Shown here in pieces: positions 1-64,000 of a stretch of 64,000 nucleotides of DNA; the stretch's first letter is position 1, and each line of letters begins with the position of its first letter. The notes under the pieces were generated by a model, which had not been told where the DNA came from, did not search any database, and saw only the letters and a program-made list of their open reading frames with translations. The stretch comes from Odoribacter splanchnicus DSM 20712 (GTDB lineage: Bacteria > Bacteroidota > Bacteroidia > Bacteroidales > Marinifilaceae), in contig NC_015160.1 of the NCBI RefSeq assembly GCF_000190535.1, forward strand, positions 3,968,001 to 4,032,000. The letters run 5' to 3'. Both the position numbers and the translations under genes were made by a program.

Positions 1-2919
1 GTCGACCGGGAAGTGCTTTCCCGCATGTCGATGGTGGTGAATCAGGGAGATGCCTTATCGATTTCTTTCGTCGAAAATCTTTTGGTAGAATACGGGTTCG
101 AACGGAATGATTTTGTCTATGAACCGGGACAGTTTTCGATCCGGGGGAGTATTGTGGATGTGTATTCTTTTGCAGAAGAACAGCCGGTCCGGATAGATTT
201 TTTCGGAGATGAGGTCGAATCGATTCGTTTTTTCGATATCGAGACCCAGTTATCCGATAAAAAGACCGGGAAAGTATCGATCGTTCCTGATCTCAGTGGC
301 AAAACAGAGGCCGGAGGATTTAAACATACGGACTTGAGTTCCTATTTCTCTGTTAAACCGGTCTGGTGGATCAAAAATGGGATGTTCCTTCACGATAAAG
401 TGAAAGCTTTATATGCCGAAGCCGGGGAAGAGCTCGTCACTTCTGCCGAAGGACTGATGAATTATCTCGAAGATTGCCATGTGGTGGAATGGGGACCGGA
501 TATGTATTTCCGGGGAGAAACGATAGACGTAGCCTGTGAACCTCAGCCTCCGACCAACAAGCATTTCGATTTGCTGGCAGAGACTTTGCAATCCCGCCAG
601 GCCAACGATTACCGGTTGTATATCTGTTCGAACAATGAAATGCAAATCCAGCGTATCCGGGATATTTTTAAAGATAAAGGATACGAAATCGGTTTTACCT
701 GGCTGGAAGGCGTAATACATGAAGGATTTTCGGATTCGAATGAAAAGATTTGTGTTTATACGGAACATCAGATTTTCGATCGTTATCATAAATACCGCCT
801 GCAGACTACCCGGATCCGGCAGGGGAGGGAATCGATCACCCTGGGGGAATTGCAAAATTTGCATCCGGGGGATTATGTCGTGCATATCGACCATGGGATC
901 GGACGATTCGGCGGACTGGTCAAAATCAACAACGATGGTAACGAACAGGAAGCGATCCGGCTGGTATATAAGAATAATTCGGAATTGTATGTCGGATTGC
1001 ATTCCCTGCATAAAATATCCAAATATAAGGGGAAAGACGGTGTTCCTCCTGTCGTGAACAAATTAGGAGGAGATGCCTGGAATAAACTTAAACAGAAGAC
1101 TAAGTCCCGGGTAAAAGATATTGCAAGGGAGTTGATCGCCCTCTATGCCCGCCGCAAGAAAGAAGCTGCTTTTGCTTTTTCTAAAGATAGTTATTTGCAG
1201 GAAGAAATGGAAGTGTCGTTTATGTATGACGAGACTCCCGATCAGATAAAAGCGATCGAAGCGGTAAAAGCCGATATGGAAAAACCTCAGGTAATGGACC
1301 GCCTGATCTGTGGAGATGTGGGATTTGGGAAGACTGAAGTTGCAATCCGGGCCGCTTTTAAGGCGGTGGCCGATAGCAAACAGGTGGCTGTCCTGGTGCC
1401 GACGACTGTTTTGGCTTATCAGCATTACCATACTTTTTCCAGGCGGCTGGAAGGCATGCCCTGTCGGGTGGAATATATCAGCCGGATGAAGAAACCCGGA
1501 GAAATTAAGAAAATCCTGAACGATCTGAAGGAAGGCAAAGTAGATATCATAATCGGTACCCATCGGCTGACCAGCAAAGATGTCGTATTTAAAGATCTGG
1601 GATTGTTGATCGTCGATGAGGAACAAAAATTCGGAGTCGGGGTAAAGGAAAAACTGAAGACCCTGAAATTGAATGTAGATACCCTGACTATGACGGCGAC
1701 TCCGATCCCGCGTACTTTACAATTTTCATTGATGGGAGCCCGCGATATGTCGATTATCCGTACTCCGCCGCCCAACCGTTATCCCATTGTAACGGAATTG
1801 CACCGTTTCGACGAGCAGCTGATCAAAGAGGTGATTCTTTATGAAATGGCCCGTAACGGTCAGGTGTTTTTTATCCACAACCGGGTCGAGACCATCCGGG
1901 ATATTCAGGGCATGCTGCAACGGATTGTCCCGCAGGTGAAAACCTGTGTTGCACATGGACAAATGGAAGGCGAAGAACTTGAAAAAGTGATGCATGATTT
2001 TGTCCGGGGCGATTACGATGTTTTGATCGCTACGACTATTATCGAGTCGGGGCTGGATATTCCGAATGCCAATACGATGATCATCAACCAGGCCCAGAAT
2101 TATGGGCTTAGTGATCTGCACCAGCTGAGAGGCCGGGTGGGACGTTCGAATAAAAAGGCTTTTTGTTATTTATTGACCCCTCCTTTGGATACGGTTAATT
2201 CGGATGCCAGGCGCCGGCTGAAAGCGATCGAAGATTTCAGCGGTTTAGGAAGTGGTTTTAATATAGCGATGCAGGACCTCGATATCCGCGGGGCCGGGAA
2301 TATCCTGGGAGCGGAACAGTCGGGATTTATTGCTGAAATCGGTTACGAAACCTATCAGCGTATATTGAATGAAGCTCTGCTGGAATTACGCGAAGAAGAG
2401 TTCCCTGGAATGGAAACGCCTCCGACCGAACAAAAGCAGGCTTACGTTGCCGATTGTGTGATCGAATCCGATTTCGAAGTATTGATTCCGGATACCTATG
2501 TGGAGAATATCAGCGAGAGGATCCGGCTGTATCGGGAGTTGGACAATATTCCGGATGAGGCCGGCCTGGAGAAATTCGGGCAAGAGCTGAAAGACCGTTT
2601 TGGCGAAATTCCGGCACAGGTGACCGGATTGATGGAAATTGTGAGGATGAGACGCCGGTGTATGGATTTAGGGATCGAGAGATTATTGGTGAAGAATGGG
2701 AAAATGATCATGTATTTTGTCGGCGAACAGACTTCTCCTTTTTATCAGTCGGCCTTGTTTGCCGCTATACTGAGGTTTGTGCAGCTGCAAATTTTGCCTT
2801 GCCGGTTCAGTGAAAAAAATAATAAATTATCGCTCGTGTTTACAGAAATTACGAATATTATGAAAATGTCGCGTTATGTGCGGGAGATGTGGGAGAAAAC
2901 AGAGGCAGGTAACAGATGA
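1..2919 (+). CDS. mfd: Transcription-repair coupling factor Mfd (5' truncated by window edge)
   Basis: The reading frame is open from base 1, so the gene begins upstream; about 972 residues of a usually 1,100-1,150-residue protein are present. Mfd is an ATP-driven DNA translocase that removes RNA polymerase stalled at lesions and recruits UvrA. Visible in order (counted from base 13): the end of the UvrB-like region with a GSIVDVYSF-type motif, the CarD-like RNA polymerase interaction domain near residue 282 (HPGDYVVHIDHGIGRF), Walker A near 433 (GDVGFGKTE), the DEEQ box near 534, the ATPIPRTL motif near 560, helicase C-terminal motifs with QLRGRVGRS, and the TRCF C-terminal domain from about 810. 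No frameshift is seen. coaX follows after 26 bases. Confidence 0.97.
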   Translation, partial: VDREVLSRMSMVVNQGDALSISFVENLLVEYGFERNDFVYEPGQFSIRGSIVDVYSFAEEQPVRIDFFGDEVESIRFFDIETQLSDKKTGKVSIVPDLSGKTEAGGFKHTDLSSYFSVKPVWWIKNGMFLHDKVKALYAEAGEELVTSAEGLMNYLEDCHVVEWGPDMYFRGETIDVACEPQPPTNKHFDLLAETLQSRQANDYRLYICSNNEMQIQRIRDIFKDKGYEIGFTWLEGVIHEGFSDSNEKICVYTEHQIFDRYHKYRLQTTRIRQGRESITLGELQNLHPGDYVVHIDHGIGRFGGLVKINNDGNEQEAIRLVYKNNSELYVGLHSLHKISKYKGKDGVPPVVNKLGGDAWNKLKQKTKSRVKDIARELIALYARRKKEAAFAFSKDSYLQEEMEVSFMYDETPDQIKAIEAVKADMEKPQVMDRLICGDVGFGKTEVAIRAAFKAVADSKQVAVLVPTTVLAYQHYHTFSRRLEGMPCRVEYISRMKKPGEIKKILNDLKEGKVDIIIGTHRLTSKDVVFKDLGLLIVDEEQKFGVGVKEKLKTLKLNVDTLTMTATPIPRTLQFSLMGARDMSIIRTPPPNRYPIVTELHRFDEQLIKEVILYEMARNGQVFFIHNRVETIRDIQGMLQRIVPQVKTCVAHGQMEGEELEKVMHDFVRGDYDVLIATTIIESGLDIPNANTMIINQAQNYGLSDLHQLRGRVGRSNKKAFCYLLTPPLDTVNSDARRRLKAIEDFSGLGSGFNIAMQDLDIRGAGNILGAEQSGFIAEIGYETYQRILNEALLELREEEFPGMETPPTEQKQAYVADCVIESDFEVLIPDTYVENISERIRLYRELDNIPDEAGLEKFGQELKDRFGEIPAQVTGLMEIVRMRRRCMDLGIERLLVKNGKMIMYFVGEQTSPFYQSALFAAILRFVQLQILPCRFSEKNNKLSLVFTEITNIMKMSRYVREMWEKTEAGNR

Positions 2920-2945
2920 TAGATCAGAGATTTGAATTTTAGGCA

Positions 2946-3680
2946 ATGAATTTGGTAATCGATATCGGGAATACCCGTAGTAAATATGCTTTTTTTCAGG
3001 AAGACCGGCTGATCGGGGTAAACTATCGGTTGGATTCGATTCTTGAAGACATTCGGGTATGGAAAGAAAAAGGGGAAAAGGTTTGGATATTTCTTACCGG
3101 AAGTGGTCATATCGATTCCGAAATGCAGCTGGCTATAAAAGAGCAAGCCGATTACTGGCTGGAAGCTTCGCCTGCTTTGGAGGTACCGTTGAAAATCGGA
3201 TATGCTACTCCCGAGACCTTGGGATTCGACCGGATCGCTATTTGTGTCGGAGCAAAGAGTTATTACCCGGGGGCTTCCCTCTTGGTGATCGATTCGGGTA
3301 CCTGTATCACTTATAATTATGTCTCGGCCGAGGGCGTGTTTCTGGGAGGAAATATTTCTCCCGGATTGGAAATGCGTTTCAACGGACTGCACCGGTTTAC
3401 AGCCCGCCTGCCTTTGGTGACACCGACAGAAACCTATGGAGGAATAGGACAGTCGACAGAAGAAGCTATCCGGAATGGCGTGATGTCTGGTATGCTTTTT
3501 GAGGTACAACAGTATATAGAATGCTTTCTCGGACAATACCCGGAAGGACATGTGTTGATTACGGGGGGAAATGCACATTTTTTGGAAAGACATCTGACTC
3601 CGGATATTTTATTTTGTAAATATCTTAGTTTTGTAGGATTGAATGAGATCTTGAAATATGTTAAAAAGTCGAACTATTAG
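2946..3680 (+). CDS. coaX: Type III pantothenate kinase
   Basis: This 244-residue protein should phosphorylate pantothenate, the first committed step of coenzyme A synthesis, in the cytoplasm. Family marks are the N-terminal phosphate-binding motif DIGNT (residues 6-10), the GFDRIA motif near residue 92 and VIDSGT near 114, which belong to the ASKHA fold of the CoaX family. Length is normal for a type III enzyme. It starts at an ATG 26 bases after mfd and is probably co-transcribed with it; a promoter box follows before the next gene, so the transcription unit likely changes there. Confidence 0.95.
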   Translation: MNLVIDIGNTRSKYAFFQEDRLIGVNYRLDSILEDIRVWKEKGEKVWIFLTGSGHIDSEMQLAIKEQADYWLEASPALEVPLKIGYATPETLGFDRIAICVGAKSYYPGASLLVIDSGTCITYNYVSAEGVFLGGNISPGLEMRFNGLHRFTARLPLVTPTETYGGIGQSTEEAIRNGVMSGMLFEVQQYIECFLGQYPEGHVLITGGNAHFLERHLTPDILFCKYLSFVGLNEILKYVKKSNY

Positions 3681-3723
3681 CTAAAATACAGGTGTTCCCT
3701 GTATATTAAAAGAAAAATAGTGA

Positions 3724-3731
3724 TATTTTTG
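3724..3731 (+). promoter_or_regulatory. Bacteroidetes -7 promoter box for the TPR gene
   Basis: TATTTTTG matches the Bacteroidetes consensus TAnnTTTG and sits 63 bases before the ATG of the TPR protein gene, in the only sizeable gap of this gene run. Confidence 0.6.
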
Positions 3732-3794
3732 CAGAGTAAGCTTAGATAAGTAACTAACAAAACATTAAATACATCGGTTAAAAAAGATAAGATC

Positions 3795-5120
3795 ATGAAA
3801 AAGATTGTGGCTTTAGCATTCGGTATTTGTCTTATGGGAGGGGCAGTCAGTGCGCAGACACTCGACTCCAAATACGGACTGGATAGTGTGAAAACGTTGG
3901 AGAATGCTTCTATTTATTCAGAATTTCTTAAACAAAAAAATTATAAGGAAGCTTTGCCTGCCTGGCGGTATGTTTTTAATAACGCTCCCAAGTTTCAGAT
4001 GCTTACTTATACCAAAGGGGAAGATCTGTTGATCAATATCTATCAGCAGACAAAAGATAAGACTTATGTGGATACCTTGATGATGTTGTATGATCAATGG
4101 GCGAAATATTTTGGGGATCATCAAAGGTATGGAGAAGGTTATATTTTGGGAAAGAAAGGGGCTACTTTATATCGTTTCGGAGGGGATGATACTAAAAAAA
4201 CAGCTTTTTCTTATTTGGCTAAATCATTCGAGCTCGAAGGTAATAAAACTCACCCGATCACGGTGCAAACCATGTTTTTCGGAGCCGGGGATCTGCTGAA
4301 AAAAGGAGAACTGTCGAAAGATGAATACATCGCTCTTTATATGAAAGTTTCCGGTTTTATCGATGATGGAATCAAAAATGCCAAACAACCCAAAACGGTT
4401 GAAGCGTTCAAAACGATGAAGGGGAATGTGGATGCTATGTTTTTCAATGCCGGTGTAGCAGATTGTGAAACCTTGAATAACTTGCTTTCTGCAAAATACG
4501 AAGCCAATAAGGAAGATGTCGCTAACTTGAAAGAGGTGGCTTCTCTGTTACGGCGGAGCGAATGTGTCGATTTGCCTTTATATGCAACTGTAGCTGAGCA
4601 ATTGTACCAATTGGATCCGACTGCTGATGCGGCTTATAGCTTGGCTATCATGTTCCTGAAACGTCAGGAATTCGATAAAACCGAAGGTTATCTGAAAGAA
4701 GCGATCGCGAAATCCGAAGATAACGAGGCTAAAGCTGAATATTACCTGAAAATGGCTCAGTTGCAATTGGCTAAAAAGCAATATCAGGCGACTAAGACTA
4801 ATGCGCTGGAAGTGCTGAAACTTAATCCGAACAACGGAACCGCATTGATGCTGATCGGAAAAGCCTATGCCAATTCGGCCTCCAATTACGGTGAAGACGA
4901 TTTTGACCACGCATCCGTATTCTGGGCTGCTGTCGATAAATTCCAAAAAGCAAAACAAGTGGATCCTGCTATGACAGAAGAAGCGGATAAATTGATCGGA
5001 ATTTATTCCCAACATTTCCCGAGTAAAGACGAGGCTTTCTTCCGTAGTGTTACCGATGGAGCAACCGTTAAAATCGGTAGTTGGATCAACGAATCGACCA
5101 AAGCACGTTTCAGAAAATAG
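3795..5120 (+). CDS. Exported tetratricopeptide-repeat protein
   Basis: This 441-residue protein begins with a clear type I signal peptide (MKK, hydrophobic core, cleavage expected after VSA). The mature part is helical and rich in TPR-like signatures, most clearly in the C-terminal half around residues 260-360 (LYQLDPTADAAYSLAIMFLK, then an A-x-Y-L-K repeat). Such proteins are usually periplasmic scaffolds; the substrate or partner cannot be read from the sequence. It lies directly before lptC and may be linked to envelope biogenesis by position only. Its own -7 box lies upstream. Confidence 0.8.
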   Translation: MKKIVALAFGICLMGGAVSAQTLDSKYGLDSVKTLENASIYSEFLKQKNYKEALPAWRYVFNNAPKFQMLTYTKGEDLLINIYQQTKDKTYVDTLMMLYDQWAKYFGDHQRYGEGYILGKKGATLYRFGGDDTKKTAFSYLAKSFELEGNKTHPITVQTMFFGAGDLLKKGELSKDEYIALYMKVSGFIDDGIKNAKQPKTVEAFKTMKGNVDAMFFNAGVADCETLNNLLSAKYEANKEDVANLKEVASLLRRSECVDLPLYATVAEQLYQLDPTADAAYSLAIMFLKRQEFDKTEGYLKEAIAKSEDNEAKAEYYLKMAQLQLAKKQYQATKTNALEVLKLNPNNGTALMLIGKAYANSASNYGEDDFDHASVFWAAVDKFQKAKQVDPAMTEEADKLIGIYSQHFPSKDEAFFRSVTDGATVKIGSWINESTKARFRK

Positions 5121-5161
5121 TAAGTCGTATATTAATGAGTGTTTCTTCACGTATACTTTAT

Positions 5162-5713
5162 ATGAAAAGCATTATTGTTCTTCTGGGAGCAATAATGCTT
5201 TTAGCATGTAAAAATGATATCAAAGAAGTCAATGCATTGGCTGAGCGGGAGAAACGTCCCGATATGACCGGTGAAAACCTGGAATTGGTCTATTCCGATT
5301 CTGCCCGGATCAAATACAGGGTATTGGCCCCGGAATACATAAAAGTAAATAGGGAAAAAGAAAAATATGAAGAGTTTCCGAAAGGAATCCATGTACTTTC
5401 TTATGATCCTGCAGGAAAGATGATCGGTTCGATTAAAGCGAAATATGCCAAAAAGCTGGAAGATGAAATGCTTTGGGAGGCGCGTAATGAAGTGGTGATA
5501 ATCAATGCAGAGGGGAAAAAGCTCGAAACCGAATTACTCTATTGGGATATGAAAAAAGAATTGATCTATTCCGACCGTTATGTCAAGTTGAGTGCCGACG
5601 GACAAATTATCGAAGGTAATAACGGCTTCCATTCCGATCAGAATCTGAATCATCCGGTGTTTGAGAATATTTCAGGTAGTATCGAAGTTGAAAAGCAACA
5701 ACGTAAGCAATGA
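5162..5713 (+). CDS. lptC: LPS export lipoprotein LptC
   Basis: LptC is the periplasmic bridge component that takes lipopolysaccharide from the LptBFG ABC transporter to LptA. The 183-residue protein has a short N-terminal hydrophobic segment ending in a lipobox (LLAC), typical of the Bacteroidetes form, followed by a beta-rich LptC/OstA-like domain (SYDPAGKMIGSIKAKYAKK, then KLETELLYWDMKKELIYSD). I chose the ATG at 5162 because it gives a compact lipoprotein signal; the ATG at 5135 and the overlapping frame from 5081 would add residues that spoil it. The stop overlaps the next ATG (ATGA), so translation is probably coupled. Confidence 0.88.
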   Translation: MKSIIVLLGAIMLLACKNDIKEVNALAEREKRPDMTGENLELVYSDSARIKYRVLAPEYIKVNREKEKYEEFPKGIHVLSYDPAGKMIGSIKAKYAKKLEDEMLWEARNEVVIINAEGKKLETELLYWDMKKELIYSDRYVKLSADGQIIEGNNGFHSDQNLNHPVFENISGSIEVEKQQRKQ

Positions 5714-6963
5714 CAGCAACCCTTTCGGTGATATTGATTTGTCTTCTGTTATCTGCATTCTTTTCGGGAATGGAGATCGCTTTCCTGACTTCTAATAAAT
5801 TACGGATCGAGATCGATAAGTCTAAAAAAGGAGTCACTCAGGCTCTCATCGATCTGTTCATTTCGCATTCCGGGATGTATATTACGACTTTATTGGTAGG
5901 TAATAATGTCGTCATGGTGATCTACGGTATTTTTATGTCCGATCTGCTGGTCAAACAGTTCGAATTTTTACATTTATCGATCGGGGTCGAACTGTTTGTC
6001 GAGACCCTCGTTTCGACTCTGATCATTTTGGTTTTTGCTGAATTTTTGCCGAAGACCGTATTCCGCTTACGGTCTAATCTGTTTTTGAAGTTATTTTCTG
6101 TTCCTGTTTTTTTGTTTTATCTGTTGTTTTTTCCGTTGTCTTATTTTTCGGTGTGGTTAGGAGGATGGTTGCTGCGGATTTTTACCGGACGGAAATTAGG
6201 GCATAAAGAACCCAACCGGGCTTTTGGAAAAGTAGATTTGAACAACCTGATCGAGGAAGGAGAAGTCAATGCTCGGCAGGAGGAGGAAATGCACGAGATC
6301 AAACTTTTTCGGAATGCACTCGATTTTTCCGAAGTGAAGCTGAGGGAGTGTATCGTTCCCCGCCCTGATGTCGTAGCCTTGTCTATCGACAGTTCGATCG
6401 AAGAGTTGACCCAACTCTTTATCGATACCGGATTGTCCCGGATTTTGATTTATAAAGAAAGTATCGACGATATTATCGGTTATGTTCATATATCGACTCT
6501 TTTCAAAGATCCTCCGACGATTGCCAAAGCGTTGAGCCGGGTATTGATCGTACCTGAGACGATGTCTGCACAACGGCTGTTGAATTTGTTTATCCGGGAT
6601 CAGAAAAGTGTTGCCGTTGTCGTCGATGAGTTCGGTATTACGGCCGGGATCGTTACTATCGAAGATATTATGGAGGAAATTTTCGGAGAGATTGAAGATG
6701 AACACGATCACCTCAATTTGAAAGAAGTGATGATTTCCGAACAAGAATATATTTTTTCAGGACGTTTGGAGGTGGATTACTTAAATGAAAAATATCACCT
6801 GGATCTGGAAGAGCGTGAAGAGTATGAAACGCTTGCCGGTTTGGTGTTGTATTTCAATCAAAGTATTCCTCAGGAAGGGGAAACTATTGTTGTAAATAAT
6901 TTAACATTTAAAATATTGAGTGTTAAAAATGCAAGAATAGAGGAAATCAAAGTGTGTATGTGA
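5710..6963 (+). CDS. CNNM/CBS-domain transporter (CorC/HlyC family)
   Basis: This 417-residue inner-membrane protein has an N-terminal CNNM (DUF21) domain with about four membrane segments in residues 1-160 and a conserved FFSGMEIAFLTS opening. A CBS-pair region follows at about 200-330 (CIVPRPDVVALS, later VVVDEFGITAGIVTIEDIMEEIFGEI), and a transporter-associated CorC_HlyC domain lies at about 340-415. Members are linked to magnesium/cobalt efflux; the older name is hemolysin-like protein. It overlaps lptC by four bases. Downstream the + strand transcription unit meets an insertion sequence and a convergent manC. Confidence 0.9.
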   Translation: MTATLSVILICLLLSAFFSGMEIAFLTSNKLRIEIDKSKKGVTQALIDLFISHSGMYITTLLVGNNVVMVIYGIFMSDLLVKQFEFLHLSIGVELFVETLVSTLIILVFAEFLPKTVFRLRSNLFLKLFSVPVFLFYLLFFPLSYFSVWLGGWLLRIFTGRKLGHKEPNRAFGKVDLNNLIEEGEVNARQEEEMHEIKLFRNALDFSEVKLRECIVPRPDVVALSIDSSIEELTQLFIDTGLSRILIYKESIDDIIGYVHISTLFKDPPTIAKALSRVLIVPETMSAQRLLNLFIRDQKSVAVVVDEFGITAGIVTIEDIMEEIFGEIEDEHDHLNLKEVMISEQEYIFSGRLEVDYLNEKYHLDLEEREEYETLAGLVLYFNQSIPQEGETIVVNNLTFKILSVKNARIEEIKVCM

Positions 6964-7107
6964 TTTTTTATCTTTTTTGCCGTAGAATGCTAAATATAGG
7001 TTAGGGGGAAAGGGAATGTGCATTAGGTGTTGTTTTCCTGATGAAAAAATGAAATTTTCGAATACGAACAAGACCTGTGGAATTAGCATAAGGCGGCCGT
7101 TCGGAAA

Positions 7108-7113
7108 TAGGTA
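7108..7113. repeat. Target-site duplication, left copy (TAGGTA)
   Basis: Identical to 8794-8799 on the other side of the insertion sequence; six bases, immediately outside both inverted repeats. Confidence 0.7.
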
Positions 7114-8793
7114 GGGATATTCAGTAAATGTCCCTATAAAATACAATGGCATATGAAGATGCCCCAGTATAATCACTTCATATGTCATTTTTATTGTCAT
7201 TTTTCTGTATTTTCCCATATACTCTTATAGGCAGGACATGACGTTCCGGAAGAAGTCTGACGACCTCTTCTGATTTTTTCGTTAAAATCATATCATGCTG
7301 CTTTCAGCGCTCTGTTCCTGACCTTATCTATCATCAGTATGGCATTTGCCGTATGTATTCCAAAGAAAATCCAAAGGATTTCCGTTTTCCTGTTCCGTGC
7401 CTTTATCCTTGAGAGTGAGTAATGTTGCTTTTGAGTGCCGAAGCTGCCTTCAAGCCTGGTGGCCCTTTCTTTGGAGAGTTCACTTCTGAGAACCTTTCTC
7501 AAGGATTCATCCCTGGCCGCCCTTCCCTTGCGTACAAAGGATGTTGATATTCCATATTTTGTACAGAACTTTCGGTTGGCATTATTGGCATATATGGAAT
7601 CGGCAGCCACGCATCTTATCCTCACATTCATGAGCTTCTGCTGCATGCGGATACAGTCCTTCAGGCGTATACCTTCGTTGAAAGCCTTGAACGAAAGATG
7701 TTCGATGAACGATATGCCGTCTATCTGTATGTTGTTGACCTTCGCACCGAACTCGACGGACTTTGTTTCCTTGCCTCTTACAATGGGACGTACATAATGA
7801 CGGTCAATGCTGACGATGCGGTCCCTGACCTTCTTCCCTACAAACATTTCCTTTTCCTGTACAAGAACCTTTCTGATGATGGGAAGACGTTTCTGGTAAT
7901 CCTGGGTATAGCGGAGTAAGGTTCCGTACTCTCGATGAATCTCATCCCTCTGTATGAGGAGCTTTTCAAGAAGCCTGATCATACGACGCCTGAGCATTCT
8001 TGTCCTCGAAGCCTTCCTTTTTCTTTTCTTGCAGTAGGACAGATAGGACTCCGCTACATTCCTGTATTTGTTGCGGGGACGTCTTATGCCAGGTTCCACA
8101 CAATGCCTGCAAATATATCTATAGAGCCATTCAAGGCTTTCCCAAAGGAGTTTCATGTCAGTAGGATAACGCATATGGCTTTCATAGCATGTGGCATCGG
8201 CCATACAGACGTGAAGGCTGTCAAGATAGGGTTTCCAGTGTGAAGCCAGCACTTCCTGGAGGGAATCAATATCAAGACGGGACGCTATCTCATTGCGGAT
8301 AGCACTGACTATCTTGTAGTTGGTTATGGGGAAGGACGGATTTATCATAATCCCGCAGAACATCTGGTAGTGTATGTTCCCGTTCAGATGTTCCACCAGC
8401 TGCCTGTCAGAGAATCCGGTGTATGCCTTCAGGACCATAAGGGCAATCTTTGCGCAGGGACTGAATATATTCCTGCGCCCCAGATGCTGGTCCGACAAGC
8501 CCACAGTCTTTGCTATATGCTCAAATGGAAATACCGAATGAAGCCTGCCAAGCTCACTCTCATGAAAACTTTTGCGGTATCTTTCCAGAATATCAAATTC
8601 TGTAAACCCCAAAGTAGGGTGAATTTCTGAAATATTTTGTATCTTAGCCATATCTTAGTCAGGGTATTTCCCCCGTTTTGGCTGCCAAACCTTATTTGCG
8701 GGGGAATACCTAAAGATACAAAAAAGCCAACTAATTCGCAATATTTTATGTATGAATTAGTTGGCTAATTTTATAGTATTTACTGAATGTCCC
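7114..8793 (-). mobile_element. Complete insertion sequence, 1,680 bp, with 6-bp target duplication
   Basis: Near-perfect terminal inverted repeats are visible: GGGATATTCAGTAAAT at 7114-7129 and the complement of ATTTACTGAATGTCCC at 8778-8793, one mismatch. The flanks TAGGTA at 7108-7113 and 8794-8799 are identical and read as a target-site duplication. One transposase gene fills it on the minus strand. The element sits between the convergent CNNM gene and manC and interrupts no recognisable gene. Intact ends and intact transposase suggest a recent, possibly active copy. Confidence 0.88.
7293..8651 (-). CDS. DDE transposase, IS1182/IS5-like
   Basis: The 452-residue protein has a DUF772-like N-terminal region (FSPCAKIALMVLKAYTGFSD near residue 63) and three DDE-type blocks. 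These are an Asp in CMADATCYESHM, an Asp in CVAADSIYANNANRKF, and a C-terminal Glu in RLEGSFGTQKQHYSLSRI, the arrangement of IS1182-type enzymes. The middle is Arg/Lys rich (about 190-240), probably DNA-binding. The ATG is 142 bases inside the right end of the element. It catalyses movement of its own IS. No frameshift. The subgroup is inferred from motif layout only. Confidence 0.88.
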   Translation of the reverse strand: MAKIQNISEIHPTLGFTEFDILERYRKSFHESELGRLHSVFPFEHIAKTVGLSDQHLGRRNIFSPCAKIALMVLKAYTGFSDRQLVEHLNGNIHYQMFCGIMINPSFPITNYKIVSAIRNEIASRLDIDSLQEVLASHWKPYLDSLHVCMADATCYESHMRYPTDMKLLWESLEWLYRYICRHCVEPGIRRPRNKYRNVAESYLSYCKKRKRKASRTRMLRRRMIRLLEKLLIQRDEIHREYGTLLRYTQDYQKRLPIIRKVLVQEKEMFVGKKVRDRIVSIDRHYVRPIVRGKETKSVEFGAKVNNIQIDGISFIEHLSFKAFNEGIRLKDCIRMQQKLMNVRIRCVAADSIYANNANRKFCTKYGISTSFVRKGRAARDESLRKVLRSELSKERATRLEGSFGTQKQHYSLSRIKARNRKTEILWIFFGIHTANAILMIDKVRNRALKAA

Positions 8794-8799
8794 TAGGTA
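8794..8799. repeat. Target-site duplication, right copy (TAGGTA)
   Basis: Right partner of 7108-7113. Joining the two flanks at this repeat restores the pre-insertion spacer between the CNNM gene and manC. Confidence 0.7.
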
Positions 8800-8803
8800 A
8801 ATG

Positions 8804-8870
8804 AACTCAGATCGGTGAAGCTGATAGGCTGATTCATTAGGATCGGATGCTGGCTTCACCGATCTGAGTT
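8804..8870. terminator. Long inverted repeat between IS and manC, likely bidirectional terminator
   Basis: Arms 8804-8821 and 8853-8870 are perfectly complementary over 18 bases with a 31-base loop. It lies just after the stop of manC (minus strand) and, before the IS arrived, lay between two convergent genes. The loop is long for a classic intrinsic terminator. Confidence 0.5.
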
Positions 8871-8883
8871 TAAGTGGTCACCC

Positions 8884-9948
8884 TCATTTTTTATGGCGGA
8901 AAAACTTTTCGAAGCGTTTGATTTTATCTTCGTCTTTGCGGTGACAAATCATCAGGTAGTTGTCTTTTTCAGCAATGATCAGGTTATCGACGCCCTGAAC
9001 GACGACATTTTTTCGGGGAGGAACGTTCACAATACAGTCGTTCGAATCGTTAAGCACCACTTTATCCGAATTGGTGACATTGTTGTGGTCGTCTTTATCA
9101 CAAAGGGCGTGAAAAGCATGCCAGGTACCGACGTCCGACCAGCCGAAATTCCCTTTTAATACATAAACATGTTGTGATTTTTCCATAATACCGACATCGA
9201 TCGATACATTGTGGCATTGCCCGTATACACTCTTGATGAAAGCAGGTTCGGCCGGGGTATTCAGTTTACATTCCGTATTGAAAAGGGCGTGCAGATCGAA
9301 CATATGGGTCTTGAATTCCTGGATGATATCCTGAACACTCCAGATAAAAATACCTGCATTCCACAAAAACTCATCGGAATCGAAAAACATATTGGCCAGT
9401 TCTTGGTTGGGCTTTTCGGTGAAAGTCTTGACCTGTGATATTTTTTGTGTATTGTCTTTCGATTTCACCTGAATGTATCCGTATTCTGTCTCGGCACGTG
9501 TAGGAGTGATGCCGATCGTGAGCAGTCCCTTTTGTTTCTCGATAAAAGATAACCCCTCCTGGATGTCGTTCAAATAAGCCTGATCGTTGCTGATAAAATG
9601 GTCGGAAGGGATAGTGACGATATACGCATCCGGATTCAGACCTTTGATTTTATAAGCGGCATAAGCGATACAAGGGGCGGTGTTTCTGACATAAGGTTCC
9701 TTCAATATATTGGAATCCGGTATTTCCGGGAGTTGTCTTTTGATGATATCTTCATATTCTTCTCCGGTGATGATAAAAATACGATGATTGGGGAAAATCT
9801 GGGAAATACGTTCGTAAGTTTGACGGATAAAGCTCTTTCCACAGTGCAGGATATCAGAAAATTGTTTGGGACAACGGCGGTTACTTACCGGCCAGAAACG
9901 GTTTCCGATACCCCCGGCCATAATTAAGCAGTAGGAATTTGGATTCAT
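8884..9948 (-). CDS. manC: Mannose-1-phosphate guanylyltransferase
   Basis: The enzyme makes GDP-mannose from mannose-1-phosphate and GTP, feeding GDP-fucose and mannose-containing surface glycans. The 354-residue protein opens with the nucleotidyltransferase signature LIMAGGIGNRFWPVS and the PKQF motif, followed by sugar-nucleotide motifs (PSDHFI, FTEKP, WNAGIFIWS, GWSDVGTW). It is the single-domain form without a fused phosphomannose isomerase. I chose the ATG at 9948; an upstream in-frame ATG at 10005 would put 19 unrelated residues before the conserved N-terminus. A TATATTTG box lies upstream on the same strand. Confidence 0.93.
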   Translation of the reverse strand: MNPNSYCLIMAGGIGNRFWPVSNRRCPKQFSDILHCGKSFIRQTYERISQIFPNHRIFIITGEEYEDIIKRQLPEIPDSNILKEPYVRNTAPCIAYAAYKIKGLNPDAYIVTIPSDHFISNDQAYLNDIQEGLSFIEKQKGLLTIGITPTRAETEYGYIQVKSKDNTQKISQVKTFTEKPNQELANMFFDSDEFLWNAGIFIWSVQDIIQEFKTHMFDLHALFNTECKLNTPAEPAFIKSVYGQCHNVSIDVGIMEKSQHVYVLKGNFGWSDVGTWHAFHALCDKDDHNNVTNSDKVVLNDSNDCIVNVPPRKNVVVQGVDNLIIAEKDNYLMICHRKDEDKIKRFEKFFRHKK

Positions 9949-10002
9949 TCGTAGTTGTATATTTAAAGTTCCTCTTTTTAAAATAGCTTTCAAATAATAT
10001 AC

Positions 10003-10010
10003 CAAATATA
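10003..10010 (-). promoter_or_regulatory. -7 promoter box for manC
   Basis: The minus strand reads TATATTTG here, matching TAnnTTTG, 55 bases before the chosen manC ATG. This supports the start at 9948, because the longer alternative would begin almost on the promoter. Confidence 0.6.
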
Positions 10011-10179
10011 CTACTTTTTTCAGAATCCTGAAATTATTCCGCCGATTCCCCTTTGAGATAGCTTTTATTCCCTGCCGCAGTACCGGATTTGAGCCGATTT
10101 AGGAACTTTATGAGAGTAGGAACGCGTAAATCCATGAATAATTTATATTTTTACCTTGTTTTTCTTAACCGACAGGAAT

Positions 10180-10917
10180 ATGAAGTTTTTATATAAGCTG
10201 GGTAGCTATCTTATTTTTATTAGAAAAGCCTTTTCCCGTCCGGAAAAAAGAAGTGTCTATACTAAAGAAGTAATAGTTGAATTTGAAAAGTTAGGCTTGA
10301 ATTCAATTGTCTTAGTAGTGATTATTTCTTTTTTTATCGGAGCGGTGCTGACTTTGCAGACTGCTTATAATATGCAGAGTCCATTATTGCCCCGGTATTT
10401 GATCGGTTACCTGACCCGGGAAACGATGTTGCTGGAATTTTCATCGACGATCGTCAGCTTGATTTTAGCCGGTAAAATCGGTAGTAATATCGCTTCCGAG
10501 ATCGGGAGTATGAGGATTACCGAGCAGATAGAAGCTTTGGAAACCATGGGAGTCAATTCGGTTTCTTATTTGGTGGGACCGAAGATCTTGGCTTCTCTGG
10601 TGATTAATCCGATCCTTTATATCTTCAGTGTTTTTATCGGTATTTTAGGGGGAATCATTTCCGGATTGATCAGTGGAGTTGTCAATTTTGAAGATTTTGT
10701 TTATGGCCTTCATTTTTCCTTCAATCCTTACTATGTGACCTATTCGATCGTAAAGACCTTGTTCTTTGCTTTTATATTTACCTCAATCCCTGCTTTTTAT
10801 GGATATTACGTCCAGGGGGGAGCCCGGGAAGTCGGTAAAGCCGGGACGAAAGCTGTGGTCGATAGTAGTATCGCTATATTGACCGCTAACCTGGTATTAA
10901 CTCAAATTATGCTGTAA
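10180..10917 (+). CDS. mlaE: MlaE-family ABC transporter permease
   Basis: The permease works with MlaF to move phospholipid between inner and outer membranes and maintain outer-membrane asymmetry. The 245-residue protein has about five hydrophobic segments and the conserved MlaE core (AGKIGSNIASEIGSMRITEQ followed by IEALETMGVNS) at about residues 105-135. ATG at 10180 is preferred over an in-frame TTG at 10156. The stop TAA shares one base with the mlaF ATG, so the pair is translationally coupled. An MlaD-type substrate-binding gene is not adjacent in this window. Confidence 0.92.
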   Translation: MKFLYKLGSYLIFIRKAFSRPEKRSVYTKEVIVEFEKLGLNSIVLVVIISFFIGAVLTLQTAYNMQSPLLPRYLIGYLTRETMLLEFSSTIVSLILAGKIGSNIASEIGSMRITEQIEALETMGVNSVSYLVGPKILASLVINPILYIFSVFIGILGGIISGLISGVVNFEDFVYGLHFSFNPYYVTYSIVKTLFFAFIFTSIPAFYGYYVQGGAREVGKAGTKAVVDSSIAILTANLVLTQIML

Positions 10918-11669
10918 TGATACGTGTTGAAGCTTTGGGTAAATCTTTCGATAATAAGAAGGTATTATCGGACATCGATATCACTTTCGAAGCCGGTAAA
11001 GTGAATCTGATCATCGGGAAAAGTGGGTCCGGTAAAACGGTCTTGCTGAAATCCCTGATCGGCTTGCATTCGGTTACGACCGGTCATATTTATTACGGTG
11101 ACCGCGATTTGACGACGATGAATTCCAAACAACTCAAATCTTTGCGGGAAGAAATCGGAGTGGTGTTTCAGGGAGGGGCTTTGTTCGATTCACAAACGGT
11201 ATTGGAAAATGTGATGTTTCCCCTCAACCTGTTTTCCGATCTTTCCTACGAGGAGAAAAGAGAACGGGCACTCTTTTGCCTGCATCGGGTGGAACTGAAT
11301 AAAGCCGAAGATCTGTATCCCTCGGAGATCAGTGGAGGTATGAAAAAACGGGTGGCTATCGCCCGGGCTATTGTTCTGCAGCCGAAATTTTTGTTCTGTG
11401 ACGAACCTAACTCGGGTTTGGACCCTTTGACTTCTATCGTTATCGATAATTTGATCAGCGAGCTTACCCATGAATATAATATGACGACGGTCGTCAATAC
11501 ACACGATATGAATTCTGTTTTCGAAATCGGGGAAAAAATCGTGTTTATTCACGAAGGACGCAAGGAATGGGAAGGTTCGAAAGAGCAAATTGCACATACG
11601 GATAATCCGTATCTGAATGAATTTATTTTTTCTTCTCAGTTGTTTAAGCTTATAAAAAAAGATTTATGA
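10917..11669 (+). CDS. mlaF: MlaF-family ABC transporter ATP-binding protein
   Basis: The 250-residue ATPase powers the MlaE permease. Walker A GKSGSGKT is at residues 34-41, the Q-loop in VVFQGG near 85, the ABC signature ISGGMKKR near 139, Walker B FLFCDEP near 160, and the H-loop in NTHD. The SGGMKKR form of the signature is characteristic of the MlaF subfamily. It overlaps mlaE by one base and the next gene by four (ATGA), making a compact operon. Confidence 0.93.
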   Translation: MIRVEALGKSFDNKKVLSDIDITFEAGKVNLIIGKSGSGKTVLLKSLIGLHSVTTGHIYYGDRDLTTMNSKQLKSLREEIGVVFQGGALFDSQTVLENVMFPLNLFSDLSYEEKRERALFCLHRVELNKAEDLYPSEISGGMKKRVAIARAIVLQPKFLFCDEPNSGLDPLTSIVIDNLISELTHEYNMTTVVNTHDMNSVFEIGEKIVFIHEGRKEWEGSKEQIAHTDNPYLNEFIFSSQLFKLIKKDL

Positions 11670-12508
11670 TATCATTTATCCGGAAAGGAATACTAATCAT
11701 CATGGCGTGTGTGGGGGGAATCATTGGAGGTTGTGAATCTAAAAAGGTACCTTTGAATAAAGAGCAGTTCACAAACCTGCTGATCGATTTGCATAAAGTC
11801 GACGGAACCTTGTCGGTGTACCGGGGAATAGGGCAGGGATACAATGAACTGAAAAATTATGAATATTACAACGATGTATTCCGGAAATACCATATCGACA
11901 AAGCGGAATTCGACTCTTGTTTATATTATTATTCGGCTCAGACGGTCCTGTTTTCGAAGATGTATGACGTGGTTATCGATAGTATACACCGGCAACTGAC
12001 AGCTATTGAAAAGGTGCTCAATGAGTTGAAGTCGAAAGATTCTGTCAACTATTTCCCGTTGGTGGATACCTTAAAATTGGATAGTGTTTTCACGATAACC
12101 GTCGATAGTATTGTTCCGGGATTATATAAATTCGGAACGACGATTCATTTCGATTCTCTCCAGAATACCCAAAACCGGCGGATTCGCTCGTATTTTCTTT
12201 CTGCCGACGGTAACGATACTTTACGGGTGAGAGATCTGGTGGTCGATTTCGATACGTTAAAACGTAGTTACAATTGGTCGCAATATGCCGATTCGGTGTA
12301 TAACCGGCTGGTGATTACTTTCCTGGATACGATGCCTCCGGCAAAATATATCAAACCGGTGAAAGGTAAAAAAACTCCTCCTGCTAAAAAGGAAAAATTG
12401 GTAAAATTGGACGAAATGGGAGGGGAAGCCTGGGGTACTTATCTTTATCGGCCTTATGTTTCCCGGGAAACGGAGAAAAGGCTGAAACAAAGTTTGCGAA
12501 GACGATAA
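11666..12508 (+). CDS. DUF4296-type lipoprotein in the mla operon
   Basis: The 280-residue protein has a lipoprotein signal (MISFIRK, hydrophobic core, lipobox IGGC at about 25) and an N-terminal region resembling DUF4296: a conserved helical block (FTNLLIDLHKVDGTLSVYR, then EYYNDVFRKYHIDKAEFDSC). The C-terminal part ends in a Lys/Pro-rich stretch (about 235-255) and an Arg-rich tail. The four-base overlap with mlaF suggests it is made together with the lipid transporter; a role in envelope lipid traffic is inferred from position. The molecular function is unknown. Confidence 0.72.
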   Translation: MISFIRKGILIIMACVGGIIGGCESKKVPLNKEQFTNLLIDLHKVDGTLSVYRGIGQGYNELKNYEYYNDVFRKYHIDKAEFDSCLYYYSAQTVLFSKMYDVVIDSIHRQLTAIEKVLNELKSKDSVNYFPLVDTLKLDSVFTITVDSIVPGLYKFGTTIHFDSLQNTQNRRIRSYFLSADGNDTLRVRDLVVDFDTLKRSYNWSQYADSVYNRLVITFLDTMPPAKYIKPVKGKKTPPAKKEKLVKLDEMGGEAWGTYLYRPYVSRETEKRLKQSLRRR

Positions 12509-12518
12509 ATACCGTTTG

Positions 12519-12851
12519 ATGAGAAAGATTGCTGCTAATTATATCTGTTTGCCGGGATTTCCATTGGTGAAGAATGGATATGTGATTCTTGAACAAGGAC
12601 GGGTGAAAGATGTGGTCGATACAGGAGGACGAATTCGTGAAATACAAGGGTTGGAGTTTTATGGTGGATTGATTGTGGCGGCTTATGTGGCGGCTTATCA
12701 GGGAAGACTCGAAGAAGGAGATTTGCTTTTACCCTGGTTGGACGAGATCTATCGTCGGGGAGGAAAAGAGTATCAGGGAGTGGGAATTTGGGAAGGTGCC
12801 GATTTATTGAAGCTAACCTGGACAAACAAGACGAAATTTCGTTTATTATAA
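12519..12851 (+). CDS. Small protein resembling the two ends of an amidohydrolase
   Basis: This 110-residue protein starts at an ATG ten bases after the previous stop, so it is probably the last gene of the mla operon. Its first 50 residues (MRKIAANYI, then KNGYVILEQGRVKDVVDTGG, GLEFYGGLIV) look like the beta-sandwich start of Bacteroidetes amidohydrolases. The last 20 (GIWEGADLLKLTWTNKTKFR) look like their C-terminal strand. The metal-binding TIM-barrel in between is absent, so it cannot be such an enzyme. Whether it is a reduced paralogue or an independent small protein is unclear; the frame is intact. The similarity is from memory of the family. Confidence 0.55.
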   Translation: MRKIAANYICLPGFPLVKNGYVILEQGRVKDVVDTGGRIREIQGLEFYGGLIVAAYVAAYQGRLEEGDLLLPWLDEIYRRGGKEYQGVGIWEGADLLKLTWTNKTKFRLL

Positions 12852-12896
12852 ATGAGGGGCCGAAAGTCGGTTTCCGGACTTTTGGTTCCCCCCATT
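12851..12896. terminator. Convergent terminator hairpin
   Basis: GGGG-CCGAAAGTC pairs with GACTTTTGG-..-CCCC (with a G-T wobble) across a short loop, located exactly between the ends of the convergent genes 12519-12851 and 12926-14452. Confidence 0.55.
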
Positions 12897-12925
12897 CATC
12901 GGTTAAAATCAGTGAGAAAATTATT

Positions 12926-14452
12926 TCATTTCACTATCTCCAACAGTCCGTTTTTCATGACAGTGGTATAGTTTTTCTTATATCCCTGGAAAGGAATACA
13001 GGAATGAATGATATTATTTCTTATTTTATTACTTCCCTGGATGACCAGGGTATCTCCTTCAGGAATCCGGATAGTGACCTCTACTTCCTGCCCTTTCCAA
13101 TGAGGGGGTTGTATTTTGAAATAATTGTCCAGGGTCAGTTCGTTTCCATTTTGTTCCCAATGGTATCGGATGGTATTCAATGGCCTGAAATGATCCGGGG
13201 TACGGATACCTCTGATTTTTTTCTGAATCGTCAGGGAAGGCCGGGAAAAAGTACTTGGAGTCGCACGGATAAAAGTTTTGAGATAGATTTCTTTGGGAGG
13301 AATACTGTCGAATGCCAGTATATTTGCAAAATATCTGTTCGTATGGATGATGTTACTATTCTCGCTGACCTGAGGCAGATCATCGATCTTCAGCAGGTAT
13401 TTATGCGAGGTCGTGTCGGTAGTGATAAAAGGATGTCCCTCCGTTTCTTCTGTGACATCACTATAGCTCAGACTTTGCTGTATCGTGATGATGATACCTG
13501 CGAATCCGGCAAGAAACCAGCAACCGATTGCCGTTAGAAGGAAAATCTTATTCCAGTTGAACTGGAATAGATAACGGGCCGAGATATAGATGATCAGTAA
13601 TAAAGGGATATTCAGGGTGAGTAAAAGGATGATTTTCAAAGTCAGTAATAGCTCTGACGATATGGAGCTGCATAGAATATGATAAATGCTGAAATTTGTA
13701 ACGCTTTCGGGATACAGCAGACACCAGAAAACCAGGATAAACAGAAAGGTTCCTGCCAGCAATCCCACGACAGACAACACACTGAACACGATCTTAAGGC
13801 ATTTCCTTAAAATAGTGTTCAGTTTCTGAAAACAGGTTTTAGCACCGTTTTCTATTCCGGTGAAGAATTTTTGGATACCGGAGTTTTTTTTTAGATCATC
13901 ATAGGTATCCCGGATATTTTTCTCGATATTGGAAACATTGATTTTTTCTCCTTTCATTTCCATTTTTTGCCTGGCGGTCACAGCTGCAGGTGTGGCGATC
14001 CAAAGGATAATATAAACTAGGATCGTTACTCCGTAGAAAAACGCTAACAAGACAAAAGCAATTCTTATCCATACCACCGAAATATCGAAATAAGCTGCTA
14101 TTCCTGAAGCTACGCCCCCCAGAACAGATTCGTCGGTATCCCGGTATAGTTTCCGTTTTATCGGTTCTGTGCTCTTGTCCGTATCTTCGTCGATGATTAC
14201 ATCAGGACTACCCATGATCCGAATGATTTGGTCGATATCTTCCATGGTAACCACTTGTTTGTATCCTTTACCGAGCGCTTCTTTCAGTAATTCGGCGATC
14301 CGGCTTTCGATATCGGCCATGATTTCCCGGCCGTCTTCTTCTTTCAGATAATGACTTTCCAGGGTGTCTATGTAAGATTGGAGTTTCAGACAAGCATCGT
14401 CGTCGATACAAAATACCTGACCGTTGAGATTGATGTTGTATGTTTTTTTCAT
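12926..14452 (-). CDS. PspC-domain membrane protein
   Basis: This 508-residue protein has an N-terminal cytoplasmic region (1-90) with an Asp/Glu-rich helical segment, then a PspC domain at about 95-155 (KLYRDTDESVLGGVASGIAA, continuing into a hydrophobic helix). Three or four further membrane helices lie at about 235-350, followed by a large extracytoplasmic C-terminal part. PspC proteins act in envelope-stress responses. It is eight bases downstream of a padR gene on the same strand, an arrangement seen widely in Bacteroidetes, so PadR probably controls it. The ATG at 14452 gives the conserved MKKTYNINLNG start; a longer in-frame form from 14518 would overlap padR. Confidence 0.85.
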   Translation of the reverse strand: MKKTYNINLNGQVFCIDDDACLKLQSYIDTLESHYLKEEDGREIMADIESRIAELLKEALGKGYKQVVTMEDIDQIIRIMGSPDVIIDEDTDKSTEPIKRKLYRDTDESVLGGVASGIAAYFDISVVWIRIAFVLLAFFYGVTILVYIILWIATPAAVTARQKMEMKGEKINVSNIEKNIRDTYDDLKKNSGIQKFFTGIENGAKTCFQKLNTILRKCLKIVFSVLSVVGLLAGTFLFILVFWCLLYPESVTNFSIYHILCSSISSELLLTLKIILLLTLNIPLLLIIYISARYLFQFNWNKIFLLTAIGCWFLAGFAGIIITIQQSLSYSDVTEETEGHPFITTDTTSHKYLLKIDDLPQVSENSNIIHTNRYFANILAFDSIPPKEIYLKTFIRATPSTFSRPSLTIQKKIRGIRTPDHFRPLNTIRYHWEQNGNELTLDNYFKIQPPHWKGQEVEVTIRIPEGDTLVIQGSNKIRNNIIHSCIPFQGYKKNYTTVMKNGLLEIVK

Positions 14453-14460
14453 GATGTTTG

Positions 14461-14799
14461 TTATTGAGGTGTATGTGGTGCTTTTAGGATTTCGATAGCT
14501 GTCGTCAGTTCTTCCCACGAAGTTTCCAGGGCTTGCAGGAATTGACGTCCTTGTTCGGTGATGTTGTAATATTTCCGGGGAGGGCCCTGTGTCGATTCTT
14601 CCCAGCGATAGGCCAGCAATCCGGTGTTCTTTAATCGGGTGAGCAGAGGATAAACGGTACCTTCTACCACCAGCATTTTCGAAGCTCTCAGCTTATTGAT
14701 AATGTCCTGGACGTAGGCGTCGTTTCGGGCGATGATCAGTAAAATGCAGTACTCGAGTATCCCCTTCCGCATTTGAGCCTGTGTGTTTTCTATGTTCAT
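14461..14799 (-). CDS. PadR-family transcriptional regulator
   Basis: This 112-residue winged-helix protein has the PadR signature (RKGILEYCILLIIARND near the start, then EGTVYPLLTRLKNTGLLAYR, then GPPRKYYNITEQG). It probably represses itself and the following pspC gene. The ATG at 14799 matches the usual PadR start; an ATG ten codons upstream (14829) is less likely because it falls on the TATATTTG promoter box at 14827-14834. There is no C-terminal long helix beyond the minimal s-PadR form. Confidence 0.9.
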   Translation of the reverse strand: MNIENTQAQMRKGILEYCILLIIARNDAYVQDIINKLRASKMLVVEGTVYPLLTRLKNTGLLAYRWEESTQGPPRKYYNITEQGRQFLQALETSWEELTTAIEILKAPHTPQ

Positions 14800-14826
14800 A
14801 AGCGCCTCTTCTTTGGTTTTACGGAA

Positions 14827-14869
14827 CAAATATATGGATTAATATAGTATTATGCAATACATAGTACTA
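14827..14869 (-). promoter_or_regulatory. padR promoter with candidate PadR operator
   Basis: Minus strand TATATTTG (14827-14834) is a -7 box 28 bases before the padR ATG. Immediately upstream, 14845-14869 is a dyad-like block, TAGTAT and GTACTA around a 13-base centre that itself holds GTATT/AATAC. Position over the -33 region suggests an autoregulatory operator; this is inference. Confidence 0.45.
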
Positions 14870-15036
14870 AAATTTTTATAAATATTTGTTTGGGATAGTA
14901 CCTTACAAAGATTAGGGCGTTTTTGAGTATAAACCGTTTGAAAAAATTTGAATTGCCAGAGTGACGATAAAAACGTTTCCGTAAAAATTATTCCGCTAAA
15001 AATCGGTACTTTCGGGAGAAAGTCGGGATAATAAAT

Positions 15037-15044
15037 TAACTTTG
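15037..15044 (+). promoter_or_regulatory. -7 promoter box for gpmI
   Basis: TAACTTTG matches TAnnTTTG, 52 bases before the gpmI ATG, in the divergent padR-gpmI spacer (14835-15095), which otherwise shows no gene. Confidence 0.6.
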
Positions 15045-15095
15045 TAAACAAATGATTGTAGTGATTTTAAGCAATAACAATAAATAAAAACAGAT

Positions 15096-16616
15096 ATGAA
15101 TAAAGTATTATTGATGATTTTAGACGGTTGGGGAATCGGGAAGCATGATAAGACGGATGCTATTTTTAATACCCCGACTCCTTTTATGAATTCATTGTCG
15201 GAAAAATATCCGCATGCTCAATTACTGACTTGTGGAGAAAATGTCGGTTTGCCGGATGGCCAGATGGGTAATTCTGAAGTCGGCCATTTGAATATCGGTG
15301 CCGGACGGGTGGTGAATCAGGATTTGGTACGGATCAACAAAGCGTGCCGGGATAATTCGATTATGCAGAATCCCGAGATTGTGAAGGCTTTTACTTATGC
15401 CCGTGACAATAAAAAACAAGTACATTTTATGGGCTTGGTATCGGATGGTGGAGTACATAGCTCTTTGGAGCATCTGAAGAAACTATGTGATGTATCTAAA
15501 GAATTTGGAATAGCCAAAACTTTTGTTCACTGTTTTATGGATGGCCGGGATACCGATCCGAAAAGCGGACTGGGATTCATAAGAGAATTGAAGGCTCATA
15601 TGGACAAATCGACCGGACGGATCGCTTCTGTCATCGGTCGTTATTATGCTATGGATCGGGATAATCGTTGGGAGCGTGTAAAGGAAGCCTATGATTTGAT
15701 TGTGAATGGAATCGGTACTCCTACGCAGCATGTGGAGGTAAGTATCCAACAGTCTTATGACGAAGGGATTACCGACGAATTTATCAAACCGATCGTACAT
15801 GTCGGAAGCGACCGTCGGCCTGTGGGTGTGATCGAACCGGGTGATATGGTGATTTTCTTCAACTACCGTAACGACCGCGCCAAAGAATTGACTATTGCTT
15901 TGACCCAACGGGATATCCCCGAACAGCAGATGAAGAAAATGCCTTTGTATTATTGTTGTATGACTCCTTACGACGCTACTTTTGAAGGTCTGCATATTCT
16001 GTTTAATAAAGAGAATGTAGAGAATACCTTGGGAGAGGTGATCAGTAAGGCCGGTTTGAAACAGTTGCGGATTGCCGAGACAGAGAAATATGCTCATGTG
16101 ACCTTCTTCTTTAACGGAGGACGTGAAGCGCAGTTTGAAGGTGAAAGCCGGATTTTGGTGCCTTCGCCGAAAGTGGCTACCTATGATTTACAACCCGAGA
16201 TGTCGGCTCCTGAAGTGGCGGAAAAATTAGTAGAACAATTGAATGCTAAATCAGCTGATTTTGTCTGCCTGAATTTCGCTAACGGAGATATGGTGGGACA
16301 TACCGGTGTGTATGCAGCGATCCAAAAGGCAGTAGCAACGGTCGACCGTTGCGTCGAAAAGGTTGTGACTGCCGCTCAGGCCAATGGTTACGATGTATTG
16401 ATTATTGCCGATCACGGAAATGCCGACAATGCTGTCAATCCCGACGGTACTCCGAATACGGCTCATTCGCTGAATCCGGTGCCTTGCATTTGGGTGACCG
16501 ACGAAAAGGGAAAGGCTTTGAATAACGGTGTTTTGGCTGATGTCGCTCCAACCATCCTGCAGATTATGGGAATTGCCCAGCCTGCAGAAATGACCGGAAA
16601 AAGCTTGATAAAATAA
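15096..16616 (+). CDS. gpmI: 2,3-bisphosphoglycerate-independent phosphoglycerate mutase
   Basis: The enzyme interconverts 3- and 2-phosphoglycerate in glycolysis and needs two Mn2+ ions. At 506 residues it has family length. Metal ligand Asp10 lies in MILDGWG, and the catalytic Ser60 in [17 protein letters not shown]. The C-terminal metal site shows as [10 protein letters not shown] and [10 protein letters not shown], and the substrate site as [10 protein letters not shown] and [11 protein letters not shown]. It stands alone with its own promoter box and a palindromic terminator after it. Confidence 0.97.
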
Positions 16617-16632
16617 CAGGAATAAATGATTT

Positions 16633-16670
16633 ATAAAGTCTGTCAAGTTTGTAAACTTTGCAGACTTTAT
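16633..16670. terminator. Palindromic terminator after gpmI
   Basis: ATAAAGTCTG (16633-16642) pairs with CAGACTTTAT (16661-16670); an inner AAGTTT/AAACTT pair extends the stem to a two-base loop with one mismatch. There is no strong T-tract. Confidence 0.5.
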
Positions 16671-16711
16671 GAATATGATAAACAAAACCATATAGTTGTC
16701 GGTTTTCGACT

Positions 16712-17302
16712 ATGATACAGATAGAGGATACAATCGTAAGTTTCGATATTTTTGTAAAAAAGTTTTGTTGTGATTTAGCGCAGTGCAGGGGAATTTGTTG
16801 TGTCGAAGGAGATTCGGGGGCCCCTTTGGAAGAGGATGAGCCGGTGCGGATCGAGACGAACTATGAAAATATCCGGGCTTATATGAAACCCGAAGGGATT
16901 GCAGCTGTTAAGGAACAAGGTTTCTCGGTGATCGATCAGGATGGGGATTTGGTGACCCCATTGATTCAAGGGGGAGAATGTGCTTATGCCATAGAAGAAA
17001 AAGGAAGTTGTTGGTGTGCGATCGAAAAAGCCTGGTCTGAAGGGAAGTGTGATTTTCGTAAACCGATTTCTTGTCATTTATATCCGATCCGGGTGACAAA
17101 ATACGAAGGATTTGAAGCGCTGAATTACAACCGTTGGGATATTTGCGGATGTGCCCGGCTAAAAGGTGAGCAAGCAGGTATGCCGTTGTATCGTTTTTTA
17201 AAACAGGCTTTGATCGCTCGGTATGGTGAAGAATGGTACGAGCAGTTGGAGTATGCCGCCCGTGAGATTGAAGCTGGAAATATAGAAATCCCTCCTCGGT
17301 AA
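16712..17302 (+). CDS. DUF3109 cysteine-rich protein
   Basis: This 196-residue protein matches the DUF3109 pattern: an early Cys cluster (CCDLAQCRGICC, residues about 19-30), then GGECAYA, SCWCAIE, CDFRKPISCHLYPIR and CGCARL. The spaced Cys/His set resembles zinc- or iron-sulfur-binding YkgJ-like proteins. No function is established. It has no signal peptide, so it is likely cytoplasmic. It sits alone between gpmI and tRNA-His. Confidence 0.8.
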   Translation: MIQIEDTIVSFDIFVKKFCCDLAQCRGICCVEGDSGAPLEEDEPVRIETNYENIRAYMKPEGIAAVKEQGFSVIDQDGDLVTPLIQGGECAYAIEEKGSCWCAIEKAWSEGKCDFRKPISCHLYPIRVTKYEGFEALNYNRWDICGCARLKGEQAGMPLYRFLKQALIARYGEEWYEQLEYAAREIEAGNIEIPPR

Positions 17303-17399
17303 ATACTTGAATGCAAGTTTATTGTTTTGGATGGAACGACTAAAACTGAATTTTAGACATTTTTTTTGGTATTTTGTTTGCAGAATAACAGATTCTCCT

Positions 17400-17407
17400 T
17401 ATCTTTG
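17400..17407 (+). promoter_or_regulatory. -7 promoter box for tRNA-His
   Basis: TATCTTTG, 19 bases upstream of the tRNA; TTTG at about 17376-17380 is a plausible -33 element. Confidence 0.65.
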
Positions 17408-17425
17408 CAAGCGCAAAAGCAAAAT

Positions 17426-17501
17426 GGTGGATGTAGCTCAGTCGGTTAGAGCGTCGGATTGTGGTTCCGAAGGTCGTCGGTTCGAGCCCGATCTTCCACC
17501 C
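17426..17501 (+). tRNA. tRNA-His (anticodon GTG)
   Basis: A cloverleaf can be drawn: acceptor GTGGATG/CTTCCAC with the extra 5' G typical of tRNA-His pairing with C73, D-arm GCTC..GAGC, anticodon stem CGGA/TCCG around a loop with GTG, and a T-arm with TTCGAGC. CCA is not encoded. Confidence 0.93.
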
Positions 17502-17504
17502 TTT

Positions 17505-17545
17505 AACCACAAAGCAGTTATTCGAAAGATAACTGCTTTGTGGTT
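17505..17545 (+). terminator. Intrinsic terminator after tRNA-His
   Basis: A perfect 17-bp stem (17505-17521 with 17529-17545) and seven-base loop directly follows the tRNA and ends in T residues. Confidence 0.75.
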
Positions 17546-17599
17546 TTCAGCTTATCCGGATTAAGGAACTCCGAACAACGTGTAGAAAAGGTTAATGAC

Positions 17600-18393
17600 C
17601 ATACGATACAGGGATGGATGCGTTGTACTCCTGATGGAAAGGAATCCGTGGTTTCTATGCCCGGAAAGTAGCGGAGTATTGCGAGAATTCGATGAAAAAA
17701 TTCGGAAACGGGGAACAGGGATTCGTATCCGGGAATTTATCCGACCCCCTGGAATAGGCTTATTTAGATTGGAGTACGGGTAAGTTATGGGAGAGTCTGG
17801 GAGACCAGGATAAAGCCCGGGCCTATATCGGAAAAGTCAGGCTTACCGGAATGTCTGGAAGTCCGAAGTGCGCTGATTTCAGGCCCGTCAGAATAAAGAT
17901 CGATGACTGAACTGGCAGGGAAAAACGGTAGGGACAAGGTTGTGTCGAGAGTAATCCGTTTCAGCAAGGTTGGTTTGTGCCTCACGATATCGAGGGTATG
18001 AAGGCATTGAGGGGAGAGGTTTTCTTTATTCAGGAATTGGAACTTTTCTTCGACCGTACGACGAAGGATTTTCTGTGGAGTGATTACTATAATCATCCCA
18101 ACGAACCCGATCATCATGTGCCTTTTTTGTTTAACTATTCTTCAAAACCCTATACGAACCGACCAGGCCTGTCTTCAATGAAGCTGTGCTGAAACTCGAT
18201 CCGAAATTTTATCCCGGCAAGAAGTTTATGGTAAAGGCCCTGAACAATTCCCCCCGAAAATGTCTATATCCAAAAGATCTGGCTGAATGGCAAACCGCTC
18301 GACCGATTGTGGATTTCCCATGACGAAATCATCTCCGGTGGCGAATTGGTATTTGAATTGGGTGATACCCCCAATAAGTCCTTAGGTCTATAA
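17600..18393 (+). pseudogene. GH92 alpha-mannosidase remnant
   Basis: In shifting frames this stretch reads as the C-terminal half of a GH92 exo-alpha-mannosidase. It shows an AYRNVWKSEV..FQARQNKD segment (about 17840-17905), then SNPFQQGWFVPHDIEGMKAL and DFLWSDYYNHPNEPDHHVPF (about 17953-18130), then PVFNEAVLKLDPKFYPGKKF and a C-terminal KIWLNGKPLDRLWISHDEII ending at 18393. Frame changes near 17760, 17840, 17910 and 18250, in-frame stops, and a deletion of roughly 90 codons after KPYTN (about 18155) make it non-functional. The 5' limit is uncertain. Glycans with alpha-mannose would have been the substrate. The motif assignment rests on recognised family motifs. Confidence 0.8.
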
Positions 18394-18399
18394 AATAAG

Positions 18400-18428
18400 A
18401 AGAGCTGTTCTGAGTCGGAGCAGCTCTT
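18400..18428 (+). terminator. Terminator hairpin of the GH92 remnant
   Basis: AAGAGCTG pairs with CAGCTCTT around a 13-base loop, followed by a T-rich tract, seven bases after the pseudogene stop. Confidence 0.6.
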
Positions 18429-18600
18429 TCTTTTAAGAAAAGACTACAGATTGGATTATATATTTGGTTATAGCAAATAAAACCAAAGTTTGTGACGATC
18501 CGGTGACGAAACCGTGAAAAAATAGTTACATCTTTTCTGATCCCCCCTCTATCCTTGTAAATAAATCTCCCTAAACCGTTGTTTTTTCAATTTCAATGAT

Positions 18601-18608
18601 TACCTTTG
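18601..18608 (+). promoter_or_regulatory. -7 promoter box for tRNA-Pro(TGG)
   Basis: TACCTTTG, 16 bases upstream of the tRNA. Confidence 0.6.
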
Positions 18609-18623
18609 CATCCGAATTCAAAA

Positions 18624-18698
18624 CGGGGCGTAGCGCAGTCCGGTAGCGCATCTGCTTTGGGAGCAGAGGGTCGCAGGTTCGAATCCTGTCACCCCGAC
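18624..18698 (+). tRNA. tRNA-Pro (anticodon TGG)
   Basis: Acceptor CGGGGCG pairs with CACCCCG except for a C-A mismatch at the sixth pair. Anticodon stem TCTGC/GCAGA encloses a loop with TGG, and the T-arm is GCAGG-TTCGAAT-CCTGT. CCA is not encoded. The mismatch lies in the 3' part, the region an integrating element would replace, and an integrase remnant begins about 100 bases downstream. Confidence 0.9.
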
Positions 18699-18799
18699 AG
18701 AAAATGAGACAGTTACGAAAGTAGCTGTTTTTTTATTGTCGTGATTTTTGGGTGAAATGGGTGGTTTTCGTCAACCAGAACGTCAACCAGAAATTTAGT

Positions 18800-19060
18800 A
18801 TGAATGCTTCTGTATCAGTGGTTTGTTACAAATCTAAGGTGCTTTCTAATGGAAAATCCCCTTTAATGCTTCGGGTTACAAAAGATAGAAAACCAAAGTA
18901 TGTAAGTTTGGGTATATTTGCTAGCATTTTGAAGAATACAGGTGTTAATATAGCTCTAATCTCCCAAGCATTAGGACACCAAGATATAAAGACAACAGAA
19001 ATATATCTTAGTAAGTTTGATGATAAGCAAATGGATGAAATTATGAGTAATTTACTTTAG
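18800..19060 (+). pseudogene. Tyrosine recombinase with internal deletion
   Basis: Residues 1-39 are an integrase N-terminal arm-binding segment (SVVCYKSKVLSNGKSPLMLR, then KPKYVSLG). The rest is the extreme C-terminus of a Bacteroidetes tyrosine integrase (NTGVNIALISQALGHQDIKT then TEIYLSKFDD) with the LGH box and the catalytic Tyr. Roughly 300 codons in between, including the Arg and HxxR boxes, are gone, yet the frame is kept across the junction near 18924. An 86-residue product could be made but cannot recombine DNA. Its place right after tRNA-Pro(TGG) marks a former integration event. Confidence 0.82.
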
Positions 19061-19448
19061 TTGCATCTAAAGTTGATAAATTTAGTAAGGTGAATTTTAG
19101 CCAGAATGGTATATAACAATGTATCTTCTGGCTATAGGTTTCCTAACTACTAGATCTGTGTAAAAAATCTCAATAAACAAACTTGTATGATTTAGAATCT
19201 ATTTTATGTCAATATTAGTTATTAGAATACTATTTATATAAAGAAAAGGGGAAAAATATCGCAGTTATAAATATTTATTACCTTTATATTTCTAACGATA
19301 TGTATGTAATAATAAAGATTCATCTATGGCATAATAGAGATTAGTATGCATTTTGTTTAAAAAAAATAAAAGGAATAGATATACTTGAAGTTGCTCAAAG
19401 GTTAGGTTTACCTGTAACTTCATATAAAAAATCCATTGTCTAGTTGGA
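19061..19448. other. AT-rich decayed segment, no intact gene
   Basis: The 388 bases hold no convincing gene. A short stretch at about 19372-19443 reads GIDILEVAQRLGLPVTSYKK and then a stop, which resembles the start of a CHC2/primase-type mobile-element protein; this is a weak resemblance. Confidence 0.3.
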
Positions 19449-19727
19449 ATGTATAAATGGCAGAACTTTACTTACATGAACACCAGATCGGTCACGTTGG
19501 GATTCTTTAACGACAAACTCGACCCTGTGAACTCGATACGATTCGATAAGTATGAACTAACGGAAATAAATTTCAATGGTGACACGTTTAACCCTTACCA
19601 GCAAAATAGCCCCTGTTATCATGTAAAGGATACTCGTGCGGAACAATCTTTATCAATAGAGCATATACCACTTGCCAACTTTCAACAGGTTTTAAATACA
19701 ATCTGGGAAGCTGAAAGTAAGAAATAG
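19449..19727 (+). CDS. Hypothetical protein fragment, 92 residues
   Basis: An open frame (MYKWQNFTYMNTRSVTLGFF at the start, IPLANFQQVLNTIWEAESKK at the end) without signal peptide or membrane segment. I do not recognise a family. Its position between an integrase remnant and toxin-antitoxin genes, and an abrupt start without a promoter box, suggest the 3' end of a larger mobile-element gene. A weak hairpin (AAGCCAG/CTGGCTT, 19743-19780) follows and could terminate it. Confidence 0.35.
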   Translation: MYKWQNFTYMNTRSVTLGFFNDKLDPVNSIRFDKYELTEINFNGDTFNPYQQNSPCYHVKDTRAEQSLSIEHIPLANFQQVLNTIWEAESKK

Positions 19728-19893
19728 TAATATAAAAAAGAAAAGCCAGTATTTTATATTATTTATAAAGTTGCTGGCTTGAATTTCATATTTTTACTTC
19801 TATTTACTATCAAACACTTGACAATATATCAAAAATAACCAACACTTAATAATCTGTTATTTCTAGCGTTTTTGTTTTGTCTTCAACAATCAC

Positions 19894-19901
19894 TATATTT
19901 G
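19894..19901 (+). promoter_or_regulatory. -7 promoter box for the first MNT/HEPN module
   Basis: TATATTTG, 19 bases before the MNT ATG; the surrounding block (CAACAATCACTATATTTGCA) is closely similar to the promoter of the second module at 21330-21350. Confidence 0.65.
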
Positions 19902-19919
19902 CAAAAAGAGAATGACTAC

Positions 19920-20219
19920 ATGAATCTGATTGAATTAAATATGGATAAAATCATTGCCTTGTGCAAGAAGTACAAGGTTAGTAAATTATTCGTATTTGGT
20001 TCTATCCTCACGAATCGTTTTAATAAAGAAAGCGATGTTGATTTCATAGTTAATTTCGACAAAGCACAAGTAACAGATTATTTTAGTAATTTCTTTGACT
20101 TGAAATACGCTTTAGAAGATATATTGGGAAGAGAAGTTGATTTACTGGAAGAACACGCTATTCGTAATCATTATTTGAAAGAAACTATCGAGCAAACCAA
20201 AGCATTAATATATGGATAA
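19920..20219 (+). CDS. mntA: MNT-type nucleotidyltransferase antitoxin
   Basis: This 99-residue minimal nucleotidyltransferase carries the GSILTNRFNKESDVDFIVNF signature (GSx..R..SDxDxxV) at about residues 25-45. MntA proteins neutralise the partner HEPN RNase by adding AMP to it. The ATG at 19920 follows the promoter box at the correct distance; a longer frame from 19872 would include the promoter. The stop overlaps the HEPN start by eight bases, so the pair is coupled. Confidence 0.88.
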   Translation: MNLIELNMDKIIALCKKYKVSKLFVFGSILTNRFNKESDVDFIVNFDKAQVTDYFSNFFDLKYALEDILGREVDLLEEHAIRNHYLKETIEQTKALIYG

Positions 20220-20550
20220 CTTTACCAAGAAACACTTGCAAGATATACTTAATGCGATTGATGACATTGAAACATTTTTCGAGGGACAACCAAAATTGTT
20301 TGAAGAATTTTGTCGAGATATACGTTTACAAAGAGCGATTGAGAGGTGCATTGAAATTATCGGTGAGGCGATGAACAGGATATTAAAAGAGAACAAGGAT
20401 ATAGCCATCACTAACGCTCGTAAAATCGTGGACGCTCGTAATTATATCGTACATGGTTATGATAGTCTTTCGGTTGATATTCTTTGGAGTATTGTTGTCA
20501 ATCACCTCCCCCGTTTGAAAAATGAAGTGGAAAAATTACTACAAGAATAA
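20212..20550 (+). CDS. hepT: HEPN (DUF86/HepT-type) RNase toxin
   Basis: This 112-residue helical protein carries the HEPN catalytic motif R-x4-H in ARNYIVHGYD (Arg76, His81) and the family pattern RAIERCIEIIGEAMNRI. HEPN toxins are ribonucleases that halt growth when unopposed. The frame is intact and the active-site residues are present, so this module looks functional. It begins inside the end of mntA. Confidence 0.88.
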   Translation: MDNFTKKHLQDILNAIDDIETFFEGQPKLFEEFCRDIRLQRAIERCIEIIGEAMNRILKENKDIAITNARKIVDARNYIVHGYDSLSVDILWSIVVNHLPRLKNEVEKLLQE

Positions 20551-21330
20551 TATTAAGCGGTAAATCCATTTAGTGGAAAAATACAAAATTCTACTCTCTA
20601 TATACAATTATAAATGGCACTATAAAATATTTGTTTGTCCTTTATTTTTATTATTAAAAGGCAAACAGGCTGTAATTCCCGCTGGAACATCTATTTCTGC
20701 AACCGTGGCAACAGATACTTATATTAAATTGTAATGCAAAAGGGGTGATTATTATTTAAAAATGTCTGTTTATAATCATATTTTGTTAATATGATTTTAC
20801 GTTGACTCATCGTGCGTATGTCAACTTGGGTGCGAGGGGATGATAGACTTCGGTTTGGGATTTCTAAAAATATCAGGATATAACATTTGTAATCTCTCCA
20901 TGTTTACATACCTGAATAAATCCATTTCATGGAAAATTCGATAATGTTCTACACCAAACCATTCTGAATTGGAGGTTTTTCCTTTCTCATGTAATTTCAT
21001 AGGAACAAATTTTTCTAACAAACAAAAGAGTATCTAATTCAGGAAAGAACATCAGACCAATCATTTACATGTACAAAGGTACTTGTAGAATAGGATACGA
21101 CAAAGTAAATATGCCAGAATATCAAATATTTATGTATGTAATGATGTATTGATTCATTTTTATGTAGACAGCTTTGAAGATAAAGAATATTGCATTTTAG
21201 ATATTCCTCATAACAGAATTGTAGTTAGTGAGCGATTTCCTTCATTTTAGGTATTATATGCCAACTCTGAGGAAAAGTCACTGACTTAAATATTTAACCA
21301 TTAGTTGCTCGTAACATCATGGTTTTCTCA
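20551..21330. other. AT-rich spacer between toxin-antitoxin modules
   Basis: About 780 bases without a supported gene. A 66-codon minus-strand frame at 20821-21021 (MLEKFVPMKLHEKGKTSNSE at the start) has protein-like composition but no promoter and no known family, and may be a remnant of the mobile island. Confidence 0.3.
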
Positions 21331-21341
21331 TCAACATTCAC

Positions 21342-21349
21342 TATTTTTG
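21342..21349 (+). promoter_or_regulatory. -7 promoter box for the second MNT/HEPN module
   Basis: TATTTTTG 15 bases before the ATG, in a block nearly the same as the promoter at 19880-19910. Confidence 0.6.
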
Positions 21350-21363
21350 CAAAAAGAGCAAAT

Positions 21364-21660
21364 ATGAAACAAGCTATTATCAATAAACTAAGAGAGTTCT
21401 TCACGCTACAACCAGTTGAGAAAGCATGGGTGTTTGGTTCTTATTCTCGTGGAGAAGAATCAAGGGAGAGTGATATTGATATACTTGTACGCTTTGACAA
21501 GAATGCTAATGTTACTCTTTTCAAGTATATCGGTATTGTGAACGCCTTACAATCTCTTCTGCACAAGAAAATTGATTTGGTGGAAGAAGGACAGTTGAAA
21601 GATTTCGCTAAAGAATCGGCTGAACAGGATAAAATATTGATCTATGAGAGAGAAGCCTAA
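21364..21660 (+). CDS. mntA: Second MNT-type nucleotidyltransferase antitoxin
   Basis: This 98-residue protein shows GSYSRGEESRESDIDILVRF at about residues 26-45, the same nucleotidyltransferase core as the first module but of a different sequence group (SRGEESRESDID). It should modify and silence the HEPN protein encoded next. The ATG at 21364 is favoured by the promoter box. It overlaps the HEPN frame by 17 bases. Its partner toxin is frameshifted, so the antitoxin now appears to be an orphan. Confidence 0.85.
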   Translation: MKQAIINKLREFFTLQPVEKAWVFGSYSRGEESRESDIDILVRFDKNANVTLFKYIGIVNALQSLLHKKIDLVEEGQLKDFAKESAEQDKILIYEREA

Positions 21661-21990
21661 AGATATCAACCGCTTGTCCCATATAATAGAGGCAATTGAT
21701 AACTTGTTCGAAGTTACTAAAGGTATCAGTTTTGACGGGTACAAGGGAAATAAGACACTCCGTTTGCCGTTATCAAAAATTTACAGATAATTGGAGAAGC
21801 GGCATATTTACTGACAAATGAATTTAAAGAAAAGCATCCAGAAGTTGAATGGAAAGTTATAATTGGAATGCGCCATGTTTTGGTACATGATTATTATCAA
21901 ATCAGTGATGAAATGGTGTGGGCTACAATTCAAACAGAACTACTGCCATTAAAAGAGAAGGTTGAGTTATACAAACGTAAATTAGAATAA
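21644..21990 (+). pseudogene. hepT: HEPN (DUF86) toxin, frameshifted
   Basis: From the ATG at 21644 the frame runs about 40 codons (PKDINRLSHIIEAIDNLFEV, then GYKGNKTLR). Near 21763 one base appears to be missing in a T-run (CGTTTGCC where CGTTTTGCC would keep frame). The correct frame then continues as NLQIIGEAAYLLTNEFKEKH, and MRHVLVHDYYQIS, which includes the R-x4-H motif, to a stop at 21990. So all HEPN residues are encoded but split. Loss of a toxin after decay, or a sequencing error in the homopolymer, would both explain it. Confidence 0.85.
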
Positions 21991-22016
21991 AATATCATCA
22001 CAGATAAAATATACTG

Positions 22017-22046
22017 GCAATAGATTCACTTCTATTGCTTTTTTTA
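22017..22046 (+). terminator. Terminator after the second toxin-antitoxin module
   Basis: GCAATAG (22017-22023) pairs with CTATTGC (22032-22038) and runs into a T-tract. Confidence 0.65.
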
Positions 22047-22351
22047 TTTGGTGGAAAATTGTAGCAAATTTAATTATATATACCCAATAGAAATATTATT
22101 CACCAATTTACGTATTTCAATTAGAGATATGAATTAAATTGAAATTTTATGTATAACCAATTAATAACAAAAAGTATGTGTATAAAAATCATATTCCAAC
22201 CACCATAATTTAGTGCTAAATTGTTTATATATAAGCTATATATTACTTATATTTAACAAGGTGTAAGAAAGGGGGAGAGAGGGAGGATAGAATCGCTTGC
22301 CGATCGTTGGTACGTGGCTGTGAATCTATTATCTTTATGCCGTAATAAAAT
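22047..22351. other. AT-rich spacer, no gene seen
   Basis: About 300 very AT-rich bases before tag. Composition changes sharply at about 22255, where the GC-richer backbone resumes; this may be the right edge of the island that starts at tRNA-Pro(TGG). Confidence 0.35.
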
Positions 22352-22948
22352 ATGATGATGATGCAGGATATAATAAACGGACGCTGCGGTTGGTGTAAAA
22401 CAGACGAACTGTATGTGAAATACCATGATGAGGAGTGGGGAAAATTGGTAACCGACGATAGGAGGCTGTTTGAGTTTCTGGTGTTGGAGAGTGCACAGGC
22501 GGGCTTGAGTTGGATAACGATTCTTAGAAAACGTGAAGGATATCGTAAAGCTTTTTACAATTTCGATGCCGGATTGGTTGCACAAATGACCGATGAAGAT
22601 GTCGAACGGTTAATGCAGTTTGACGGTATTGTGAAAAATCGTTTGAAAATTAAGTCGACAATCACCAATGCAAGGCTATTCCTTGCCATACAAAAGGAGT
22701 TCGGTAGTTTCTATGATTATACACTGTCGTTTTTTCCTGACCGGAAGCCGATTATCAATGCTTTTCGGTCATTGAGTGAAATTCCGGTGTCTTCACCCGA
22801 ATCCGATGCCATGAGTAAAGATATGAAAAAGCGTGGATTTAAATTCTTCGGAACTACGATTTGTTATGCCCATTTGCAGGCTTCAGGGTTTATCGACGAT
22901 CATCTGACGGATTGTTTGTGTCGGAAAGTTGTCCGGCAGGATGGATAG
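22352..22948 (+). CDS. tag: DNA-3-methyladenine glycosylase I
   Basis: The enzyme removes 3-methyladenine from alkylated DNA. The 198-residue protein has the Tag signature: N-terminal zinc Cys residues in GRCGWC, the catalytic-region stretch YHDEEWG, FEFLVLESAQAGLSWITILR, and the C-terminal ICYAHLQASGFIDDH that supplies zinc ligands. The start falls in a run of four consecutive ATG codons (22352-22361); any could be used, which would change only the first three residues. Confidence 0.95.
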   Translation: MMMMQDIINGRCGWCKTDELYVKYHDEEWGKLVTDDRRLFEFLVLESAQAGLSWITILRKREGYRKAFYNFDAGLVAQMTDEDVERLMQFDGIVKNRLKIKSTITNARLFLAIQKEFGSFYDYTLSFFPDRKPIINAFRSLSEIPVSSPESDAMSKDMKKRGFKFFGTTICYAHLQASGFIDDHLTDCLCRKVVRQDG

Positions 22949-23087
22949 GGAATACGTTATATATGAGTACATGGTTATCATCAGATTAAAGATGAGATGG
23001 CTTGGAACACAATACAAAAAAAGAGTTCTTCGGTTTATGCTCTAAGTCGTGGCATTCTGTCGGTCATAGCCTGGAGGATGAATTTGC

Positions 23088-23132
23088 ATTTTTTAGCCAG
23101 GCTGCAGGTTTTCGGATACCTGGCTAAAAAAT
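23088..23132. terminator. Bidirectional terminator between tag and the ars operon
   Basis: Perfect 14-bp arms 23088-23101 and 23119-23132 with A/T-tracts on both sides lie between convergent transcription units. Confidence 0.75.
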
Positions 23133-23162
23133 GATCAGATCGGATTGAAGGGAAATAGCGGT

Positions 23163-24131
23163 CTATAAGATCATATTGAATATAAATCCCGATAGGATAA
23201 TAAAAGCGGCCACTGTGCCGAAGAATATCCCGATCAGCCGCCAGGTCATCACTTTCTTTAAAAGTGTCGCTTCGGGTAATGAAAGCCCTACTACGGCCAT
23301 CATGAACGCAATGGCTGTTCCTACCGGGATTCCTTTGGCTACAAAAACCTGAATGACAGGAACAATCCCTGCAGCGTTGGCATACATGGGAACTGCCAGA
23401 ATGACCGACAACGATACTGCATACCAGTGTTCTTTCGACATATAAGTTTCGAAAAATCCTTCGGGGACGAATCCATGCATGGCTGCTCCGATGCCAATAC
23501 CGATGATCACATATAGCAATACACCTCTTACAATACCCCAGGCATCACGCAGAATGACCGGTAACCGTTTCATAAAAGGCGTTCCGGTATTTTCCCAGGA
23601 TTCACTTTCTGTTTCCGAATTTTGCTGAATGCTTTTCACCCAATCGCTTAGGTAACGTTCTAACCTGAAACGGTTCAAAACGATTCCGCCGATAATTCCC
23701 AATAAAATACCGCTTACCACATATACAACTGTGATTTTCACTCCGAATGTACCCAGGAACATGGCTACCGCTACCTCATTTACCAGCGGAGAGGTAATCA
23801 GGAAGCTTAACGTAACTCCCAGGGGAATCCCGCCTTTGACGAAGCCGATGAATAACGGAATGGATGAGCATGAGCAAAATGGCGTTATCGCTCCGAACAA
23901 AGCGGCAAATACATACTCCAGCCCATATAACCGGCGGGTAGTTAGATAGTGACGTAACCGCCCGATCGGGAAATAAGCATTTACTACTCCCATCACTACG
24001 CTGATTAAGAATAATAATAGGATGATTTTCACCGTATCGTAAAAAAAGAAATTCACGGCTTCTCCCAGATGACTTTTTGCCTCTAGGCCGAAAATCCCGT
24101 TGACCAACCAATCTGCAAATTTCTGTATCAT
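23163..24131 (-). CDS. arsP: ArsP-like permease (DUF318 family)
   Basis: This 322-residue membrane protein has about eight to ten hydrophobic segments in two halves and the diagnostic PFCSCSSIP motif at residues 85-92. Characterised members (ArsP) export trivalent organoarsenicals using these cysteines. It is the last gene of a minus-strand run behind an ArsR regulator, which supports an arsenical rather than generic permease role. The specific substrate is inferred. Confidence 0.85.
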   Translation of the reverse strand: MIQKFADWLVNGIFGLEAKSHLGEAVNFFFYDTVKIILLLFLISVVMGVVNAYFPIGRLRHYLTTRRLYGLEYVFAALFGAITPFCSCSSIPLFIGFVKGGIPLGVTLSFLITSPLVNEVAVAMFLGTFGVKITVVYVVSGILLGIIGGIVLNRFRLERYLSDWVKSIQQNSETESESWENTGTPFMKRLPVILRDAWGIVRGVLLYVIIGIGIGAAMHGFVPEGFFETYMSKEHWYAVSLSVILAVPMYANAAGIVPVIQVFVAKGIPVGTAIAFMMAVVGLSLPEATLLKKVMTWRLIGIFFGTVAAFIILSGFIFNMIL

Positions 24132-24167
24132 AATCGAATTGTTTACTTCTCTCTTGTCATTATAAAA

Positions 24168-24632
24168 TTATTTGAATACCGTTCCCAGATCTTCTGCTGA
24201 AATAAAGCCTGTGTGCCGGAATATTTCATGTCCGTTATTATCTAATATGATTTGTGTAGGAATGGCGGCGATCCCGAAATATTTCGTCCATTCCTGTGTT
24301 TCTTGCTTCGACACATTCATAAACCGAACTTTAACTCTTTTGCCGTATGTTGTTCGGATATCTTCCATGACACGTTCCATTTTCCGGCAGCTTATACAAC
24401 CCATCGCTCCGAATTCCAGAAAAGTATATTGCAGTCCTGTATCGCGTCGGTCTTTGTAGTTGTACAAGATTTGTATGCTATCTGCTATGCTTGCTGCCGT
24501 CGTTTCGTTTTGCATCCGGCTCATTCGGGTGGAACCTAGCCGGATGAAAGTATCCTGTAATGCAAGGAGAACTATAAGGATAACTATAGGTAAAGTAACC
24601 GTTATTCCTGTTTTTATCAGTTGTCTTTTCAT
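24168..24632 (-). CDS. Membrane-anchored thioredoxin-like protein
   Basis: The 154-residue protein has one N-terminal membrane helix (about 8-26) and an extracytoplasmic thioredoxin fold. The redox motif is CISC (Cys79, Cys82) and the cis-Pro loop is AAIPTQI. It is probably a periplasmic disulfide exchanger reduced by the CcdA-like membrane protein encoded immediately upstream (15-base gap). In this operon it likely serves arsenical reduction. Confidence 0.85.
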   Translation of the reverse strand: MKRQLIKTGITVTLPIVILIVLLALQDTFIRLGSTRMSRMQNETTAASIADSIQILYNYKDRRDTGLQYTFLEFGAMGCISCRKMERVMEDIRTTYGKRVKVRFMNVSKQETQEWTKYFGIAAIPTQIILDNNGHEIFRHTGFISAEDLGTVFK

Positions 24633-24647
24633 TCCTTCCTCCGATTT

Positions 24648-25352
24648 TTATAATAACCTGATCAGATAATAGAGGCCGGTGCCGGTGAATAACCAGCCGA
24701 CAATCCTTCGCATCCATCGTTCGAACACCTGTAGGCGATTGTAGAAACGTCCGATTCCTGCAATACTGTAGGCCAGCAGCCAGGCCACTACCGCTACCGG
24801 TAAAGCTGTGGCTACAGCAAAAACAACAGGAAACCACATCCCGCCTGTTGAGATCGCTGCCATCGGTATCAGCAGACCGAAGTAGAAAACCCCGCTTGTC
24901 GGACAGAAAGCCAAGGCAAATAATATACCCAATGTCAGACTACCTACACCACCTTTCAGGTTTTGCAGTTTTTCATTGTCTCCCGAAAAACCGAATTTCG
25001 GAAGATTCAACCGTTGACCCCATAGCATAAATCCACCGGTAAGCAATAGTAAAGGTGAAATAATCCATTTCCCCCACTGACTGATTCCTTTTTGTATGGC
25101 GAACATACTTGCTCCTTCCCGTAAAATGGGGATAACCAGCAGGCCCAGGACTGTATAGGTAATAATCCGCCCCAAGGTATAAAGTAACCCGTTTCGAAAA
25201 ATTCGTTTCCGGTTACCGATATCCCGGCTGATAAAACCGATAGCCGTTATATTTGTTGCTAAAGGGCAGGGGCTTATTGCGGTCAGTAAACCCAGTACGA
25301 AAGCTGTCGCGACAGGTAGACCGCTATTCATCAAAATGTCCGGAGATTCCAT
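24648..25352 (-). CDS. arsG: CcdA-like / ArsG-family membrane transporter
   Basis: The 234-residue polytopic protein belongs to the CcdA/DsbD-type family: about six membrane segments and paired Cys-Pro sites in AISPCPLATNITAIG (Cys29) and ALAFCPTSGVF. In Bacteroidetes the copy linked to arsR and ArsF-like thioredoxins is annotated ArsG (aromatic arsenical efflux). A simple electron-transfer role (moving reductant to the periplasm for the two thioredoxins beside it) is equally compatible. Adjacent genes are 3 and 15 bases away. Confidence 0.78.
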   Translation of the reverse strand: MESPDILMNSGLPVATAFVLGLLTAISPCPLATNITAIGFISRDIGNRKRIFRNGLLYTLGRIITYTVLGLLVIPILREGASMFAIQKGISQWGKWIISPLLLLTGGFMLWGQRLNLPKFGFSGDNEKLQNLKGGVGSLTLGILFALAFCPTSGVFYFGLLIPMAAISTGGMWFPVVFAVATALPVAVVAWLLAYSIAGIGRFYNRLQVFERWMRRIVGWLFTGTGLYYLIRLL

Positions 25353-25355
25353 TAT

Positions 25356-25787
25356 TTATTTCATCAATATTTCAATTTTTTCTTTCAATCCTGCTTTAAA
25401 TCCTTCGGGATCGCTTGTTGCCTTCGAAAAAGCAAATTCTGTCATATTGTTTCGCTGTTCCTGCCCATCTTTCCAGCGATTTACAAACAGAGATGACCAG
25501 GTGACTTCATACCGATCCGCTATTTTTTCTCCTTCTTTATCCGAAATATCTACTGTCCGGTATACGATCTGTCCGGTTTTCACTGCTTCTGCGAGACTTC
25601 CTGTCAGCAATTCTTTTGTCTGTGCCTCGATGCTTTTACAAGTCATACAACGTTGTTTCCCATGAAAATAAATTACCTCCACCCGGTCGCCGGTTACGGT
25701 TTGTTCCTGTAGCTGCAAGTTTCTGCTTTGCTTTTCTCTGCAGGCGGAGAATAGAGTCAATGTAATCAATAAAGTTGTGAGTCGCAT
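25356..25787 (-). CDS. arsF: ArsF-like thioredoxin-fold lipoprotein
   Basis: The 143-residue protein has a lipoprotein signal (lipobox LFSAC, Cys16) and a thioredoxin-like region with KQRCMTCKSIE (Cys47, Cys50). It resembles the ArsF family, described as a subunit of nitro-aromatic arsenical reduction, next to ArsG as in arsEFG-type operons. No ArsE is visible in the run. It lies six bases after the small thioredoxin gene. Confidence 0.75.
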   Translation of the reverse strand: MRLTTLLITLTLFSACREKQSRNLQLQEQTVTGDRVEVIYFHGKQRCMTCKSIEAQTKELLTGSLAEAVKTGQIVYRTVDISDKEGEKIADRYEVTWSSLFVNRWKDGQEQRNNMTEFAFSKATSDPEGFKAGLKEKIEILMK

Positions 25788-25793
25788 GGTCGT

Positions 25794-26027
25794 TTATTTT
25801 ACAAGTAACTTTTTAACCTCACTAACGGTCGGCTTTCGGCCGCTCGATACCACTTTACCGTCGATTACCAAGGCCGGCATGCTCATTACGTTATACTTCA
25901 TAATCTCGGTCAGTTCCTCTACTTTTACGACCTTCGCTTCAATACCGGTTTCCGATACAGCTTGTATTACTGCTGTATAAAGTGCTTTACAACTTGCACA
26001 GCCTGTTCCTAATACTTTAATTTCCAT
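25794..26027 (-). CDS. Small glutaredoxin-like thioredoxin (MTH895 type)
   Basis: This 77-residue cytoplasmic protein has GTGCASCKALY (Cys10, Cys13) and SMPALVIDGK, the features of the MTH895/TM0996 small redox proteins common in ars operons. It is the first structural gene after arsR, separated from it by an operator-like dyad. Confidence 0.85.
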   Translation of the reverse strand: MEIKVLGTGCASCKALYTAVIQAVSETGIEAKVVKVEELTEIMKYNVMSMPALVIDGKVVSSGRKPTVSEVKKLLVK

Positions 26028-26081
26028 CGTTTCAAAATATTAAATAGTGAATAATTCTCATCATACAAGATTCTTGTTATT

Positions 26082-26112
26082 ATTGTTTGTAATTCGTAGA
26101 ATTACGAACAAT
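26082..26112 (-). promoter_or_regulatory. ArsR-type operator dyad before the ars structural genes
   Basis: 14-base arms 26082-26095 and 26099-26112 (ATTGTTtGTAATTC / GAATTACGAACAAT) are complementary with one mismatch and a three-base centre. The half-site ATTGTTCG recurs upstream of arsR. Confidence 0.65.
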
Positions 26113-26137
26113 ATTCGCATAAAAAAGCCTGCTGTTT

Positions 26138-26461
26138 TCAGCAACAAGATTTTTTGTCTTTACAATGACAGAAAAAAACTGAAAATAATCGTTTGGCTTC
26201 CTCCCAATTGGTCCGGTTGATACAATATTTCACTTTCGGTGCCTCTATTTCTCCCTGTATCAATCCGGCTTCCTTTAATTCCTTCAAGTGTTGTGAAACC
26301 GTTGCTTTGGCTATCGGTAATTCTTCATGGATATCTCCGAAAAAGCAGGTTTCCCGTCCTGCCAGAAATTGCAGGATAGCCATTCGGGCCGGATGTCCCA
26401 TTGCTTTAGCGTAGCGGGCTATTCGTTCTTGTTCGTCTGTATAATCTTTAGTCTTCCCCAT
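26138..26461 (-). CDS. arsR: ArsR-family metalloregulator
   Basis: The 107-residue winged-helix repressor has the ArsR core ([17 protein letters not shown], then [18 protein letters not shown]). Candidate metal ligands are Cys39 in ETCFFGDI and the C-terminal [10 protein letters not shown] cluster; the cluster at the end is unusual and may form the arsenic site. It heads the operon and probably represses it and itself through dyads at 26082-26112 and 26473-26496. Confidence 0.9.
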
Positions 26462-26472
26462 AAATCAGTTTT

Positions 26473-26496
26473 ATTGTTCGCAAAGTTACGAACAAT
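26473..26496 (-). promoter_or_regulatory. arsR promoter overlapped by operator
   Basis: ATTGTTCG (26473-26480) and CGAACAAT (26489-26496) form a dyad. The minus-strand -7 box TAACTTTG (26481-26488) lies exactly between the arms, so bound ArsR would block its own promoter. Confidence 0.7.
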
Positions 26497-27279
26497 GTTT
26501 CAAACGACAAAATTCTGGCAGGAAATACTGTAGAAATCTCTGCCGGACATTTGAAACAGAAACTCTGATCAGGAAATCGTTCATATGCTTATTATTACCC
26601 CGAAATGCCGGTCTCATCCAGTCGTCCCGGTACTGTTTGGGAGTGATATCAAGGTATTAATTTCCCATTGTGAGTTGAAGTAAGCAATGGCTGTTACATT
26701 GTCGGCATTACGGTACCTTCCTGGTCCTGATATCGGGCCTGAATTGCTAAGATCTGCCCGGTTTTACGACATTGTAATCAGAGGGGGGGGCGATGGGATT
26801 GATCGGAGTGCCTTCAAAAGATGTTGTGGTGGACTGACGGGAAAGGAACATATGGTCGGTCCCATAAAACCAAAGTTGTATACCGGATAACATTATTATT
26901 TTGTTATAAGTATCTATTATTAGTTGATTATCAGTACTATACACTCTAAACGGTAGAAAAGTGACCGTATGGATTCTGATTAGATACAAAAAGGTGAATA
27001 TTTAACGTATTTAACTTTCGATCACATCAAGAATCACGGAATAAGGTTTGGGAGGGGGCGCTTTTAACTGACCACATAATGTGGTGAATGGAAGTTATAT
27101 GACGAAATTCATAAAGGGGTACGGTTGAAACGACTCCCTTGAACGTAGGGTGTGATTACATGTTAGCCCCTTTGTTCTAAAAAGCATTTTTATGTAGTTT
27201 ACGATGCTACGTTTTAGTGTTTTTTTACTTGATAACGCAGTTTTTTCATTGATTGTGCTGGCTTTTGGGATAAAACTAT
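26497..27279. other. Intergenic region with decayed coding traces
   Basis: About 780 bases with no supported gene. The minus strand between about 26520 and 26740 gives short protein-like runs broken by stops and shifts (for example YRNADNVTAIAYFNSQWEIN and QYRDDWMRPAFRGNNKHMND), suggesting an old pseudogene of unknown family. Confidence 0.3.
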
Positions 27280-27287
27280 TATCTTTG
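27280..27287 (+). promoter_or_regulatory. -7 promoter box for the AAA ATPase gene
   Basis: TATCTTTG, 43 bases before the ATG. Confidence 0.6.
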
Positions 27288-27329
27288 CGGTGTAAAATGT
27301 GATACCAGTATCAAAAACAATACTCTAAT

Positions 27330-28589
27330 ATGATATTTGAACGTAAGAAATACTTGGATGAACTTATTGCAGGACGTGGAAACGGTCTTGTGAAGATTAT
27401 AACAGGTGTCAGACGATGTGGAAAGTCTTTCCTGTTGTTTGATATCTGGCATAACTGGTTGTTGGAACATGGGGTGACTAATAGTCACATCATAGAAATA
27501 CAACTTGATGATTTCCGAAACAGACGGTTGAGAAAGCCTGATTCCTTGCTCGATTATATAGATTCAAAGGTTGTGGATGATGGCAATCCTTATTATATAG
27601 TCTTGGACGAGGTACAACTTGTAGAAGAATTTGTGGAGGTTATTCTTAGCTTGACACACATGCGGAATGTAGATGTGTATGTGTCAGGCTCAAACTCTCG
27701 TTTCCTGTCAAGTGATGTTGTGACTGAGTTTCGAGGCAGAGGTGACGAGATACGCATCTGGCCTCTCACCTTTGACGAGTACTTTAATGGTATTGGTGGC
27801 GATATACGCAAAGCTTGGTTGGATTACTATACTTTTGGAGGACTGCCACAGGTGGCTTTGCTTGAAACGGAAGAAAAGAAAACAGACTATTTGCGTGGTC
27901 TGTATGAAACGACCTATCTGCGTGACGTAATTGAGCGCAACCATCTGCGTAATCCTGAAGGAATGAAGGAATTGGTGCGTGTAATAGCCTCGGGCATTGG
28001 TTCATCAACCAATCCAACGAGAATAGCCAATACCTTTCAATCTTCACAAGGGGTAACCATAAAAAGAGACACTATAAAACAATACATTGACTATCTGAAA
28101 GACTCATTCTTGATAGAGGAAGCCTTGCGCTATGATGTGAAAGGCAGAAAATATATTGGTACCGAGACGAAATACTACTTCGCTGATGTCGGCATACGTG
28201 CAGCCATTCTCAACTATCGACAGCAGGAGGAAACACACATTATGGAAAACATTATCTATAATGAACTTCGCAGTCGAGGATATAATGTGGACGTAGGATT
28301 GGTTGAACTTGGTGGCAAGGATAAGAACGGTAAGTTTATCAGAAAACAGTTGGAGGTAGACTTTGTGGTGAACCGCCCTCCATACAGGGTCTATATCCAG
28401 TCGGCTTTCCACATGCCTACGCCAGAAAAGGAACAGCAAGAACGTCGCCCATTATTGTCAATCAATGACCACTTTCGTAAGATTGTCATTGTTGGTGATG
28501 ACATTCATCGCAAGGAGGACGAACTCGGTGTGTTGACTGTCGGACTCTTGGATTTCTTGACAGATAAGAACTTGTTGGAGCAAGGATAA
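27330..28589 (+). CDS. AAA ATPase with DUF4143 domain
   Basis: The 419-residue protein has Walker A GVRRCGKS (residues 26-33), Walker B IVLDEVQ (about 91-97), a sensor-like VSGSNSRFL, the arginine-finger region EFRGRGDEIRIWPL, and a C-terminal DUF4143 region ending in a PD-(D/E)xK-like LEVDFVVNR block. Such ATPases are very common in Bacteroidetes as scattered, variable single genes; a nucleotide-dependent role is clear but the process is not. Codon use (more AT-rich, fewer CGG) differs from the neighbours and suggests acquisition. Confidence 0.85.
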   Translation: MIFERKKYLDELIAGRGNGLVKIITGVRRCGKSFLLFDIWHNWLLEHGVTNSHIIEIQLDDFRNRRLRKPDSLLDYIDSKVVDDGNPYYIVLDEVQLVEEFVEVILSLTHMRNVDVYVSGSNSRFLSSDVVTEFRGRGDEIRIWPLTFDEYFNGIGGDIRKAWLDYYTFGGLPQVALLETEEKKTDYLRGLYETTYLRDVIERNHLRNPEGMKELVRVIASGIGSSTNPTRIANTFQSSQGVTIKRDTIKQYIDYLKDSFLIEEALRYDVKGRKYIGTETKYYFADVGIRAAILNYRQQEETHIMENIIYNELRSRGYNVDVGLVELGGKDKNGKFIRKQLEVDFVVNRPPYRVYIQSAFHMPTPEKEQQERRPLLSINDHFRKIVIVGDDIHRKEDELGVLTVGLLDFLTDKNLLEQG

Positions 28590-28763
28590 TCATTTTATTA
28601 TATAATCTCTTTCTCATGCAGGATTTCGGCAACTCCTGTCATCAGTAGTATCATGATCAGCGAACAGGCATACCTTCGGCGTTGAAGGGGATCGTTGAAT
28701 AATAATAAATGGTTGTCCGAATTGTCCTGGTACTTTAGAGGATTCATGCGATTGGCGCGTACA

Positions 28764-31241
28764 TTATTCCAAATCGTGTAATTTATAGTCTCCGGCTTTA
28801 TTCTGGATGACTTGTTGTAACTCGTTTAAAGAAAATTCTTTATCTGTGAATTCGATTGTCGCTTCCGGAGGATCGAGCGTTACGATTGCTTTTACACCGT
28901 CGATGCTGTTCAGTGCTTTTTCAACGTGTGCACGGCAATGACCACACATCATGCCGTCGATAGTAAATCTTTTTTTCATGACTTTTTTATTTATAGGTTC
29001 AACTTCTTCGATCCGTACCTCGTTCCCCCTCGGGATAAGGCTTATTTTTTTCCGTTTCAGCCGTAAACTATTGCTTACTACACTCACACTGCTGAATGCC
29101 ATAGCTGCTCCGCCGATCATTGGATTGAGCAGGAAACCGCAAACCGGATAAAGTATGCCTGCTGCAATAGGAATACTGACCAGGTTGTAAATAAAAGCCC
29201 AGAACAGATTTTGCCGGATGGTTTTCACCGTCAGCCGTGATAAACGGATCGTTTCCGGTATTTTCAGCAGGTCGGAGGAAAGGATGGTGACCATGGCGGT
29301 TTCCATGGCGATATCACTTCCTTTTCCCATAGCGATACTCAAATCTGCCTGTGCCAATGCTGCGCTATCGTTTATTCCGTCGCCGACCATCGCTACCCGG
29401 GCACCTTTTTGTTGCAATTGTTCGATAAAGATAGCTTTGTCGTGAGGAAGAACGCCCGACCGGTAATGGCCGATGTTTGCTTTTCGGGCTATAGCCTGTG
29501 CTGTACCGGCATTATCTCCGGTCAGCATGTAAACGGTCAGCCCCATTTTTTCCATCTGCCGGATGGCTTGCAATGAGGTCGGTTTTATCTCGTCGGTGAT
29601 CGCGATTATGGCCAGGGCCTGGGTCGAATGACCGAACCAGACGACTGTCTTGGCTTCTTTGAGCCAACTTTCGGCCCTTTGTTTTAAGGGTTCCGGGAGG
29701 ATGACGCCATTGTCTGTGAGTAATTCAGCGGTTCCGGCGTAATAGGTTTCATCGCCTGTCCGGCCTTTTATTCCTTTACCCGGTATCGTTTCGAATCCGG
29801 TGACCGGAATGGATGTTTCTTGTCCGAATTCCCTGACTATCGCTTCTGCCAGCGGATGTTCCGACAAACGTTCCAGACTGTATATTATTTTCCGGGCTTC
29901 CGTTGTTTCTGTATGCCAGTAAGTATTTACGACCCTTGGATGCCCTTCGGTTATCGTACCTGTTTTATCTAATACAATCGTATCGATTTTCCGGGCAATC
30001 TCCAGGCTTGTCGCATCTTTTATCAGAATGCCGTGTTCAGCTCCCTTTCCGATTCCTACGATGAGTGCTGTCGGAGTAGCCAGGCCCAGGGCACAGGGGC
30101 AGGCAATGATGAGGACGGTGATCATAGCCAGCAGACCGTGGGAAAAACCGGCAGTCGGTGCGAATAAACACCACAACCCGAAAGTCAACAAGGCTATACC
30201 GATGATAACGGGTACGAAAATACCGGCTATTTTATCTACCAGTTTCTGTACCGGGGCTTTACTTCCCTGGGCATCTTGCACCATGCGGATGATTTGAGCC
30301 AGCATGGTATCGGCCCCTGTTTTGTCGGCAGTGAAATGAAAAGCCCCTTTCTGATTCACCGTTCCGGCATATACCTTTTCGCCGGCTTGTTTGTGTACGG
30401 CTATAGGCTCACCGCTGAGCATGCTTTCATCGACGTATGAATCCCCGCTTATTACCGTCCCGTCAACAGCGATACGTTCTCCGGGTTTTACAGCTATCGT
30501 ATCTCCGATCCGGGCATTTTCGATCGGTACGGTTTGTTCGCCCGATCCGGTAACGATCGTAATTGTTTTGGGTTGCAGACCCGCTAGTCTACGGATAGCC
30601 GTTGAGGTGTTTTGTTTCGCCCGTTCTTCGAGTAAGCGGCCCAGAAGAATAAAAGCTATAATACCGCTTGCAGCCTCGAAATACAAATGGGGCGTTATCC
30701 CCCGCGATAACCAGAAATCCGGGAACAATAGATTGAATACACTGAATAGATAAGCGATACCGGTGCTGTTGGCAACCAGGGTATCCATATTGGAAGTACC
30801 GTGTTTCAATTGCTGCCAGGCACTGAGGTAGAATCTGTTTCCGAAACCTAAAACGACACAGGTCGAAAGGAACCATAAAACATAGTTCATGTAAGGAATA
30901 TTCACAAACACCATACTGATGACCATGATCGGTAGCGATAATAAAGTAGCCCCGAAGGTCTGAATTTTCAATAAACGGTATTTTTCGTTTTGTATTTGTT
31001 TGGCCTTCTCCTCGCCCTGTTGGTCTGTCTCGGTCAGCAGATCGTATCCTGCATCTTGCACCGCATTTTTCAAGGCCTGAACAGAACAGATCTCCGTATC
31101 GTAGACGACCTGGGCCTGGGCGGTTGCGTAGTTTATATTGGCTTCACATACACCGGGTTGTTCATGAATGACTTTATCTATTCTCGCTGCACAAGAGGCA
31201 CAACTCATTCCTACCACCGGAAAAGTTTTTTTTATTTTCAT
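28764..31241 (-). CDS. copA: Copper-exporting P1B-type ATPase with HMA domains at both ends
   Basis: The 825-residue protein pumps Cu+ out of the cytoplasm. In order: N-terminal HMA domain (GMSCASC, residues 11-17), membrane helices, an actuator with SGEP, the CPC ion site near 385 (ACPCALGLATP), phosphorylation motif DKTGT near 419, hinge GDGIND near 617, the last helices, then a linker and a second HMA domain with DGMMCGHC near 765. The C-terminal HMA, preceded by an internal Met after a charged linker, looks like a fused CopZ-type chaperone. It is downstream of an AraC-type sensor and has its own -7 box. Confidence 0.95.
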   Translation of the reverse strand: MKIKKTFPVVGMSCASCAARIDKVIHEQPGVCEANINYATAQAQVVYDTEICSVQALKNAVQDAGYDLLTETDQQGEEKAKQIQNEKYRLLKIQTFGATLLSLPIMVISMVFVNIPYMNYVLWFLSTCVVLGFGNRFYLSAWQQLKHGTSNMDTLVANSTGIAYLFSVFNLLFPDFWLSRGITPHLYFEAASGIIAFILLGRLLEERAKQNTSTAIRRLAGLQPKTITIVTGSGEQTVPIENARIGDTIAVKPGERIAVDGTVISGDSYVDESMLSGEPIAVHKQAGEKVYAGTVNQKGAFHFTADKTGADTMLAQIIRMVQDAQGSKAPVQKLVDKIAGIFVPVIIGIALLTFGLWCLFAPTAGFSHGLLAMITVLIIACPCALGLATPTALIVGIGKGAEHGILIKDATSLEIARKIDTIVLDKTGTITEGHPRVVNTYWHTETTEARKIIYSLERLSEHPLAEAIVREFGQETSIPVTGFETIPGKGIKGRTGDETYYAGTAELLTDNGVILPEPLKQRAESWLKEAKTVVWFGHSTQALAIIAITDEIKPTSLQAIRQMEKMGLTVYMLTGDNAGTAQAIARKANIGHYRSGVLPHDKAIFIEQLQQKGARVAMVGDGINDSAALAQADLSIAMGKGSDIAMETAMVTILSSDLLKIPETIRLSRLTVKTIRQNLFWAFIYNLVSIPIAAGILYPVCGFLLNPMIGGAAMAFSSVSVVSNSLRLKRKKISLIPRGNEVRIEEVEPINKKVMKKRFTIDGMMCGHCRAHVEKALNSIDGVKAIVTLDPPEATIEFTDKEFSLNELQQVIQNKAGDYKLHDLE

Positions 31242-31272
31242 ACGCTTAACCTTTATATGATCTCTTTCCGGA

Positions 31273-31280
31273 CAAAGATA
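31273..31280 (-). promoter_or_regulatory. -7 promoter box for copA
   Basis: Minus strand TATCTTTG followed by TCCGG, 31 bases before the copA ATG. The same TTTGTCCGG string follows the -7 box of the upstream araC gene. Confidence 0.6.
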
Positions 31281-31330
31281 AGGTATACCGGCCGATGTAC
31301 TGTTATAAAATTATGGATATGATTTATATC

Positions 31331-31906
31331 TTACACTTTATCCAAAGGGGAGCGTTTGTTGCCTTTCAGACGTTTAAATTCACTGGGAGACATTCCGGTT
31401 ACCTGCCGGAACTGGGAACTCAAATGAGCGACACTCGAATATTGAAGCTGTGTGGCTATTTCGCCGATCGTCAGCTCGTCGTAAATGAGTAATTCTTTGA
31501 TGCGTTCTACTTTTTGAGCAATATAGTATTTCTCTATGCTGATACCGTTTTCTTCGGAAAAAAGTTTACTTAGCAAACTGTAGTCGTAATGACATCTCCC
31601 GCTTAAATATTCGGATAATTTCAATTTAGAGAGATTATTTTCATAATGGACCAGTTCGATAATGGCAGTACGGATTTGTTCGATAAGACGATGGCGTTTA
31701 TCGTCGAGCAATTCGAACCCGAGCGCTTCAAGTGCTTTCCGGATCAGAAACCGGTCTGCCGGTTTCAACGGTTCTTCGATGACAACCTTACCCAATTCAA
31801 TCCGGAGTGGATTGAAATTCAGGTTTTTGAGCATTTCTGATACAACCAGAATACATCGGTTACAAACCATATTTTTTATAAAAAGAACGTGCTCTTGTTC
31901 TTCCAT
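31331..31906 (-). CDS. AraC-type regulator with HMA-like metal-sensing domain
   Basis: The 191-residue protein has an N-terminal ferredoxin-like region (about 7-75) with IKNMVCNRC (Cys15, Cys18), the same M-x-C-x2-C layout as heavy-metal-associated domains, and a C-terminal AraC DNA-binding domain (ELTIGEIATQLQYSSVAHLS then FRQVTGMSPSEFKRL). The copper ATPase gene follows on the same strand, so it is very likely a copper-responsive activator. The ATG at 31906 is chosen because upstream in-frame codons to 32101 cross the promoter box at 31965-31972. Confidence 0.85.
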   Translation of the reverse strand: MEEQEHVLFIKNMVCNRCILVVSEMLKNLNFNPLRIELGKVVIEEPLKPADRFLIRKALEALGFELLDDKRHRLIEQIRTAIIELVHYENNLSKLKLSEYLSGRCHYDYSLLSKLFSEENGISIEKYYIAQKVERIKELLIYDELTIGEIATQLQYSSVAHLSSQFRQVTGMSPSEFKRLKGNKRSPLDKV

Positions 31907-31964
31907 CGTGATTATTATTAAGCGTTTGCTTTGCCACTCTGCACTTTCACAGCAATGTCCCGGA

Positions 31965-31972
31965 CAAAAATA
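31965..31972 (-). promoter_or_regulatory. -7 promoter box for the AraC-type regulator
   Basis: Minus strand TATTTTTG, 59 bases before the chosen ATG, followed by TCCGGGAC. Confidence 0.55.
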
Positions 31973-32199
31973 GGGATTATTTCGGTGGCTTTGCATGATG
32001 AAGTTATTAAAAATATTCCGGGCTAATTCCTTAAATAATCTTGTATTATTGATAAGAATGTTTATTTGGGGAATAATAAGATCAATCTTTCTATTGTTCA
32101 CATGATTCCCTTGCTCCGGAACAGGGGAAAAATAGCTAATTGTAGCTATATAGCTATCGTCGGGAGTTTTGTATTTTTATCCCCACAAAATAAACTCTT

Positions 32200-32784
32200 A
32201 TGGATATTATCGAACTCGCAGAACAAAATCAGCAAAATGCCTGGAAATTACTCGATGAAACGGGTATTATTCCGGCTTGGGAACGTATCGGGGCTACCGT
32301 ACATTTGGTCGGTTCGCTCAAGTCAGGTTTGTTAATGAAAAGCAGGGATATCGATCTGCACATCTATACCGGGAAACTCGATATTACGGAGAGTTTTTCG
32401 GTTATGCAGGAATTGGCAGAGCGGCTTAAACTGAAAGAGATTCAATACAAAAACCTGGTTCATACCGAAGAAGAATGTATCGAGTGGCATGTTCTGTATG
32501 AAGATCAGGAGCTGCATACATGGAAATTCGATCTGATTCACATCCGCAAAGGTTCGAAATATGACGGGGTGGTGGAAAATGTCACTGCCGCTATTGCAAA
32601 ACTGCTCACACCCGGGCTTCGGGAAACGATACTTCGGATCAAGTATGAGGTGCCGGATGGCGTAATGATTCCCGGGATCGAGATATACCATGCCGTTTTT
32701 ACAGGAGGTGTCCGCAGTTACGAGGAATTGGAACGGTGGCGACAGGAACATCCGCTGACCAATAGTTTGGATTGGCTGCCGTGA
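32200..32784 (+). CDS. Nucleotidyltransferase-fold protein
   Basis: This 194-residue protein shows a GS-x..-RDIDLH pattern (VGSLKSGLLMKSRDIDLHIY, residues about 35-55), the metal-binding core of the polymerase-beta superfamily, and a later FDLIHIRKG that could give the third acidic residue. No signal peptide. The exact family and substrate are unknown; unlike the MNT antitoxins here it is longer and has no HEPN neighbour. Its stop directly abuts the inverted pseudogene at 32785. Confidence 0.65.
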   Translation: MDIIELAEQNQQNAWKLLDETGIIPAWERIGATVHLVGSLKSGLLMKSRDIDLHIYTGKLDITESFSVMQELAERLKLKEIQYKNLVHTEEECIEWHVLYEDQELHTWKFDLIHIRKGSKYDGVVENVTAAIAKLLTPGLRETILRIKYEVPDGVMIPGIEIYHAVFTGGVRSYEELERWRQEHPLTNSLDWLP

Positions 32785-33377
32785 TTAATAAAGGAGGCCG
32801 TAATCCTCGGCCCGGTTTATGGCTTCGATAGCATTACCGGCTTGTAGTTTGGATAGAATATGTTTCCGGTGGTTATTTACGGTATAGATACTGAGGTGTA
32901 GTTTATAAGCGATCTCTTTGCTGAGTAAGCCTTGCCTTTCCTGTCCTTTTGGACGACCTGGTGGCGACTGATGACATTTACATATTGTTGCCGTACATTC
33001 TGCATACGAATTTGAAATACCTGTTGATAATCGTTCCTTTCTTCTTGTGGAAGTGAATAGATAAACAGCCCGTGCTCTATCTGAAAGGCGGGAAGTTGCG
33101 CCCGGTCGTCAGGATGGATTCTTTCTTCCAGTAGGTTACCCTGTTTTCTGATCGTTTTTATTTGCTTGGAGTTGTAGCCGAAAAGATCTGTAAAATGATC
33201 GGAAGCAAAATCATATCTTTTTTTGAATACATCGACAGTGAAGATACAACTTGGGCTTATTTGGGAAAATGCCTGTATAGAGGTTCTCTTTTTGTCCCAC
33301 AACTTATAGTCTGTGTCAAGACTGCTGATTTGCTGCCTTGACCATAGTTCTTCGGGAGTTATTCGCTGAATCGTCAT
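32785..33377 (-). pseudogene. PAS-LuxR type regulator, internally deleted and frameshifted
   Basis: From 33377 the frame encodes a PAS-like N-terminal region (SCIFTVDVFKKRYDFASDHF, then HPDDRAQLPAF) up to VQKDRKGKA near 32935. There a frame change occurs. In the next frame a LuxR helix-turn-helix end is encoded (GLLSKEIAYKLHLSIYTVNN then HRKHILSKLQ) to a stop at 32785. The usual 35-45 residues between the two parts, including the first HTH helix, are missing. The product ends after 166 residues without DNA-binding domain, so it should be inactive. Confidence 0.8.
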
Positions 33378-33628
33378 GTGGCAAAGATAATAGATAAATC
33401 GATTCCTTATTGTTTACTAAGCATTTTGGGGGTAAAGTGATTGATAGTAGAGTTGGTGTTGGAATATACATTGGTTTTACTTATAAAGCAAGCAATAATT
33501 GGTAGGGTTGTAATTAGCTGAAGTATCTTATTTGACTATCGACGAATAAGATCAAATTTAGGTGTTTATATACATGTTTATCCTAAATGTATATTTATAA
33601 GTGTAAATATGTATATAACTGTTTTAAT

Positions 33629-34710
33629 AAAAATAATCGTCTATGGGAACGGTACAGCCAAGACAATCTTAAAAACGGATAGAGTTATTCAGTAGAATAT
33701 TTTTGTGGCTCAAATCGTCTAAAACGACAGTCGGTAATTATAGGATAACTCATTCCTAACAGGTATATTTGTAACAATCAAAAGCCGGGTGATATGACAA
33801 AACAGAATGCAATCAAAGTCTTCGAAGAAAAGAAAGTCCGTACCGTATGGGACAGTGACAAAGAGGAATGGTATTTCTCAATAGTAGATGTGATAGCGGT
33901 ATTAACTGATAGTCCTAATCCAAGGAAGTATTGGAGTGTGTTAAAAACTCGTCTAAAAAAGAGGGAAGTGAGTTGACTACAAATTGTAGTCAACTGAAAA
34001 TGCCCTCATCTGACGGTAAGTATTATAAGACAGATGTTGCTGATACCGAGCAATTGTTTCGGTTGATACAATCCATACCCTCTCCTAAAGCAGAACCTTT
34101 CAAGTTGTGGATGGCACAAGTAGCTAAGGAACGACTTGACCAAATGCAAGACCCGGAACTGTCTATTCAGCAGGCTATGATGGATTACAAACGGTTGGGA
34201 TATTCCGACAACTGGATTAATCAACGGCTCAAAAGTATAGAAATCCGTAAGGACTTAACGGATGAATGGAAACGGCATGGATTACAGGAGGGTGTACAGT
34301 TTGCTACTCTAACAGATATCATCTATAAGACCTGGGCAGGAAAAACGGCTAAGGAATATAAACAGTTCAAAGGGTTGAAGAAAGAGAATCTACGGGACAA
34401 CATGACTAATAAGGAACTGGTATTGAATATGCTTGCAGAACTTTCTACAAAGGAAATATCAGAGGTACAAAACCCGGAATCTTTTGATGAGCATATAGAT
34501 GTTGCTAAACAAGGTTGAACAATTGCCCTTAATGCAAGATTAGAATTAGAAAAGAAAACCGGAAAATCTGTTGTAACTCCTCTCAATGCAAAAGATGTGT
34601 TGGGATTACAAAGCGGAGAAGTGGAAGATGTGGATTTGGACAGTGAAGAATCAAAATAGGAGTGATAGTACAAAGAAACATACTAAGGGAGCCGTAAATG
34701 GTTCCCTTTT
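33629..34710 (+). repeat. 1.07-kb duplicated block, left copy (Bro-N region)
   Basis: Closely similar to 40733-41806, covering a leader (CGTCTATGGGAACGGTACAG and onward), a promoter with TATATTTG, and the Bro-N gene to just past its stop. The copies differ by scattered substitutions and small indels, denser in the variable middle of the gene. Confidence 0.85.
33794..34659 (+). pseudogene. Bro-N domain protein, frameshift plus nonsense mutation
   Basis: Aligned with the intact copy at 40897-41772 this gene has one extra A in an A-run near 33957 (CGTCTAAAAAAGAG) that ends the first frame at 33974. It also has a TGA near 34516 where the intact copy has a Gly codon (KQGst against RKGGSIA). The downstream frame then continues to NAKDVLGLQSGEVED and the same C-terminus. 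Conserved pieces include DKEEWYFSIVDVI and QLFRLIQSIPSPKAEPFKLW. It belongs to a degraded mobile element on the left of the intact one. Confidence 0.9.
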
Positions 34711-35591
34711 TTATATATACCTGTCTAAAAGAAAAATAAGTTGTGAAATAGAACCGTATAGGGATTATACCTCATCATGTCGGTGTATTTATTCCCTAAT
34801 AAATATCTTGTCTTATAGAGCGTAATAGAAGAATAAAAGTGATGAGGTATATTTGTGGCTTCGATAATGAAAATATTCTATCCCGTAAAAGAATGAGTAT
34901 GGGGTGTATAACACATAAGTGATGATACCATCAAGTGATGAGGTAGATGATAAGTATAGAATAATAATGAAGATAGATAATTGTAATAAGATGTATTGTA
35001 TTTAAAATCAGTTATATAAAAGGATGGCCGATGTTGGCATATTGGCGGACAGTCTGGTAAATGATTGCCTGCCGATAGAATTTTATGGGTATCTGTTCCA
35101 TGACTTTTAAATTTGCATCGCGAAAATATCCCTTGTCAATGTCAGAATCTGTTATCCTGTATGAAGAAATTTGTTAACGGAAAACGTGGGTAATTTCTTG
35201 TTTGCCGTTGAGGTCTTCGATTACCTATGCTACATAACAAAAACGCCCACGTATTTCTACCTGAGTCGTTGCTTATTGTGTCGTAGCATGTTAAAAGTGT
35301 CGAAGTTCCAACTGCACCATAATAAGGCAAACGCTTTGACAATATGTTGTTCCTTATTTTAAGGGCTTTATATCTACATATCTATATTTGTTTTTTGGGT
35401 TACTGCCGACAGATATAGCGAAATAGGAAATAACATCCGATAAATAGGTAGATATTCTACTATGATGGGGAAATGTAAATATATTTATAGTTTTATAATT
35501 GATTGAACGATATAATACCAAATGAATTTAGTATTGCCATTAGTATCTGATGCATTAAGTTTCCCAAAAACCTTAATAAAACCTTAATCGC
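34711..35591. other. AT-rich degenerate region of the left element
   Basis: About 880 bases with no supported gene. From about 35516 the sequence again parallels the right end of the intact element (ACCAAATGAATTTAGTATTG compare 41846 onward). The intervening 34711-35515 is absent from the right copy. Confidence 0.4.
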
Positions 35592-35682
35592 CACAATAAA
35601 AAAGAGGTCGGGCTTTTGGTCTAACCTCTTGATTTTCAGTAGTCGGGATGACAGGATTTGAACCTGCGACAACACGCCCCCC
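35592..35682. repeat. Attachment-type direct repeat, left copy, with partial tRNA-Pro
   Basis: 91 bases match 41920-42010 with about three differences. The last 40 (35643-35682) are the 3' half of tRNA-Pro(GGG) on the minus strand, from the discriminator base through the T-arm and variable loop to the anticodon loop. Beyond 35682 the tRNA homology stops, as expected for an att site formed by a tRNA-targeting integrase. Confidence 0.85.
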
Positions 35683-36096
35683 CAGCTGTTGAAAGATAGA
35701 TTGTATTTATTCGTATCAGATTATATATCTGTGTGTTGTATTTGTATCCACTTACCTTAATTTTCCTCCTATTGGTATTAAGTTAGATGAAAACTGTAAT
35801 CAAAATGTAATCGAAATTTAGGAAGGGATAAAAAGAAACCTTAAAGGTCAGATTTGTGATATGTATAATTTTGTTACACGTATAAAGATATAAAAAGTTT
35901 TATGGAATATGTCGGAAAAATATTCTTAAAAAAGATTTTCATCTGGAATATATAATAATCAAACACTTATACGAGAAAAACTAATATTTTCATTGTTGAT
36001 TCCTTGCAAGCCAGTAATTTTATTTATCCATTGAGAACTGGATAAAACTTCCGTTCGTAGAATATAGAAAGAAGTATAATTTAAAATAAAATTATT
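35683..36096. other. Integrase-proximal end of the element
   Basis: AT-rich leader of the integrase gene. The short near-repeats TTGTATTTATTCGTATC (about 35700) and TTGTATTTGTATCC (about 35738) could be integrase arm-binding sites. A GTAATCAAAATGTAATCG string near 35800 also occurs near the other end (about 41900). No gene is seen. Confidence 0.4.
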
Positions 36097-36921
36097 ATGG
36101 CAAAATTTGGTGTGCTGATTTATAAAAGCAATCAGAAAAAAGACGGGAGTTTTCCTGTGTGTTTAAGAATCACGAAAGACGGAAAAAGAAAGTACATTGA
36201 TTTAGGATTAACTGCTAAAGAAGACCAATGGAATGAAGAAACTGCCCGGTTTAAAAAGGATAAGCGTGTAAATCCTAACCATGAAAAATATAATACTTTA
36301 CTTAACCATTACGAAGAAAGAAAAGATGTCATACTAAGAAAGTTTGCTGAAAATCGGATAGATTGGACATTAAATCAATTTGAAGAAGAATTTTTAGGTG
36401 TATCTAAACGAGGTAAAGTATATGATTACTTTCTAAAGCAAATCGATATTTTGAAAGCGACAAATCATATCGGAAATGCAAAAGCGTATGAAAGAACGCT
36501 TCATGTGTTAGGGAAATATGATAAGAAAATAAAAGAACGCTTATTCCCTGAAGTTGATATTAAATATGTAAATGCTTTTAACGTTGCTTTGGAAAAAGAC
36601 AACTGTTGTGGTAATACACGAAAATATTATTTGAAAACACTGAGAGCCCTACTAAATAAGGCAATTAAAGAAAAAGAAGCCTCCCCAACGACTTATCCAT
36701 TTGGTAGTGGTGGGTTTGAAATAAACAGTTTGGAAGAAGAAACTCGCAAGAGATACCTATTATCAGAGGATTTGGCACTTTTAAAAGATACTCCACAAGA
36801 TAATTACACATTGGAATATACCCGGCGGTTATTTTTGTTTTCGTATCACTGCTTTGGAGTCAGCTTTATAGATATGGCAACTTTTACAAGTCAAAATATA
36901 GAAAGGCTGGAAACAGGAGAA

Positions 36922-36932
36922 TATATTGTCCA
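36922..36932. repeat. IS4 target duplication, left copy
   Basis: TATATTGTCCA; its partner at 38399-38409 is TATATTGTCTA. The first nine bases are identical and the tenth differs (C/T). The right copy matches the restored integrase frame. Confidence 0.7.
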
Positions 36933-38398
36933 ATAGTTCGTTAAAAATTCGCCAAGCCTAAGCGGCTCTGGCAGTAAATAAAATGAGTTCTTTGAAAAAT
37001 TTGTCAATAACTTGCATGTCTGGGTTAATCCCAAACACGCAAATAAATCGTTCAAGCATATACGCATTGTGTATGAATGACTTGCAAGAGGATATGGAAT
37101 AGGCTATTCCGAGCCTCTTACATGCCGCTTCGGTCAAGTTGACAGCAGCAAGCGATGCATTGAAGTGAAAATCCAACTTTCTGAAGTCAGTTGACTGACA
37201 GTTGGTAATTCCAGCATGCTGCTTTCCATCTCTAAAGCAAAATTCCAATTGGAACCTGGTTCTGTAATAATCCAGGACTTCGCGTCCATCCATGGAATCA
37301 TCTGTAGAGAAATAAAGCTGCCACTTGTCTGTCCTCCCGTCCATCGGATACCGGACGGCCAAGGAAACATACCTTTTGAGAGCTTTTGCATATACCCTCA
37401 ATCCGTATAGTTTTCCCTTGTTCACCTCGTATTCCTTGCACCGGGTCAGATCCAGATTGGCAAAGTCAATCCTGCCGTCAAACCACTTGGGATGACCACG
37501 TTTTCCTGTTTTCTTTTCCAATGTCGGATAGTACAGGACTACGTCGTTCCTAAAGCGGCTGATGACATGGAAATCACTCTCACACATAGGCGTTATGAAA
37601 GTTTCCTTGGAAAAGAATGCGTCTGCAACCACCGTTCCGGATATGCTCTGTAGCTTGTCTTTTCTACTGATAAGATAGCTGCTATACCAGTCAACCAGGT
37701 TCTTACCCATATTATCCAAGGTCTTACAGTCCGGTGTCTGAATGGAACCTAAAGTCATGCATTCATGGTTGTCGATGTCAATGACACCGATGCCCATGAT
37801 TTCTAATCCTCGCTTATAATCCCCGGCACAGCCTGACCAGAAGTAACCGATCCAAGGTGTCTTATGACCGGACTTGGGGATATAGGAAGGATCGATGGCG
37901 ATGGCTTTTCTTTTGCCTGTGAGATGCTTGCCGATGATAGAGGCGTTGAACGCAAACCAGTCGAAAGTTTCATTTTCAAAAAGGTTACGGTAGGTCTGTT
38001 CCGAAAAACATCCATACCTGCCCAATTGGAGGAAGTTTATACGATCCGGGATGGCCATGAATAATTTCATGGTGTCCATGAACGTTTTTTCAAAAGGTTT
38101 GTGTATATTCACGACTGATTTGAGAGCCGACAGGCACTCGGATTGGTATTGCATAAGGAGTGTTTCTTTAGCCATAATTAGATGAGTAGTTAACTTCTAA
38201 TTTACTAAAAAATCAACGAATTATGCAATACTTTTCACCTTTGTTATCAGCAGGTTAGCCCATTTTTTCAGCACATTTCTTCATGCTTAACCATTCGTTT
38301 TTGACAACATATCAATGACCTCTTTAATGTTTTCGAACCGACTTTTGCCGGTTCTATTGTTTAACTTTTAATTTTTCGGTAAAAATTTACCGAAGTAT
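36933..38398 (-). mobile_element. IS4-family insertion sequence, 1,466 bp
   Basis: Ends are imperfect inverted repeats (ATAGTTCGTTAAA at 36933 and the complement, ATACTTCGGTAAA, at 38398). An 11-base target duplication, typical of IS4/IS231-type elements, flanks it. One transposase on the minus strand; the 220 bases upstream of it to the right end are non-coding. Confidence 0.85.
36958..38175 (-). CDS. IS4-family transposase
   Basis: The 405-residue DDE transposase shows the first Asp in AIAIDPSYIPKSG, the second in VVADAFFSKETF, and the exact IS4 signature Y-x2-R-x3-E-x6-K in YRTRFQLEFCFRDGK. The frame is complete. It inserted opposite to the integrase gene it disrupts, so transcription of the 3' half of the integrase could only come from element-internal read-through. 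Confidence 0.93.
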   Translation of the reverse strand: MAKETLLMQYQSECLSALKSVVNIHKPFEKTFMDTMKLFMAIPDRINFLQLGRYGCFSEQTYRNLFENETFDWFAFNASIIGKHLTGKRKAIAIDPSYIPKSGHKTPWIGYFWSGCAGDYKRGLEIMGIGVIDIDNHECMTLGSIQTPDCKTLDNMGKNLVDWYSSYLISRKDKLQSISGTVVADAFFSKETFITPMCESDFHVISRFRNDVVLYYPTLEKKTGKRGHPKWFDGRIDFANLDLTRCKEYEVNKGKLYGLRVYAKALKRYVSLAVRYPMDGRTDKWQLYFSTDDSMDGREVLDYYRTRFQLEFCFRDGKQHAGITNCQSTDFRKLDFHFNASLAAVNLTEAACKRLGIAYSISSCKSFIHNAYMLERFICVFGINPDMQVIDKFFKELILFTARAA

Positions 38399-38409
38399 TA
38401 TATTGTCTA
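38399..38409. repeat. IS4 target duplication, right copy
   Basis: TATATTGTCTA, partner of 36922-36932. Confidence 0.7.
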
Positions 38410-38829
38410 TAAAAGACAGAAAATAAAAAACCAAAGAGGAGTAAAGGCAATAAAAATTCCCGTGACAGAAACAATAAAAGAACTATTGGATTGGTTTAAA
38501 ATGAATACACCTCTTGTTGGGAATTATCTTGTCCCCGTAATAACTAAAGATTACAGCGGAGAACAGCTATACAATCATATCCGGTCAAGATATGTGCGTT
38601 ATGCTAAAAATTTAAAGAAATTGGGCGAAACATTAGAAATTGAGCGTCTTCGCTTAACGAGTTATGTGAGTCGTCATACAATGGCTATGACTTTACAAAA
38701 TCAAAACGTACCCCGGGAACAAATTAGCCAAGCACTGGGACATAATAACCTTACAACTACCAATGTTTATCTGGATAGCTTTGATACAAACATAATGGAT
38801 AAAGTAGCACAATTACTCTAAAATACTCT

Positions 38830-39378
38830 ATGAATTATGACTTAAATATGCCTTTGAGCGACTTAGTAGCTAAGTTGCTCCAAGGGGAAGCAGACGAATT
38901 GCATGAAGAAGATTTACATGCCTATATGGATAATTTAACTCATGGAGATAAAAAAGGACTCCAACAAGCGTTGAAAGAAGTGGAAAAATCCATTGTGGAG
39001 TGGAAAGATACCTACTTTGTTGAAACATATGCTGATAAAGTAAGATTGTATCAGCAGGGAAAGTTAAAGTGGACACAACGGGAATTGGATGACTTATTCT
39101 ATGAGGAAGAATTTTTGAGGAAAGAAGGTAAAACAGGTTTGACTGTTGATTATCTATATAACGCTATTGAAAAGATAGGCTTCATTAATGAACTTCATGG
39201 TGATGCCATTGAATGTGCCTGGCAGAACAACGATATTGAATTTCTGAGGACACAATGGGAAGATTTGGCTTTAGATCAAATTAGAGCGTTACAGGCAATA
39301 ATTAACGGAATGCTTAGAGTTACCCTACTAAATCAAGTAACGAGGTACAGAGCGCCAATAGACCCGAAAAACAGTTGA
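38830..39378 (+). CDS. Unknown acidic element protein
   Basis: The 182-residue protein is acidic and helical (LLQGEADELHEEDLHAYMDN near 17, then a KKGLQQALKEVEKSIVEWKD helix). It has no signal peptide or membrane segment, and I recognise no family. It starts eight bases after the integrase stop and overlaps the HTH gene in a TTGA junction, so int, this gene, the HTH gene and rep form one operon. A role in element maintenance is inferred only from position. Confidence 0.7.
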   Translation: MNYDLNMPLSDLVAKLLQGEADELHEEDLHAYMDNLTHGDKKGLQQALKEVEKSIVEWKDTYFVETYADKVRLYQQGKLKWTQRELDDLFYEEEFLRKEGKTGLTVDYLYNAIEKIGFINELHGDAIECAWQNNDIEFLRTQWEDLALDQIRALQAIINGMLRVTLLNQVTRYRAPIDPKNS

Positions 39379-39653
39379 AAGACTACCCGGAAGTATTTGG
39401 GATAGATGTATGCTGTAAAATAACAGGGTATAAAAAGAACACGATATATAAATTGATAGCTAAAAATAAGATACCACATTTTCGCCCCGGTAATAATGGA
39501 CGAAAACTAATGTTCCGACGGGAAGAAATATTGGCGTGGATGATAGCCCGGCGACGGGAAACAACAGAGGAATTTATAAACAGCATGGATGTGCGGTTGG
39601 CGGCTCGAAATAAATCTAATTCTATAATAACCCAAAAAAGTTCAAAAAAATGA
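39375..39653 (+). CDS. Helix-turn-helix excisionase-like protein
   Basis: The 92-residue protein carries a MerR/HTH_17-type domain (CCKITGYKKNTIYKLIAKNK then IPHFRPGNNGRKLMFRREEI), the usual form of excisionases and plasmid regulators in Bacteroidetes elements. The only start that keeps the whole domain is a TTG overlapping the previous stop (TTGA), so translation is probably coupled. It overlaps the rep ATG in the same way (ATGA). Confidence 0.82.
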   Translation: MKDYPEVFGIDVCCKITGYKKNTIYKLIAKNKIPHFRPGNNGRKLMFRREEILAWMIARRRETTEEFINSMDVRLAARNKSNSIITQKSSKK

Positions 39654-40573
39654 TCGATACAATCTGGTTAATACTTCATCACTCAACTGTCAACTACAAA
39701 ATTGACTTCATGGCTGAGGTTGGTGCTAAAATCAATGTTGATATCAAACGTAGTAATGAGTACCGTATAGTTGGCTCACTCCAAAATATGCAAATCTATA
39801 TTGAACCGACCTTTGTCCTTATCCAAGGCAGTCTTCCTAAATATTATTACGGAAGTAATTTAGTATCACTGCCACGTACAGAGTTAAGTAATGCTATTGA
39901 TAAATTGAGTACCGACCTTGGTTTACCTTTACGAGAGGCTATTATTACACGCATAGACATCGGGATGAATGTCGAAGTGGATAATCCTCCTCGAAGTTAT
40001 TTTTCCTATTTTGGTATATTAAAGAAGTTTGAGCGTAATATTCGTAGAAACTCACTATATTATGAGCAAAAATGGTGTCAACTTTGCTTTTATGACAAGG
40101 TAAAGGAGGCTAAGGCTCATAAAGACCCTTTATTAACCTCTGAAATGTTGGACAAAAACATCCTCCGGTACGAAATCAGGTATAAACATAGTTGGTTGAA
40201 ACACTATTTCAAACGGAATATAAAGGCAAAGGAACTATTTGCAAAAGACCCTATTGTGTATCTTGATTTGATTGCTGAATGGTATCTTAAATATGATGAC
40301 ATTATTAAGATTGACATCATGAAACCTAAGTTTGAAATGACATTAATGGGTTTGTTACGTTGGGAATTAAAAGATAGAAGCAGGAAGCAAGATATATTAA
40401 AAATAATTGATTCATTTAGTGAGAAAGGAGATAGGAAAGCTGCAAGATTGAAGAGGGTGGTAACTAAAATGCTTAATGAGGATAAAGGAATAGAAGAAAA
40501 TATGATTCGGGAATTTAATGATAAGATTACAGAATGTACCGAAGTACATTGGGATTCTATTTTGAACGAGTAG
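39650..40573 (+). CDS. Replication initiation protein, gene II/X-like
   Basis: The 307-residue protein begins MIDTIWLILHHS and contains ELSNAIDKLSTDLGL followed by AIITRIDIGMNVEVD (about residues 78-115). It then has a YEQKWCQLCFYDKVKEAKAH segment and KNILRYEIRYKHSW, the pattern of filamentous-phage gene II/X and related rolling-circle plasmid initiators. Nearby pT181-type Rep_trans proteins share the TRID motif, so the exact class is open. It should nick the element origin; a perfect stem-loop lies 83 bases after its stop. Confidence 0.65.
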   Translation: MIDTIWLILHHSTVNYKIDFMAEVGAKINVDIKRSNEYRIVGSLQNMQIYIEPTFVLIQGSLPKYYYGSNLVSLPRTELSNAIDKLSTDLGLPLREAIITRIDIGMNVEVDNPPRSYFSYFGILKKFERNIRRNSLYYEQKWCQLCFYDKVKEAKAHKDPLLTSEMLDKNILRYEIRYKHSWLKHYFKRNIKAKELFAKDPIVYLDLIAEWYLKYDDIIKIDIMKPKFEMTLMGLLRWELKDRSRKQDILKIIDSFSEKGDRKAARLKRVVTKMLNEDKGIEENMIREFNDKITECTEVHWDSILNE

Positions 40574-40656
40574 GGAAGATTAAATGTGGTGTAATATAAA
40601 TAGACGTATTTAAAGATATGATTCCTTATAGAGTTTATTTGAGAATTCGACCTGAC

Positions 40657-40716
40657 AATAATTGAAAGGGTAGAAAGCCGAACGCTGCCACGTCGTCCCT
40701 TACCCTTTCAATTATT
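40657..40716. other. Large perfect stem-loop after rep, candidate replication origin
   Basis: AATAATTGAAAGGGTA (40657-40672) and TACCCTTTCAATTATT (40701-40716) form a perfect 16-bp stem (longer with one mismatch) around a GC-rich 28-base loop. Lack of a T-tract and the GC-rich loop fit a rolling-circle origin better than a terminator, but both remain possible. Confidence 0.5.
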
Positions 40717-40866
40717 ATCAAATCGAATTAATAAAAACAGTCGTCTATTGGAACGGTACAGCCAAGGCAATCTTAAAAACGGATAAAGTATTCAGTAGAA
40801 TATTTTGGTGGCTCAAATCGTCTAAAACGACAGTCGGTAATTATAGGATAACTCATTCCTAACAGG

Positions 40867-40874
40867 TATATTTG
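40867..40874 (+). promoter_or_regulatory. -7 promoter box for the Bro-N gene
   Basis: TATATTTG, 23 bases before the ATG and conserved in the left copy (33766-33773). Confidence 0.6.
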
Positions 40875-40896
40875 TAACAATCAAAAGCAGAATGAT

Positions 40897-41772
40897 ATGA
40901 CAAAGCAGAATGCAATAAAAGTCTTTGAGGAAAAGAAAGTCCGTACCGTATGGGACAGCGACAAAGAGGAATGGTATTTCTCTATTGTAGATGTTATTGA
41001 GATATTGACAGAACAACCCAATCATCAAGGTGCAAGAAATTATTGGAAAGTACTGAAAAACAGGATGTCCAAAGAGGGAAATGAAACGGTTACAAATTGT
41101 AACCGTTTGAAATTACCTGCTGAAGATGGCAAAATGCGTTTGACGGATGTTGCTGATACAGAACAATTATTCCGATTGATACAATCCATACCCTCTCCTA
41201 AAGCTGAACCTTTCAAATTGTGGATGGCACAGGTAGCTAAGGAACGGCTTGACCGAATGCAGGACCCGGAATTGTCTATTCAGCAGGCAATGCTGGACTA
41301 TAAACGGCTGGGATATTCCGACAACTGGATTAATCAACGGCTCAAAAGTATAGAAATCCGTAAGGACTTAACGGATGAATGGAAACGGCATGGATTACAG
41401 GAGGGTGTACAGTTTGCTACTCTAACAGATATTATCTATAAGACGTGGGCAGGAAAGACAGCTAAGGAATATAAACAGTTCAAAGGGTTGAAGAAAGAGA
41501 ATCTACGGGACAATATGACTAATACCGAATTGGTGTTGAATATGCTTGCAGAGCTGTCTACTAAGAAAATATCAGAAGCACAAAACCCGGAATCATTCAA
41601 TGAGCACATGGAGGTTGCGCGTAAAGGAGGGAGTATTGCCAAGGATGCCCGTCTAAAATTAGAGCAAGAAACAGGAGAAAAGGTCGTTACTCCTCTCAAT
41701 GCAAAAGATGTGTTGGGATTACAAAGTGGAGAAGTGGAAGATGTGGATTTGGACAGTGAAGAATCAAAGTAG
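40897..41772 (+). CDS. Bro-N domain (antirepressor-like) protein
   Basis: The 291-residue protein has an N-terminal Bro-N domain (VRTVWDSDKEEWYFSIVDVI, residues 15-34, then YWKVLKNRM). A long conserved region follows (DVADTEQLFRLIQSIPSPKA, INQRLKSIEIRKDLTDEWKR, KGLKKENLRDNMTN). Similar proteins are annotated as phage antirepressors or as DinD-like DNA-damage-inducible proteins. In this element it lies next to the tRNA end, under its own promoter. The frame is complete, unlike the left copy. Confidence 0.85.
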   Translation: MTKQNAIKVFEEKKVRTVWDSDKEEWYFSIVDVIEILTEQPNHQGARNYWKVLKNRMSKEGNETVTNCNRLKLPAEDGKMRLTDVADTEQLFRLIQSIPSPKAEPFKLWMAQVAKERLDRMQDPELSIQQAMLDYKRLGYSDNWINQRLKSIEIRKDLTDEWKRHGLQEGVQFATLTDIIYKTWAGKTAKEYKQFKGLKKENLRDNMTNTELVLNMLAELSTKKISEAQNPESFNEHMEVARKGGSIAKDARLKLEQETGEKVVTPLNAKDVLGLQSGEVEDVDLDSEESK

Positions 41773-41919
41773 GAGTGATAGTACAAAGAAACATACTAAA
41801 GGAGCCGTAAACTGCATGAATCCGGGGTGTCATGCGAATAAATACCAAATGAATTTAATATTACGATTGGTATCTGTTTGCATTAAGTTTCCCGAAAAGT
41901 GTAATCAAAATGTAATCGT

Positions 41920-42010
41920 CACAATAAAAAAGAGGTCGGACTTTTGGTCTAACCTCTTGATAATCAGTAGTCGGGATGACAGGATTTGAACCTGCGACAA
42001 CACGCCCCCC
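41920..42010. repeat. Attachment-type direct repeat, right copy
   Basis: Partner of 35592-35682. Bases 41971-42010 belong to the intact tRNA-Pro(GGG); 41920-41970 carry the tRNA terminator, which is therefore also repeated. Confidence 0.85.
41925..41958 (-). terminator. Terminator of tRNA-Pro(GGG)
   Basis: On the minus strand AAGAGGT (41952-41958 complement) pairs with ACCTCTT (41930-41936 complement) and is followed by a T-tract. A copy accompanies the partial tRNA at 35592-35640. Confidence 0.65.
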
Positions 42011-42044
42011 AGACGTGTACTCTACCGGGCTGAGCTACATCCCG
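41971..42044 (-). tRNA. tRNA-Pro (anticodon GGG), integration target
   Basis: On the minus strand: acceptor CGGGATG/CATCCCG fully paired, D-arm GCTC, anticodon stem CACGT/GCGTG with loop CTGGGGG (anticodon GGG), T-arm GCAGG-TTCAAAT-CCTGT, discriminator A. The 3' half is repeated at 35643-35682. Confidence 0.92.
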
Positions 42045-42055
42045 TAATTGCGGTG

Positions 42056-42063
42056 CAAATATA
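42056..42063 (-). promoter_or_regulatory. -7 promoter box for tRNA-Pro(GGG)
   Basis: Minus strand TATATTTG, 12 bases upstream of the tRNA 5' end. Confidence 0.65.
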
Positions 42064-42172
42064 AAGGAGATATTTGTAACTTGCAACAGTAAGGTGGAAA
42101 AAATTATTAAATACTGATTTTTTCCGGAAATTGTTTAACTTGCGGCAATATATGATTAAAAAAGGAGGTATC

Positions 42173-42796
42173 ATGAAAAAGTTCTTATTGTTTTCGCTGT
42201 TGGTTGGCCTGTTTGGGGGAAGTCAGGCTCAGGATTTGAAACCTATAAAGTTGAATCAACCGAATGTTAAACGGGGATTACCTGTGATGACTGCTTTACA
42301 AAAACGTCAGTCTACCCGGGAATATGCTGATAAAAAATTGGAATTGCAGGATTTGTCGGACTTGTTGTGGGCTGCTGCCGGTATTAACCGGCCTGAATCA
42401 GGAAAACGGACGTCTCCGACGGCCATGAATAAGCAGGAAATCGATGTTTATGTGTGTTTGCAGGAAGGGGCTTATTTGTATCATCCAAAAGCGAATAGCC
42501 TCGAACCGGTGACTAAAGAAGATTTGCGTCCGGCTGTCGGGGGAGGACAGGGTTTTGTCGCTACTGCTCCGGTATGTTTGGTAATGGTGGCGGATTTGAG
42601 TAAGTTCGGCGGAGAGGTTTTAATGCCTGCCCTGGATGCCGGTATTGTTTCCCAGAATATATCCTTGTTTTGTTCCGGCACAGGCTTAGTGACAGTCCCC
42701 AGAGCCTCTATGGATCAGGCAAAATTGAAGAGTGGTTTGAAATTGAAAGATACTCAACGGCCTTTGATCAATCATCCGGTGGGATATGCAAAATGA
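42173..42796 (+). CDS. Exported nitroreductase-family protein
   Basis: The 207-residue protein has a type I signal peptide (MKKFLLFSLLVGLFGGSQAQ) and a nitroreductase-like FMN-binding fold (ALQKRQSTREYADKKLELQD then LLWAAAGINRP, residues about 40-78, and GGGQGFVATAPVCLVMVADL). Exported members of this family occur in Bacteroidetes; the substrate is unknown. The ATG at 42173 is preceded by AAAGGAGG at 42161, an unusually strong ribosome site here, which decides the start. It overlaps the next gene by 11 bases. Confidence 0.85.
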   Translation: MKKFLLFSLLVGLFGGSQAQDLKPIKLNQPNVKRGLPVMTALQKRQSTREYADKKLELQDLSDLLWAAAGINRPESGKRTSPTAMNKQEIDVYVCLQEGAYLYHPKANSLEPVTKEDLRPAVGGGQGFVATAPVCLVMVADLSKFGGEVLMPALDAGIVSQNISLFCSGTGLVTVPRASMDQAKLKSGLKLKDTQRPLINHPVGYAK

Positions 42797-44255
42797 TAAA
42801 AGAAAAGTTATTGTGTACTTTGTGAGAAGATGGGGGATAGTGTTACTGCTTGCGGTAACACTATATTGTTGTAAAAATGAGTCGGGAACACCGGGGAAGG
42901 TCGTGATCGTTTCTACTAACGATATGCATGCACAGCTGGCTCGTTTTCCTCTGTTGGCTACTTTGATTCAGCAAAAAAAGACAGAAGGCGGGGAAGTGAT
43001 TGTGGTTGATGCGGGCGATCGTTTTTCGGGTAATCCTTATGTGGATCATGCTCTGGAGAGGGGGGAACCGATGATCCGGCTGATGAATAAGGTGGGGTAT
43101 GATGTGGTTACGATGGGAAATCATGATTTCGATTATGGACAAAAAATATTGAAAAAGAGGCTGCATGAAGCCAATTTTCCGGTGGTTTGTGCTAATATGC
43201 TTTCTGAAAAGAGTGAGTTGGGGCAGCTGCCGGCTTATCAAATGATTGAGAGAGGCGGGCTGAAATTTTGTTTTTTCAGTTTGATTCAGACCGGAGCGAA
43301 TCATCTTCCTGCAACTAATCCGGCTAACCTGGAAGATATTTCTTTCCGTTATTTCAAGGACGTTGTTCCGGAATATAAACGGGTGGCGGAGGAATGTGAC
43401 GTGATGATCGGGTTAACTCATTTAGGGTTTGCCAATGATTCTTTGTTGGCTTTAGTGATGCCTGAGTTGGAGGTGATTGTCGGAGGGCACTCGCATACGG
43501 TCATTCGTGAACCGAAAAAGGTGAATGGGGTTTTGATCGGTCAGGCCGGTTCTAATCTGGAGTATGCCGGTGTGACTACACTTCGGTTTAAAGGTAAAAA
43601 ACTGGTCGATAAATCTTATCAATTGGTGAGTTTGAAGGATATAGGAACTCCCGATCAGGAAATTGCTTTGCTGGTGGAAGAGATCAGTAACCGGCCGGAA
43701 TTTAAAAAGATCATGGGACAGGCAGCAGAAGACCTGACCCGGAAAGAGGATGTCGCTTCATTGATGACCGATGCCATGCGTGATGCGGTTGGAGGTGATT
43801 TCGCTTTTTATAACAAAGGAGGAGTACGGCTGAATGAACTACGTAAAGGAGAGATTACCATGGAAAAAATATATAAAATGGAACCGTTCTCCAATTATAT
43901 CGTTGTTCATGAATGGAATCTGAACAAGATGGAAGATTTTATCTTAAAAGATTATAACAGAGGGAAAGATCCCGGGAAACGCTATATCAATTACTATATT
44001 TCAGGTGGAAAATATGAGATCATCCGGAATTTGCAAGGAGAGGGGATCGAGGTGAAATTTTATGACGCCAGGGGAAAATGGTTGAAAGATAAACAAAAGA
44101 AATACAAAATTGCCTTTAGCAATTATGTGGCTTCTTCCAATGAGCTGGTAAAAGGAGGGGAGGTTACCGATATCTTTATCACCGATGCAATTGCTGTCTA
44201 CTTGCAAAAACAAGGAACTGTAAAATATACTGAACAACGGGCTTTTGTGAAATAG
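42786..44255 (+). CDS. 5'-nucleotidase / metallophosphatase lipoprotein (UshA-like)
   Basis: The 489-residue protein has an N-terminal anchor with a CCKN lipobox-like site (about residues 28-31), then a calcineurin-type metallophosphatase domain: D-x-H in STNDMHA, DAGDRFSG, GNHDFDYG and GGHSHT. A 5'-nucleotidase C-terminal domain follows from about 320 (DAVGGDFAFYNKGGVRLNEL). It would dephosphorylate nucleotides in the periplasm or at the surface. The overlap with the nitroreductase suggests co-expression. Confidence 0.88.
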   Translation: MQNDKRKVIVYFVRRWGIVLLLAVTLYCCKNESGTPGKVVIVSTNDMHAQLARFPLLATLIQQKKTEGGEVIVVDAGDRFSGNPYVDHALERGEPMIRLMNKVGYDVVTMGNHDFDYGQKILKKRLHEANFPVVCANMLSEKSELGQLPAYQMIERGGLKFCFFSLIQTGANHLPATNPANLEDISFRYFKDVVPEYKRVAEECDVMIGLTHLGFANDSLLALVMPELEVIVGGHSHTVIREPKKVNGVLIGQAGSNLEYAGVTTLRFKGKKLVDKSYQLVSLKDIGTPDQEIALLVEEISNRPEFKKIMGQAAEDLTRKEDVASLMTDAMRDAVGGDFAFYNKGGVRLNELRKGEITMEKIYKMEPFSNYIVVHEWNLNKMEDFILKDYNRGKDPGKRYINYYISGGKYEIIRNLQGEGIEVKFYDARGKWLKDKQKKYKIAFSNYVASSNELVKGGEVTDIFITDAIAVYLQKQGTVKYTEQRAFVK

Positions 44256-44265
44256 AGTTGCCTGT

Positions 44266-45768
44266 TTAGTTTTTGGTGATGGTAAATTCTTCGATACCCA
44301 GGGTGTTGTAGACTTGTTTCAACTCTTTTTCGTTATCGGAGATAATCAGAAGTTTATCGTTTGGGAATAACTGAGAACATCCGTTCGGTACAAAAAAATG
44401 ATTGAAGCGTTTGACGAGAACGACCAGGGTATTGTCGGGGAGAGGGATATCGATCAGGTGATCTCCTTGAATGAGCATATCCGGGGTGACTATGATTTCT
44501 GAAAATACGGATTTCACTTCCTCGGGTAGTTCCATTTCGAATTCCTTGGCCATTTTTTTATTTTTGATGGATACGCCCAAAAGTCTGGCAATATGGGTGA
44601 CACTGGTTCCTTGAATCAATAGAGAAAGTAGGGTGATGAAGAACACGATATTGAAAATCTGATGGGCTCCCGGTATGTTGGCGATCAGGGGATAAGTAGC
44701 GAAAATAATGGGTACAGCTCCGCGTAGACCGACCCAACAAACATATAACCGGCTTTTAAAAGTCATCTTGCGGAAAGGCAGGAGACACAATAAGACACTG
44801 ACGGGACGGGCGAAGATGATCATAAAGATACCGATAAGCAGACCGAGCCAGGAGATGCTGATCAGGTCTTTCGGATTGACCAGTAAGCCTAGGGTAAGAA
44901 ACATGATAATTTGGAAAAGCCAGGCTGTACTGTCGAAAAAATTGGTAATATTCTTTTTGTATACGATCCGGCGATTCCCGACGACCAGTCCGGCAATATA
45001 TACCGCCAGATAACCGTTCCCCTGAAGTTTCTCGGTAAAAGAGAAAGTGAAAAATACAAAGGTCAGAAGAACAATCTGGTAGAGGGATTGGTTGAGGATT
45101 CTGAAATGGTTTAACGTATAAACAGCACAGCGTCCCAATAAATATCCGGCAATTCCTCCGACACTGAATTGGATGAAAAATGAAAGCAGCACCTGTCCGA
45201 AACTGAACTCTCCCGATTGAATGATTTGGATCAATAAGATGGTCAGCATATAGGCCATAGGGTCATTACTCCCGCTTTCTAATTCAAGCAGGGGACGTAG
45301 GTTGTGTTTTAGATTTAAGTCTTTGGAACGTAATATATTGAATACTGAGGCTGAGTCGGTGGATGACATGACGGCAGCTAGTAATAAACATCCTAACAAG
45401 GGTGCTTGTGCTTCCGGGAATGCCCAGGAAGCGAGGAGATAGACAAAACCTCCTGTAAATGCTGTCGTTAGAAGTACCCCCAAGGTTGCCAAGGTAATTC
45501 CTTGACCGATCACCGGTTTGATTTCTGTTATATTGGTGTCCATTCCGCCGGAGAAAAGGATAATACTCAATGATATAACTCCGATGAATTGTGCTGTTAC
45601 CGGATTCTCGAATTCAATTCCGAAACCATCCCGCCCGAATCCCATCCCTACAATCAGAAATAACAATAAGACAGGAATACCGAGTTTAATCCCTGTTTTA
45701 CCGATCATGATGCTGATGAATAGCAAGATAGAACCGAGCAGCAAAATATTTTGAGTGGTTATGATCAT
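44266..45768 (-). CDS. K+/H+ antiporter of the NhaP2/CvrA type
   Basis: The 500-residue protein has about 12 membrane segments of the cation-proton antiporter fold in residues 1-395 (with the SSTDSASVFNIL and ELESGSNDPMAYML motifs that supply acidic transport residues). A cytoplasmic TrkA-C/RCK-C domain follows at about 410-495 (DHLIDIPLPDNTLVVLVKR). It exports K+ (or Na+) in exchange for protons. It is convergent with the nucleotidase gene, 10 bases between stops. Confidence 0.9.
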   Translation of the reverse strand: MIITTQNILLLGSILLFISIMIGKTGIKLGIPVLLLFLIVGMGFGRDGFGIEFENPVTAQFIGVISLSIILFSGGMDTNITEIKPVIGQGITLATLGVLLTTAFTGGFVYLLASWAFPEAQAPLLGCLLLAAVMSSTDSASVFNILRSKDLNLKHNLRPLLELESGSNDPMAYMLTILLIQIIQSGEFSFGQVLLSFFIQFSVGGIAGYLLGRCAVYTLNHFRILNQSLYQIVLLTFVFFTFSFTEKLQGNGYLAVYIAGLVVGNRRIVYKKNITNFFDSTAWLFQIIMFLTLGLLVNPKDLISISWLGLLIGIFMIIFARPVSVLLCLLPFRKMTFKSRLYVCWVGLRGAVPIIFATYPLIANIPGAHQIFNIVFFITLLSLLIQGTSVTHIARLLGVSIKNKKMAKEFEMELPEEVKSVFSEIIVTPDMLIQGDHLIDIPLPDNTLVVLVKRFNHFFVPNGCSQLFPNDKLLIISDNEKELKQVYNTLGIEEFTITKN

Positions 45769-45895
45769 GTCCTTTTTTTGAAGTTAAACGCTTGGGCAGC
45801 TTCAAGGTTATAAGCCAGGATGGATAAAATATGAAATAGTTCGGTTTTTACCTTTATTTTCCTGAAAATTATTTTTGAGATTCTGTTTTTTACCC

Positions 45896-45903
45896 TATAT
45901 TTG
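45896..45903 (+). promoter_or_regulatory. -7 promoter box for tRNA-Ser
   Basis: TATATTTG, 10 bases upstream of the tRNA. Confidence 0.65.
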
Positions 45904-45913
45904 CATCCGCATT

Positions 45914-45998
45914 GGAGAGGTGGCAGAGTGGTCGATCGCGGCGGTCTTGAAAACCGTTGACTGTCACAGGTCCGGGGGTTCGAATCCCTCCCTCTCCG
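45914..45998 (+). tRNA. tRNA-Ser (anticodon TGA)
   Basis: Acceptor GGAGAGG/CCTCTCC, discriminator G, anticodon loop CTTGAAA, a long variable arm typical of serine tRNA (GACTGTCACAGGTC region), and T-arm TTCGAAT. CCA is not encoded. Confidence 0.93.
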
Positions 45999-46034
45999 CT
46001 GAACTAACCGGACAAAACCGGACAATGAACGGCC

Positions 46035-46071
46035 AAGTCCCACAAATTCAACGATTTGTGGGACTTTTTTT
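46035..46071 (+). terminator. Intrinsic terminator after tRNA-Ser
   Basis: AAGTCCCACAAAT pairs with ATTTGTGGGACTT (13 bp, six-base loop), ending in seven T residues. Confidence 0.85.
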
Positions 46072-47099
46072 ATCCCCTTATGTCTGCCCTACCGGACATC
46101 ATTTAGAAGAAAGGACAGGTAAGCCTGACCGGAGTACGGATACCCGGGTTACTTGATCGGATTGTTTCTACAAAATACTGATTTCTAAATTGATTCCTAA
46201 TGTAAGGAGGCAGAAAACATCTGTTTCGTAGGAGTTTATGTTTTTTAGGTCACAGTGCGTTTTCCATAAAGTGATAACGTGAGTCTCTGGTGTTCGTGTT
46301 TGGTGATCAACAGAAGCGACCGGGTCGATAATTCCCATTACCGGAGACGAATTAGTAACAGAATAATTCTACTTTTTGTTTTATAGTTGTATTTAAGACA
46401 CTTATGGAAAAATTGTACAGTAGATTTGTTATATTTTTGTTAAAATAGTAACTGAAAATCTGTCGAAAAGTACAATATTTTCATTTTTTCGGATGTTTGT
46501 GCTATAGATGTTCCGAAATATCCGCCACATTTGTAAAAGAAATTTAAAAACAAAACCGTCGTTCTCTATACTATTTATTAAATAGATGATAATGATCAAG
46601 TAGGTAATCAAAGATAAACGTTGATTAAATCAGTCGAAAGTTTATAAAGTCCATAAAGTTTATAAAGTTCCTGGACCCTGAGGCCGCTTGGTTAATTAAC
46701 AATTATCAAATGACATTTGACAATATATCTCCAAACCTATGGTTTCTTTTTTATTTGTCTGATAATCAATGATTATATTTTTTATTCTAATTCTCATTTT
46801 TCTTTTCTTATTTTTTTCTAATGGAAACGAAACTTTCAGGTAATTGTCAATTGTCGATTATCGTCTGTCAATTATTCTTTTGGTAGAAATCCGCCAAAAG
46901 AATCGAACATTTTTTTTGTCACTTTTTAATAAGTGTTTCTTTTACAAGAATAGATCGCTAATGGGTTTACATTTAATAATAAATACAATGCCTATGAAAA
47001 AGAGCCGTTTTTCTACATGAGTGGTGAAATCGTTTGCTGGTGTTATGCAAACGTTTTTGTACCTGAAAACATATTTTGAAATCAAAACCAAATCAGTTT
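46072..47099. other. Long leader region before susC
   Basis: About 1 kb without a supported gene. It contains a 14-base direct repeat (46637-46668) and a hairpin ATTCTTTTGG/CCAAAAGAAT (46874-46903) followed by a T-run at 46911. The hairpin lies about 200 bases before the susC start and could act as a terminator of upstream RNA or an attenuator in the leader. No sigma/anti-sigma or hybrid two-component gene is present. Confidence 0.4.
46637..46668. repeat. Tandem 14-base repeat AAAGTTTATAAAGT
   Basis: Two exact copies, 46637-46650 and 46655-46668, 18 bases apart. Related words (TTATAAAGTCTG, AAGTTTGTAAACTTTG) form the palindrome at 16633-16670, hinting at a dispersed intergenic repeat family. 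Confidence 0.55.
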
Positions 47100-50000
47100 A
47101 TGGAAAAATTTGTCAAGAATTTAAAAAGGGGAGGTCTACCGACCCGGTGTTGGCTTTATATGCTGATACTTCTTTTATCATTTGGATTGCCTGAAAGTAT
47201 ATTTGCTCAGACAGATCTGGTAAAGGTGACTGGAACAGTGACGGATGAAACGAATCAGCCTGTTCCTGGCGTGAATGTATTGTTGAAAGGAAGTTCGAAT
47301 ATTGGGACTGTGACGGATATTGAAGGAAAGTACACGTTGAATATACCCAAAGACGCTACTTTGATTTTCAAATTTGTCGGCTATAAGACGACAGAGGTGG
47401 CGGTAAACGGAAAAACAACGGTGAACCTGAGTATTCAGCCGGATGTCAAGCAGTTGGAAGATGTGGTAGTAATCGGTTATCAGGCGATTAAGAGAGAGAA
47501 ATCGACTGCTGCAATCGCCAGTGTGGCCGGGGAAAAGATTGAGAATATTCCGGTCCCCAGTGTGGAAATGGCTTTACAAGGAAAAGTGGCCGGTTTGAAT
47601 GTGTTGAATATTACCGGAGAACCCGGTGCAAAGGGGATTGTCACTTTACGTGGGAATACCAGTATTGCCAGCCAGGATTCGCGAAGTACTCCTTTGTATG
47701 TGGTGGATGGAATTGTGATGGACGAAGGCGACTTAGGCCAGATCGACCTGACGGGGACTAACCCGATTGCCGGGATCAATCCCAATGATATCGAATCGAT
47801 CGATGTGTTGAAAGATGCTTCGGCATCGGCCATTTATGGAGCCCGTGCGGCTAATGGGGTAATTATCATCAAAACCAAAACTCCGAAGGCAGGTAAACCT
47901 CAGGTTCGCTTGAACGGCTATTATGGGGTGGCTATGAAACCGACAATGCGTTCGACCTTGGTAGGTACTGCCGAACGCCATTTAAAGATGGATCTGATTT
48001 ATCAGTATTTAGGAAAGCCGGGTATGGAGAATGTCAATTATTGGATTACCGATAGTTTGAATCCGGCCTTCAATAATAATACCGACTGGCAATCGAATGT
48101 GATCCAGAAGGCCCGGATTCAGAATTACGATGTCAATGTGTCGGCTTATGGAGAGAAGACCAGCTATCGGTTGTCTTATAATTTTTATGATGAGGAGGGT
48201 ACGGTTATCGGTACCGGTTTCACCCGGAATACGGCATCGCTTTATTTAAATGCACATCCCTACAGCTTCCTGAATCTGACCGGAAATATCCGTTTTTCGG
48301 AGATGTCGCGAAAGAAAACGAACGGTAGTATCAATATTTTCTCTACCTGGAGCTTCCCTTCTTCGTTTTTCAAATTGACGGACGAAGACATAGAAAATTT
48401 TAAAGGGAATAATCTGGATGAATTGGATAAAAACCTCAACCGGGATTTATATGCTAATTTTCAGGCAAATATCGATTTTACACCCTACTTGAAGTGGACG
48501 ACTTCTTACTCTTTCGGTTATAGTACAACGCGGAACGATTATTTCATCCCTTCCTACCGCAATAATGGAAATGCATATGCCACTTCCAGCAGTGGATCGG
48601 TAAAGAGATGGGAAATAGAAAATTATATTCAATACCTACGGTCATTTAAAGAAACACATAATCTTTCCGTATTGTTCGGACAAGGAGCTGAATACTCTTA
48701 TATCGACAATTTGTGGGGGGAAGGAAATTATATTGCATCGAATTCTATACAGACGATTCAGGGAGTTGTATCTAAAAACTCCAATGCTTCTTCTTCGATC
48801 GAAGAGCGTGCCCGTTTATCCTGGTTTGCCCGTTTGAGTTATGATTATAAAGACAAATACCTTTTTTCTGCCAACTGGCGTATGGACGGTTCTTCCCGTT
48901 TCGGTAAAGATAACCGTTGGGGACATTTCCCTTCGGTATCGGCAGGCTGGATTATCACCAAAGAGTCGTTCTTTCCGGAAAATCAGGTGGCCGACTTCAT
49001 TAAGATTCGGGGTAGTTACGGTATTACGGGAAATGACCCCGCCGGTTTTTACGATGCTTACCGGGCTTTAACCACCAACGTGGACTATCGGGGGGGGAGT
49101 GGGATCACTTCCTATAATGGTTCGGGGACGATTGCTTATGACTTCGGCTCTGCCGTAACTTCCAGAGAATTAGGTTGGGAAGAGTCGAAACAGATGAATT
49201 TCGGATTGGATGCTCATTTCCTGAATAAGCGGATTATATTAACGGGAGATTATTATATCCGGGATTCGGAGAGTATGATTTTCAATTATGCTCTGCCGGT
49301 CACCACCGGATATACAGAAGCGAAGAACAATCTGGTATCCGTTCGGAACAGCGGTGTCGAATTACAATTGAGTCTGGATTTGCTTCCGCACAATTGGGAT
49401 TGGTCGTGGACGATCGATGCGAATATCGCCATGAATAAAAACCAGATCAAAAAATTGCCGAACGGCAACCGGAGTATTGTCACCGGAGCTCCCTGGATGG
49501 AGTGGATTCTGACGGTGGGACGGCCCTTGTATGAAATTACCGGATGGAGAAGCAATGGAATATATGCCACTGACGACGATGTGCCTGTCGATCCGCTGAC
49601 CGGTAACCGGATGACCTTCTTCGGTACGACTATGCAGGCCGGAGATATAGCTGTCGTCGATCAGAACGGAGATTATAATATCGACTATAATGACAAAGTA
49701 TCTCTGGGAAATCCGGATCCGAAATATTATGGCGGTATCAATACGACGGTGCGCTGGAAAGGAATTTCATTGGGGGTGTTTTGTAACTATGTGATCAAAC
49801 GTACTTTCTGGAATGGTTTCTTGTCCGATCGGATGAACGGTGGGGTTTATTCTGCCGGTGGATGGGGAAATGTTTCCGGGCCGGCATTGGATTTCGGTGG
49901 ATTGAAATACTATACAACACCGGGACAACAGGCTGACCTGCCCACTTTGATCGCAACCAATCATATGGACAACCGGCATATCGCCCATGAGATCTATACC

Positions 50001-50240
50001 GATAACGGAAGCTTTTTCCGGGTGAAAAATATTTCGATGAGTTATGAGTTTCCGACAGCGCTGGTGAATAAAATCAAATTACAGCGTCTGAGAGTGTACG
50101 GATATATGGACAATGTTTGGGTATTCTCGAAGAGTAAGACTTATCCCGACCCGGAAAATATCAATACCAATGGTTATGCCAATGGTTCGGAATATCCTCT
50201 TCCTCACAAGTTTACTTTGGGTGCAGAGATAACCTTTTAA
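47100..50240 (+). CDS. susC: SusC-family TonB-dependent outer-membrane transporter
   Basis: The 1,046-residue protein imports oligosaccharides or peptides through the outer membrane with TonB energy. Visible: a signal peptide ending FAQ (about residue 37), a carboxypeptidase-like N-terminal domain (VKVTGTVTDETNQPVPGVNV, then GTVTDIEGKYTLNIP), a TonB-box-like VVVIGYQ, the SusC plug motifs (LRGNTSIASQDSRSTPLYVV, and DVLKDASASAIYGARAANGV), and a long beta-barrel ending in a C-terminal Phe (GAEITF). ATG at 47100 is used; a TTG eight codons earlier is less likely. susD follows. Confidence 0.96.
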   Translation: MEKFVKNLKRGGLPTRCWLYMLILLLSFGLPESIFAQTDLVKVTGTVTDETNQPVPGVNVLLKGSSNIGTVTDIEGKYTLNIPKDATLIFKFVGYKTTEVAVNGKTTVNLSIQPDVKQLEDVVVIGYQAIKREKSTAAIASVAGEKIENIPVPSVEMALQGKVAGLNVLNITGEPGAKGIVTLRGNTSIASQDSRSTPLYVVDGIVMDEGDLGQIDLTGTNPIAGINPNDIESIDVLKDASASAIYGARAANGVIIIKTKTPKAGKPQVRLNGYYGVAMKPTMRSTLVGTAERHLKMDLIYQYLGKPGMENVNYWITDSLNPAFNNNTDWQSNVIQKARIQNYDVNVSAYGEKTSYRLSYNFYDEEGTVIGTGFTRNTASLYLNAHPYSFLNLTGNIRFSEMSRKKTNGSINIFSTWSFPSSFFKLTDEDIENFKGNNLDELDKNLNRDLYANFQANIDFTPYLKWTTSYSFGYSTTRNDYFIPSYRNNGNAYATSSSGSVKRWEIENYIQYLRSFKETHNLSVLFGQGAEYSYIDNLWGEGNYIASNSIQTIQGVVSKNSNASSSIEERARLSWFARLSYDYKDKYLFSANWRMDGSSRFGKDNRWGHFPSVSAGWIITKESFFPENQVADFIKIRGSYGITGNDPAGFYDAYRALTTNVDYRGGSGITSYNGSGTIAYDFGSAVTSRELGWEESKQMNFGLDAHFLNKRIILTGDYYIRDSESMIFNYALPVTTGYTEAKNNLVSVRNSGVELQLSLDLLPHNWDWSWTIDANIAMNKNQIKKLPNGNRSIVTGAPWMEWILTVGRPLYEITGWRSNGIYATDDDVPVDPLTGNRMTFFGTTMQAGDIAVVDQNGDYNIDYNDKVSLGNPDPKYYGGINTTVRWKGISLGVFCNYVIKRTFWNGFLSDRMNGGVYSAGGWGNVSGPALDFGGLKYYTTPGQQADLPTLIATNHMDNRHIAHEIYTDNGSFFRVKNISMSYEFPTALVNKIKLQRLRVYGYMDNVWVFSKSKTYPDPENINTNGYANGSEYPLPHKFTLGAEITF

Positions 50241-50259
50241 TTCGTAAAATTTGAGACCT

Positions 50260-51762
50260 ATGAAGATGAAATTTAGATATTTAGTAAATTCAGCGATGCT
50301 ATGGACAGCATTGGCATTGGGATCTTGTGCCGATTTCCTCGACCGGGAGCCGTACAGCGAGCCGGTGGACGAAAGTTATTGGAATAGCGAGGAAGATGTG
50401 GAAGCGGCGGTTGCCGGTGGATATGGCTTGTTGAGGGCAGCTTTGGCCAATCATTCAGCTTATTATGCTTATGGAGATATTGCCGGTACCAATGTATTCA
50501 GCAAATTCGAGTATGAAGATGAAGACTGGAATCAAATGAATCAGTTTAAACTGGATTATGCGATTGCTGCCAGTGAAACCTATCGGCCCTTGAAGCAGTT
50601 GCGTAATTATCAACTGTTCTATCGGGTCGTCAATCAATGTAACCGGGCTTTGAAAAAGGTCGGGCAAATGAGCGACGAGGTTTTCGATGATGGGGAGAAG
50701 GAGAAGTATATCGGGGAATTGTACTTTTTGCGTGGATATACTTATTTTTATATGTACCGGATTTGGGGTGAGCTGCCTATCGTGACAACTTCTCCGGATA
50801 ATGTCATCAATGCGGATTATGTGGCCCGTTCGCCTTTAGCCGATGTCGCTGCTTTGATTTACAGTGATCTGGAGGAAGCACGTGTTCGTTTACCCTGGGA
50901 GTATGAAGATAATGCCAATTTTGCCGTGCGTGCCAATAAAGGAGTCGTATTCGCTACCTTGGCACATATGGCGGCCTGGGATCGCGATTATGCCAAGTGC
51001 GTGGCGGCTTGTGACTCTGTTTTGAATAGTGGCGTATATACTTTTGAAGCTCGTGAAACCCTGGAAAATATTTATAAAAATGATTCCAAAGAGTTGATAT
51101 TCCAGTTGTTCTTCAATTCGGAAGAAGAAGCTCCCGATGCTTCTTCCGGTATCCAATACACGACGGTATTTTTTCTGGATATCCTGGCCTCTCCTTACTT
51201 GACTACTGCAATCAACAAAGAAAAACCCAATAAGTTTTTGAATACCGGTTTTATATCTTCTGTTTTCCCGGATTCGACGGATTACCGGAGAAAGACGTTT
51301 ATCGGCTTGGCTGCCGGTGGAGATATCATTCCGATTAAATATACGGATGTGCAGATCGAGTCGGCCTCCAGCGGATCGATTTATCCGGCTAACAATTATG
51401 TTATTTTCCGTTTGTCGGATATCATGTTGCTGAAAGCCGAGGCATTGACCGCTCAGGGAAAAAGCAGTGGCGTGGCTATCGGTTTGCTGAATCAGATACG
51501 GGAAAGGGCCGATATCGGCGATTTCGACGGTTCGGTGTCTTTACAACGTGCTATTCTGAACGAACGTGCCCGGGAACTCTTTCTCGAAGGCCATCGCTTC
51601 TTTGATCTGGTACGTTATTATTATGAAACCGGTACTTCTTTACTTTATAATGTTACAGAAGCGAATATGGCGAAGAGAATCCATTATTGGCCGCTGGATC
51701 CGGATTTATTCGAGAATAATAGTGTGATACGTCAAACTTCCTATTGGCAGGGTAAAATCTAA
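50260..51762 (+). CDS. susD: SusD-family nutrient-binding lipoprotein
   Basis: The 500-residue surface lipoprotein forms the lid of the SusC transporter and binds the ligand. It has a lipobox (LGSC, then ADFLDREPYSE), the SusD TPR-type helices (EKYIGELYFLRGYTYFYMYR), the RLSDIMLLKAEAL motif, and the C-terminal RARELFLEGHRFFDLVRYY block typical of RagB/SusD proteins. ATG at 50260 is taken because the frame upstream offers only a TTG. It follows susC by 19 bases. Confidence 0.95.
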   Translation: MKMKFRYLVNSAMLWTALALGSCADFLDREPYSEPVDESYWNSEEDVEAAVAGGYGLLRAALANHSAYYAYGDIAGTNVFSKFEYEDEDWNQMNQFKLDYAIAASETYRPLKQLRNYQLFYRVVNQCNRALKKVGQMSDEVFDDGEKEKYIGELYFLRGYTYFYMYRIWGELPIVTTSPDNVINADYVARSPLADVAALIYSDLEEARVRLPWEYEDNANFAVRANKGVVFATLAHMAAWDRDYAKCVAACDSVLNSGVYTFEARETLENIYKNDSKELIFQLFFNSEEEAPDASSGIQYTTVFFLDILASPYLTTAINKEKPNKFLNTGFISSVFPDSTDYRRKTFIGLAAGGDIIPIKYTDVQIESASSGSIYPANNYVIFRLSDIMLLKAEALTAQGKSSGVAIGLLNQIRERADIGDFDGSVSLQRAILNERARELFLEGHRFFDLVRYYYETGTSLLYNVTEANMAKRIHYWPLDPDLFENNSVIRQTSYWQGKI

Positions 51763-51779
51763 TTTAATAACAGCATATT

Positions 51780-52499
51780 ATGAAAAAATTATTGTATATA
51801 TCCGTTCTGTTTTTATTCGGAATGACATCCTGTATTCAGGATTACCTGGACGATGGTGGAACCCATTCGGCAGAGTCGAATACTACGCCTTACGAATACT
51901 TGTCTTCGCATACCTACCATATGTTCGATACGTTGATTCAGATCATCGACCATTATGGGTTGGAAGAAGAAATGAATCGTGCAGCTACTGTTTTCGCTTG
52001 TTCGGATTTCAGTGTTAAAGCTTTGTTGAAAAAACGCTCCGATCAGTTGGCCGATGAGCATGGTGACGAAGGGTGGGCCTATACCCTCGACTCGCTCTAT
52101 CGTGATTTTACCGCCGATTCGATCCGGATCTATTTTTTCCAGGATAAGATCGAATTAGCGACTGCCCCTAAAATACCCACCGAATTTCTCAATTATTCCG
52201 GGGATGGTTCGGGATATGCCGTTTATCAGCAGGAGTCCACTAACGAAAGTGACTGGACGGTACCCGGAACCAGTGTAACTGTGGTGACCAAGCCCTCTTT
52301 TCTGTATTTGCGCAAGATTATCGGTGATGAAATCGATCCGGTCGGCAAGGAATTCGATTCGACGGCCGAGCAATTGAAAGAACAGGATATCTCGGTGAAA
52401 TGCCAGACAACAGGTATTATCTGTACAAAAACAGGTACGATTTTGCATGTACTCGATAATTCTCACGTTTTTTCTGCATTTAAAGTTGGAAATGATTAA
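51780..52499 (+). CDS. Fasciclin-domain lipoprotein
   Basis: The 239-residue protein has a lipobox (MTSC) and a fasciclin-like domain from about 35 to 235 (YEYLSSHTYHMFDTLIQIID, ATVFACSDFSVKALL, and a terminal GTILHVLDNSHVF resembling the H2 fasciclin motif). Fasciclin domains mediate adhesion and often replace a glycan-binding protein in Bacteroidetes SusCD loci. It is 17 bases after susD and probably surface-exposed. Confidence 0.82.
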   Translation: MKKLLYISVLFLFGMTSCIQDYLDDGGTHSAESNTTPYEYLSSHTYHMFDTLIQIIDHYGLEEEMNRAATVFACSDFSVKALLKKRSDQLADEHGDEGWAYTLDSLYRDFTADSIRIYFFQDKIELATAPKIPTEFLNYSGDGSGYAVYQQESTNESDWTVPGTSVTVVTKPSFLYLRKIIGDEIDPVGKEFDSTAEQLKEQDISVKCQTTGIICTKTGTILHVLDNSHVFSAFKVGND

Positions 52500-52511
52500 A
52501 CACCGAAAGTT

Positions 52512-53546
52512 ATGAAAATAAAGAAACTGATATATGGACTGTTGGGCGCCGGAGGTGTTCTGGTGGCTTGCGACAAGATTGAAGAAGGATACATGAGCAG
52601 TAATATTTACTATGTGACCGATCCTTTTACGGTAGAACAAGGGCTGACGACTTATTCCGAAGCGTTGGAGCTGGATAATTCCACCGGTCCGGTAAATGTC
52701 GAGCTATTGGATATTCGTAATGTAGAAACCGGAAAAACCGAAGAGGCCTGGTATTCCGAAAGTGAGATTACTTTCTGGAAAGAAAAGATTAATTCGGAAA
52801 CGGATACAACCTGGGAACAGGTAGCCGCTAAATATTCTATGCAGCCTTATCCGACCTTTCAGGTCAATCCGGTGGGAGGACGGTTGGAATTTTCCGAGGG
52901 TACTTTGAACGTACCGGTAGGTGAATATGAAATCGATATCAAAGTGTCGAATGTGAAAGAGACCCGGGTGATCAGGAATGCTTGTACCATCATTCTGACC
53001 GAGAGTTCTTCCTTTATAAAAGAAGGTACCTATGATTTGTGGAATTCCAGTAATTCGGGTACCCGTCCGAATCCGGTTGTGACCTACAAAGAACTGAAAG
53101 GAGACGATCTGGAAGCTTTTAAAAGTAAATTGGCAGCAGCAGGAGGAGAATACAACGAGGACTACGGTTATATGATTCTGAAAGTGCTGGATCATTATGG
53201 AGAGGCTTTCGATTGGACACCGAATACGGGTGCGAATAGCGGAGGAGAAATCCGTCAGCGGCAATCGGATTTGGGAAGCTACGAAAAACGGAGTCCCTGG
53301 CAGAAGATGTATTATACTTCGGATGCGATGATCGCTCCTTTCCCTATGGCTCCTTTCCCATTGATCAATGCGCCGACGTCTACCGACGATCTGTCTTATT
53401 ATCGGATCATTCCTTCGGCGACGACCAAAGGGGTTGATATCTGGCTCCGTTTCAGCTGGTTTATACAGCGTAAAGGAGTTTTTGAAATTACTTATCAGCT
53501 GAAAGGAGCTGATGATACCGGTGTTGTTCAAAGGGTAAAGAAATAA
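52512..53546 (+). CDS. Surface lipoprotein, DUF5007-like
   Basis: The 344-residue lipoprotein (lipobox LVAC) has an N-terminal beta domain (YYVTDPFTVEQGLTTYSEAL, then ELDNSTGPVNVELLDIRN) resembling DUF5007, and a C-terminal domain from about 170 (EDYGYMILKVLDHYGEAFDW, later KRSPWQKMYYTSDAMIAPFP). The C-terminal domain is closely related to the middle of the metallopeptidase encoded at 54656-57022. A glycan- or ligand-binding role is inferred from position after SusCD. The family name is a recollection, not a search result. Confidence 0.7.
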   Translation: MKIKKLIYGLLGAGGVLVACDKIEEGYMSSNIYYVTDPFTVEQGLTTYSEALELDNSTGPVNVELLDIRNVETGKTEEAWYSESEITFWKEKINSETDTTWEQVAAKYSMQPYPTFQVNPVGGRLEFSEGTLNVPVGEYEIDIKVSNVKETRVIRNACTIILTESSSFIKEGTYDLWNSSNSGTRPNPVVTYKELKGDDLEAFKSKLAAAGGEYNEDYGYMILKVLDHYGEAFDWTPNTGANSGGEIRQRQSDLGSYEKRSPWQKMYYTSDAMIAPFPMAPFPLINAPTSTDDLSYYRIIPSATTKGVDIWLRFSWFIQRKGVFEITYQLKGADDTGVVQRVKK

Positions 53547-53561
53547 TTAAAACCGAAGTGT

Positions 53562-54653
53562 ATGAAAAGATTTAAATATCTGGCATTTTTGTTATGGATG
53601 ATGCCATTGGCTTTTGGGGCCTGTACGGATGACGATAATGACGAGATCACCGATGAAGAATACATTGCCGGAGCTGCCGTTGTGAATCTGACGGTGGTCG
53701 ACGGAGAAACGGACTTACCGATAGCGGAGGTAACTTTGAAGCAGACTGCTTTGAAAATTTCGGAAACGACCGATGCCAATGGCAAAGCGACGTTGACCTT
53801 CGATCAGGCTCCGCGGGCTGTCGCTAATCTGGTATTTTCTCATGAAGCTTATCAGGATTATACAACGACGGTAGCTATCGGGGAAGTAAGCGAAGGAAGT
53901 ACGAAAAATGTGGAGGTAAAGATTGCTTTGAATCCCAAAACGGTGTCCTATGTGATCAATTTTACCGTTTTAGACGATTCTACTTTCCTGCCGATCACAG
54001 GCGTTTCTATTTTGGGACTGGAAACCGGGGCCGATATGACCGATGCAGATGGTGTTGCAACTGTGAAGGTGCCGGGGCCGGGAGATTATACGTTGGGACT
54101 AGCCATGACCGGATACGATACGGCTTATGTCTCTGCAACGATGCCCGATGAAGGGATGCCGGGAGAAACGATAACGGTGGATTGCGGAACGGTCATGATG
54201 ACTGTAGCCGGAGGGTTCAGGATAGAAGAGGTCGATCTTTCATCGTTCACCTGGCAATTGGATAGTATGGTGGTATGGAGCCGGGATAGAGGGACCATCG
54301 GAAGCATTATTCTTTCTAAAGAACAATATATGGCGGGAGAGGGATATACGGTAGATTGGGATAGGAGAAGCGATTTCGGAACCTATGATTTCGACTACAT
54401 TATTTCGGCTTCCGGTGCTGTGGATTTCCGTTATCCCTTGTGTTTCAAATTACACTATGAGGAAGCTTCTTATGCTCCGGGATGTTACCGGGTGGAGGTG
54501 GTGAAATTCCTCGAACCGGGAGACAATAGTGTAGTGAAAGATGAGTCGTATTACGACTACAAAAAGAAAAAACTGGTATTGCGTTTCTTATTCCACGAAG
54601 ATTGGTGTAGTGCGGAAGACTGGGATGCTTATTATTATTCAGCAGTAGAATAA
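53562..54653 (+). CDS. Lipoprotein with carboxypeptidase-regulatory-like repeats
   Basis: The 363-residue protein has a lipobox (FGAC) and acidic linker (TDDDNDEITDEE). Two carboxypeptidase-regulatory-like (CarboxypepD_reg) beta-sandwich repeats follow, at about 32-125 (VVNLTVVDGETDLPIAEVTL, TDANGKATLTFD) and 128-210 (VINFTVLDDSTFLPITGVSI, DADGVATVKVP). A C-terminal domain (about 235-363) resembles the end of the BACON protein at 57034-59238 (YPLCFKLHYEEA compare YPLLFKINQVES). Likely a surface ligand-binding protein. Confidence 0.75.
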   Translation: MKRFKYLAFLLWMMPLAFGACTDDDNDEITDEEYIAGAAVVNLTVVDGETDLPIAEVTLKQTALKISETTDANGKATLTFDQAPRAVANLVFSHEAYQDYTTTVAIGEVSEGSTKNVEVKIALNPKTVSYVINFTVLDDSTFLPITGVSILGLETGADMTDADGVATVKVPGPGDYTLGLAMTGYDTAYVSATMPDEGMPGETITVDCGTVMMTVAGGFRIEEVDLSSFTWQLDSMVVWSRDRGTIGSIILSKEQYMAGEGYTVDWDRRSDFGTYDFDYIISASGAVDFRYPLCFKLHYEEASYAPGCYRVEVVKFLEPGDNSVVKDESYYDYKKKKLVLRFLFHEDWCSAEDWDAYYYSAVE

Positions 54654-54655
54654 AT

Positions 54656-57022
54656 ATGGGATATAAAGTATTAAAACAGGGGTGGAGGCTTATCGCTATC
54701 CTGGCGATAGGCTTCTCTTCCGGGTGTTCCGGTAACGAAAAAATCAAAGGGATCGATCTGGATGAGGTGGGATACGGTTCCTCGGTCTTTTCCGTGCTCA
54801 AAGGAGAAGATTATGAATCTGAAGCGTTGAAACTACCGGAGGGAGTCGGGGAGGATATCACGGTAAAGATCAAAGATGTCCGTAATTTTTCGACCAAAGA
54901 AAGTGAACCGCTTTTTTTCGAGAGCTGTGAGGTCATCGGGTGGTCTTCGCCTGTCGATCTGAATACGGATAAGACCATGGAAGCGGTGCTGGCTAAATAT
55001 AATCCGGTTCAAAAGGCGACACTGTCGGTCGATGCTTCTACTGGAAAACTGATATTGTATGGGGCCGGTACCAAAAATATTCCGGCGGCAGTTTATCTGG
55101 TTGATCTGGAGATTAGCAGTGGAGGCGTCACCCAAATCAAAGAAGGCGTTTGTCGCATCCAGTTGAAAGACAATTCGGCTAAGGCTGTCACTGTATCGGC
55201 AACCTGGGGAACGACGGATAGCGATAAAGCTCCTGTCGACGTGAGTAGTAAAGAACTGAGCGAGGAAGAGCTGCAGGAATTCGCCGGGGCTTTAGGCAGT
55301 GCTTATAATAAAAATTATGGTTATTTGATACTGAAAGTTAAAGACAGACGCAATCAGAGCATTAGTTGGAAAGATCGTTGGGTGACCCGGACAAATAAAA
55401 ATAATTTTGAAACGGCTAATCCCTGGGCAGAAATTATCTATACCGACGAAGCGGTGATCGTTCCTTATCCCGTTCCCTCTTATCCGGTTGTATCACAATC
55501 TACCGGTAACGCGGTACAATATAAGGTTGAGAAAGCGAATACCGCTTTCAGGAAAGATCTCTTTTTCGATTGTAATTTGTCTGTGACTCAGAAAGGAGTC
55601 TTTGAGATCGAGTGCCGGCTTACCGACAGTGAGGTACAAGGAAAAGCCACCGTATTGCCCAGTGGAAAGAAGCTGTTTTTCCCGGTCCAGGATGATTTGC
55701 GGTCTATGGATTTTTATGACGATAACAGTCGGCTCAGTTATCACCGGATGGTTTCTTCCGAAAATTTTGTGGTATTCTGGGAAAAAGGATTCGGTGACGA
55801 TCCCAAAAGTGCTCCGCCTTTGAATGGGGTGGATATGACTGTCGATCTCGACGATTTACTCGAAAAAGGAGAGCGTTTCTATAAATTGTATCATGATTCC
55901 CTGAATTTTGTCACTCCGGGAAATTCGAACGTCGATTCGATCCGGATGATGGTGATCGTCCATTATACGACCACGTGGACGGCATATGGCGGAGGATACG
56001 ATGATGTGATCGGAGCTTTGTGGGTCAATCCGGCGACGATGAAACCGGTGGGACAGACGATCGCCCACGAGTTCGGGCATTCGTTCCAATATCAGGTGTA
56101 TTGTGACGATCCGAACAAAGAGGCCGGCTTCCGTCAGGGGCAAAGCGGAACTTCGCAGGATGGCAATAGTTTTTGGGAGATGTGTGCCCAGCATATGGCG
56201 TGGCAGAATATCGCGCTTTTCCCGGAGTGGAATTGTGATGTACCTATTTATCTGGCCAATCATCACCGCGGATTTATGCATGAATGGTTGCGTTACCAGG
56301 CTTTTTATCTGATGGAATATTGGCGGATGAAACATGGGGAAGATATGTTGGGACGGGTATGGCGGGAGTCTGAAAGCCATGAAGATCCGATTACGGCTTA
56401 TAAACGGATTGCAGGTCTTTCACAGGATCAATTCAATGCCGAAGTGTGGGAATCGGCTTGTCATGACATTACCTGGGATTATCCTTTGGGCGGTTATTTG
56501 CGGCGTATCGTCGATAGACAAAGCGAGGCCGACCGGCAAACCTGGTATACCCACAAGACCCGTCTGATCGCTGAGAACGGATATTATCGTTCCTATCCGG
56601 ATACGGTGACTGCAGATCACGGCACGGAGCAAAATATCGCTTTTACACCGCATGATTACGGCTATAATGCTTTTCAGTTGAGCGTACCGGAAGGAGGAAC
56701 GACGGTGACTGCCGAATTCGAAGGGATTACAGGTGACAGCCGTTATCGGACAGTCGGTGATAGCAAAGCAGGATGGAGGTTCGGTTTTGTCGGTGTGCAA
56801 GGAAGTTGGACACCTGTATACGGGGATATGGGGGAGGCAACCGGGACTGCTCCGCAAGCGTCCGTATCTTTTACCGTGCCCGGTGGAGGGCTGAAACAGT
56901 TGTGGTTTGTGGTATCGGGAGCTCCGACCCGGCATGAACCTCATGTTTGGGACGACGATGTCGGCAATGATGAAGAATATCCTTATCGGGTGAAATTTGT
57001 CAATACGGAGGTGAAAAACTAA
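54656..57022 (+). CDS. Surface HExxH metallopeptidase fused to a binding-protein domain
   Basis: The 788-residue lipoprotein (lipobox SSGC) has an N-terminal half (about 25-320) homologous to the DUF5007-like neighbour (KNYGYLILKVKDRR, NPWAEIIYTDEAVIVPYPVP). A catalytic region follows with TIAHEFGHSFQYQV near residue 470, the zinc motif HExxH plus a third ligand region (SFWEMCAQHMAWQN), resembling DUF6055-type proteins. A C-terminal beta domain closes the protein. It starts three bases after the previous stop. Expected role: cleavage of a protein or glycoprotein at the cell surface. Family naming is tentative; the zinc motif is plain. Confidence 0.75.
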   Translation: MGYKVLKQGWRLIAILAIGFSSGCSGNEKIKGIDLDEVGYGSSVFSVLKGEDYESEALKLPEGVGEDITVKIKDVRNFSTKESEPLFFESCEVIGWSSPVDLNTDKTMEAVLAKYNPVQKATLSVDASTGKLILYGAGTKNIPAAVYLVDLEISSGGVTQIKEGVCRIQLKDNSAKAVTVSATWGTTDSDKAPVDVSSKELSEEELQEFAGALGSAYNKNYGYLILKVKDRRNQSISWKDRWVTRTNKNNFETANPWAEIIYTDEAVIVPYPVPSYPVVSQSTGNAVQYKVEKANTAFRKDLFFDCNLSVTQKGVFEIECRLTDSEVQGKATVLPSGKKLFFPVQDDLRSMDFYDDNSRLSYHRMVSSENFVVFWEKGFGDDPKSAPPLNGVDMTVDLDDLLEKGERFYKLYHDSLNFVTPGNSNVDSIRMMVIVHYTTTWTAYGGGYDDVIGALWVNPATMKPVGQTIAHEFGHSFQYQVYCDDPNKEAGFRQGQSGTSQDGNSFWEMCAQHMAWQNIALFPEWNCDVPIYLANHHRGFMHEWLRYQAFYLMEYWRMKHGEDMLGRVWRESESHEDPITAYKRIAGLSQDQFNAEVWESACHDITWDYPLGGYLRRIVDRQSEADRQTWYTHKTRLIAENGYYRSYPDTVTADHGTEQNIAFTPHDYGYNAFQLSVPEGGTTVTAEFEGITGDSRYRTVGDSKAGWRFGFVGVQGSWTPVYGDMGEATGTAPQASVSFTVPGGGLKQLWFVVSGAPTRHEPHVWDDDVGNDEEYPYRVKFVNTEVKN

Positions 57023-57033
57023 GTATAACTTTA

Positions 57034-59238
57034 ATGATGAATCTTATGAAGAATAAAATATTTTCCGTTTTAGTAGGTCTGCTGGCCGTTTTTTTAGGAG
57101 CCTGTAGCGATGACGACGATGTGTTGACTACATCCTCGGTACATGTGAATGGCGGGCCGCTGGAAGAATCGATCACGCCGACATCTGCCCGGGTACGGAT
57201 CCGCCTGAATGAGACGGCCGGTATCGGTGAAGTGGGAATCTGTTATGGAGTACAGACCGATAAGAGTGCTTTGTTATCTTATGGGGATGTTTTAAAAGTA
57301 GAAAAGGTCGATTCTGTGATGTATCTGGATTTGACCGAATTGGAATCGGCTACGACTTATTCTTATGTCGCTTATGCCAAATATGAAAATGCTTCTGTTG
57401 CGGATGTACATTCGGTGGTACGTAGTTTTACCACTCAAAGTGCCGATTTGTATCTGACTCCGTCCCGTTTGAACCGTTCTGCAACAGGAAGGCTGGATAC
57501 GGTAAAGATTACGACGACTTTCGACTTCTGGGCGGTGGCGGAATACGATTACGATTGGATTACCTATGAGAAAAAAGATACTTTGTTGATATTGAAAACC
57601 CAGGATAATTCAGGGGCTGAAATACGTTCGGCTATATTAAAGATACAGGCCGGTAGCCGGACACAAAGTCTGGCTGTCATGCAGGCTGCACCTACGATCA
57701 GTTTATCTGCCGACACCCTGGAAGTCAGTGCTAAAGGAGCTACGGGTTCGTTTATCGTGCGGTCGGATGTTGCATGGAGTATCGATAAAGATGCCGATTG
57801 GGTGACCTGTTCCGTAGAAAAGGATTCGATCGTGAATTTTACAGCAGAAGTAAATACCGGCTCTGAAGAACGTTTCGGACATATCACGGTATCGGTATCG
57901 GATCAGCTTTATAAAATATTTACGGTTGCTCAGCGGTCGGGAGCACTAGCGGTTACGAAGACGAATTTGAGTTATGGCTTAAAAGGAGGCGAAGAGGGTT
58001 TTGTGGTCGAATGTAATACTGACGATTGGACCTTTAGCTCGGATAAGTCGTGGTGTAAACCGGAATGGATTCAGGGCACCGATTCGATAGCCGTCAGGGT
58101 GGACCCGAACGATACGGAGGCAGCGGTACGGACAGCGACGATTACGGTACAGAAAGAGCAGTCGGTAAAAAAAGTGACGGTTAGTCAGGAATCCGGACTT
58201 ATGTTAAGTGATGTCAGCCTGGAAAACTTGGTTTTTTGGGGAGGAAATGGTGATATTAAAGTGAAAGCCTATACGGATAGTTGGACTGTAGAAAGCGTAA
58301 CGGACGATTTTACAGCTAGCCGGACCAATGATTCTATCGTGACTGTTTCGGTGGCGAATTTGAATACGACCGCTCAGGAAATCACCGGTTCTGTAACGAT
58401 TAAGGCCGGGAATCTGACCCAGACGATGACTTTGGTACAACCTTGTGCGGTGATTGACTGGGGAACTGAAGAAGTGAAATTTTCATATACGGGAGGTACA
58501 AAGTCGAATACTTCCGGAAATTATATCGGTATGACGAAGTATAAAGTAGAAGGGACCGGTGTGAGTTGGTTGACTGTCGGTAGTGAGGGAGTCAGTTTTG
58601 TACAGGGTACCGACGGTTATATGGTCGTCGCTGGCGAAGACGATGCTTTTGTGACTCTGAATCTGACGGCTACAGCGAACAATACCGGAAAAACCCGTAC
58701 GGCTACGATTACCGGAGTGTGGGAAGGGGTTACCGAAAGCTTTACGGTGACCCAGATGGATGCTTCATCGGTAGTCGTTTTACCGGCTTTGGAGGCCGGT
58801 GTATTAGCCGGAAACTATACATTGACAGAAGAAGGATATACCGGATATGTTCATTTCGGTGATAAAATCTATACGAAAGCAGAGTACGATGAGATAACAA
58901 CCGAACTGGAAGCTGCAGGCACTAGCCTTTATGACGATCGCTATGCCAAATTCAGGGCTGCCGATTACGACTATGCTATGGGGTTGGATAATGGAAATAC
59001 TGCTTATCCACTATTATTTAAGATTAATCAGGTGGAATCTACTGCAGACGGGGCTCCTTCAGGAGCTTATGAAGTTGAAATCGTGACGATGTATGAACCG
59101 GTGAATACGGCTCTCGAATCGGATTATATCGCTTACTATGATAAAAATACGAAGACTTTATATTTTGAGTTCGACTATTATTCATGGGCATCCGGTCAAA
59201 CCGAACATTGTATCAGAACTTTGGTTTTTGCAGAATAA
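57034..59238 (+). CDS. BACON-domain surface lipoprotein
   Basis: The 734-residue protein has a lipobox (LGAC), an acidic linker, one fibronectin-III-like domain (about 37-135) and four to five BACON-type repeats (about 140-590). The repeats are recognised by spaced tryptophans and Q-tails such as TFDFWAVAEYDYDWITYEKK, SDVAWSIDKDADWVTCSVEK and the repeated ending TVxQ. A C-terminal domain (about 615-734) is shared with the lipoprotein at 53562-54653. BACON domains bind glycans or mucin or act as spacers. Last lipoprotein of the SusCD run; a terminator follows. Confidence 0.82.
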   Translation: MMNLMKNKIFSVLVGLLAVFLGACSDDDDVLTTSSVHVNGGPLEESITPTSARVRIRLNETAGIGEVGICYGVQTDKSALLSYGDVLKVEKVDSVMYLDLTELESATTYSYVAYAKYENASVADVHSVVRSFTTQSADLYLTPSRLNRSATGRLDTVKITTTFDFWAVAEYDYDWITYEKKDTLLILKTQDNSGAEIRSAILKIQAGSRTQSLAVMQAAPTISLSADTLEVSAKGATGSFIVRSDVAWSIDKDADWVTCSVEKDSIVNFTAEVNTGSEERFGHITVSVSDQLYKIFTVAQRSGALAVTKTNLSYGLKGGEEGFVVECNTDDWTFSSDKSWCKPEWIQGTDSIAVRVDPNDTEAAVRTATITVQKEQSVKKVTVSQESGLMLSDVSLENLVFWGGNGDIKVKAYTDSWTVESVTDDFTASRTNDSIVTVSVANLNTTAQEITGSVTIKAGNLTQTMTLVQPCAVIDWGTEEVKFSYTGGTKSNTSGNYIGMTKYKVEGTGVSWLTVGSEGVSFVQGTDGYMVVAGEDDAFVTLNLTATANNTGKTRTATITGVWEGVTESFTVTQMDASSVVVLPALEAGVLAGNYTLTEEGYTGYVHFGDKIYTKAEYDEITTELEAAGTSLYDDRYAKFRAADYDYAMGLDNGNTAYPLLFKINQVESTADGAPSGAYEVEIVTMYEPVNTALESDYIAYYDKNTKTLYFEFDYYSWASGQTEHCIRTLVFAE

Positions 59239-59272
59239 TTTTCTCCGATACCGGATGCTATTTTAAGGTTAA

Positions 59273-59334
59273 AACGGTGCCGACAGTTAAAACGGTAATA
59301 ACGGTTTAAAACTGGACATGCACCGTTCCTTTTT
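59273..59334 (+). terminator. Terminator after the SusCD lipoprotein run
   Basis: AACGGTGC (59273-59280) pairs with GCACCGTT (59320-59327), followed by a T-tract; it separates the lipoproteins from the enzyme genes. Confidence 0.55.
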
Positions 59335-59627
59335 TATTAGGAGGTTTTGGGGGGCAAGTCAACAATCGTATGTATGATTTTTATATGCTATTTTCCTTTT
59401 AAAAACTCGATTTGTACAATTGTTGTATTTTTTTGCATATATGTTTTATTGAAAGTTAAGGGAATGTCATTCCTTTGTTTAGGTGATTTGAAAAAGGAAA
59501 AACCGGGACGTAATAAAGTGGGGGAAAAGGTATTAAACCGGTAGGCGGATGAAAATCCGGATGCTAATGATGTACCTCTGCATGGCGTGCTGGTGGGCAG
59601 ATTGTCTAACCCTAATATGAAAGTGTT
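59335..59627. other. Spacer before the enzyme genes, no gene seen
   Basis: About 290 bases. A 65-codon open frame at 59347-59544 lacks a ribosome site and protein-like conservation. The region probably holds the promoter for 59628 onward, but no clean TAnnTTTG box was found. Confidence 0.35.
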
Positions 59628-60437
59628 ATGAAATATGTGATGTGCATTGTATTTTGTTGTCTGCTGTGTCTGGGAAAGGCGCAGCAGAGAGTAACCGGAC
59701 AGAAACCGGGGATTACGGCTCCACCGCTAGAGCTGAAGCTGAATCCTTTTTACAAGAAATACCTGAATGCCAACGGGATTCATATTATAGCTTCCTGGCG
59801 GGTTCCCGATTCGGCGATGTATGCGGCTCACCGTACGTTGACGGCGTTGACCGGATATCTGCCTGCCGGGGTGTTGAAGGCGATGACAGATATCGGTACC
59901 CGTGTGGGCGTCATGGCTCGTTATGAAGGTACGACCGATATCCCCGAACATGCTCATTTGGCTCGGGATACCTCTTTGAATTGGGACTTGAGAGCCAGGG
60001 GATTAGGAGGAACGAAGTGGTTGCCTTTGACGACTTGTGCCGAAGAAAATATTTTGGGATATCAGATCGATAAATACCATGCCGAAGATATTCTGGTCCA
60101 TGAATTTGCCCATTCGATTCATTTGATCGGAATACTGACTGTATATCCCGATTTTAATGAACGTCTGAAAAAAGCTTATGATGCCGCTTTGGCTGCCGGA
60201 AAGTGGAAAGATACCTATGCCGCGACCAATATCGAAGAGTATTGGGCCGAAGGAGTACAGGATTGGTTTAATGTGAATGCTGAAGTTCCTAAGCCGGACG
60301 GAAAGCATAACCAGGTGAATACCCGCAAGGAATTGAAGGCATATGACCGCGGTTTGTACGATATTTTGAGCGAGTTTTTCCCGGCTACGAACGAGCAGAT
60401 TAGTTGTCATAAATACATCAATAAATATCGAAAATGA
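59628..60437 (+). CDS. Secreted HExxH zinc metallopeptidase-like protein
   Basis: The 269-residue protein has a signal peptide ending GKAQ (about 19) and a zinc motif ILVHEFAHSIH at about residues 155-165, followed by an acidic helix NIEEYWAEGVQDWF that could supply the third (Glu) ligand of a gluzincin. Upstream TKWLPLTTCAEENILGY also looks conserved in such proteins. It is a different group from the 788-residue enzyme in this locus. Its stop overlaps the GH51 gene (ATGA), so the two are made together. Confidence 0.72.
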   Translation: MKYVMCIVFCCLLCLGKAQQRVTGQKPGITAPPLELKLNPFYKKYLNANGIHIIASWRVPDSAMYAAHRTLTALTGYLPAGVLKAMTDIGTRVGVMARYEGTTDIPEHAHLARDTSLNWDLRARGLGGTKWLPLTTCAEENILGYQIDKYHAEDILVHEFAHSIHLIGILTVYPDFNERLKKAYDAALAAGKWKDTYAATNIEEYWAEGVQDWFNVNAEVPKPDGKHNQVNTRKELKAYDRGLYDILSEFFPATNEQISCHKYINKYRK

Positions 60438-62818
60438 AGAAGAATAATATCGTTTTATTCGGGATAGCGGTGCTTTGTGCATGTTCTGTCCCAAAAGAGC
60501 GTCAACCTTTGACCGGTGGACAGTGGGGAGAAATAAAGAACGGTTCTGCCGAAGAGGTCGTTTCTTCAGAAGTGCTCTATTGGCAGGCTCCTCCTGCCAG
60601 TAAAGAAGTTTTGCACTTCTATGATGCAACGGCTCATGACGGTACCCGGAGTTTATGTATTTCAGCCGACGGTTTGGCTAATGGATACTGGAATAACCGG
60701 GTGAATCTCAAACCGTGGTCGAAATATCGCTTCAAAGGGTGGATCAAATGTGAAAATGTAGTGGCCGAACCGCAAGGGGGAGCCGGATTCCGCTTGCAGG
60801 GAGTCGAGGTACAATTGCCTGATTTTACCGGTACGCAAGACTGGACTTTGGTCAGTTGTGATTTTGAGACCGGAGCGAACGATTGTGTCATCGTATCATG
60901 TTTGCTGGGAACAGAAGGAAAAGCAAAAGGGAAAGTATGGTTTGACGATCTTTCGTTCGAATGTCTGGGTACGGAGGTCATCGAAACCAGTATAAAAGTT
61001 GATCCGGCAGAGCAAAAGGCGGAGATGTCTCCTTATATTTATGGGCAATTTATAGAACATATGGGGCATTGTATTTATGGAGGTATCTGGGCCGAAATGT
61101 TGATGGACCGGAAATTCTGGTATGCTCCGGGGCAAAAAGGTTCTCCCTGGCAGATTGCGGGCACGGATAAAGCGGAAGAAGGTTTATATATGGACGAGAC
61201 GGCTCCCTATACAGGACGGCATACTCCGGTGTTGAAATCCGACGGTAAACGGATCGCGCTGAAACAGACGCAACTGGGATTACGGCCCGGTATTTCCTGT
61301 TCGGGATATATTGTAATGAAAGCCGATCGCGAAATGCCGGTAAAAGTGATGTTGAATTACGGTTCGTTTATTCAGGAATTATCCTTGGAGGTCGGGACTA
61401 CTTATCGTAAATATCCGGTGCATTTTTCAGCTTTCGATCATAAAGTAAAGGATGCTACTTTTTCGATCTGTCCGCAAAAAGAAGGACGATTATGGATCGG
61501 TACGGCTTCTTTGATGCCGGATGATCATATCGACGGCTTCCGGGCGGATGTGCTGGCTTTGCTGAGAGGATTGAAAGCTCCGGTATATCGTTGGCCGGGA
61601 GGTAATTTCGTCAGTGGTTATGATTGGCATGACGGGATCGGTGAACGGGATAAACGGCCTCCCCGGAGAAATCCGGCCTGGACAGGAGTGGAATCGAACG
61701 ATGTCGGGATTCATGAGTTTATGCGATTGTGTGAATTGTTGGATACCGAGCCTTATATTGCTGTAAATGCCGGTTTGGGAGGGGTAAAAGAAGCTGCCGA
61801 TGAGGTGGAATATTGTAACGGTACAGAGGATACACCGATGGGTAAATGGCGGAAACAAAACGGACAGGCAAAACCCTGGAAGGTGAAATGGTGGTCCGTC
61901 GGGAATGAAATGTTCGGGGATTGGCAACTCGGTTTTATGAGTACGGAGGCTTTTGTGAAAAAACATAACAGTTTTGCAGATGCGATGTGGAAAGTAGATT
62001 CTTCTATCCACCTGATCGCTGTCGGAGAAGTGGGCCGGTGGGACGAAATGATTTTGGCTAATTGTGCCGACCGGATGGATTTGGTGAGCGAACATTTTTA
62101 TTGTCAGGACTGGCATGGCGGAGGACTGATGACACACGTATTGCAAATTCCCCGTAATATTCGCCGGATAGCCGAGGCACACCGGGGGTACCGGAGAGAT
62201 ATTCCCGCTTTGGAAGGTAAAGATATCCGTATTTGTATGGACGAATGGAATTATTGGTACGGCCCTCATATCTATGGCGAATTGGGTACCCGTTATTTCT
62301 TACGGGATGCTTTGGGGATTGCTGCCGGACTGAATGAGTTCCTCCGTCAAAGCGATATGGTATTTATGGCCAATTATGCACAAACGGTGAATGTCATCGG
62401 TTGTATCAAAGCGACGACGACGGATGCTTGTTATGCTTCGACCGGCGAGGTGTTGAAATTATATCGCGAACAATTCGGTACCGTTCCGGTGAAAGTGGAC
62501 GGAGAGTTACGTCCCCTGGATGTCGCTGCCGCTATCCGGTCTTCCGATCAGGCATTGACTTTATCTGTTATAAATCCGGGCTGGGAAGAAGTGACTTTCG
62601 ATCTGGATATACTGGGTGGACAGTTTGAGTATCAGGCAAAAACATGCCGGTTGAACGGAGTGGCGACGATTTATACCCTTACCGGACCCGACGATATGGC
62701 TTATAATACACCGGGACAGGAAAGTGTGGTGAAAGTGTCGGAAAAAAGTTTGAAAAATACCAAACAGGTGAAAGTAGGCCCTTTTAGTGCGAATGTGATT
62801 GTACTCGGAACAGAGTAA
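60434..62818 (+). CDS. GH51 alpha-L-arabinofuranosidase (lipoprotein)
   Basis: The 794-residue enzyme removes alpha-L-arabinofuranosyl side residues. It has a lipobox (LCAC), an N-terminal carbohydrate-binding-like domain (about 30-190), then the GH51 TIM barrel and C-terminal beta domain. Family marks are SPYIYGQFIEHMGHCIYGGI, VYRWPGGNFVSGYDWHDGIG, the acid/base Glu in WWSVGNEMFGDW near 490, and the nucleophile Glu in ICMDEWNYWYG near 603. It is coupled to the metallopeptidase gene and followed by the GH127 gene 37 bases later. Confidence 0.93.
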   Translation: MKKNNIVLFGIAVLCACSVPKERQPLTGGQWGEIKNGSAEEVVSSEVLYWQAPPASKEVLHFYDATAHDGTRSLCISADGLANGYWNNRVNLKPWSKYRFKGWIKCENVVAEPQGGAGFRLQGVEVQLPDFTGTQDWTLVSCDFETGANDCVIVSCLLGTEGKAKGKVWFDDLSFECLGTEVIETSIKVDPAEQKAEMSPYIYGQFIEHMGHCIYGGIWAEMLMDRKFWYAPGQKGSPWQIAGTDKAEEGLYMDETAPYTGRHTPVLKSDGKRIALKQTQLGLRPGISCSGYIVMKADREMPVKVMLNYGSFIQELSLEVGTTYRKYPVHFSAFDHKVKDATFSICPQKEGRLWIGTASLMPDDHIDGFRADVLALLRGLKAPVYRWPGGNFVSGYDWHDGIGERDKRPPRRNPAWTGVESNDVGIHEFMRLCELLDTEPYIAVNAGLGGVKEAADEVEYCNGTEDTPMGKWRKQNGQAKPWKVKWWSVGNEMFGDWQLGFMSTEAFVKKHNSFADAMWKVDSSIHLIAVGEVGRWDEMILANCADRMDLVSEHFYCQDWHGGGLMTHVLQIPRNIRRIAEAHRGYRRDIPALEGKDIRICMDEWNYWYGPHIYGELGTRYFLRDALGIAAGLNEFLRQSDMVFMANYAQTVNVIGCIKATTTDACYASTGEVLKLYREQFGTVPVKVDGELRPLDVAAAIRSSDQALTLSVINPGWEEVTFDLDILGGQFEYQAKTCRLNGVATIYTLTGPDDMAYNTPGQESVVKVSEKSLKNTKQVKVGPFSANVIVLGTE

Positions 62819-62855
62819 AGAGGTGCAAAGGTAGAATTTGAAAATAATGGAAGTT

Positions 62856-64000
62856 ATGAGAAAATTAATAATAGGATGGTTACTGGTTATAGGGATTGTG
62901 TCGGTAGGCCGAGCCTGTGAACATTGTGCGGCCTTGGCTGTCGGGAATGTGGTGCCGGCGAAGGTGAAGTATTTCGGTTTGAAGGATGTCCGTTTGCTGG
63001 ATAGCCCTTTTAAGAATGCTATGGACCGGAATGCGGCATGGATGCTGGAAATGGATATGGACCGGTTGTTATCGAATTTCCTGAAGAATGCAGGCCTCGA
63101 GCCGAAAGGAGAATCTTATGGAAGCTGGGAGTCTATGGGGATAGCCGGGCATACCCTGGGACATTATCTTTCGGCTGTGGCACAACAGTATGCCTCTACC
63201 GGAGACGAACGCTTCAAACAACGGGTGGATTATATCGTGCACGAACTGGATAGTTGCCAGCAATATTTTGTGAACGGTTTTATCGGTGGCATGCCGGGGG
63301 GAGACCGGGTATTCAAACAGGTGAAAAAGGGGATTATCCGTTCGGCCGGATTCGATTTGAACGGCTTGTGGGTCCCCTGGTACAACGAACATAAAACCAT
63401 GATGGGACTCAATGATGCTTATCTGTTAGCTGGGAACAAGACTGCTAAAAAAGTACTGGTGAATTTGGCCGATTATCTGGTGGATGTACTTGCCGGACTG
63501 ACGGACGAACAGGTACAGACGATGCTGAATTGTGAGTTCGGTGGTATGAACGAAGCATTGGCACAGGTGTATGCTCTGACCGGAGATAAAAAATACCTGG
63601 ACGCTTCATATCGATTTTACCACAGACGATTGATGGAACCGTTGGCAGAAGGGAAAGATATCCTGCCCGGATTGCATTCGAATACCCAGATACCGAAGAT
63701 CATCGGTAGTGCACGTCAGTATGAGTTGACCGGAAACCCAAAAGATGAACGAATTGCCGAATTTTTCTGGACAACGATGGTAAATCATCATAGTTATGCT
63801 AACGGGGGAAATAGCTCGGGAGAATATCTTTCGACACCCGATAAACTGAACGATCGCCTGACGCATTCTACCTGTGAGACGTGTAATACTTATAATATGC
63901 TGAAATTGAGCCGGCATCTGTATGAATGGACCGGAGATCCGAAGTATCTCGACTTTTACGAGAAAGCATTGTATAATCACATCCTGGCTTCTCAGCATCC
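62856..64000 (+). CDS. GH127 beta-L-arabinofuranosidase (3' end beyond window)
   Basis: The frame is open to the last base; 381 codons are visible of an expected 600-800. After a signal peptide (MRKLIIGWLLVIGIVSVGRA), the GH127/DUF1680 pattern runs through DVRLLDSPFKNAMDRN, SYGSWESMGIAGHTLGHYLS, WVPWYNEHKTMMGLNDAYLL and THSTCETCNTYNMLKLSRHL, the last with cysteines near the catalytic site. Characterised GH127 enzymes release beta-L-arabinofuranose, including from arabino-oligosaccharides on plant hydroxyproline. ATG at 62856 is preferred to the one at 62847 because it gives a clean signal peptide. Confidence 0.92.
   Translation, partial: MRKLIIGWLLVIGIVSVGRACEHCAALAVGNVVPAKVKYFGLKDVRLLDSPFKNAMDRNAAWMLEMDMDRLLSNFLKNAGLEPKGESYGSWESMGIAGHTLGHYLSAVAQQYASTGDERFKQRVDYIVHELDSCQQYFVNGFIGGMPGGDRVFKQVKKGIIRSAGFDLNGLWVPWYNEHKTMMGLNDAYLLAGNKTAKKVLVNLADYLVDVLAGLTDEQVQTMLNCEFGGMNEALAQVYALTGDKKYLDASYRFYHRRLMEPLAEGKDILPGLHSNTQIPKIIGSARQYELTGNPKDERIAEFFWTTMVNHHSYANGGNSSGEYLSTPDKLNDRLTHSTCETCNTYNMLKLSRHLYEWTGDPKYLDFYEKALYNHILASQH

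Follow-up and report, generated by a model that had tools for sequence, protein, structure and literature searches.

Among streptococcal IMEs, RCR-related relaxases occur in 118 of 144, 21 of these being PHA00330, and 83 of the 118 encode the TcpA coupling protein, according to the available portions of the reports concerned (PMC5357655, PMC5704250, PMC7168690, PMC7563843). IME_oriT transfers using its own Rep_trans relaxase, as described in an excerpt of one of these (PMC7563843). In the accessible part of a review, relaxases related to RCR initiators are described for Firmicute IMEs and those Bacteroidetes IMEs that are named carry MobP relaxases (PMC5704250).

The locus described here lies in a 64-kb stretch of Bacteroidales DNA, referred to as the window. 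The att repeats, gene layout and signs of serial insertion, together with the predicted fold and motifs of Rep, conservation of a hairpin, exchange of Rep with the hairpin region and turnover of cargo, make it likely that two related integrative elements were inserted successively at the anticodon core of tRNA-Pro(GGG), and that they represent an IME-like integrative rolling-circle replicon with exchangeable cargo. The features are as follows.

33624-34706, + strand: Bro-N block of the outer element remnant, 85.9% identical to the inner one across 1085 bp; homology beginning at 33624
34707-35513, no strand: non-coding stretch of the outer element, not in the inner copy; 71% over 138 bp to related element L094, 78.5% over 107 bp to L097
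35514-35682, no strand: right end of the outer element including att copy 1; 170 bp at 89.4% identity to the right end of the inner element
35592-35682, no strand: att copy 1, terminator plus tRNA-Pro 3' half, within the outer element right end
35683-42010, + strand: inner element, 6328 bp from one att core to the other, of which 1468 bp are an IS
36097-36936, + strand: integrase N-terminal part, interrupted by the IS, with arm-binding and SAM-like domains; PF13102 5.1e-14, PF17293 5.4e-13
36931-38398, - strand: IS, IS701/IS4-like, transposase at 36958-38175; NF049999 IS701 9.6e-24, under its curated cut-off
38408-38821, + strand: integrase catalytic C-terminal part; PF00589 4.1e-9, listed ORF beginning at 38462
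38830-39378, + strand: regulator N-terminal part, first frame; joined to the HTH part in relatives P0059, P0060 (274 aa) and L005 (275 aa)
39375-39653, + strand: regulator HTH_17/excisionase-type part, second frame; PF12728 3.7e-11, TIGR01764 excise 6.7e-8
39650-40573, + strand: Rep, PF05144 rolling-circle initiator with a predicted Rep_trans-like fold and the majority of the Rep_trans motifs
40645-40728, no strand: long hairpin (84 bp) downstream of Rep, a candidate double-strand origin; z -5.5 for the DNA fold of 40590-40780
40897-41772, + strand: cargo gene for a Bro-N protein, frame open, candidate PDC-S13 in PADLOC; PF02498 4.1e-13, phrog_15286 2.9e-116, PDC-S13 8.9e-136
41920-42010, no strand: att copy 2, comprising the terminator and the 3' half of tRNA-Pro, reaching the anticodon core CCCCCC
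41970-42044, - strand: tRNA-Pro(GGG), intact, the target gene; ARAGORN, Rfam RF00005 59.7 bits

The 91-bp direct repeat of the tRNA-Pro(GGG) 3' half and terminator is present at both positions given by the original prediction. Its copies are identical at 88 of 91 bases, with exact stretches of 20, 21 and 47 bp all at a constant offset of 6328 bp, and a 29-bp probe from the repeat gave two matches in the window against 0.00 expected. The repeat does not represent a tandem tRNA array, which the original prediction had named as fatal to the element model, because ARAGORN called only one tRNA-Pro(GGG) in the window and each repeat is half a gene. The original prediction also proposed a search for empty sites; a single 3' half was present in all four congener stretches containing tRNA-Pro(GGG).

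Gene content of the inner element was assessed by listing ORFs of at least 80 aa in 35683-42010 and scanning the six main ORFs and the transposase for domains. The gene order is integrase, regulator, Rep, hairpin and Bro-N, as predicted, and removal of the IS (1468 bp) and one 9-bp target repeat leaves ~4.85 kb, close to the 4.9 kb first proposed. As is characteristic of an IME, the element has its own tyrosine integrase and 91-bp direct-repeat att flanks, the integrase of the window copy being broken. The element was originally thought to be intact in layout; however, the integrase is interrupted by the IS and the regulator by a frameshift. A 9-bp target repeat, TATATTGTC, borders the IS at 36922-36930 and 38399-38407, and the integrase is one unbroken ORF of 415-447 aa in L005, L093, L094 and L097. 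The two ORFs previously labelled 'unknown' and 'HTH' correspond to a single gene, 261-275 aa long in close relatives, that a frameshift near 39330 divides in the window copy, and one other database protein, P0061, ends where the first regulator part ends in the window. As integrase and regulator are both broken, the inner copy probably cannot move by itself. No conjugation apparatus was found in the inner element (ORFs of at least 80 aa, domain scans), and no canonical relaxase, coupling protein, oriT or FtsK/SpoIIIE-type Tra domain of the kind that marks AICEs was recognised in it.

The sole Pfam match of Rep at E <= 0.05 was PF05144, and PF02486, the Pfam family used as a criterion for Rep_trans, was not matched; the protein is predicted to adopt a Rep_trans-like fold. 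Rep_trans/pT181-type motifs are given as D, RxD, T/SxY/ExG, YxKxxE and W/LxRxE in the available text of PMC5714925. D3, R101xD103 and Y148xK150xxE153 are present in the window Rep, R173xE175 has Ile in place of W/L, and motif II is matched in part, as S135xY137, which is not kept in all distant rows. Residues R101, D103, Y148, K150, R173 and E175 are invariant across 33 Rep sequences, with D3 and E153 nearly so. A profile search of PDB sequences with Rep produced no relevant match, and scanning of genome contigs with a single Rep sequence as query gave one locus.

The 84-bp hairpin follows Rep in all four elements with the same Rep class. Alignment of these four sequences gave 90.2% of cells paired with three double-changed pairs, a level reached by 13 of 500 shuffles, and covariation is thus modest. 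The integrase/regulator DNA of L094 and L097 is 96.3% identical over 2.5 kb, after which the Reps differ and homology then resumes; L097 has no 84-bp hairpin, Rep and hairpin region having been swapped together relative to L094. This joint replacement suggests that the hairpin is probably the origin of Rep. The hairpin was not seen beside the other Rep class, in which a different structure, rod-like in form, begins 63-75 nt past Rep in four of four tRNA-Pro elements, and on this basis the origin of that class may differ. No match to the hairpin was found in IMG/VR, and an Rfam hit to 'MIR8643' at this position (37 bits, cut-off 135) was taken as a chance product of the palindrome. A separate leader sequence was also considered; its 18-base pattern was unmatched in IMG/VR and no description of the leader was found in open PMC literature.

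The original prediction proposed a search for the same ordered genes beside tRNA-Pro in other Bacteroidales, and stated that occurrence at fixed loci without att repeats would count against an element. The layout was found in other genomes, with att repeats of its own. In total, nine elements with integrase and Rep (the window; L005; L049 with L116; L093 with L114; L094; L097; L104; L105; L107) have the tRNA-Pro(GGG) anticodon core at both ends in Bacteroidales; L049 and L093, at 26 and 33 kb, could be composites, and no tRNA was called in the L093 copy on the tRNA side. Cargo varies across these elements and includes AbiD, methyltransferase, HerA/SIR2/Vsr, HigB, T5orf172 and Bro-N, several of which resemble defences against viruses. 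The PDC-S13 HMM, for a candidate defence protein, spans residues 1-280 of 291 in the inner Bro-N; no mention of 'PDC-S13' was found in open-access PMC papers. Bro-N is cargo in two of the nine tRNA-Pro elements, and a third has a Bro-N remnant next to it; Bro-N does not define the family. Of the predicted combination, a non-conjugative element with a tyrosine integrase and a rolling-circle-type Rep is supported, and Bro-N as a fixed component is not. Relatives of the window integrase also occur with mobilisation genes: in L144 tRNA-Pro cores flank such an integrase, HTH_17, DUF5906, Toprim_2 and a Mob_Pre relaxase, an ordinary IME module with relaxase and primase, whilst L141 has the integrase relative, a PF03432 relaxase and a primase, with no att within its short contig.

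A fold and motifs matching those of plasmid initiators, a hairpin that fits a pT181-like double-strand origin and the lack of a recognised mob gene are what would be expected of an integrated plasmid-like replicon, spread only as a plasmid or passively and with a Rep that has no mobilisation role. This is unlikely, as 72,556 plasmid records contained no close Reps and one weak, distant match on a 277-kb plasmid, the integrase relative at the same tRNA-Pro site is IME-like, and a Rep_trans protein serves as relaxase in other IMEs (excerpt of PMC7563843). The original prediction also raised a phage satellite, that is, a small element that depends on a helper phage for excision and packaging and uses Bro-N as its phage-like regulator. 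Such an origin would suit the size (~5-9 kb), tRNA site, integrase and AlpA-like regulator, the match of Rep to the filamentous-phage G2P family PF05144 and that of Bro-N to a PHROG, but is quite improbable given that domain scans of the main ORFs of the window element recognised no gene for a terminase, a capsid or packaging, that Rep was absent from INPHARED (50,697 phage records, tblastn) and from IMG/VR (two pattern-based scans), and that an integrase relative at the same tRNA-Pro site has conjugation-type mobilisation genes. Relatives of Bro-N are also present on four human-faecal 'phage' scaffolds, which would suit a phage origin too, but these linear records carry no annotation and none of them matches Rep. 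As L037, one of the four, encodes a Phage_min_cap2 (capsid-type) protein and the Bro-N of L035 adjoins a type III restriction enzyme, these scaffolds yield nothing firm on the window element; the L035 arrangement further indicates that Bro-N is not a phage-only gene.

The likely reading remains an IME-like replicon inserted twice, and the outer element bears on the succession. As predicted, a 1.07-kb Bro-N block precedes each repeat. The outer Bro-N gene is broken, with split frames and one TGA, and short parts of the stretch that follows it resemble non-coding DNA of L094 and L097. Only the right end of the outer element (33624-35682) is present, its integrase/Rep half being missing here; with the att repeats and diverged Bro-N blocks, this agrees with successive integration of two related elements, the outer one reduced. 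A search of the 64-kb window that tolerated as many as 3 mismatches in 29 bp recovered no third att; the distal att of the outer element is missing, and its full extent is presumptive. Stacking appears to recur elsewhere: in L145 two integrases of the window-integrase lineage lie ~15 kb apart, one beside a tRNA-Pro half. Duplication of the right end alone and the lack of a third att in the window would also fit a single element with a segmental duplication of that end, which is very unlikely since 14% divergence over 1085 bp and 0.8 kb of extra, partly element-like DNA in the outer copy indicate that the copies are not recent duplicates, and an att-proximal Bro-N remnant adjoins the outer att of L094, in another genus, as repeated insertion predicts.

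Under successive insertion, the tyrosine integrase and AlpA/Xis-like regulator would recombine the element attP with tRNA-Pro, and because each incoming element would supply a fresh 3' half and terminator, the tRNA would stay whole and could be targeted again. Excision would yield a circle, on which the Rep_trans-like PF05144 initiator may nick the long hairpin immediately after its own gene and so drive rolling-circle replication. By analogy with non-canonical relaxases, Rep may let a co-resident conjugative element carry a single strand to a new cell, and helper elements would probably mobilise the replicon. The remaining genes would be exchangeable cargo, often defence-related, here Bro-N (PDC-S13) with a presumed function of this kind. 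More tentatively, these may be Bacteroidales-wide integrative rolling-circle replicons, in which a cassette of Rep and cognate hairpin origin is swapped among elements of one integrase at one tRNA-Pro anticodon site, and a plasmid- or phage-type initiator stands in for the relaxase and primase that ordinary IMEs carry, moving defence genes among gut Bacteroidales.

If the Bacteroidales elements work like Firmicute IMEs, standard relaxase searches miss small defence-carrying gut elements. The L094/L097 pair, in which the integrase is the same but Rep and the origin region have been exchanged, allows a direct test of the origin. The tRNA-Pro(GGG) anticodon is a predictable spot in which to seek cargo, and it exemplifies elements stacking one after another. 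In keeping with the expectation of a little-described family, no description of this tRNA-Pro integrase/Rep family was found in open PMC literature, although such absence is weak evidence. Charybdis elements were set aside, having archaeal hosts and, according to the text available (PMC12324425), no known replication gene.

Comparison with better-described systems gives partial likenesses. The pT181-family initiators (RepDE, 4cwe/4cwc; 4cij, Geobacillus) share 12-14% identity with the window Rep, which is PF05144 and not PF02486, and belong to free plasmids, whereas the window Rep sits in an integrated element. Actinomycete AICEs such as pSAM2 are similarly integrative with Int and an RCR Rep, but in the portion available (PMC3218068) have a transfer protein of the FtsK/SpoIIIE type, which was not recognised in the window element, and their RepSA is of a different initiator family. 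Canonical Bacteroidales IMEs (NBU1, NBU2 and others; PMC5704250, in part) also use a tyrosine integrase at tRNA genes, but carry a Mob relaxase where the window element has Rep and a hairpin. The streptococcal non-canonical IMEs (Rel_PHA00330, MobT/Rep_trans) are, in the parts of the four reports cited at the outset that were available, likewise small, with a tyrosine integrase, often at tRNA genes, and with an RCR-initiator-type protein replacing the canonical relaxase. Those elements are from Firmicutes and commonly encode TcpA, whereas no coupling protein was recognised in the window element and the present elements are from Bacteroidales, with PF05144 Reps and insertion at the tRNA-Pro anticodon core.

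The tRNA-Pro(GGG) gene in the window adjoins two related elements. Within the genome (4,392,288 bp, single contig), the 3' half of this tRNA together with its terminator occurs a second time, displaced by 6328 bp and stopping at the anticodon core CCCCCC, and a second Bro-N block is present, confirming what the original prediction had observed at the locus. The 6328 bp between the two cores constitute the inner element (35683-42010), with a right-end remnant of an outer element to its left. The features are as follows.

33624-35682: outer remnant, with a Bro-N block left of the inner element (85.9% identical to the inner copy over 1085 bp) and the element's right end (89.4% identity over 170 bp)
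35592-35682: second copy of the tRNA 3' half and terminator
36097-36936: integrase, N part
36931-38398: insertion sequence (IS) inside the integrase, with a 9-bp target repeat
After the IS and before the regulator: integrase, C part
38830-39378 and 39375-39653: regulator, in two frames
39650-40573: Rep, a PF05144 rolling-circle initiator with a predicted Rep_trans-like fold
40645-40728: hairpin
40897-41772: inner Bro-N
41970-42044, minus strand: intact tRNA-Pro(GGG)

Left of both elements, the ORF listing contains a gene cluster (23163-32101) which we take to be concerned with metal transport and regulation (P-type ATPase-like of 825 aa, permease-like and ArsR-like products), with an AAA_14/DUF4143 ATPase at 27330-28589.

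The proposal of two elements integrated one after another, one of them intact in layout, held in part: signs of serial insertion are present, but the inner copy is itself decayed. Its integrase is split by the IS, whilst the integrase is a single ORF of 415-447 aa in the related loci L005 (Bacteroides oleiciplenus), L093, L094 and L097. Its regulator is split between two frames that together correspond to one protein of 261-275 aa in relatives. The protein clusters P0059 and P0060 (274 aa; 207 and 147 member sequences) have one uninterrupted frame and match the first part of the window regulator at 100% over 91% of that part; a single-member cluster of 182 aa, P0061, has the same end as this first part. 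Reading frames of Rep and the inner Bro-N are open. In the outer element Bro-N is broken, everything left of the hairpin position is lost and no far att was found. The start of the remnant (33624) nearly coincides with the position equivalent to the hairpin end (40728), differing by at most a few bases; a break related to Rep or favoured by palindromes may explain this, as may chance.

The 84-bp palindrome following Rep, the region of which folded as DNA with a z of -5.5, was present in all four elements carrying the window Rep class (window, L005, L094 and L093). In their alignment 90.2% of 92 cells were paired, versus 21-49% with partners slid. Covariation was modest, since the three double-changed pairs were equalled by 13 of 500 shuffles and six pairs, otherwise unchanged, were open in one or more rows. 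L094 and L097 share 96.3% DNA identity across 2.5 kb encompassing att, integrase and regulator, beyond which L097 has a Rep of another class (8738-9733, minus strand) and no hairpin before downstream homology resumes at 82-89%. Judged from sequence, the pair differs by a naturally occurring swap of replication modules. As the hairpin is lost with the change of Rep whilst the integrase is kept, it tracks Rep rather than the integrase, the pattern expected of a cognate origin. After Reps of the other class, near-perfect arms did not exceed 12 bp in 11 loci, in a search blind to imperfect rods; L049, L104, L105 and L107 have an imperfect rod-like structure beginning 63-75 nt downstream of Rep, and there this rod, or something else, may be the origin.

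A profile that takes in distant Reps detected the Rep family in 24 of the 393 Bacteroidales genomes sampled. It was present in 8 of 56 genomes from the taxonomic family of the window, 11 of 123 from another family and 1 of 8 from the genus. Nine elements with integrase and Rep are bounded on each side by the tRNA-Pro(GGG) core (window, L005, L049/L116, L093/L114, L094, L097, L104, L105 and L107). Repeat spacing gives sizes of approximately 6.3 to 9.1 kb, except for L049 (~26 kb) and L093 (~33 kb), which may be composites. Further Rep loci neighbour tRNA genes of other kinds (Met, Leu, Ala, Arg, Phe and others), and short att-like repeats accompany some of them. Geometry of att differs inside one integrase family, although the break is always at the same anticodon core: L005, L105 and L049 carry the tRNA 5' half and some other elements the 3' half, whilst L107 has its core in inverted orientation with respect to int. 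Copies of att include the following.

L005: 4332-4378 and 10951-10997
L105: 4872-4938 and 11280-11346
L049: 7393, with L116 14566
L107: 6389-6476 and 15506-15593

On the tRNA side of the 33-kb element L093, the att copy (L114 247-300) has a core of five Cs, not six, and no tRNA-Pro was called there by ARAGORN, reflecting either a sequencing error or a damaged tRNA-Pro.

Stacking at tRNA-Pro seems recurrent. A Bro-N remnant lies immediately left of the outer att in L094; left of the left att of L093 (4782-4886) is a weak Bro-N C-terminal trace (35 aa, 51%, E 2.7e-4), perhaps another outer remnant; and L145, a further related stretch, has two integrases of the same lineage ~15 kb apart, one adjoining a tRNA-Pro 3' half. 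A single 3' half, the state of an empty site, was found in all four congener stretches containing tRNA-Pro(GGG) (L111, L112, L118 and L119); L120 and L121, without this tRNA, were left out of the count.

Cargo turns over between elements.

L049: Abi_2/AbiD and a C5 methyltransferase
L093: Vsr, HerA and a SIR2_2 domain
L005: HigB-like toxin
L104: T5orf172
L105: T5orf172 (PADLOC PDC-S57, a predicted candidate) and ADP-ribosylglycohydrolase
L107: ADP-ribosylglycohydrolase and MuF_C

Several remaining scanned cargo ORFs (two in L094, one each in L097 and L104) had no match. Among the nine loci Bro-N was found in the window and L093, besides the remnant by L094; its function is putative, the window copy matching the predicted PADLOC candidate PDC-S13 (8.9e-136). 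L104 also carries, within the element, a Parabacteroides-1 RNA (13089-13193, minus strand; Rfam RF03088, 122 bits).

The rod-like structured block, ~150-200 nt long, lies between Rep and cargo in eight of the nine tRNA-Pro elements, the window being the exception. Examples, and copies in the window's genome, are listed.

L094: 11416-11562
L097: 7912-8061, minus strand
L005: 8573-8722
L093: 11680-11840
Window's genome (G000:C1): 2424619-2424768, 4186066-4186210, 3647876-3648024, 86694-86841 and 70591-70735

A covariance model detected many copies outside tRNA-Pro elements, including these five; at E <= 1 it matched 18 of the 56 loci given (weakest L099, 0.034) and 23 of 56 genomes of the window's family, with a maximum of 32 in one genome. 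Covariation was strong (47 of 55 pairs double-changed, 0 of 500 shuffles as high) in an alignment fitted to the structure, in which three of the 21 rows read loci already included, from the opposite strand. A start codon lay 62-92 nt past the rod end in 23 of 35 copies, versus 9% at random positions; among the top matches genome-wide the figure was 16 of 18 (20 fetched, L156 and L163 dropped at contig ends), but among copies at element loci only 7 of 17 (L099 dropped). Rfam gave no match at gathering scores and only a chance-level match below them. In most places the rod looks like an undescribed structured 5' leader before exported-protein and cargo genes, an exception being its position directly after Rep in L049, L104, L105 and L107.

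The phage-satellite reading offered by the original prediction gained no support from gene scans of the window element or Rep searches of phage collections. The main argument for an IME-like (integrative and mobilizable element) reading comes from integrase relatives. With the intact L094 integrase as query (E <= 1e-60), matches were found in 12 of 123 and 4 of 56 genomes, several having no match to the window Rep within the stretch fetched. In one of these loci, L144, the integrase lies between tRNA-Pro cores and is accompanied by HTH_17, DUF5906, a Toprim_2 primase and a Mob_Pre relaxase; L141 combines the integrase with a PF03432 relaxase and a primase, with no att within its 8.9-kb contig. 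In L143 and L148 the integrase adjoins tRNA-Pro half repeats. One integrase lineage and one site therefore serve ordinary mobilisation and Rep-hairpin modules alike. Such an element would excise from tRNA-Pro, be nicked at the hairpin, replicate as a rolling circle and be mobilised by a helper element. There are published precedents: PHA00330 initiators, putative relaxases, occur in 21 of 144 streptococcal IMEs (PMC5704250, PMC5357655), and transfer of IME_oriT uses its own Rep_trans relaxase (PMC7563843). The locus probably holds an IME-like element that encodes a rolling-circle initiator, in a stacked and decaying state.
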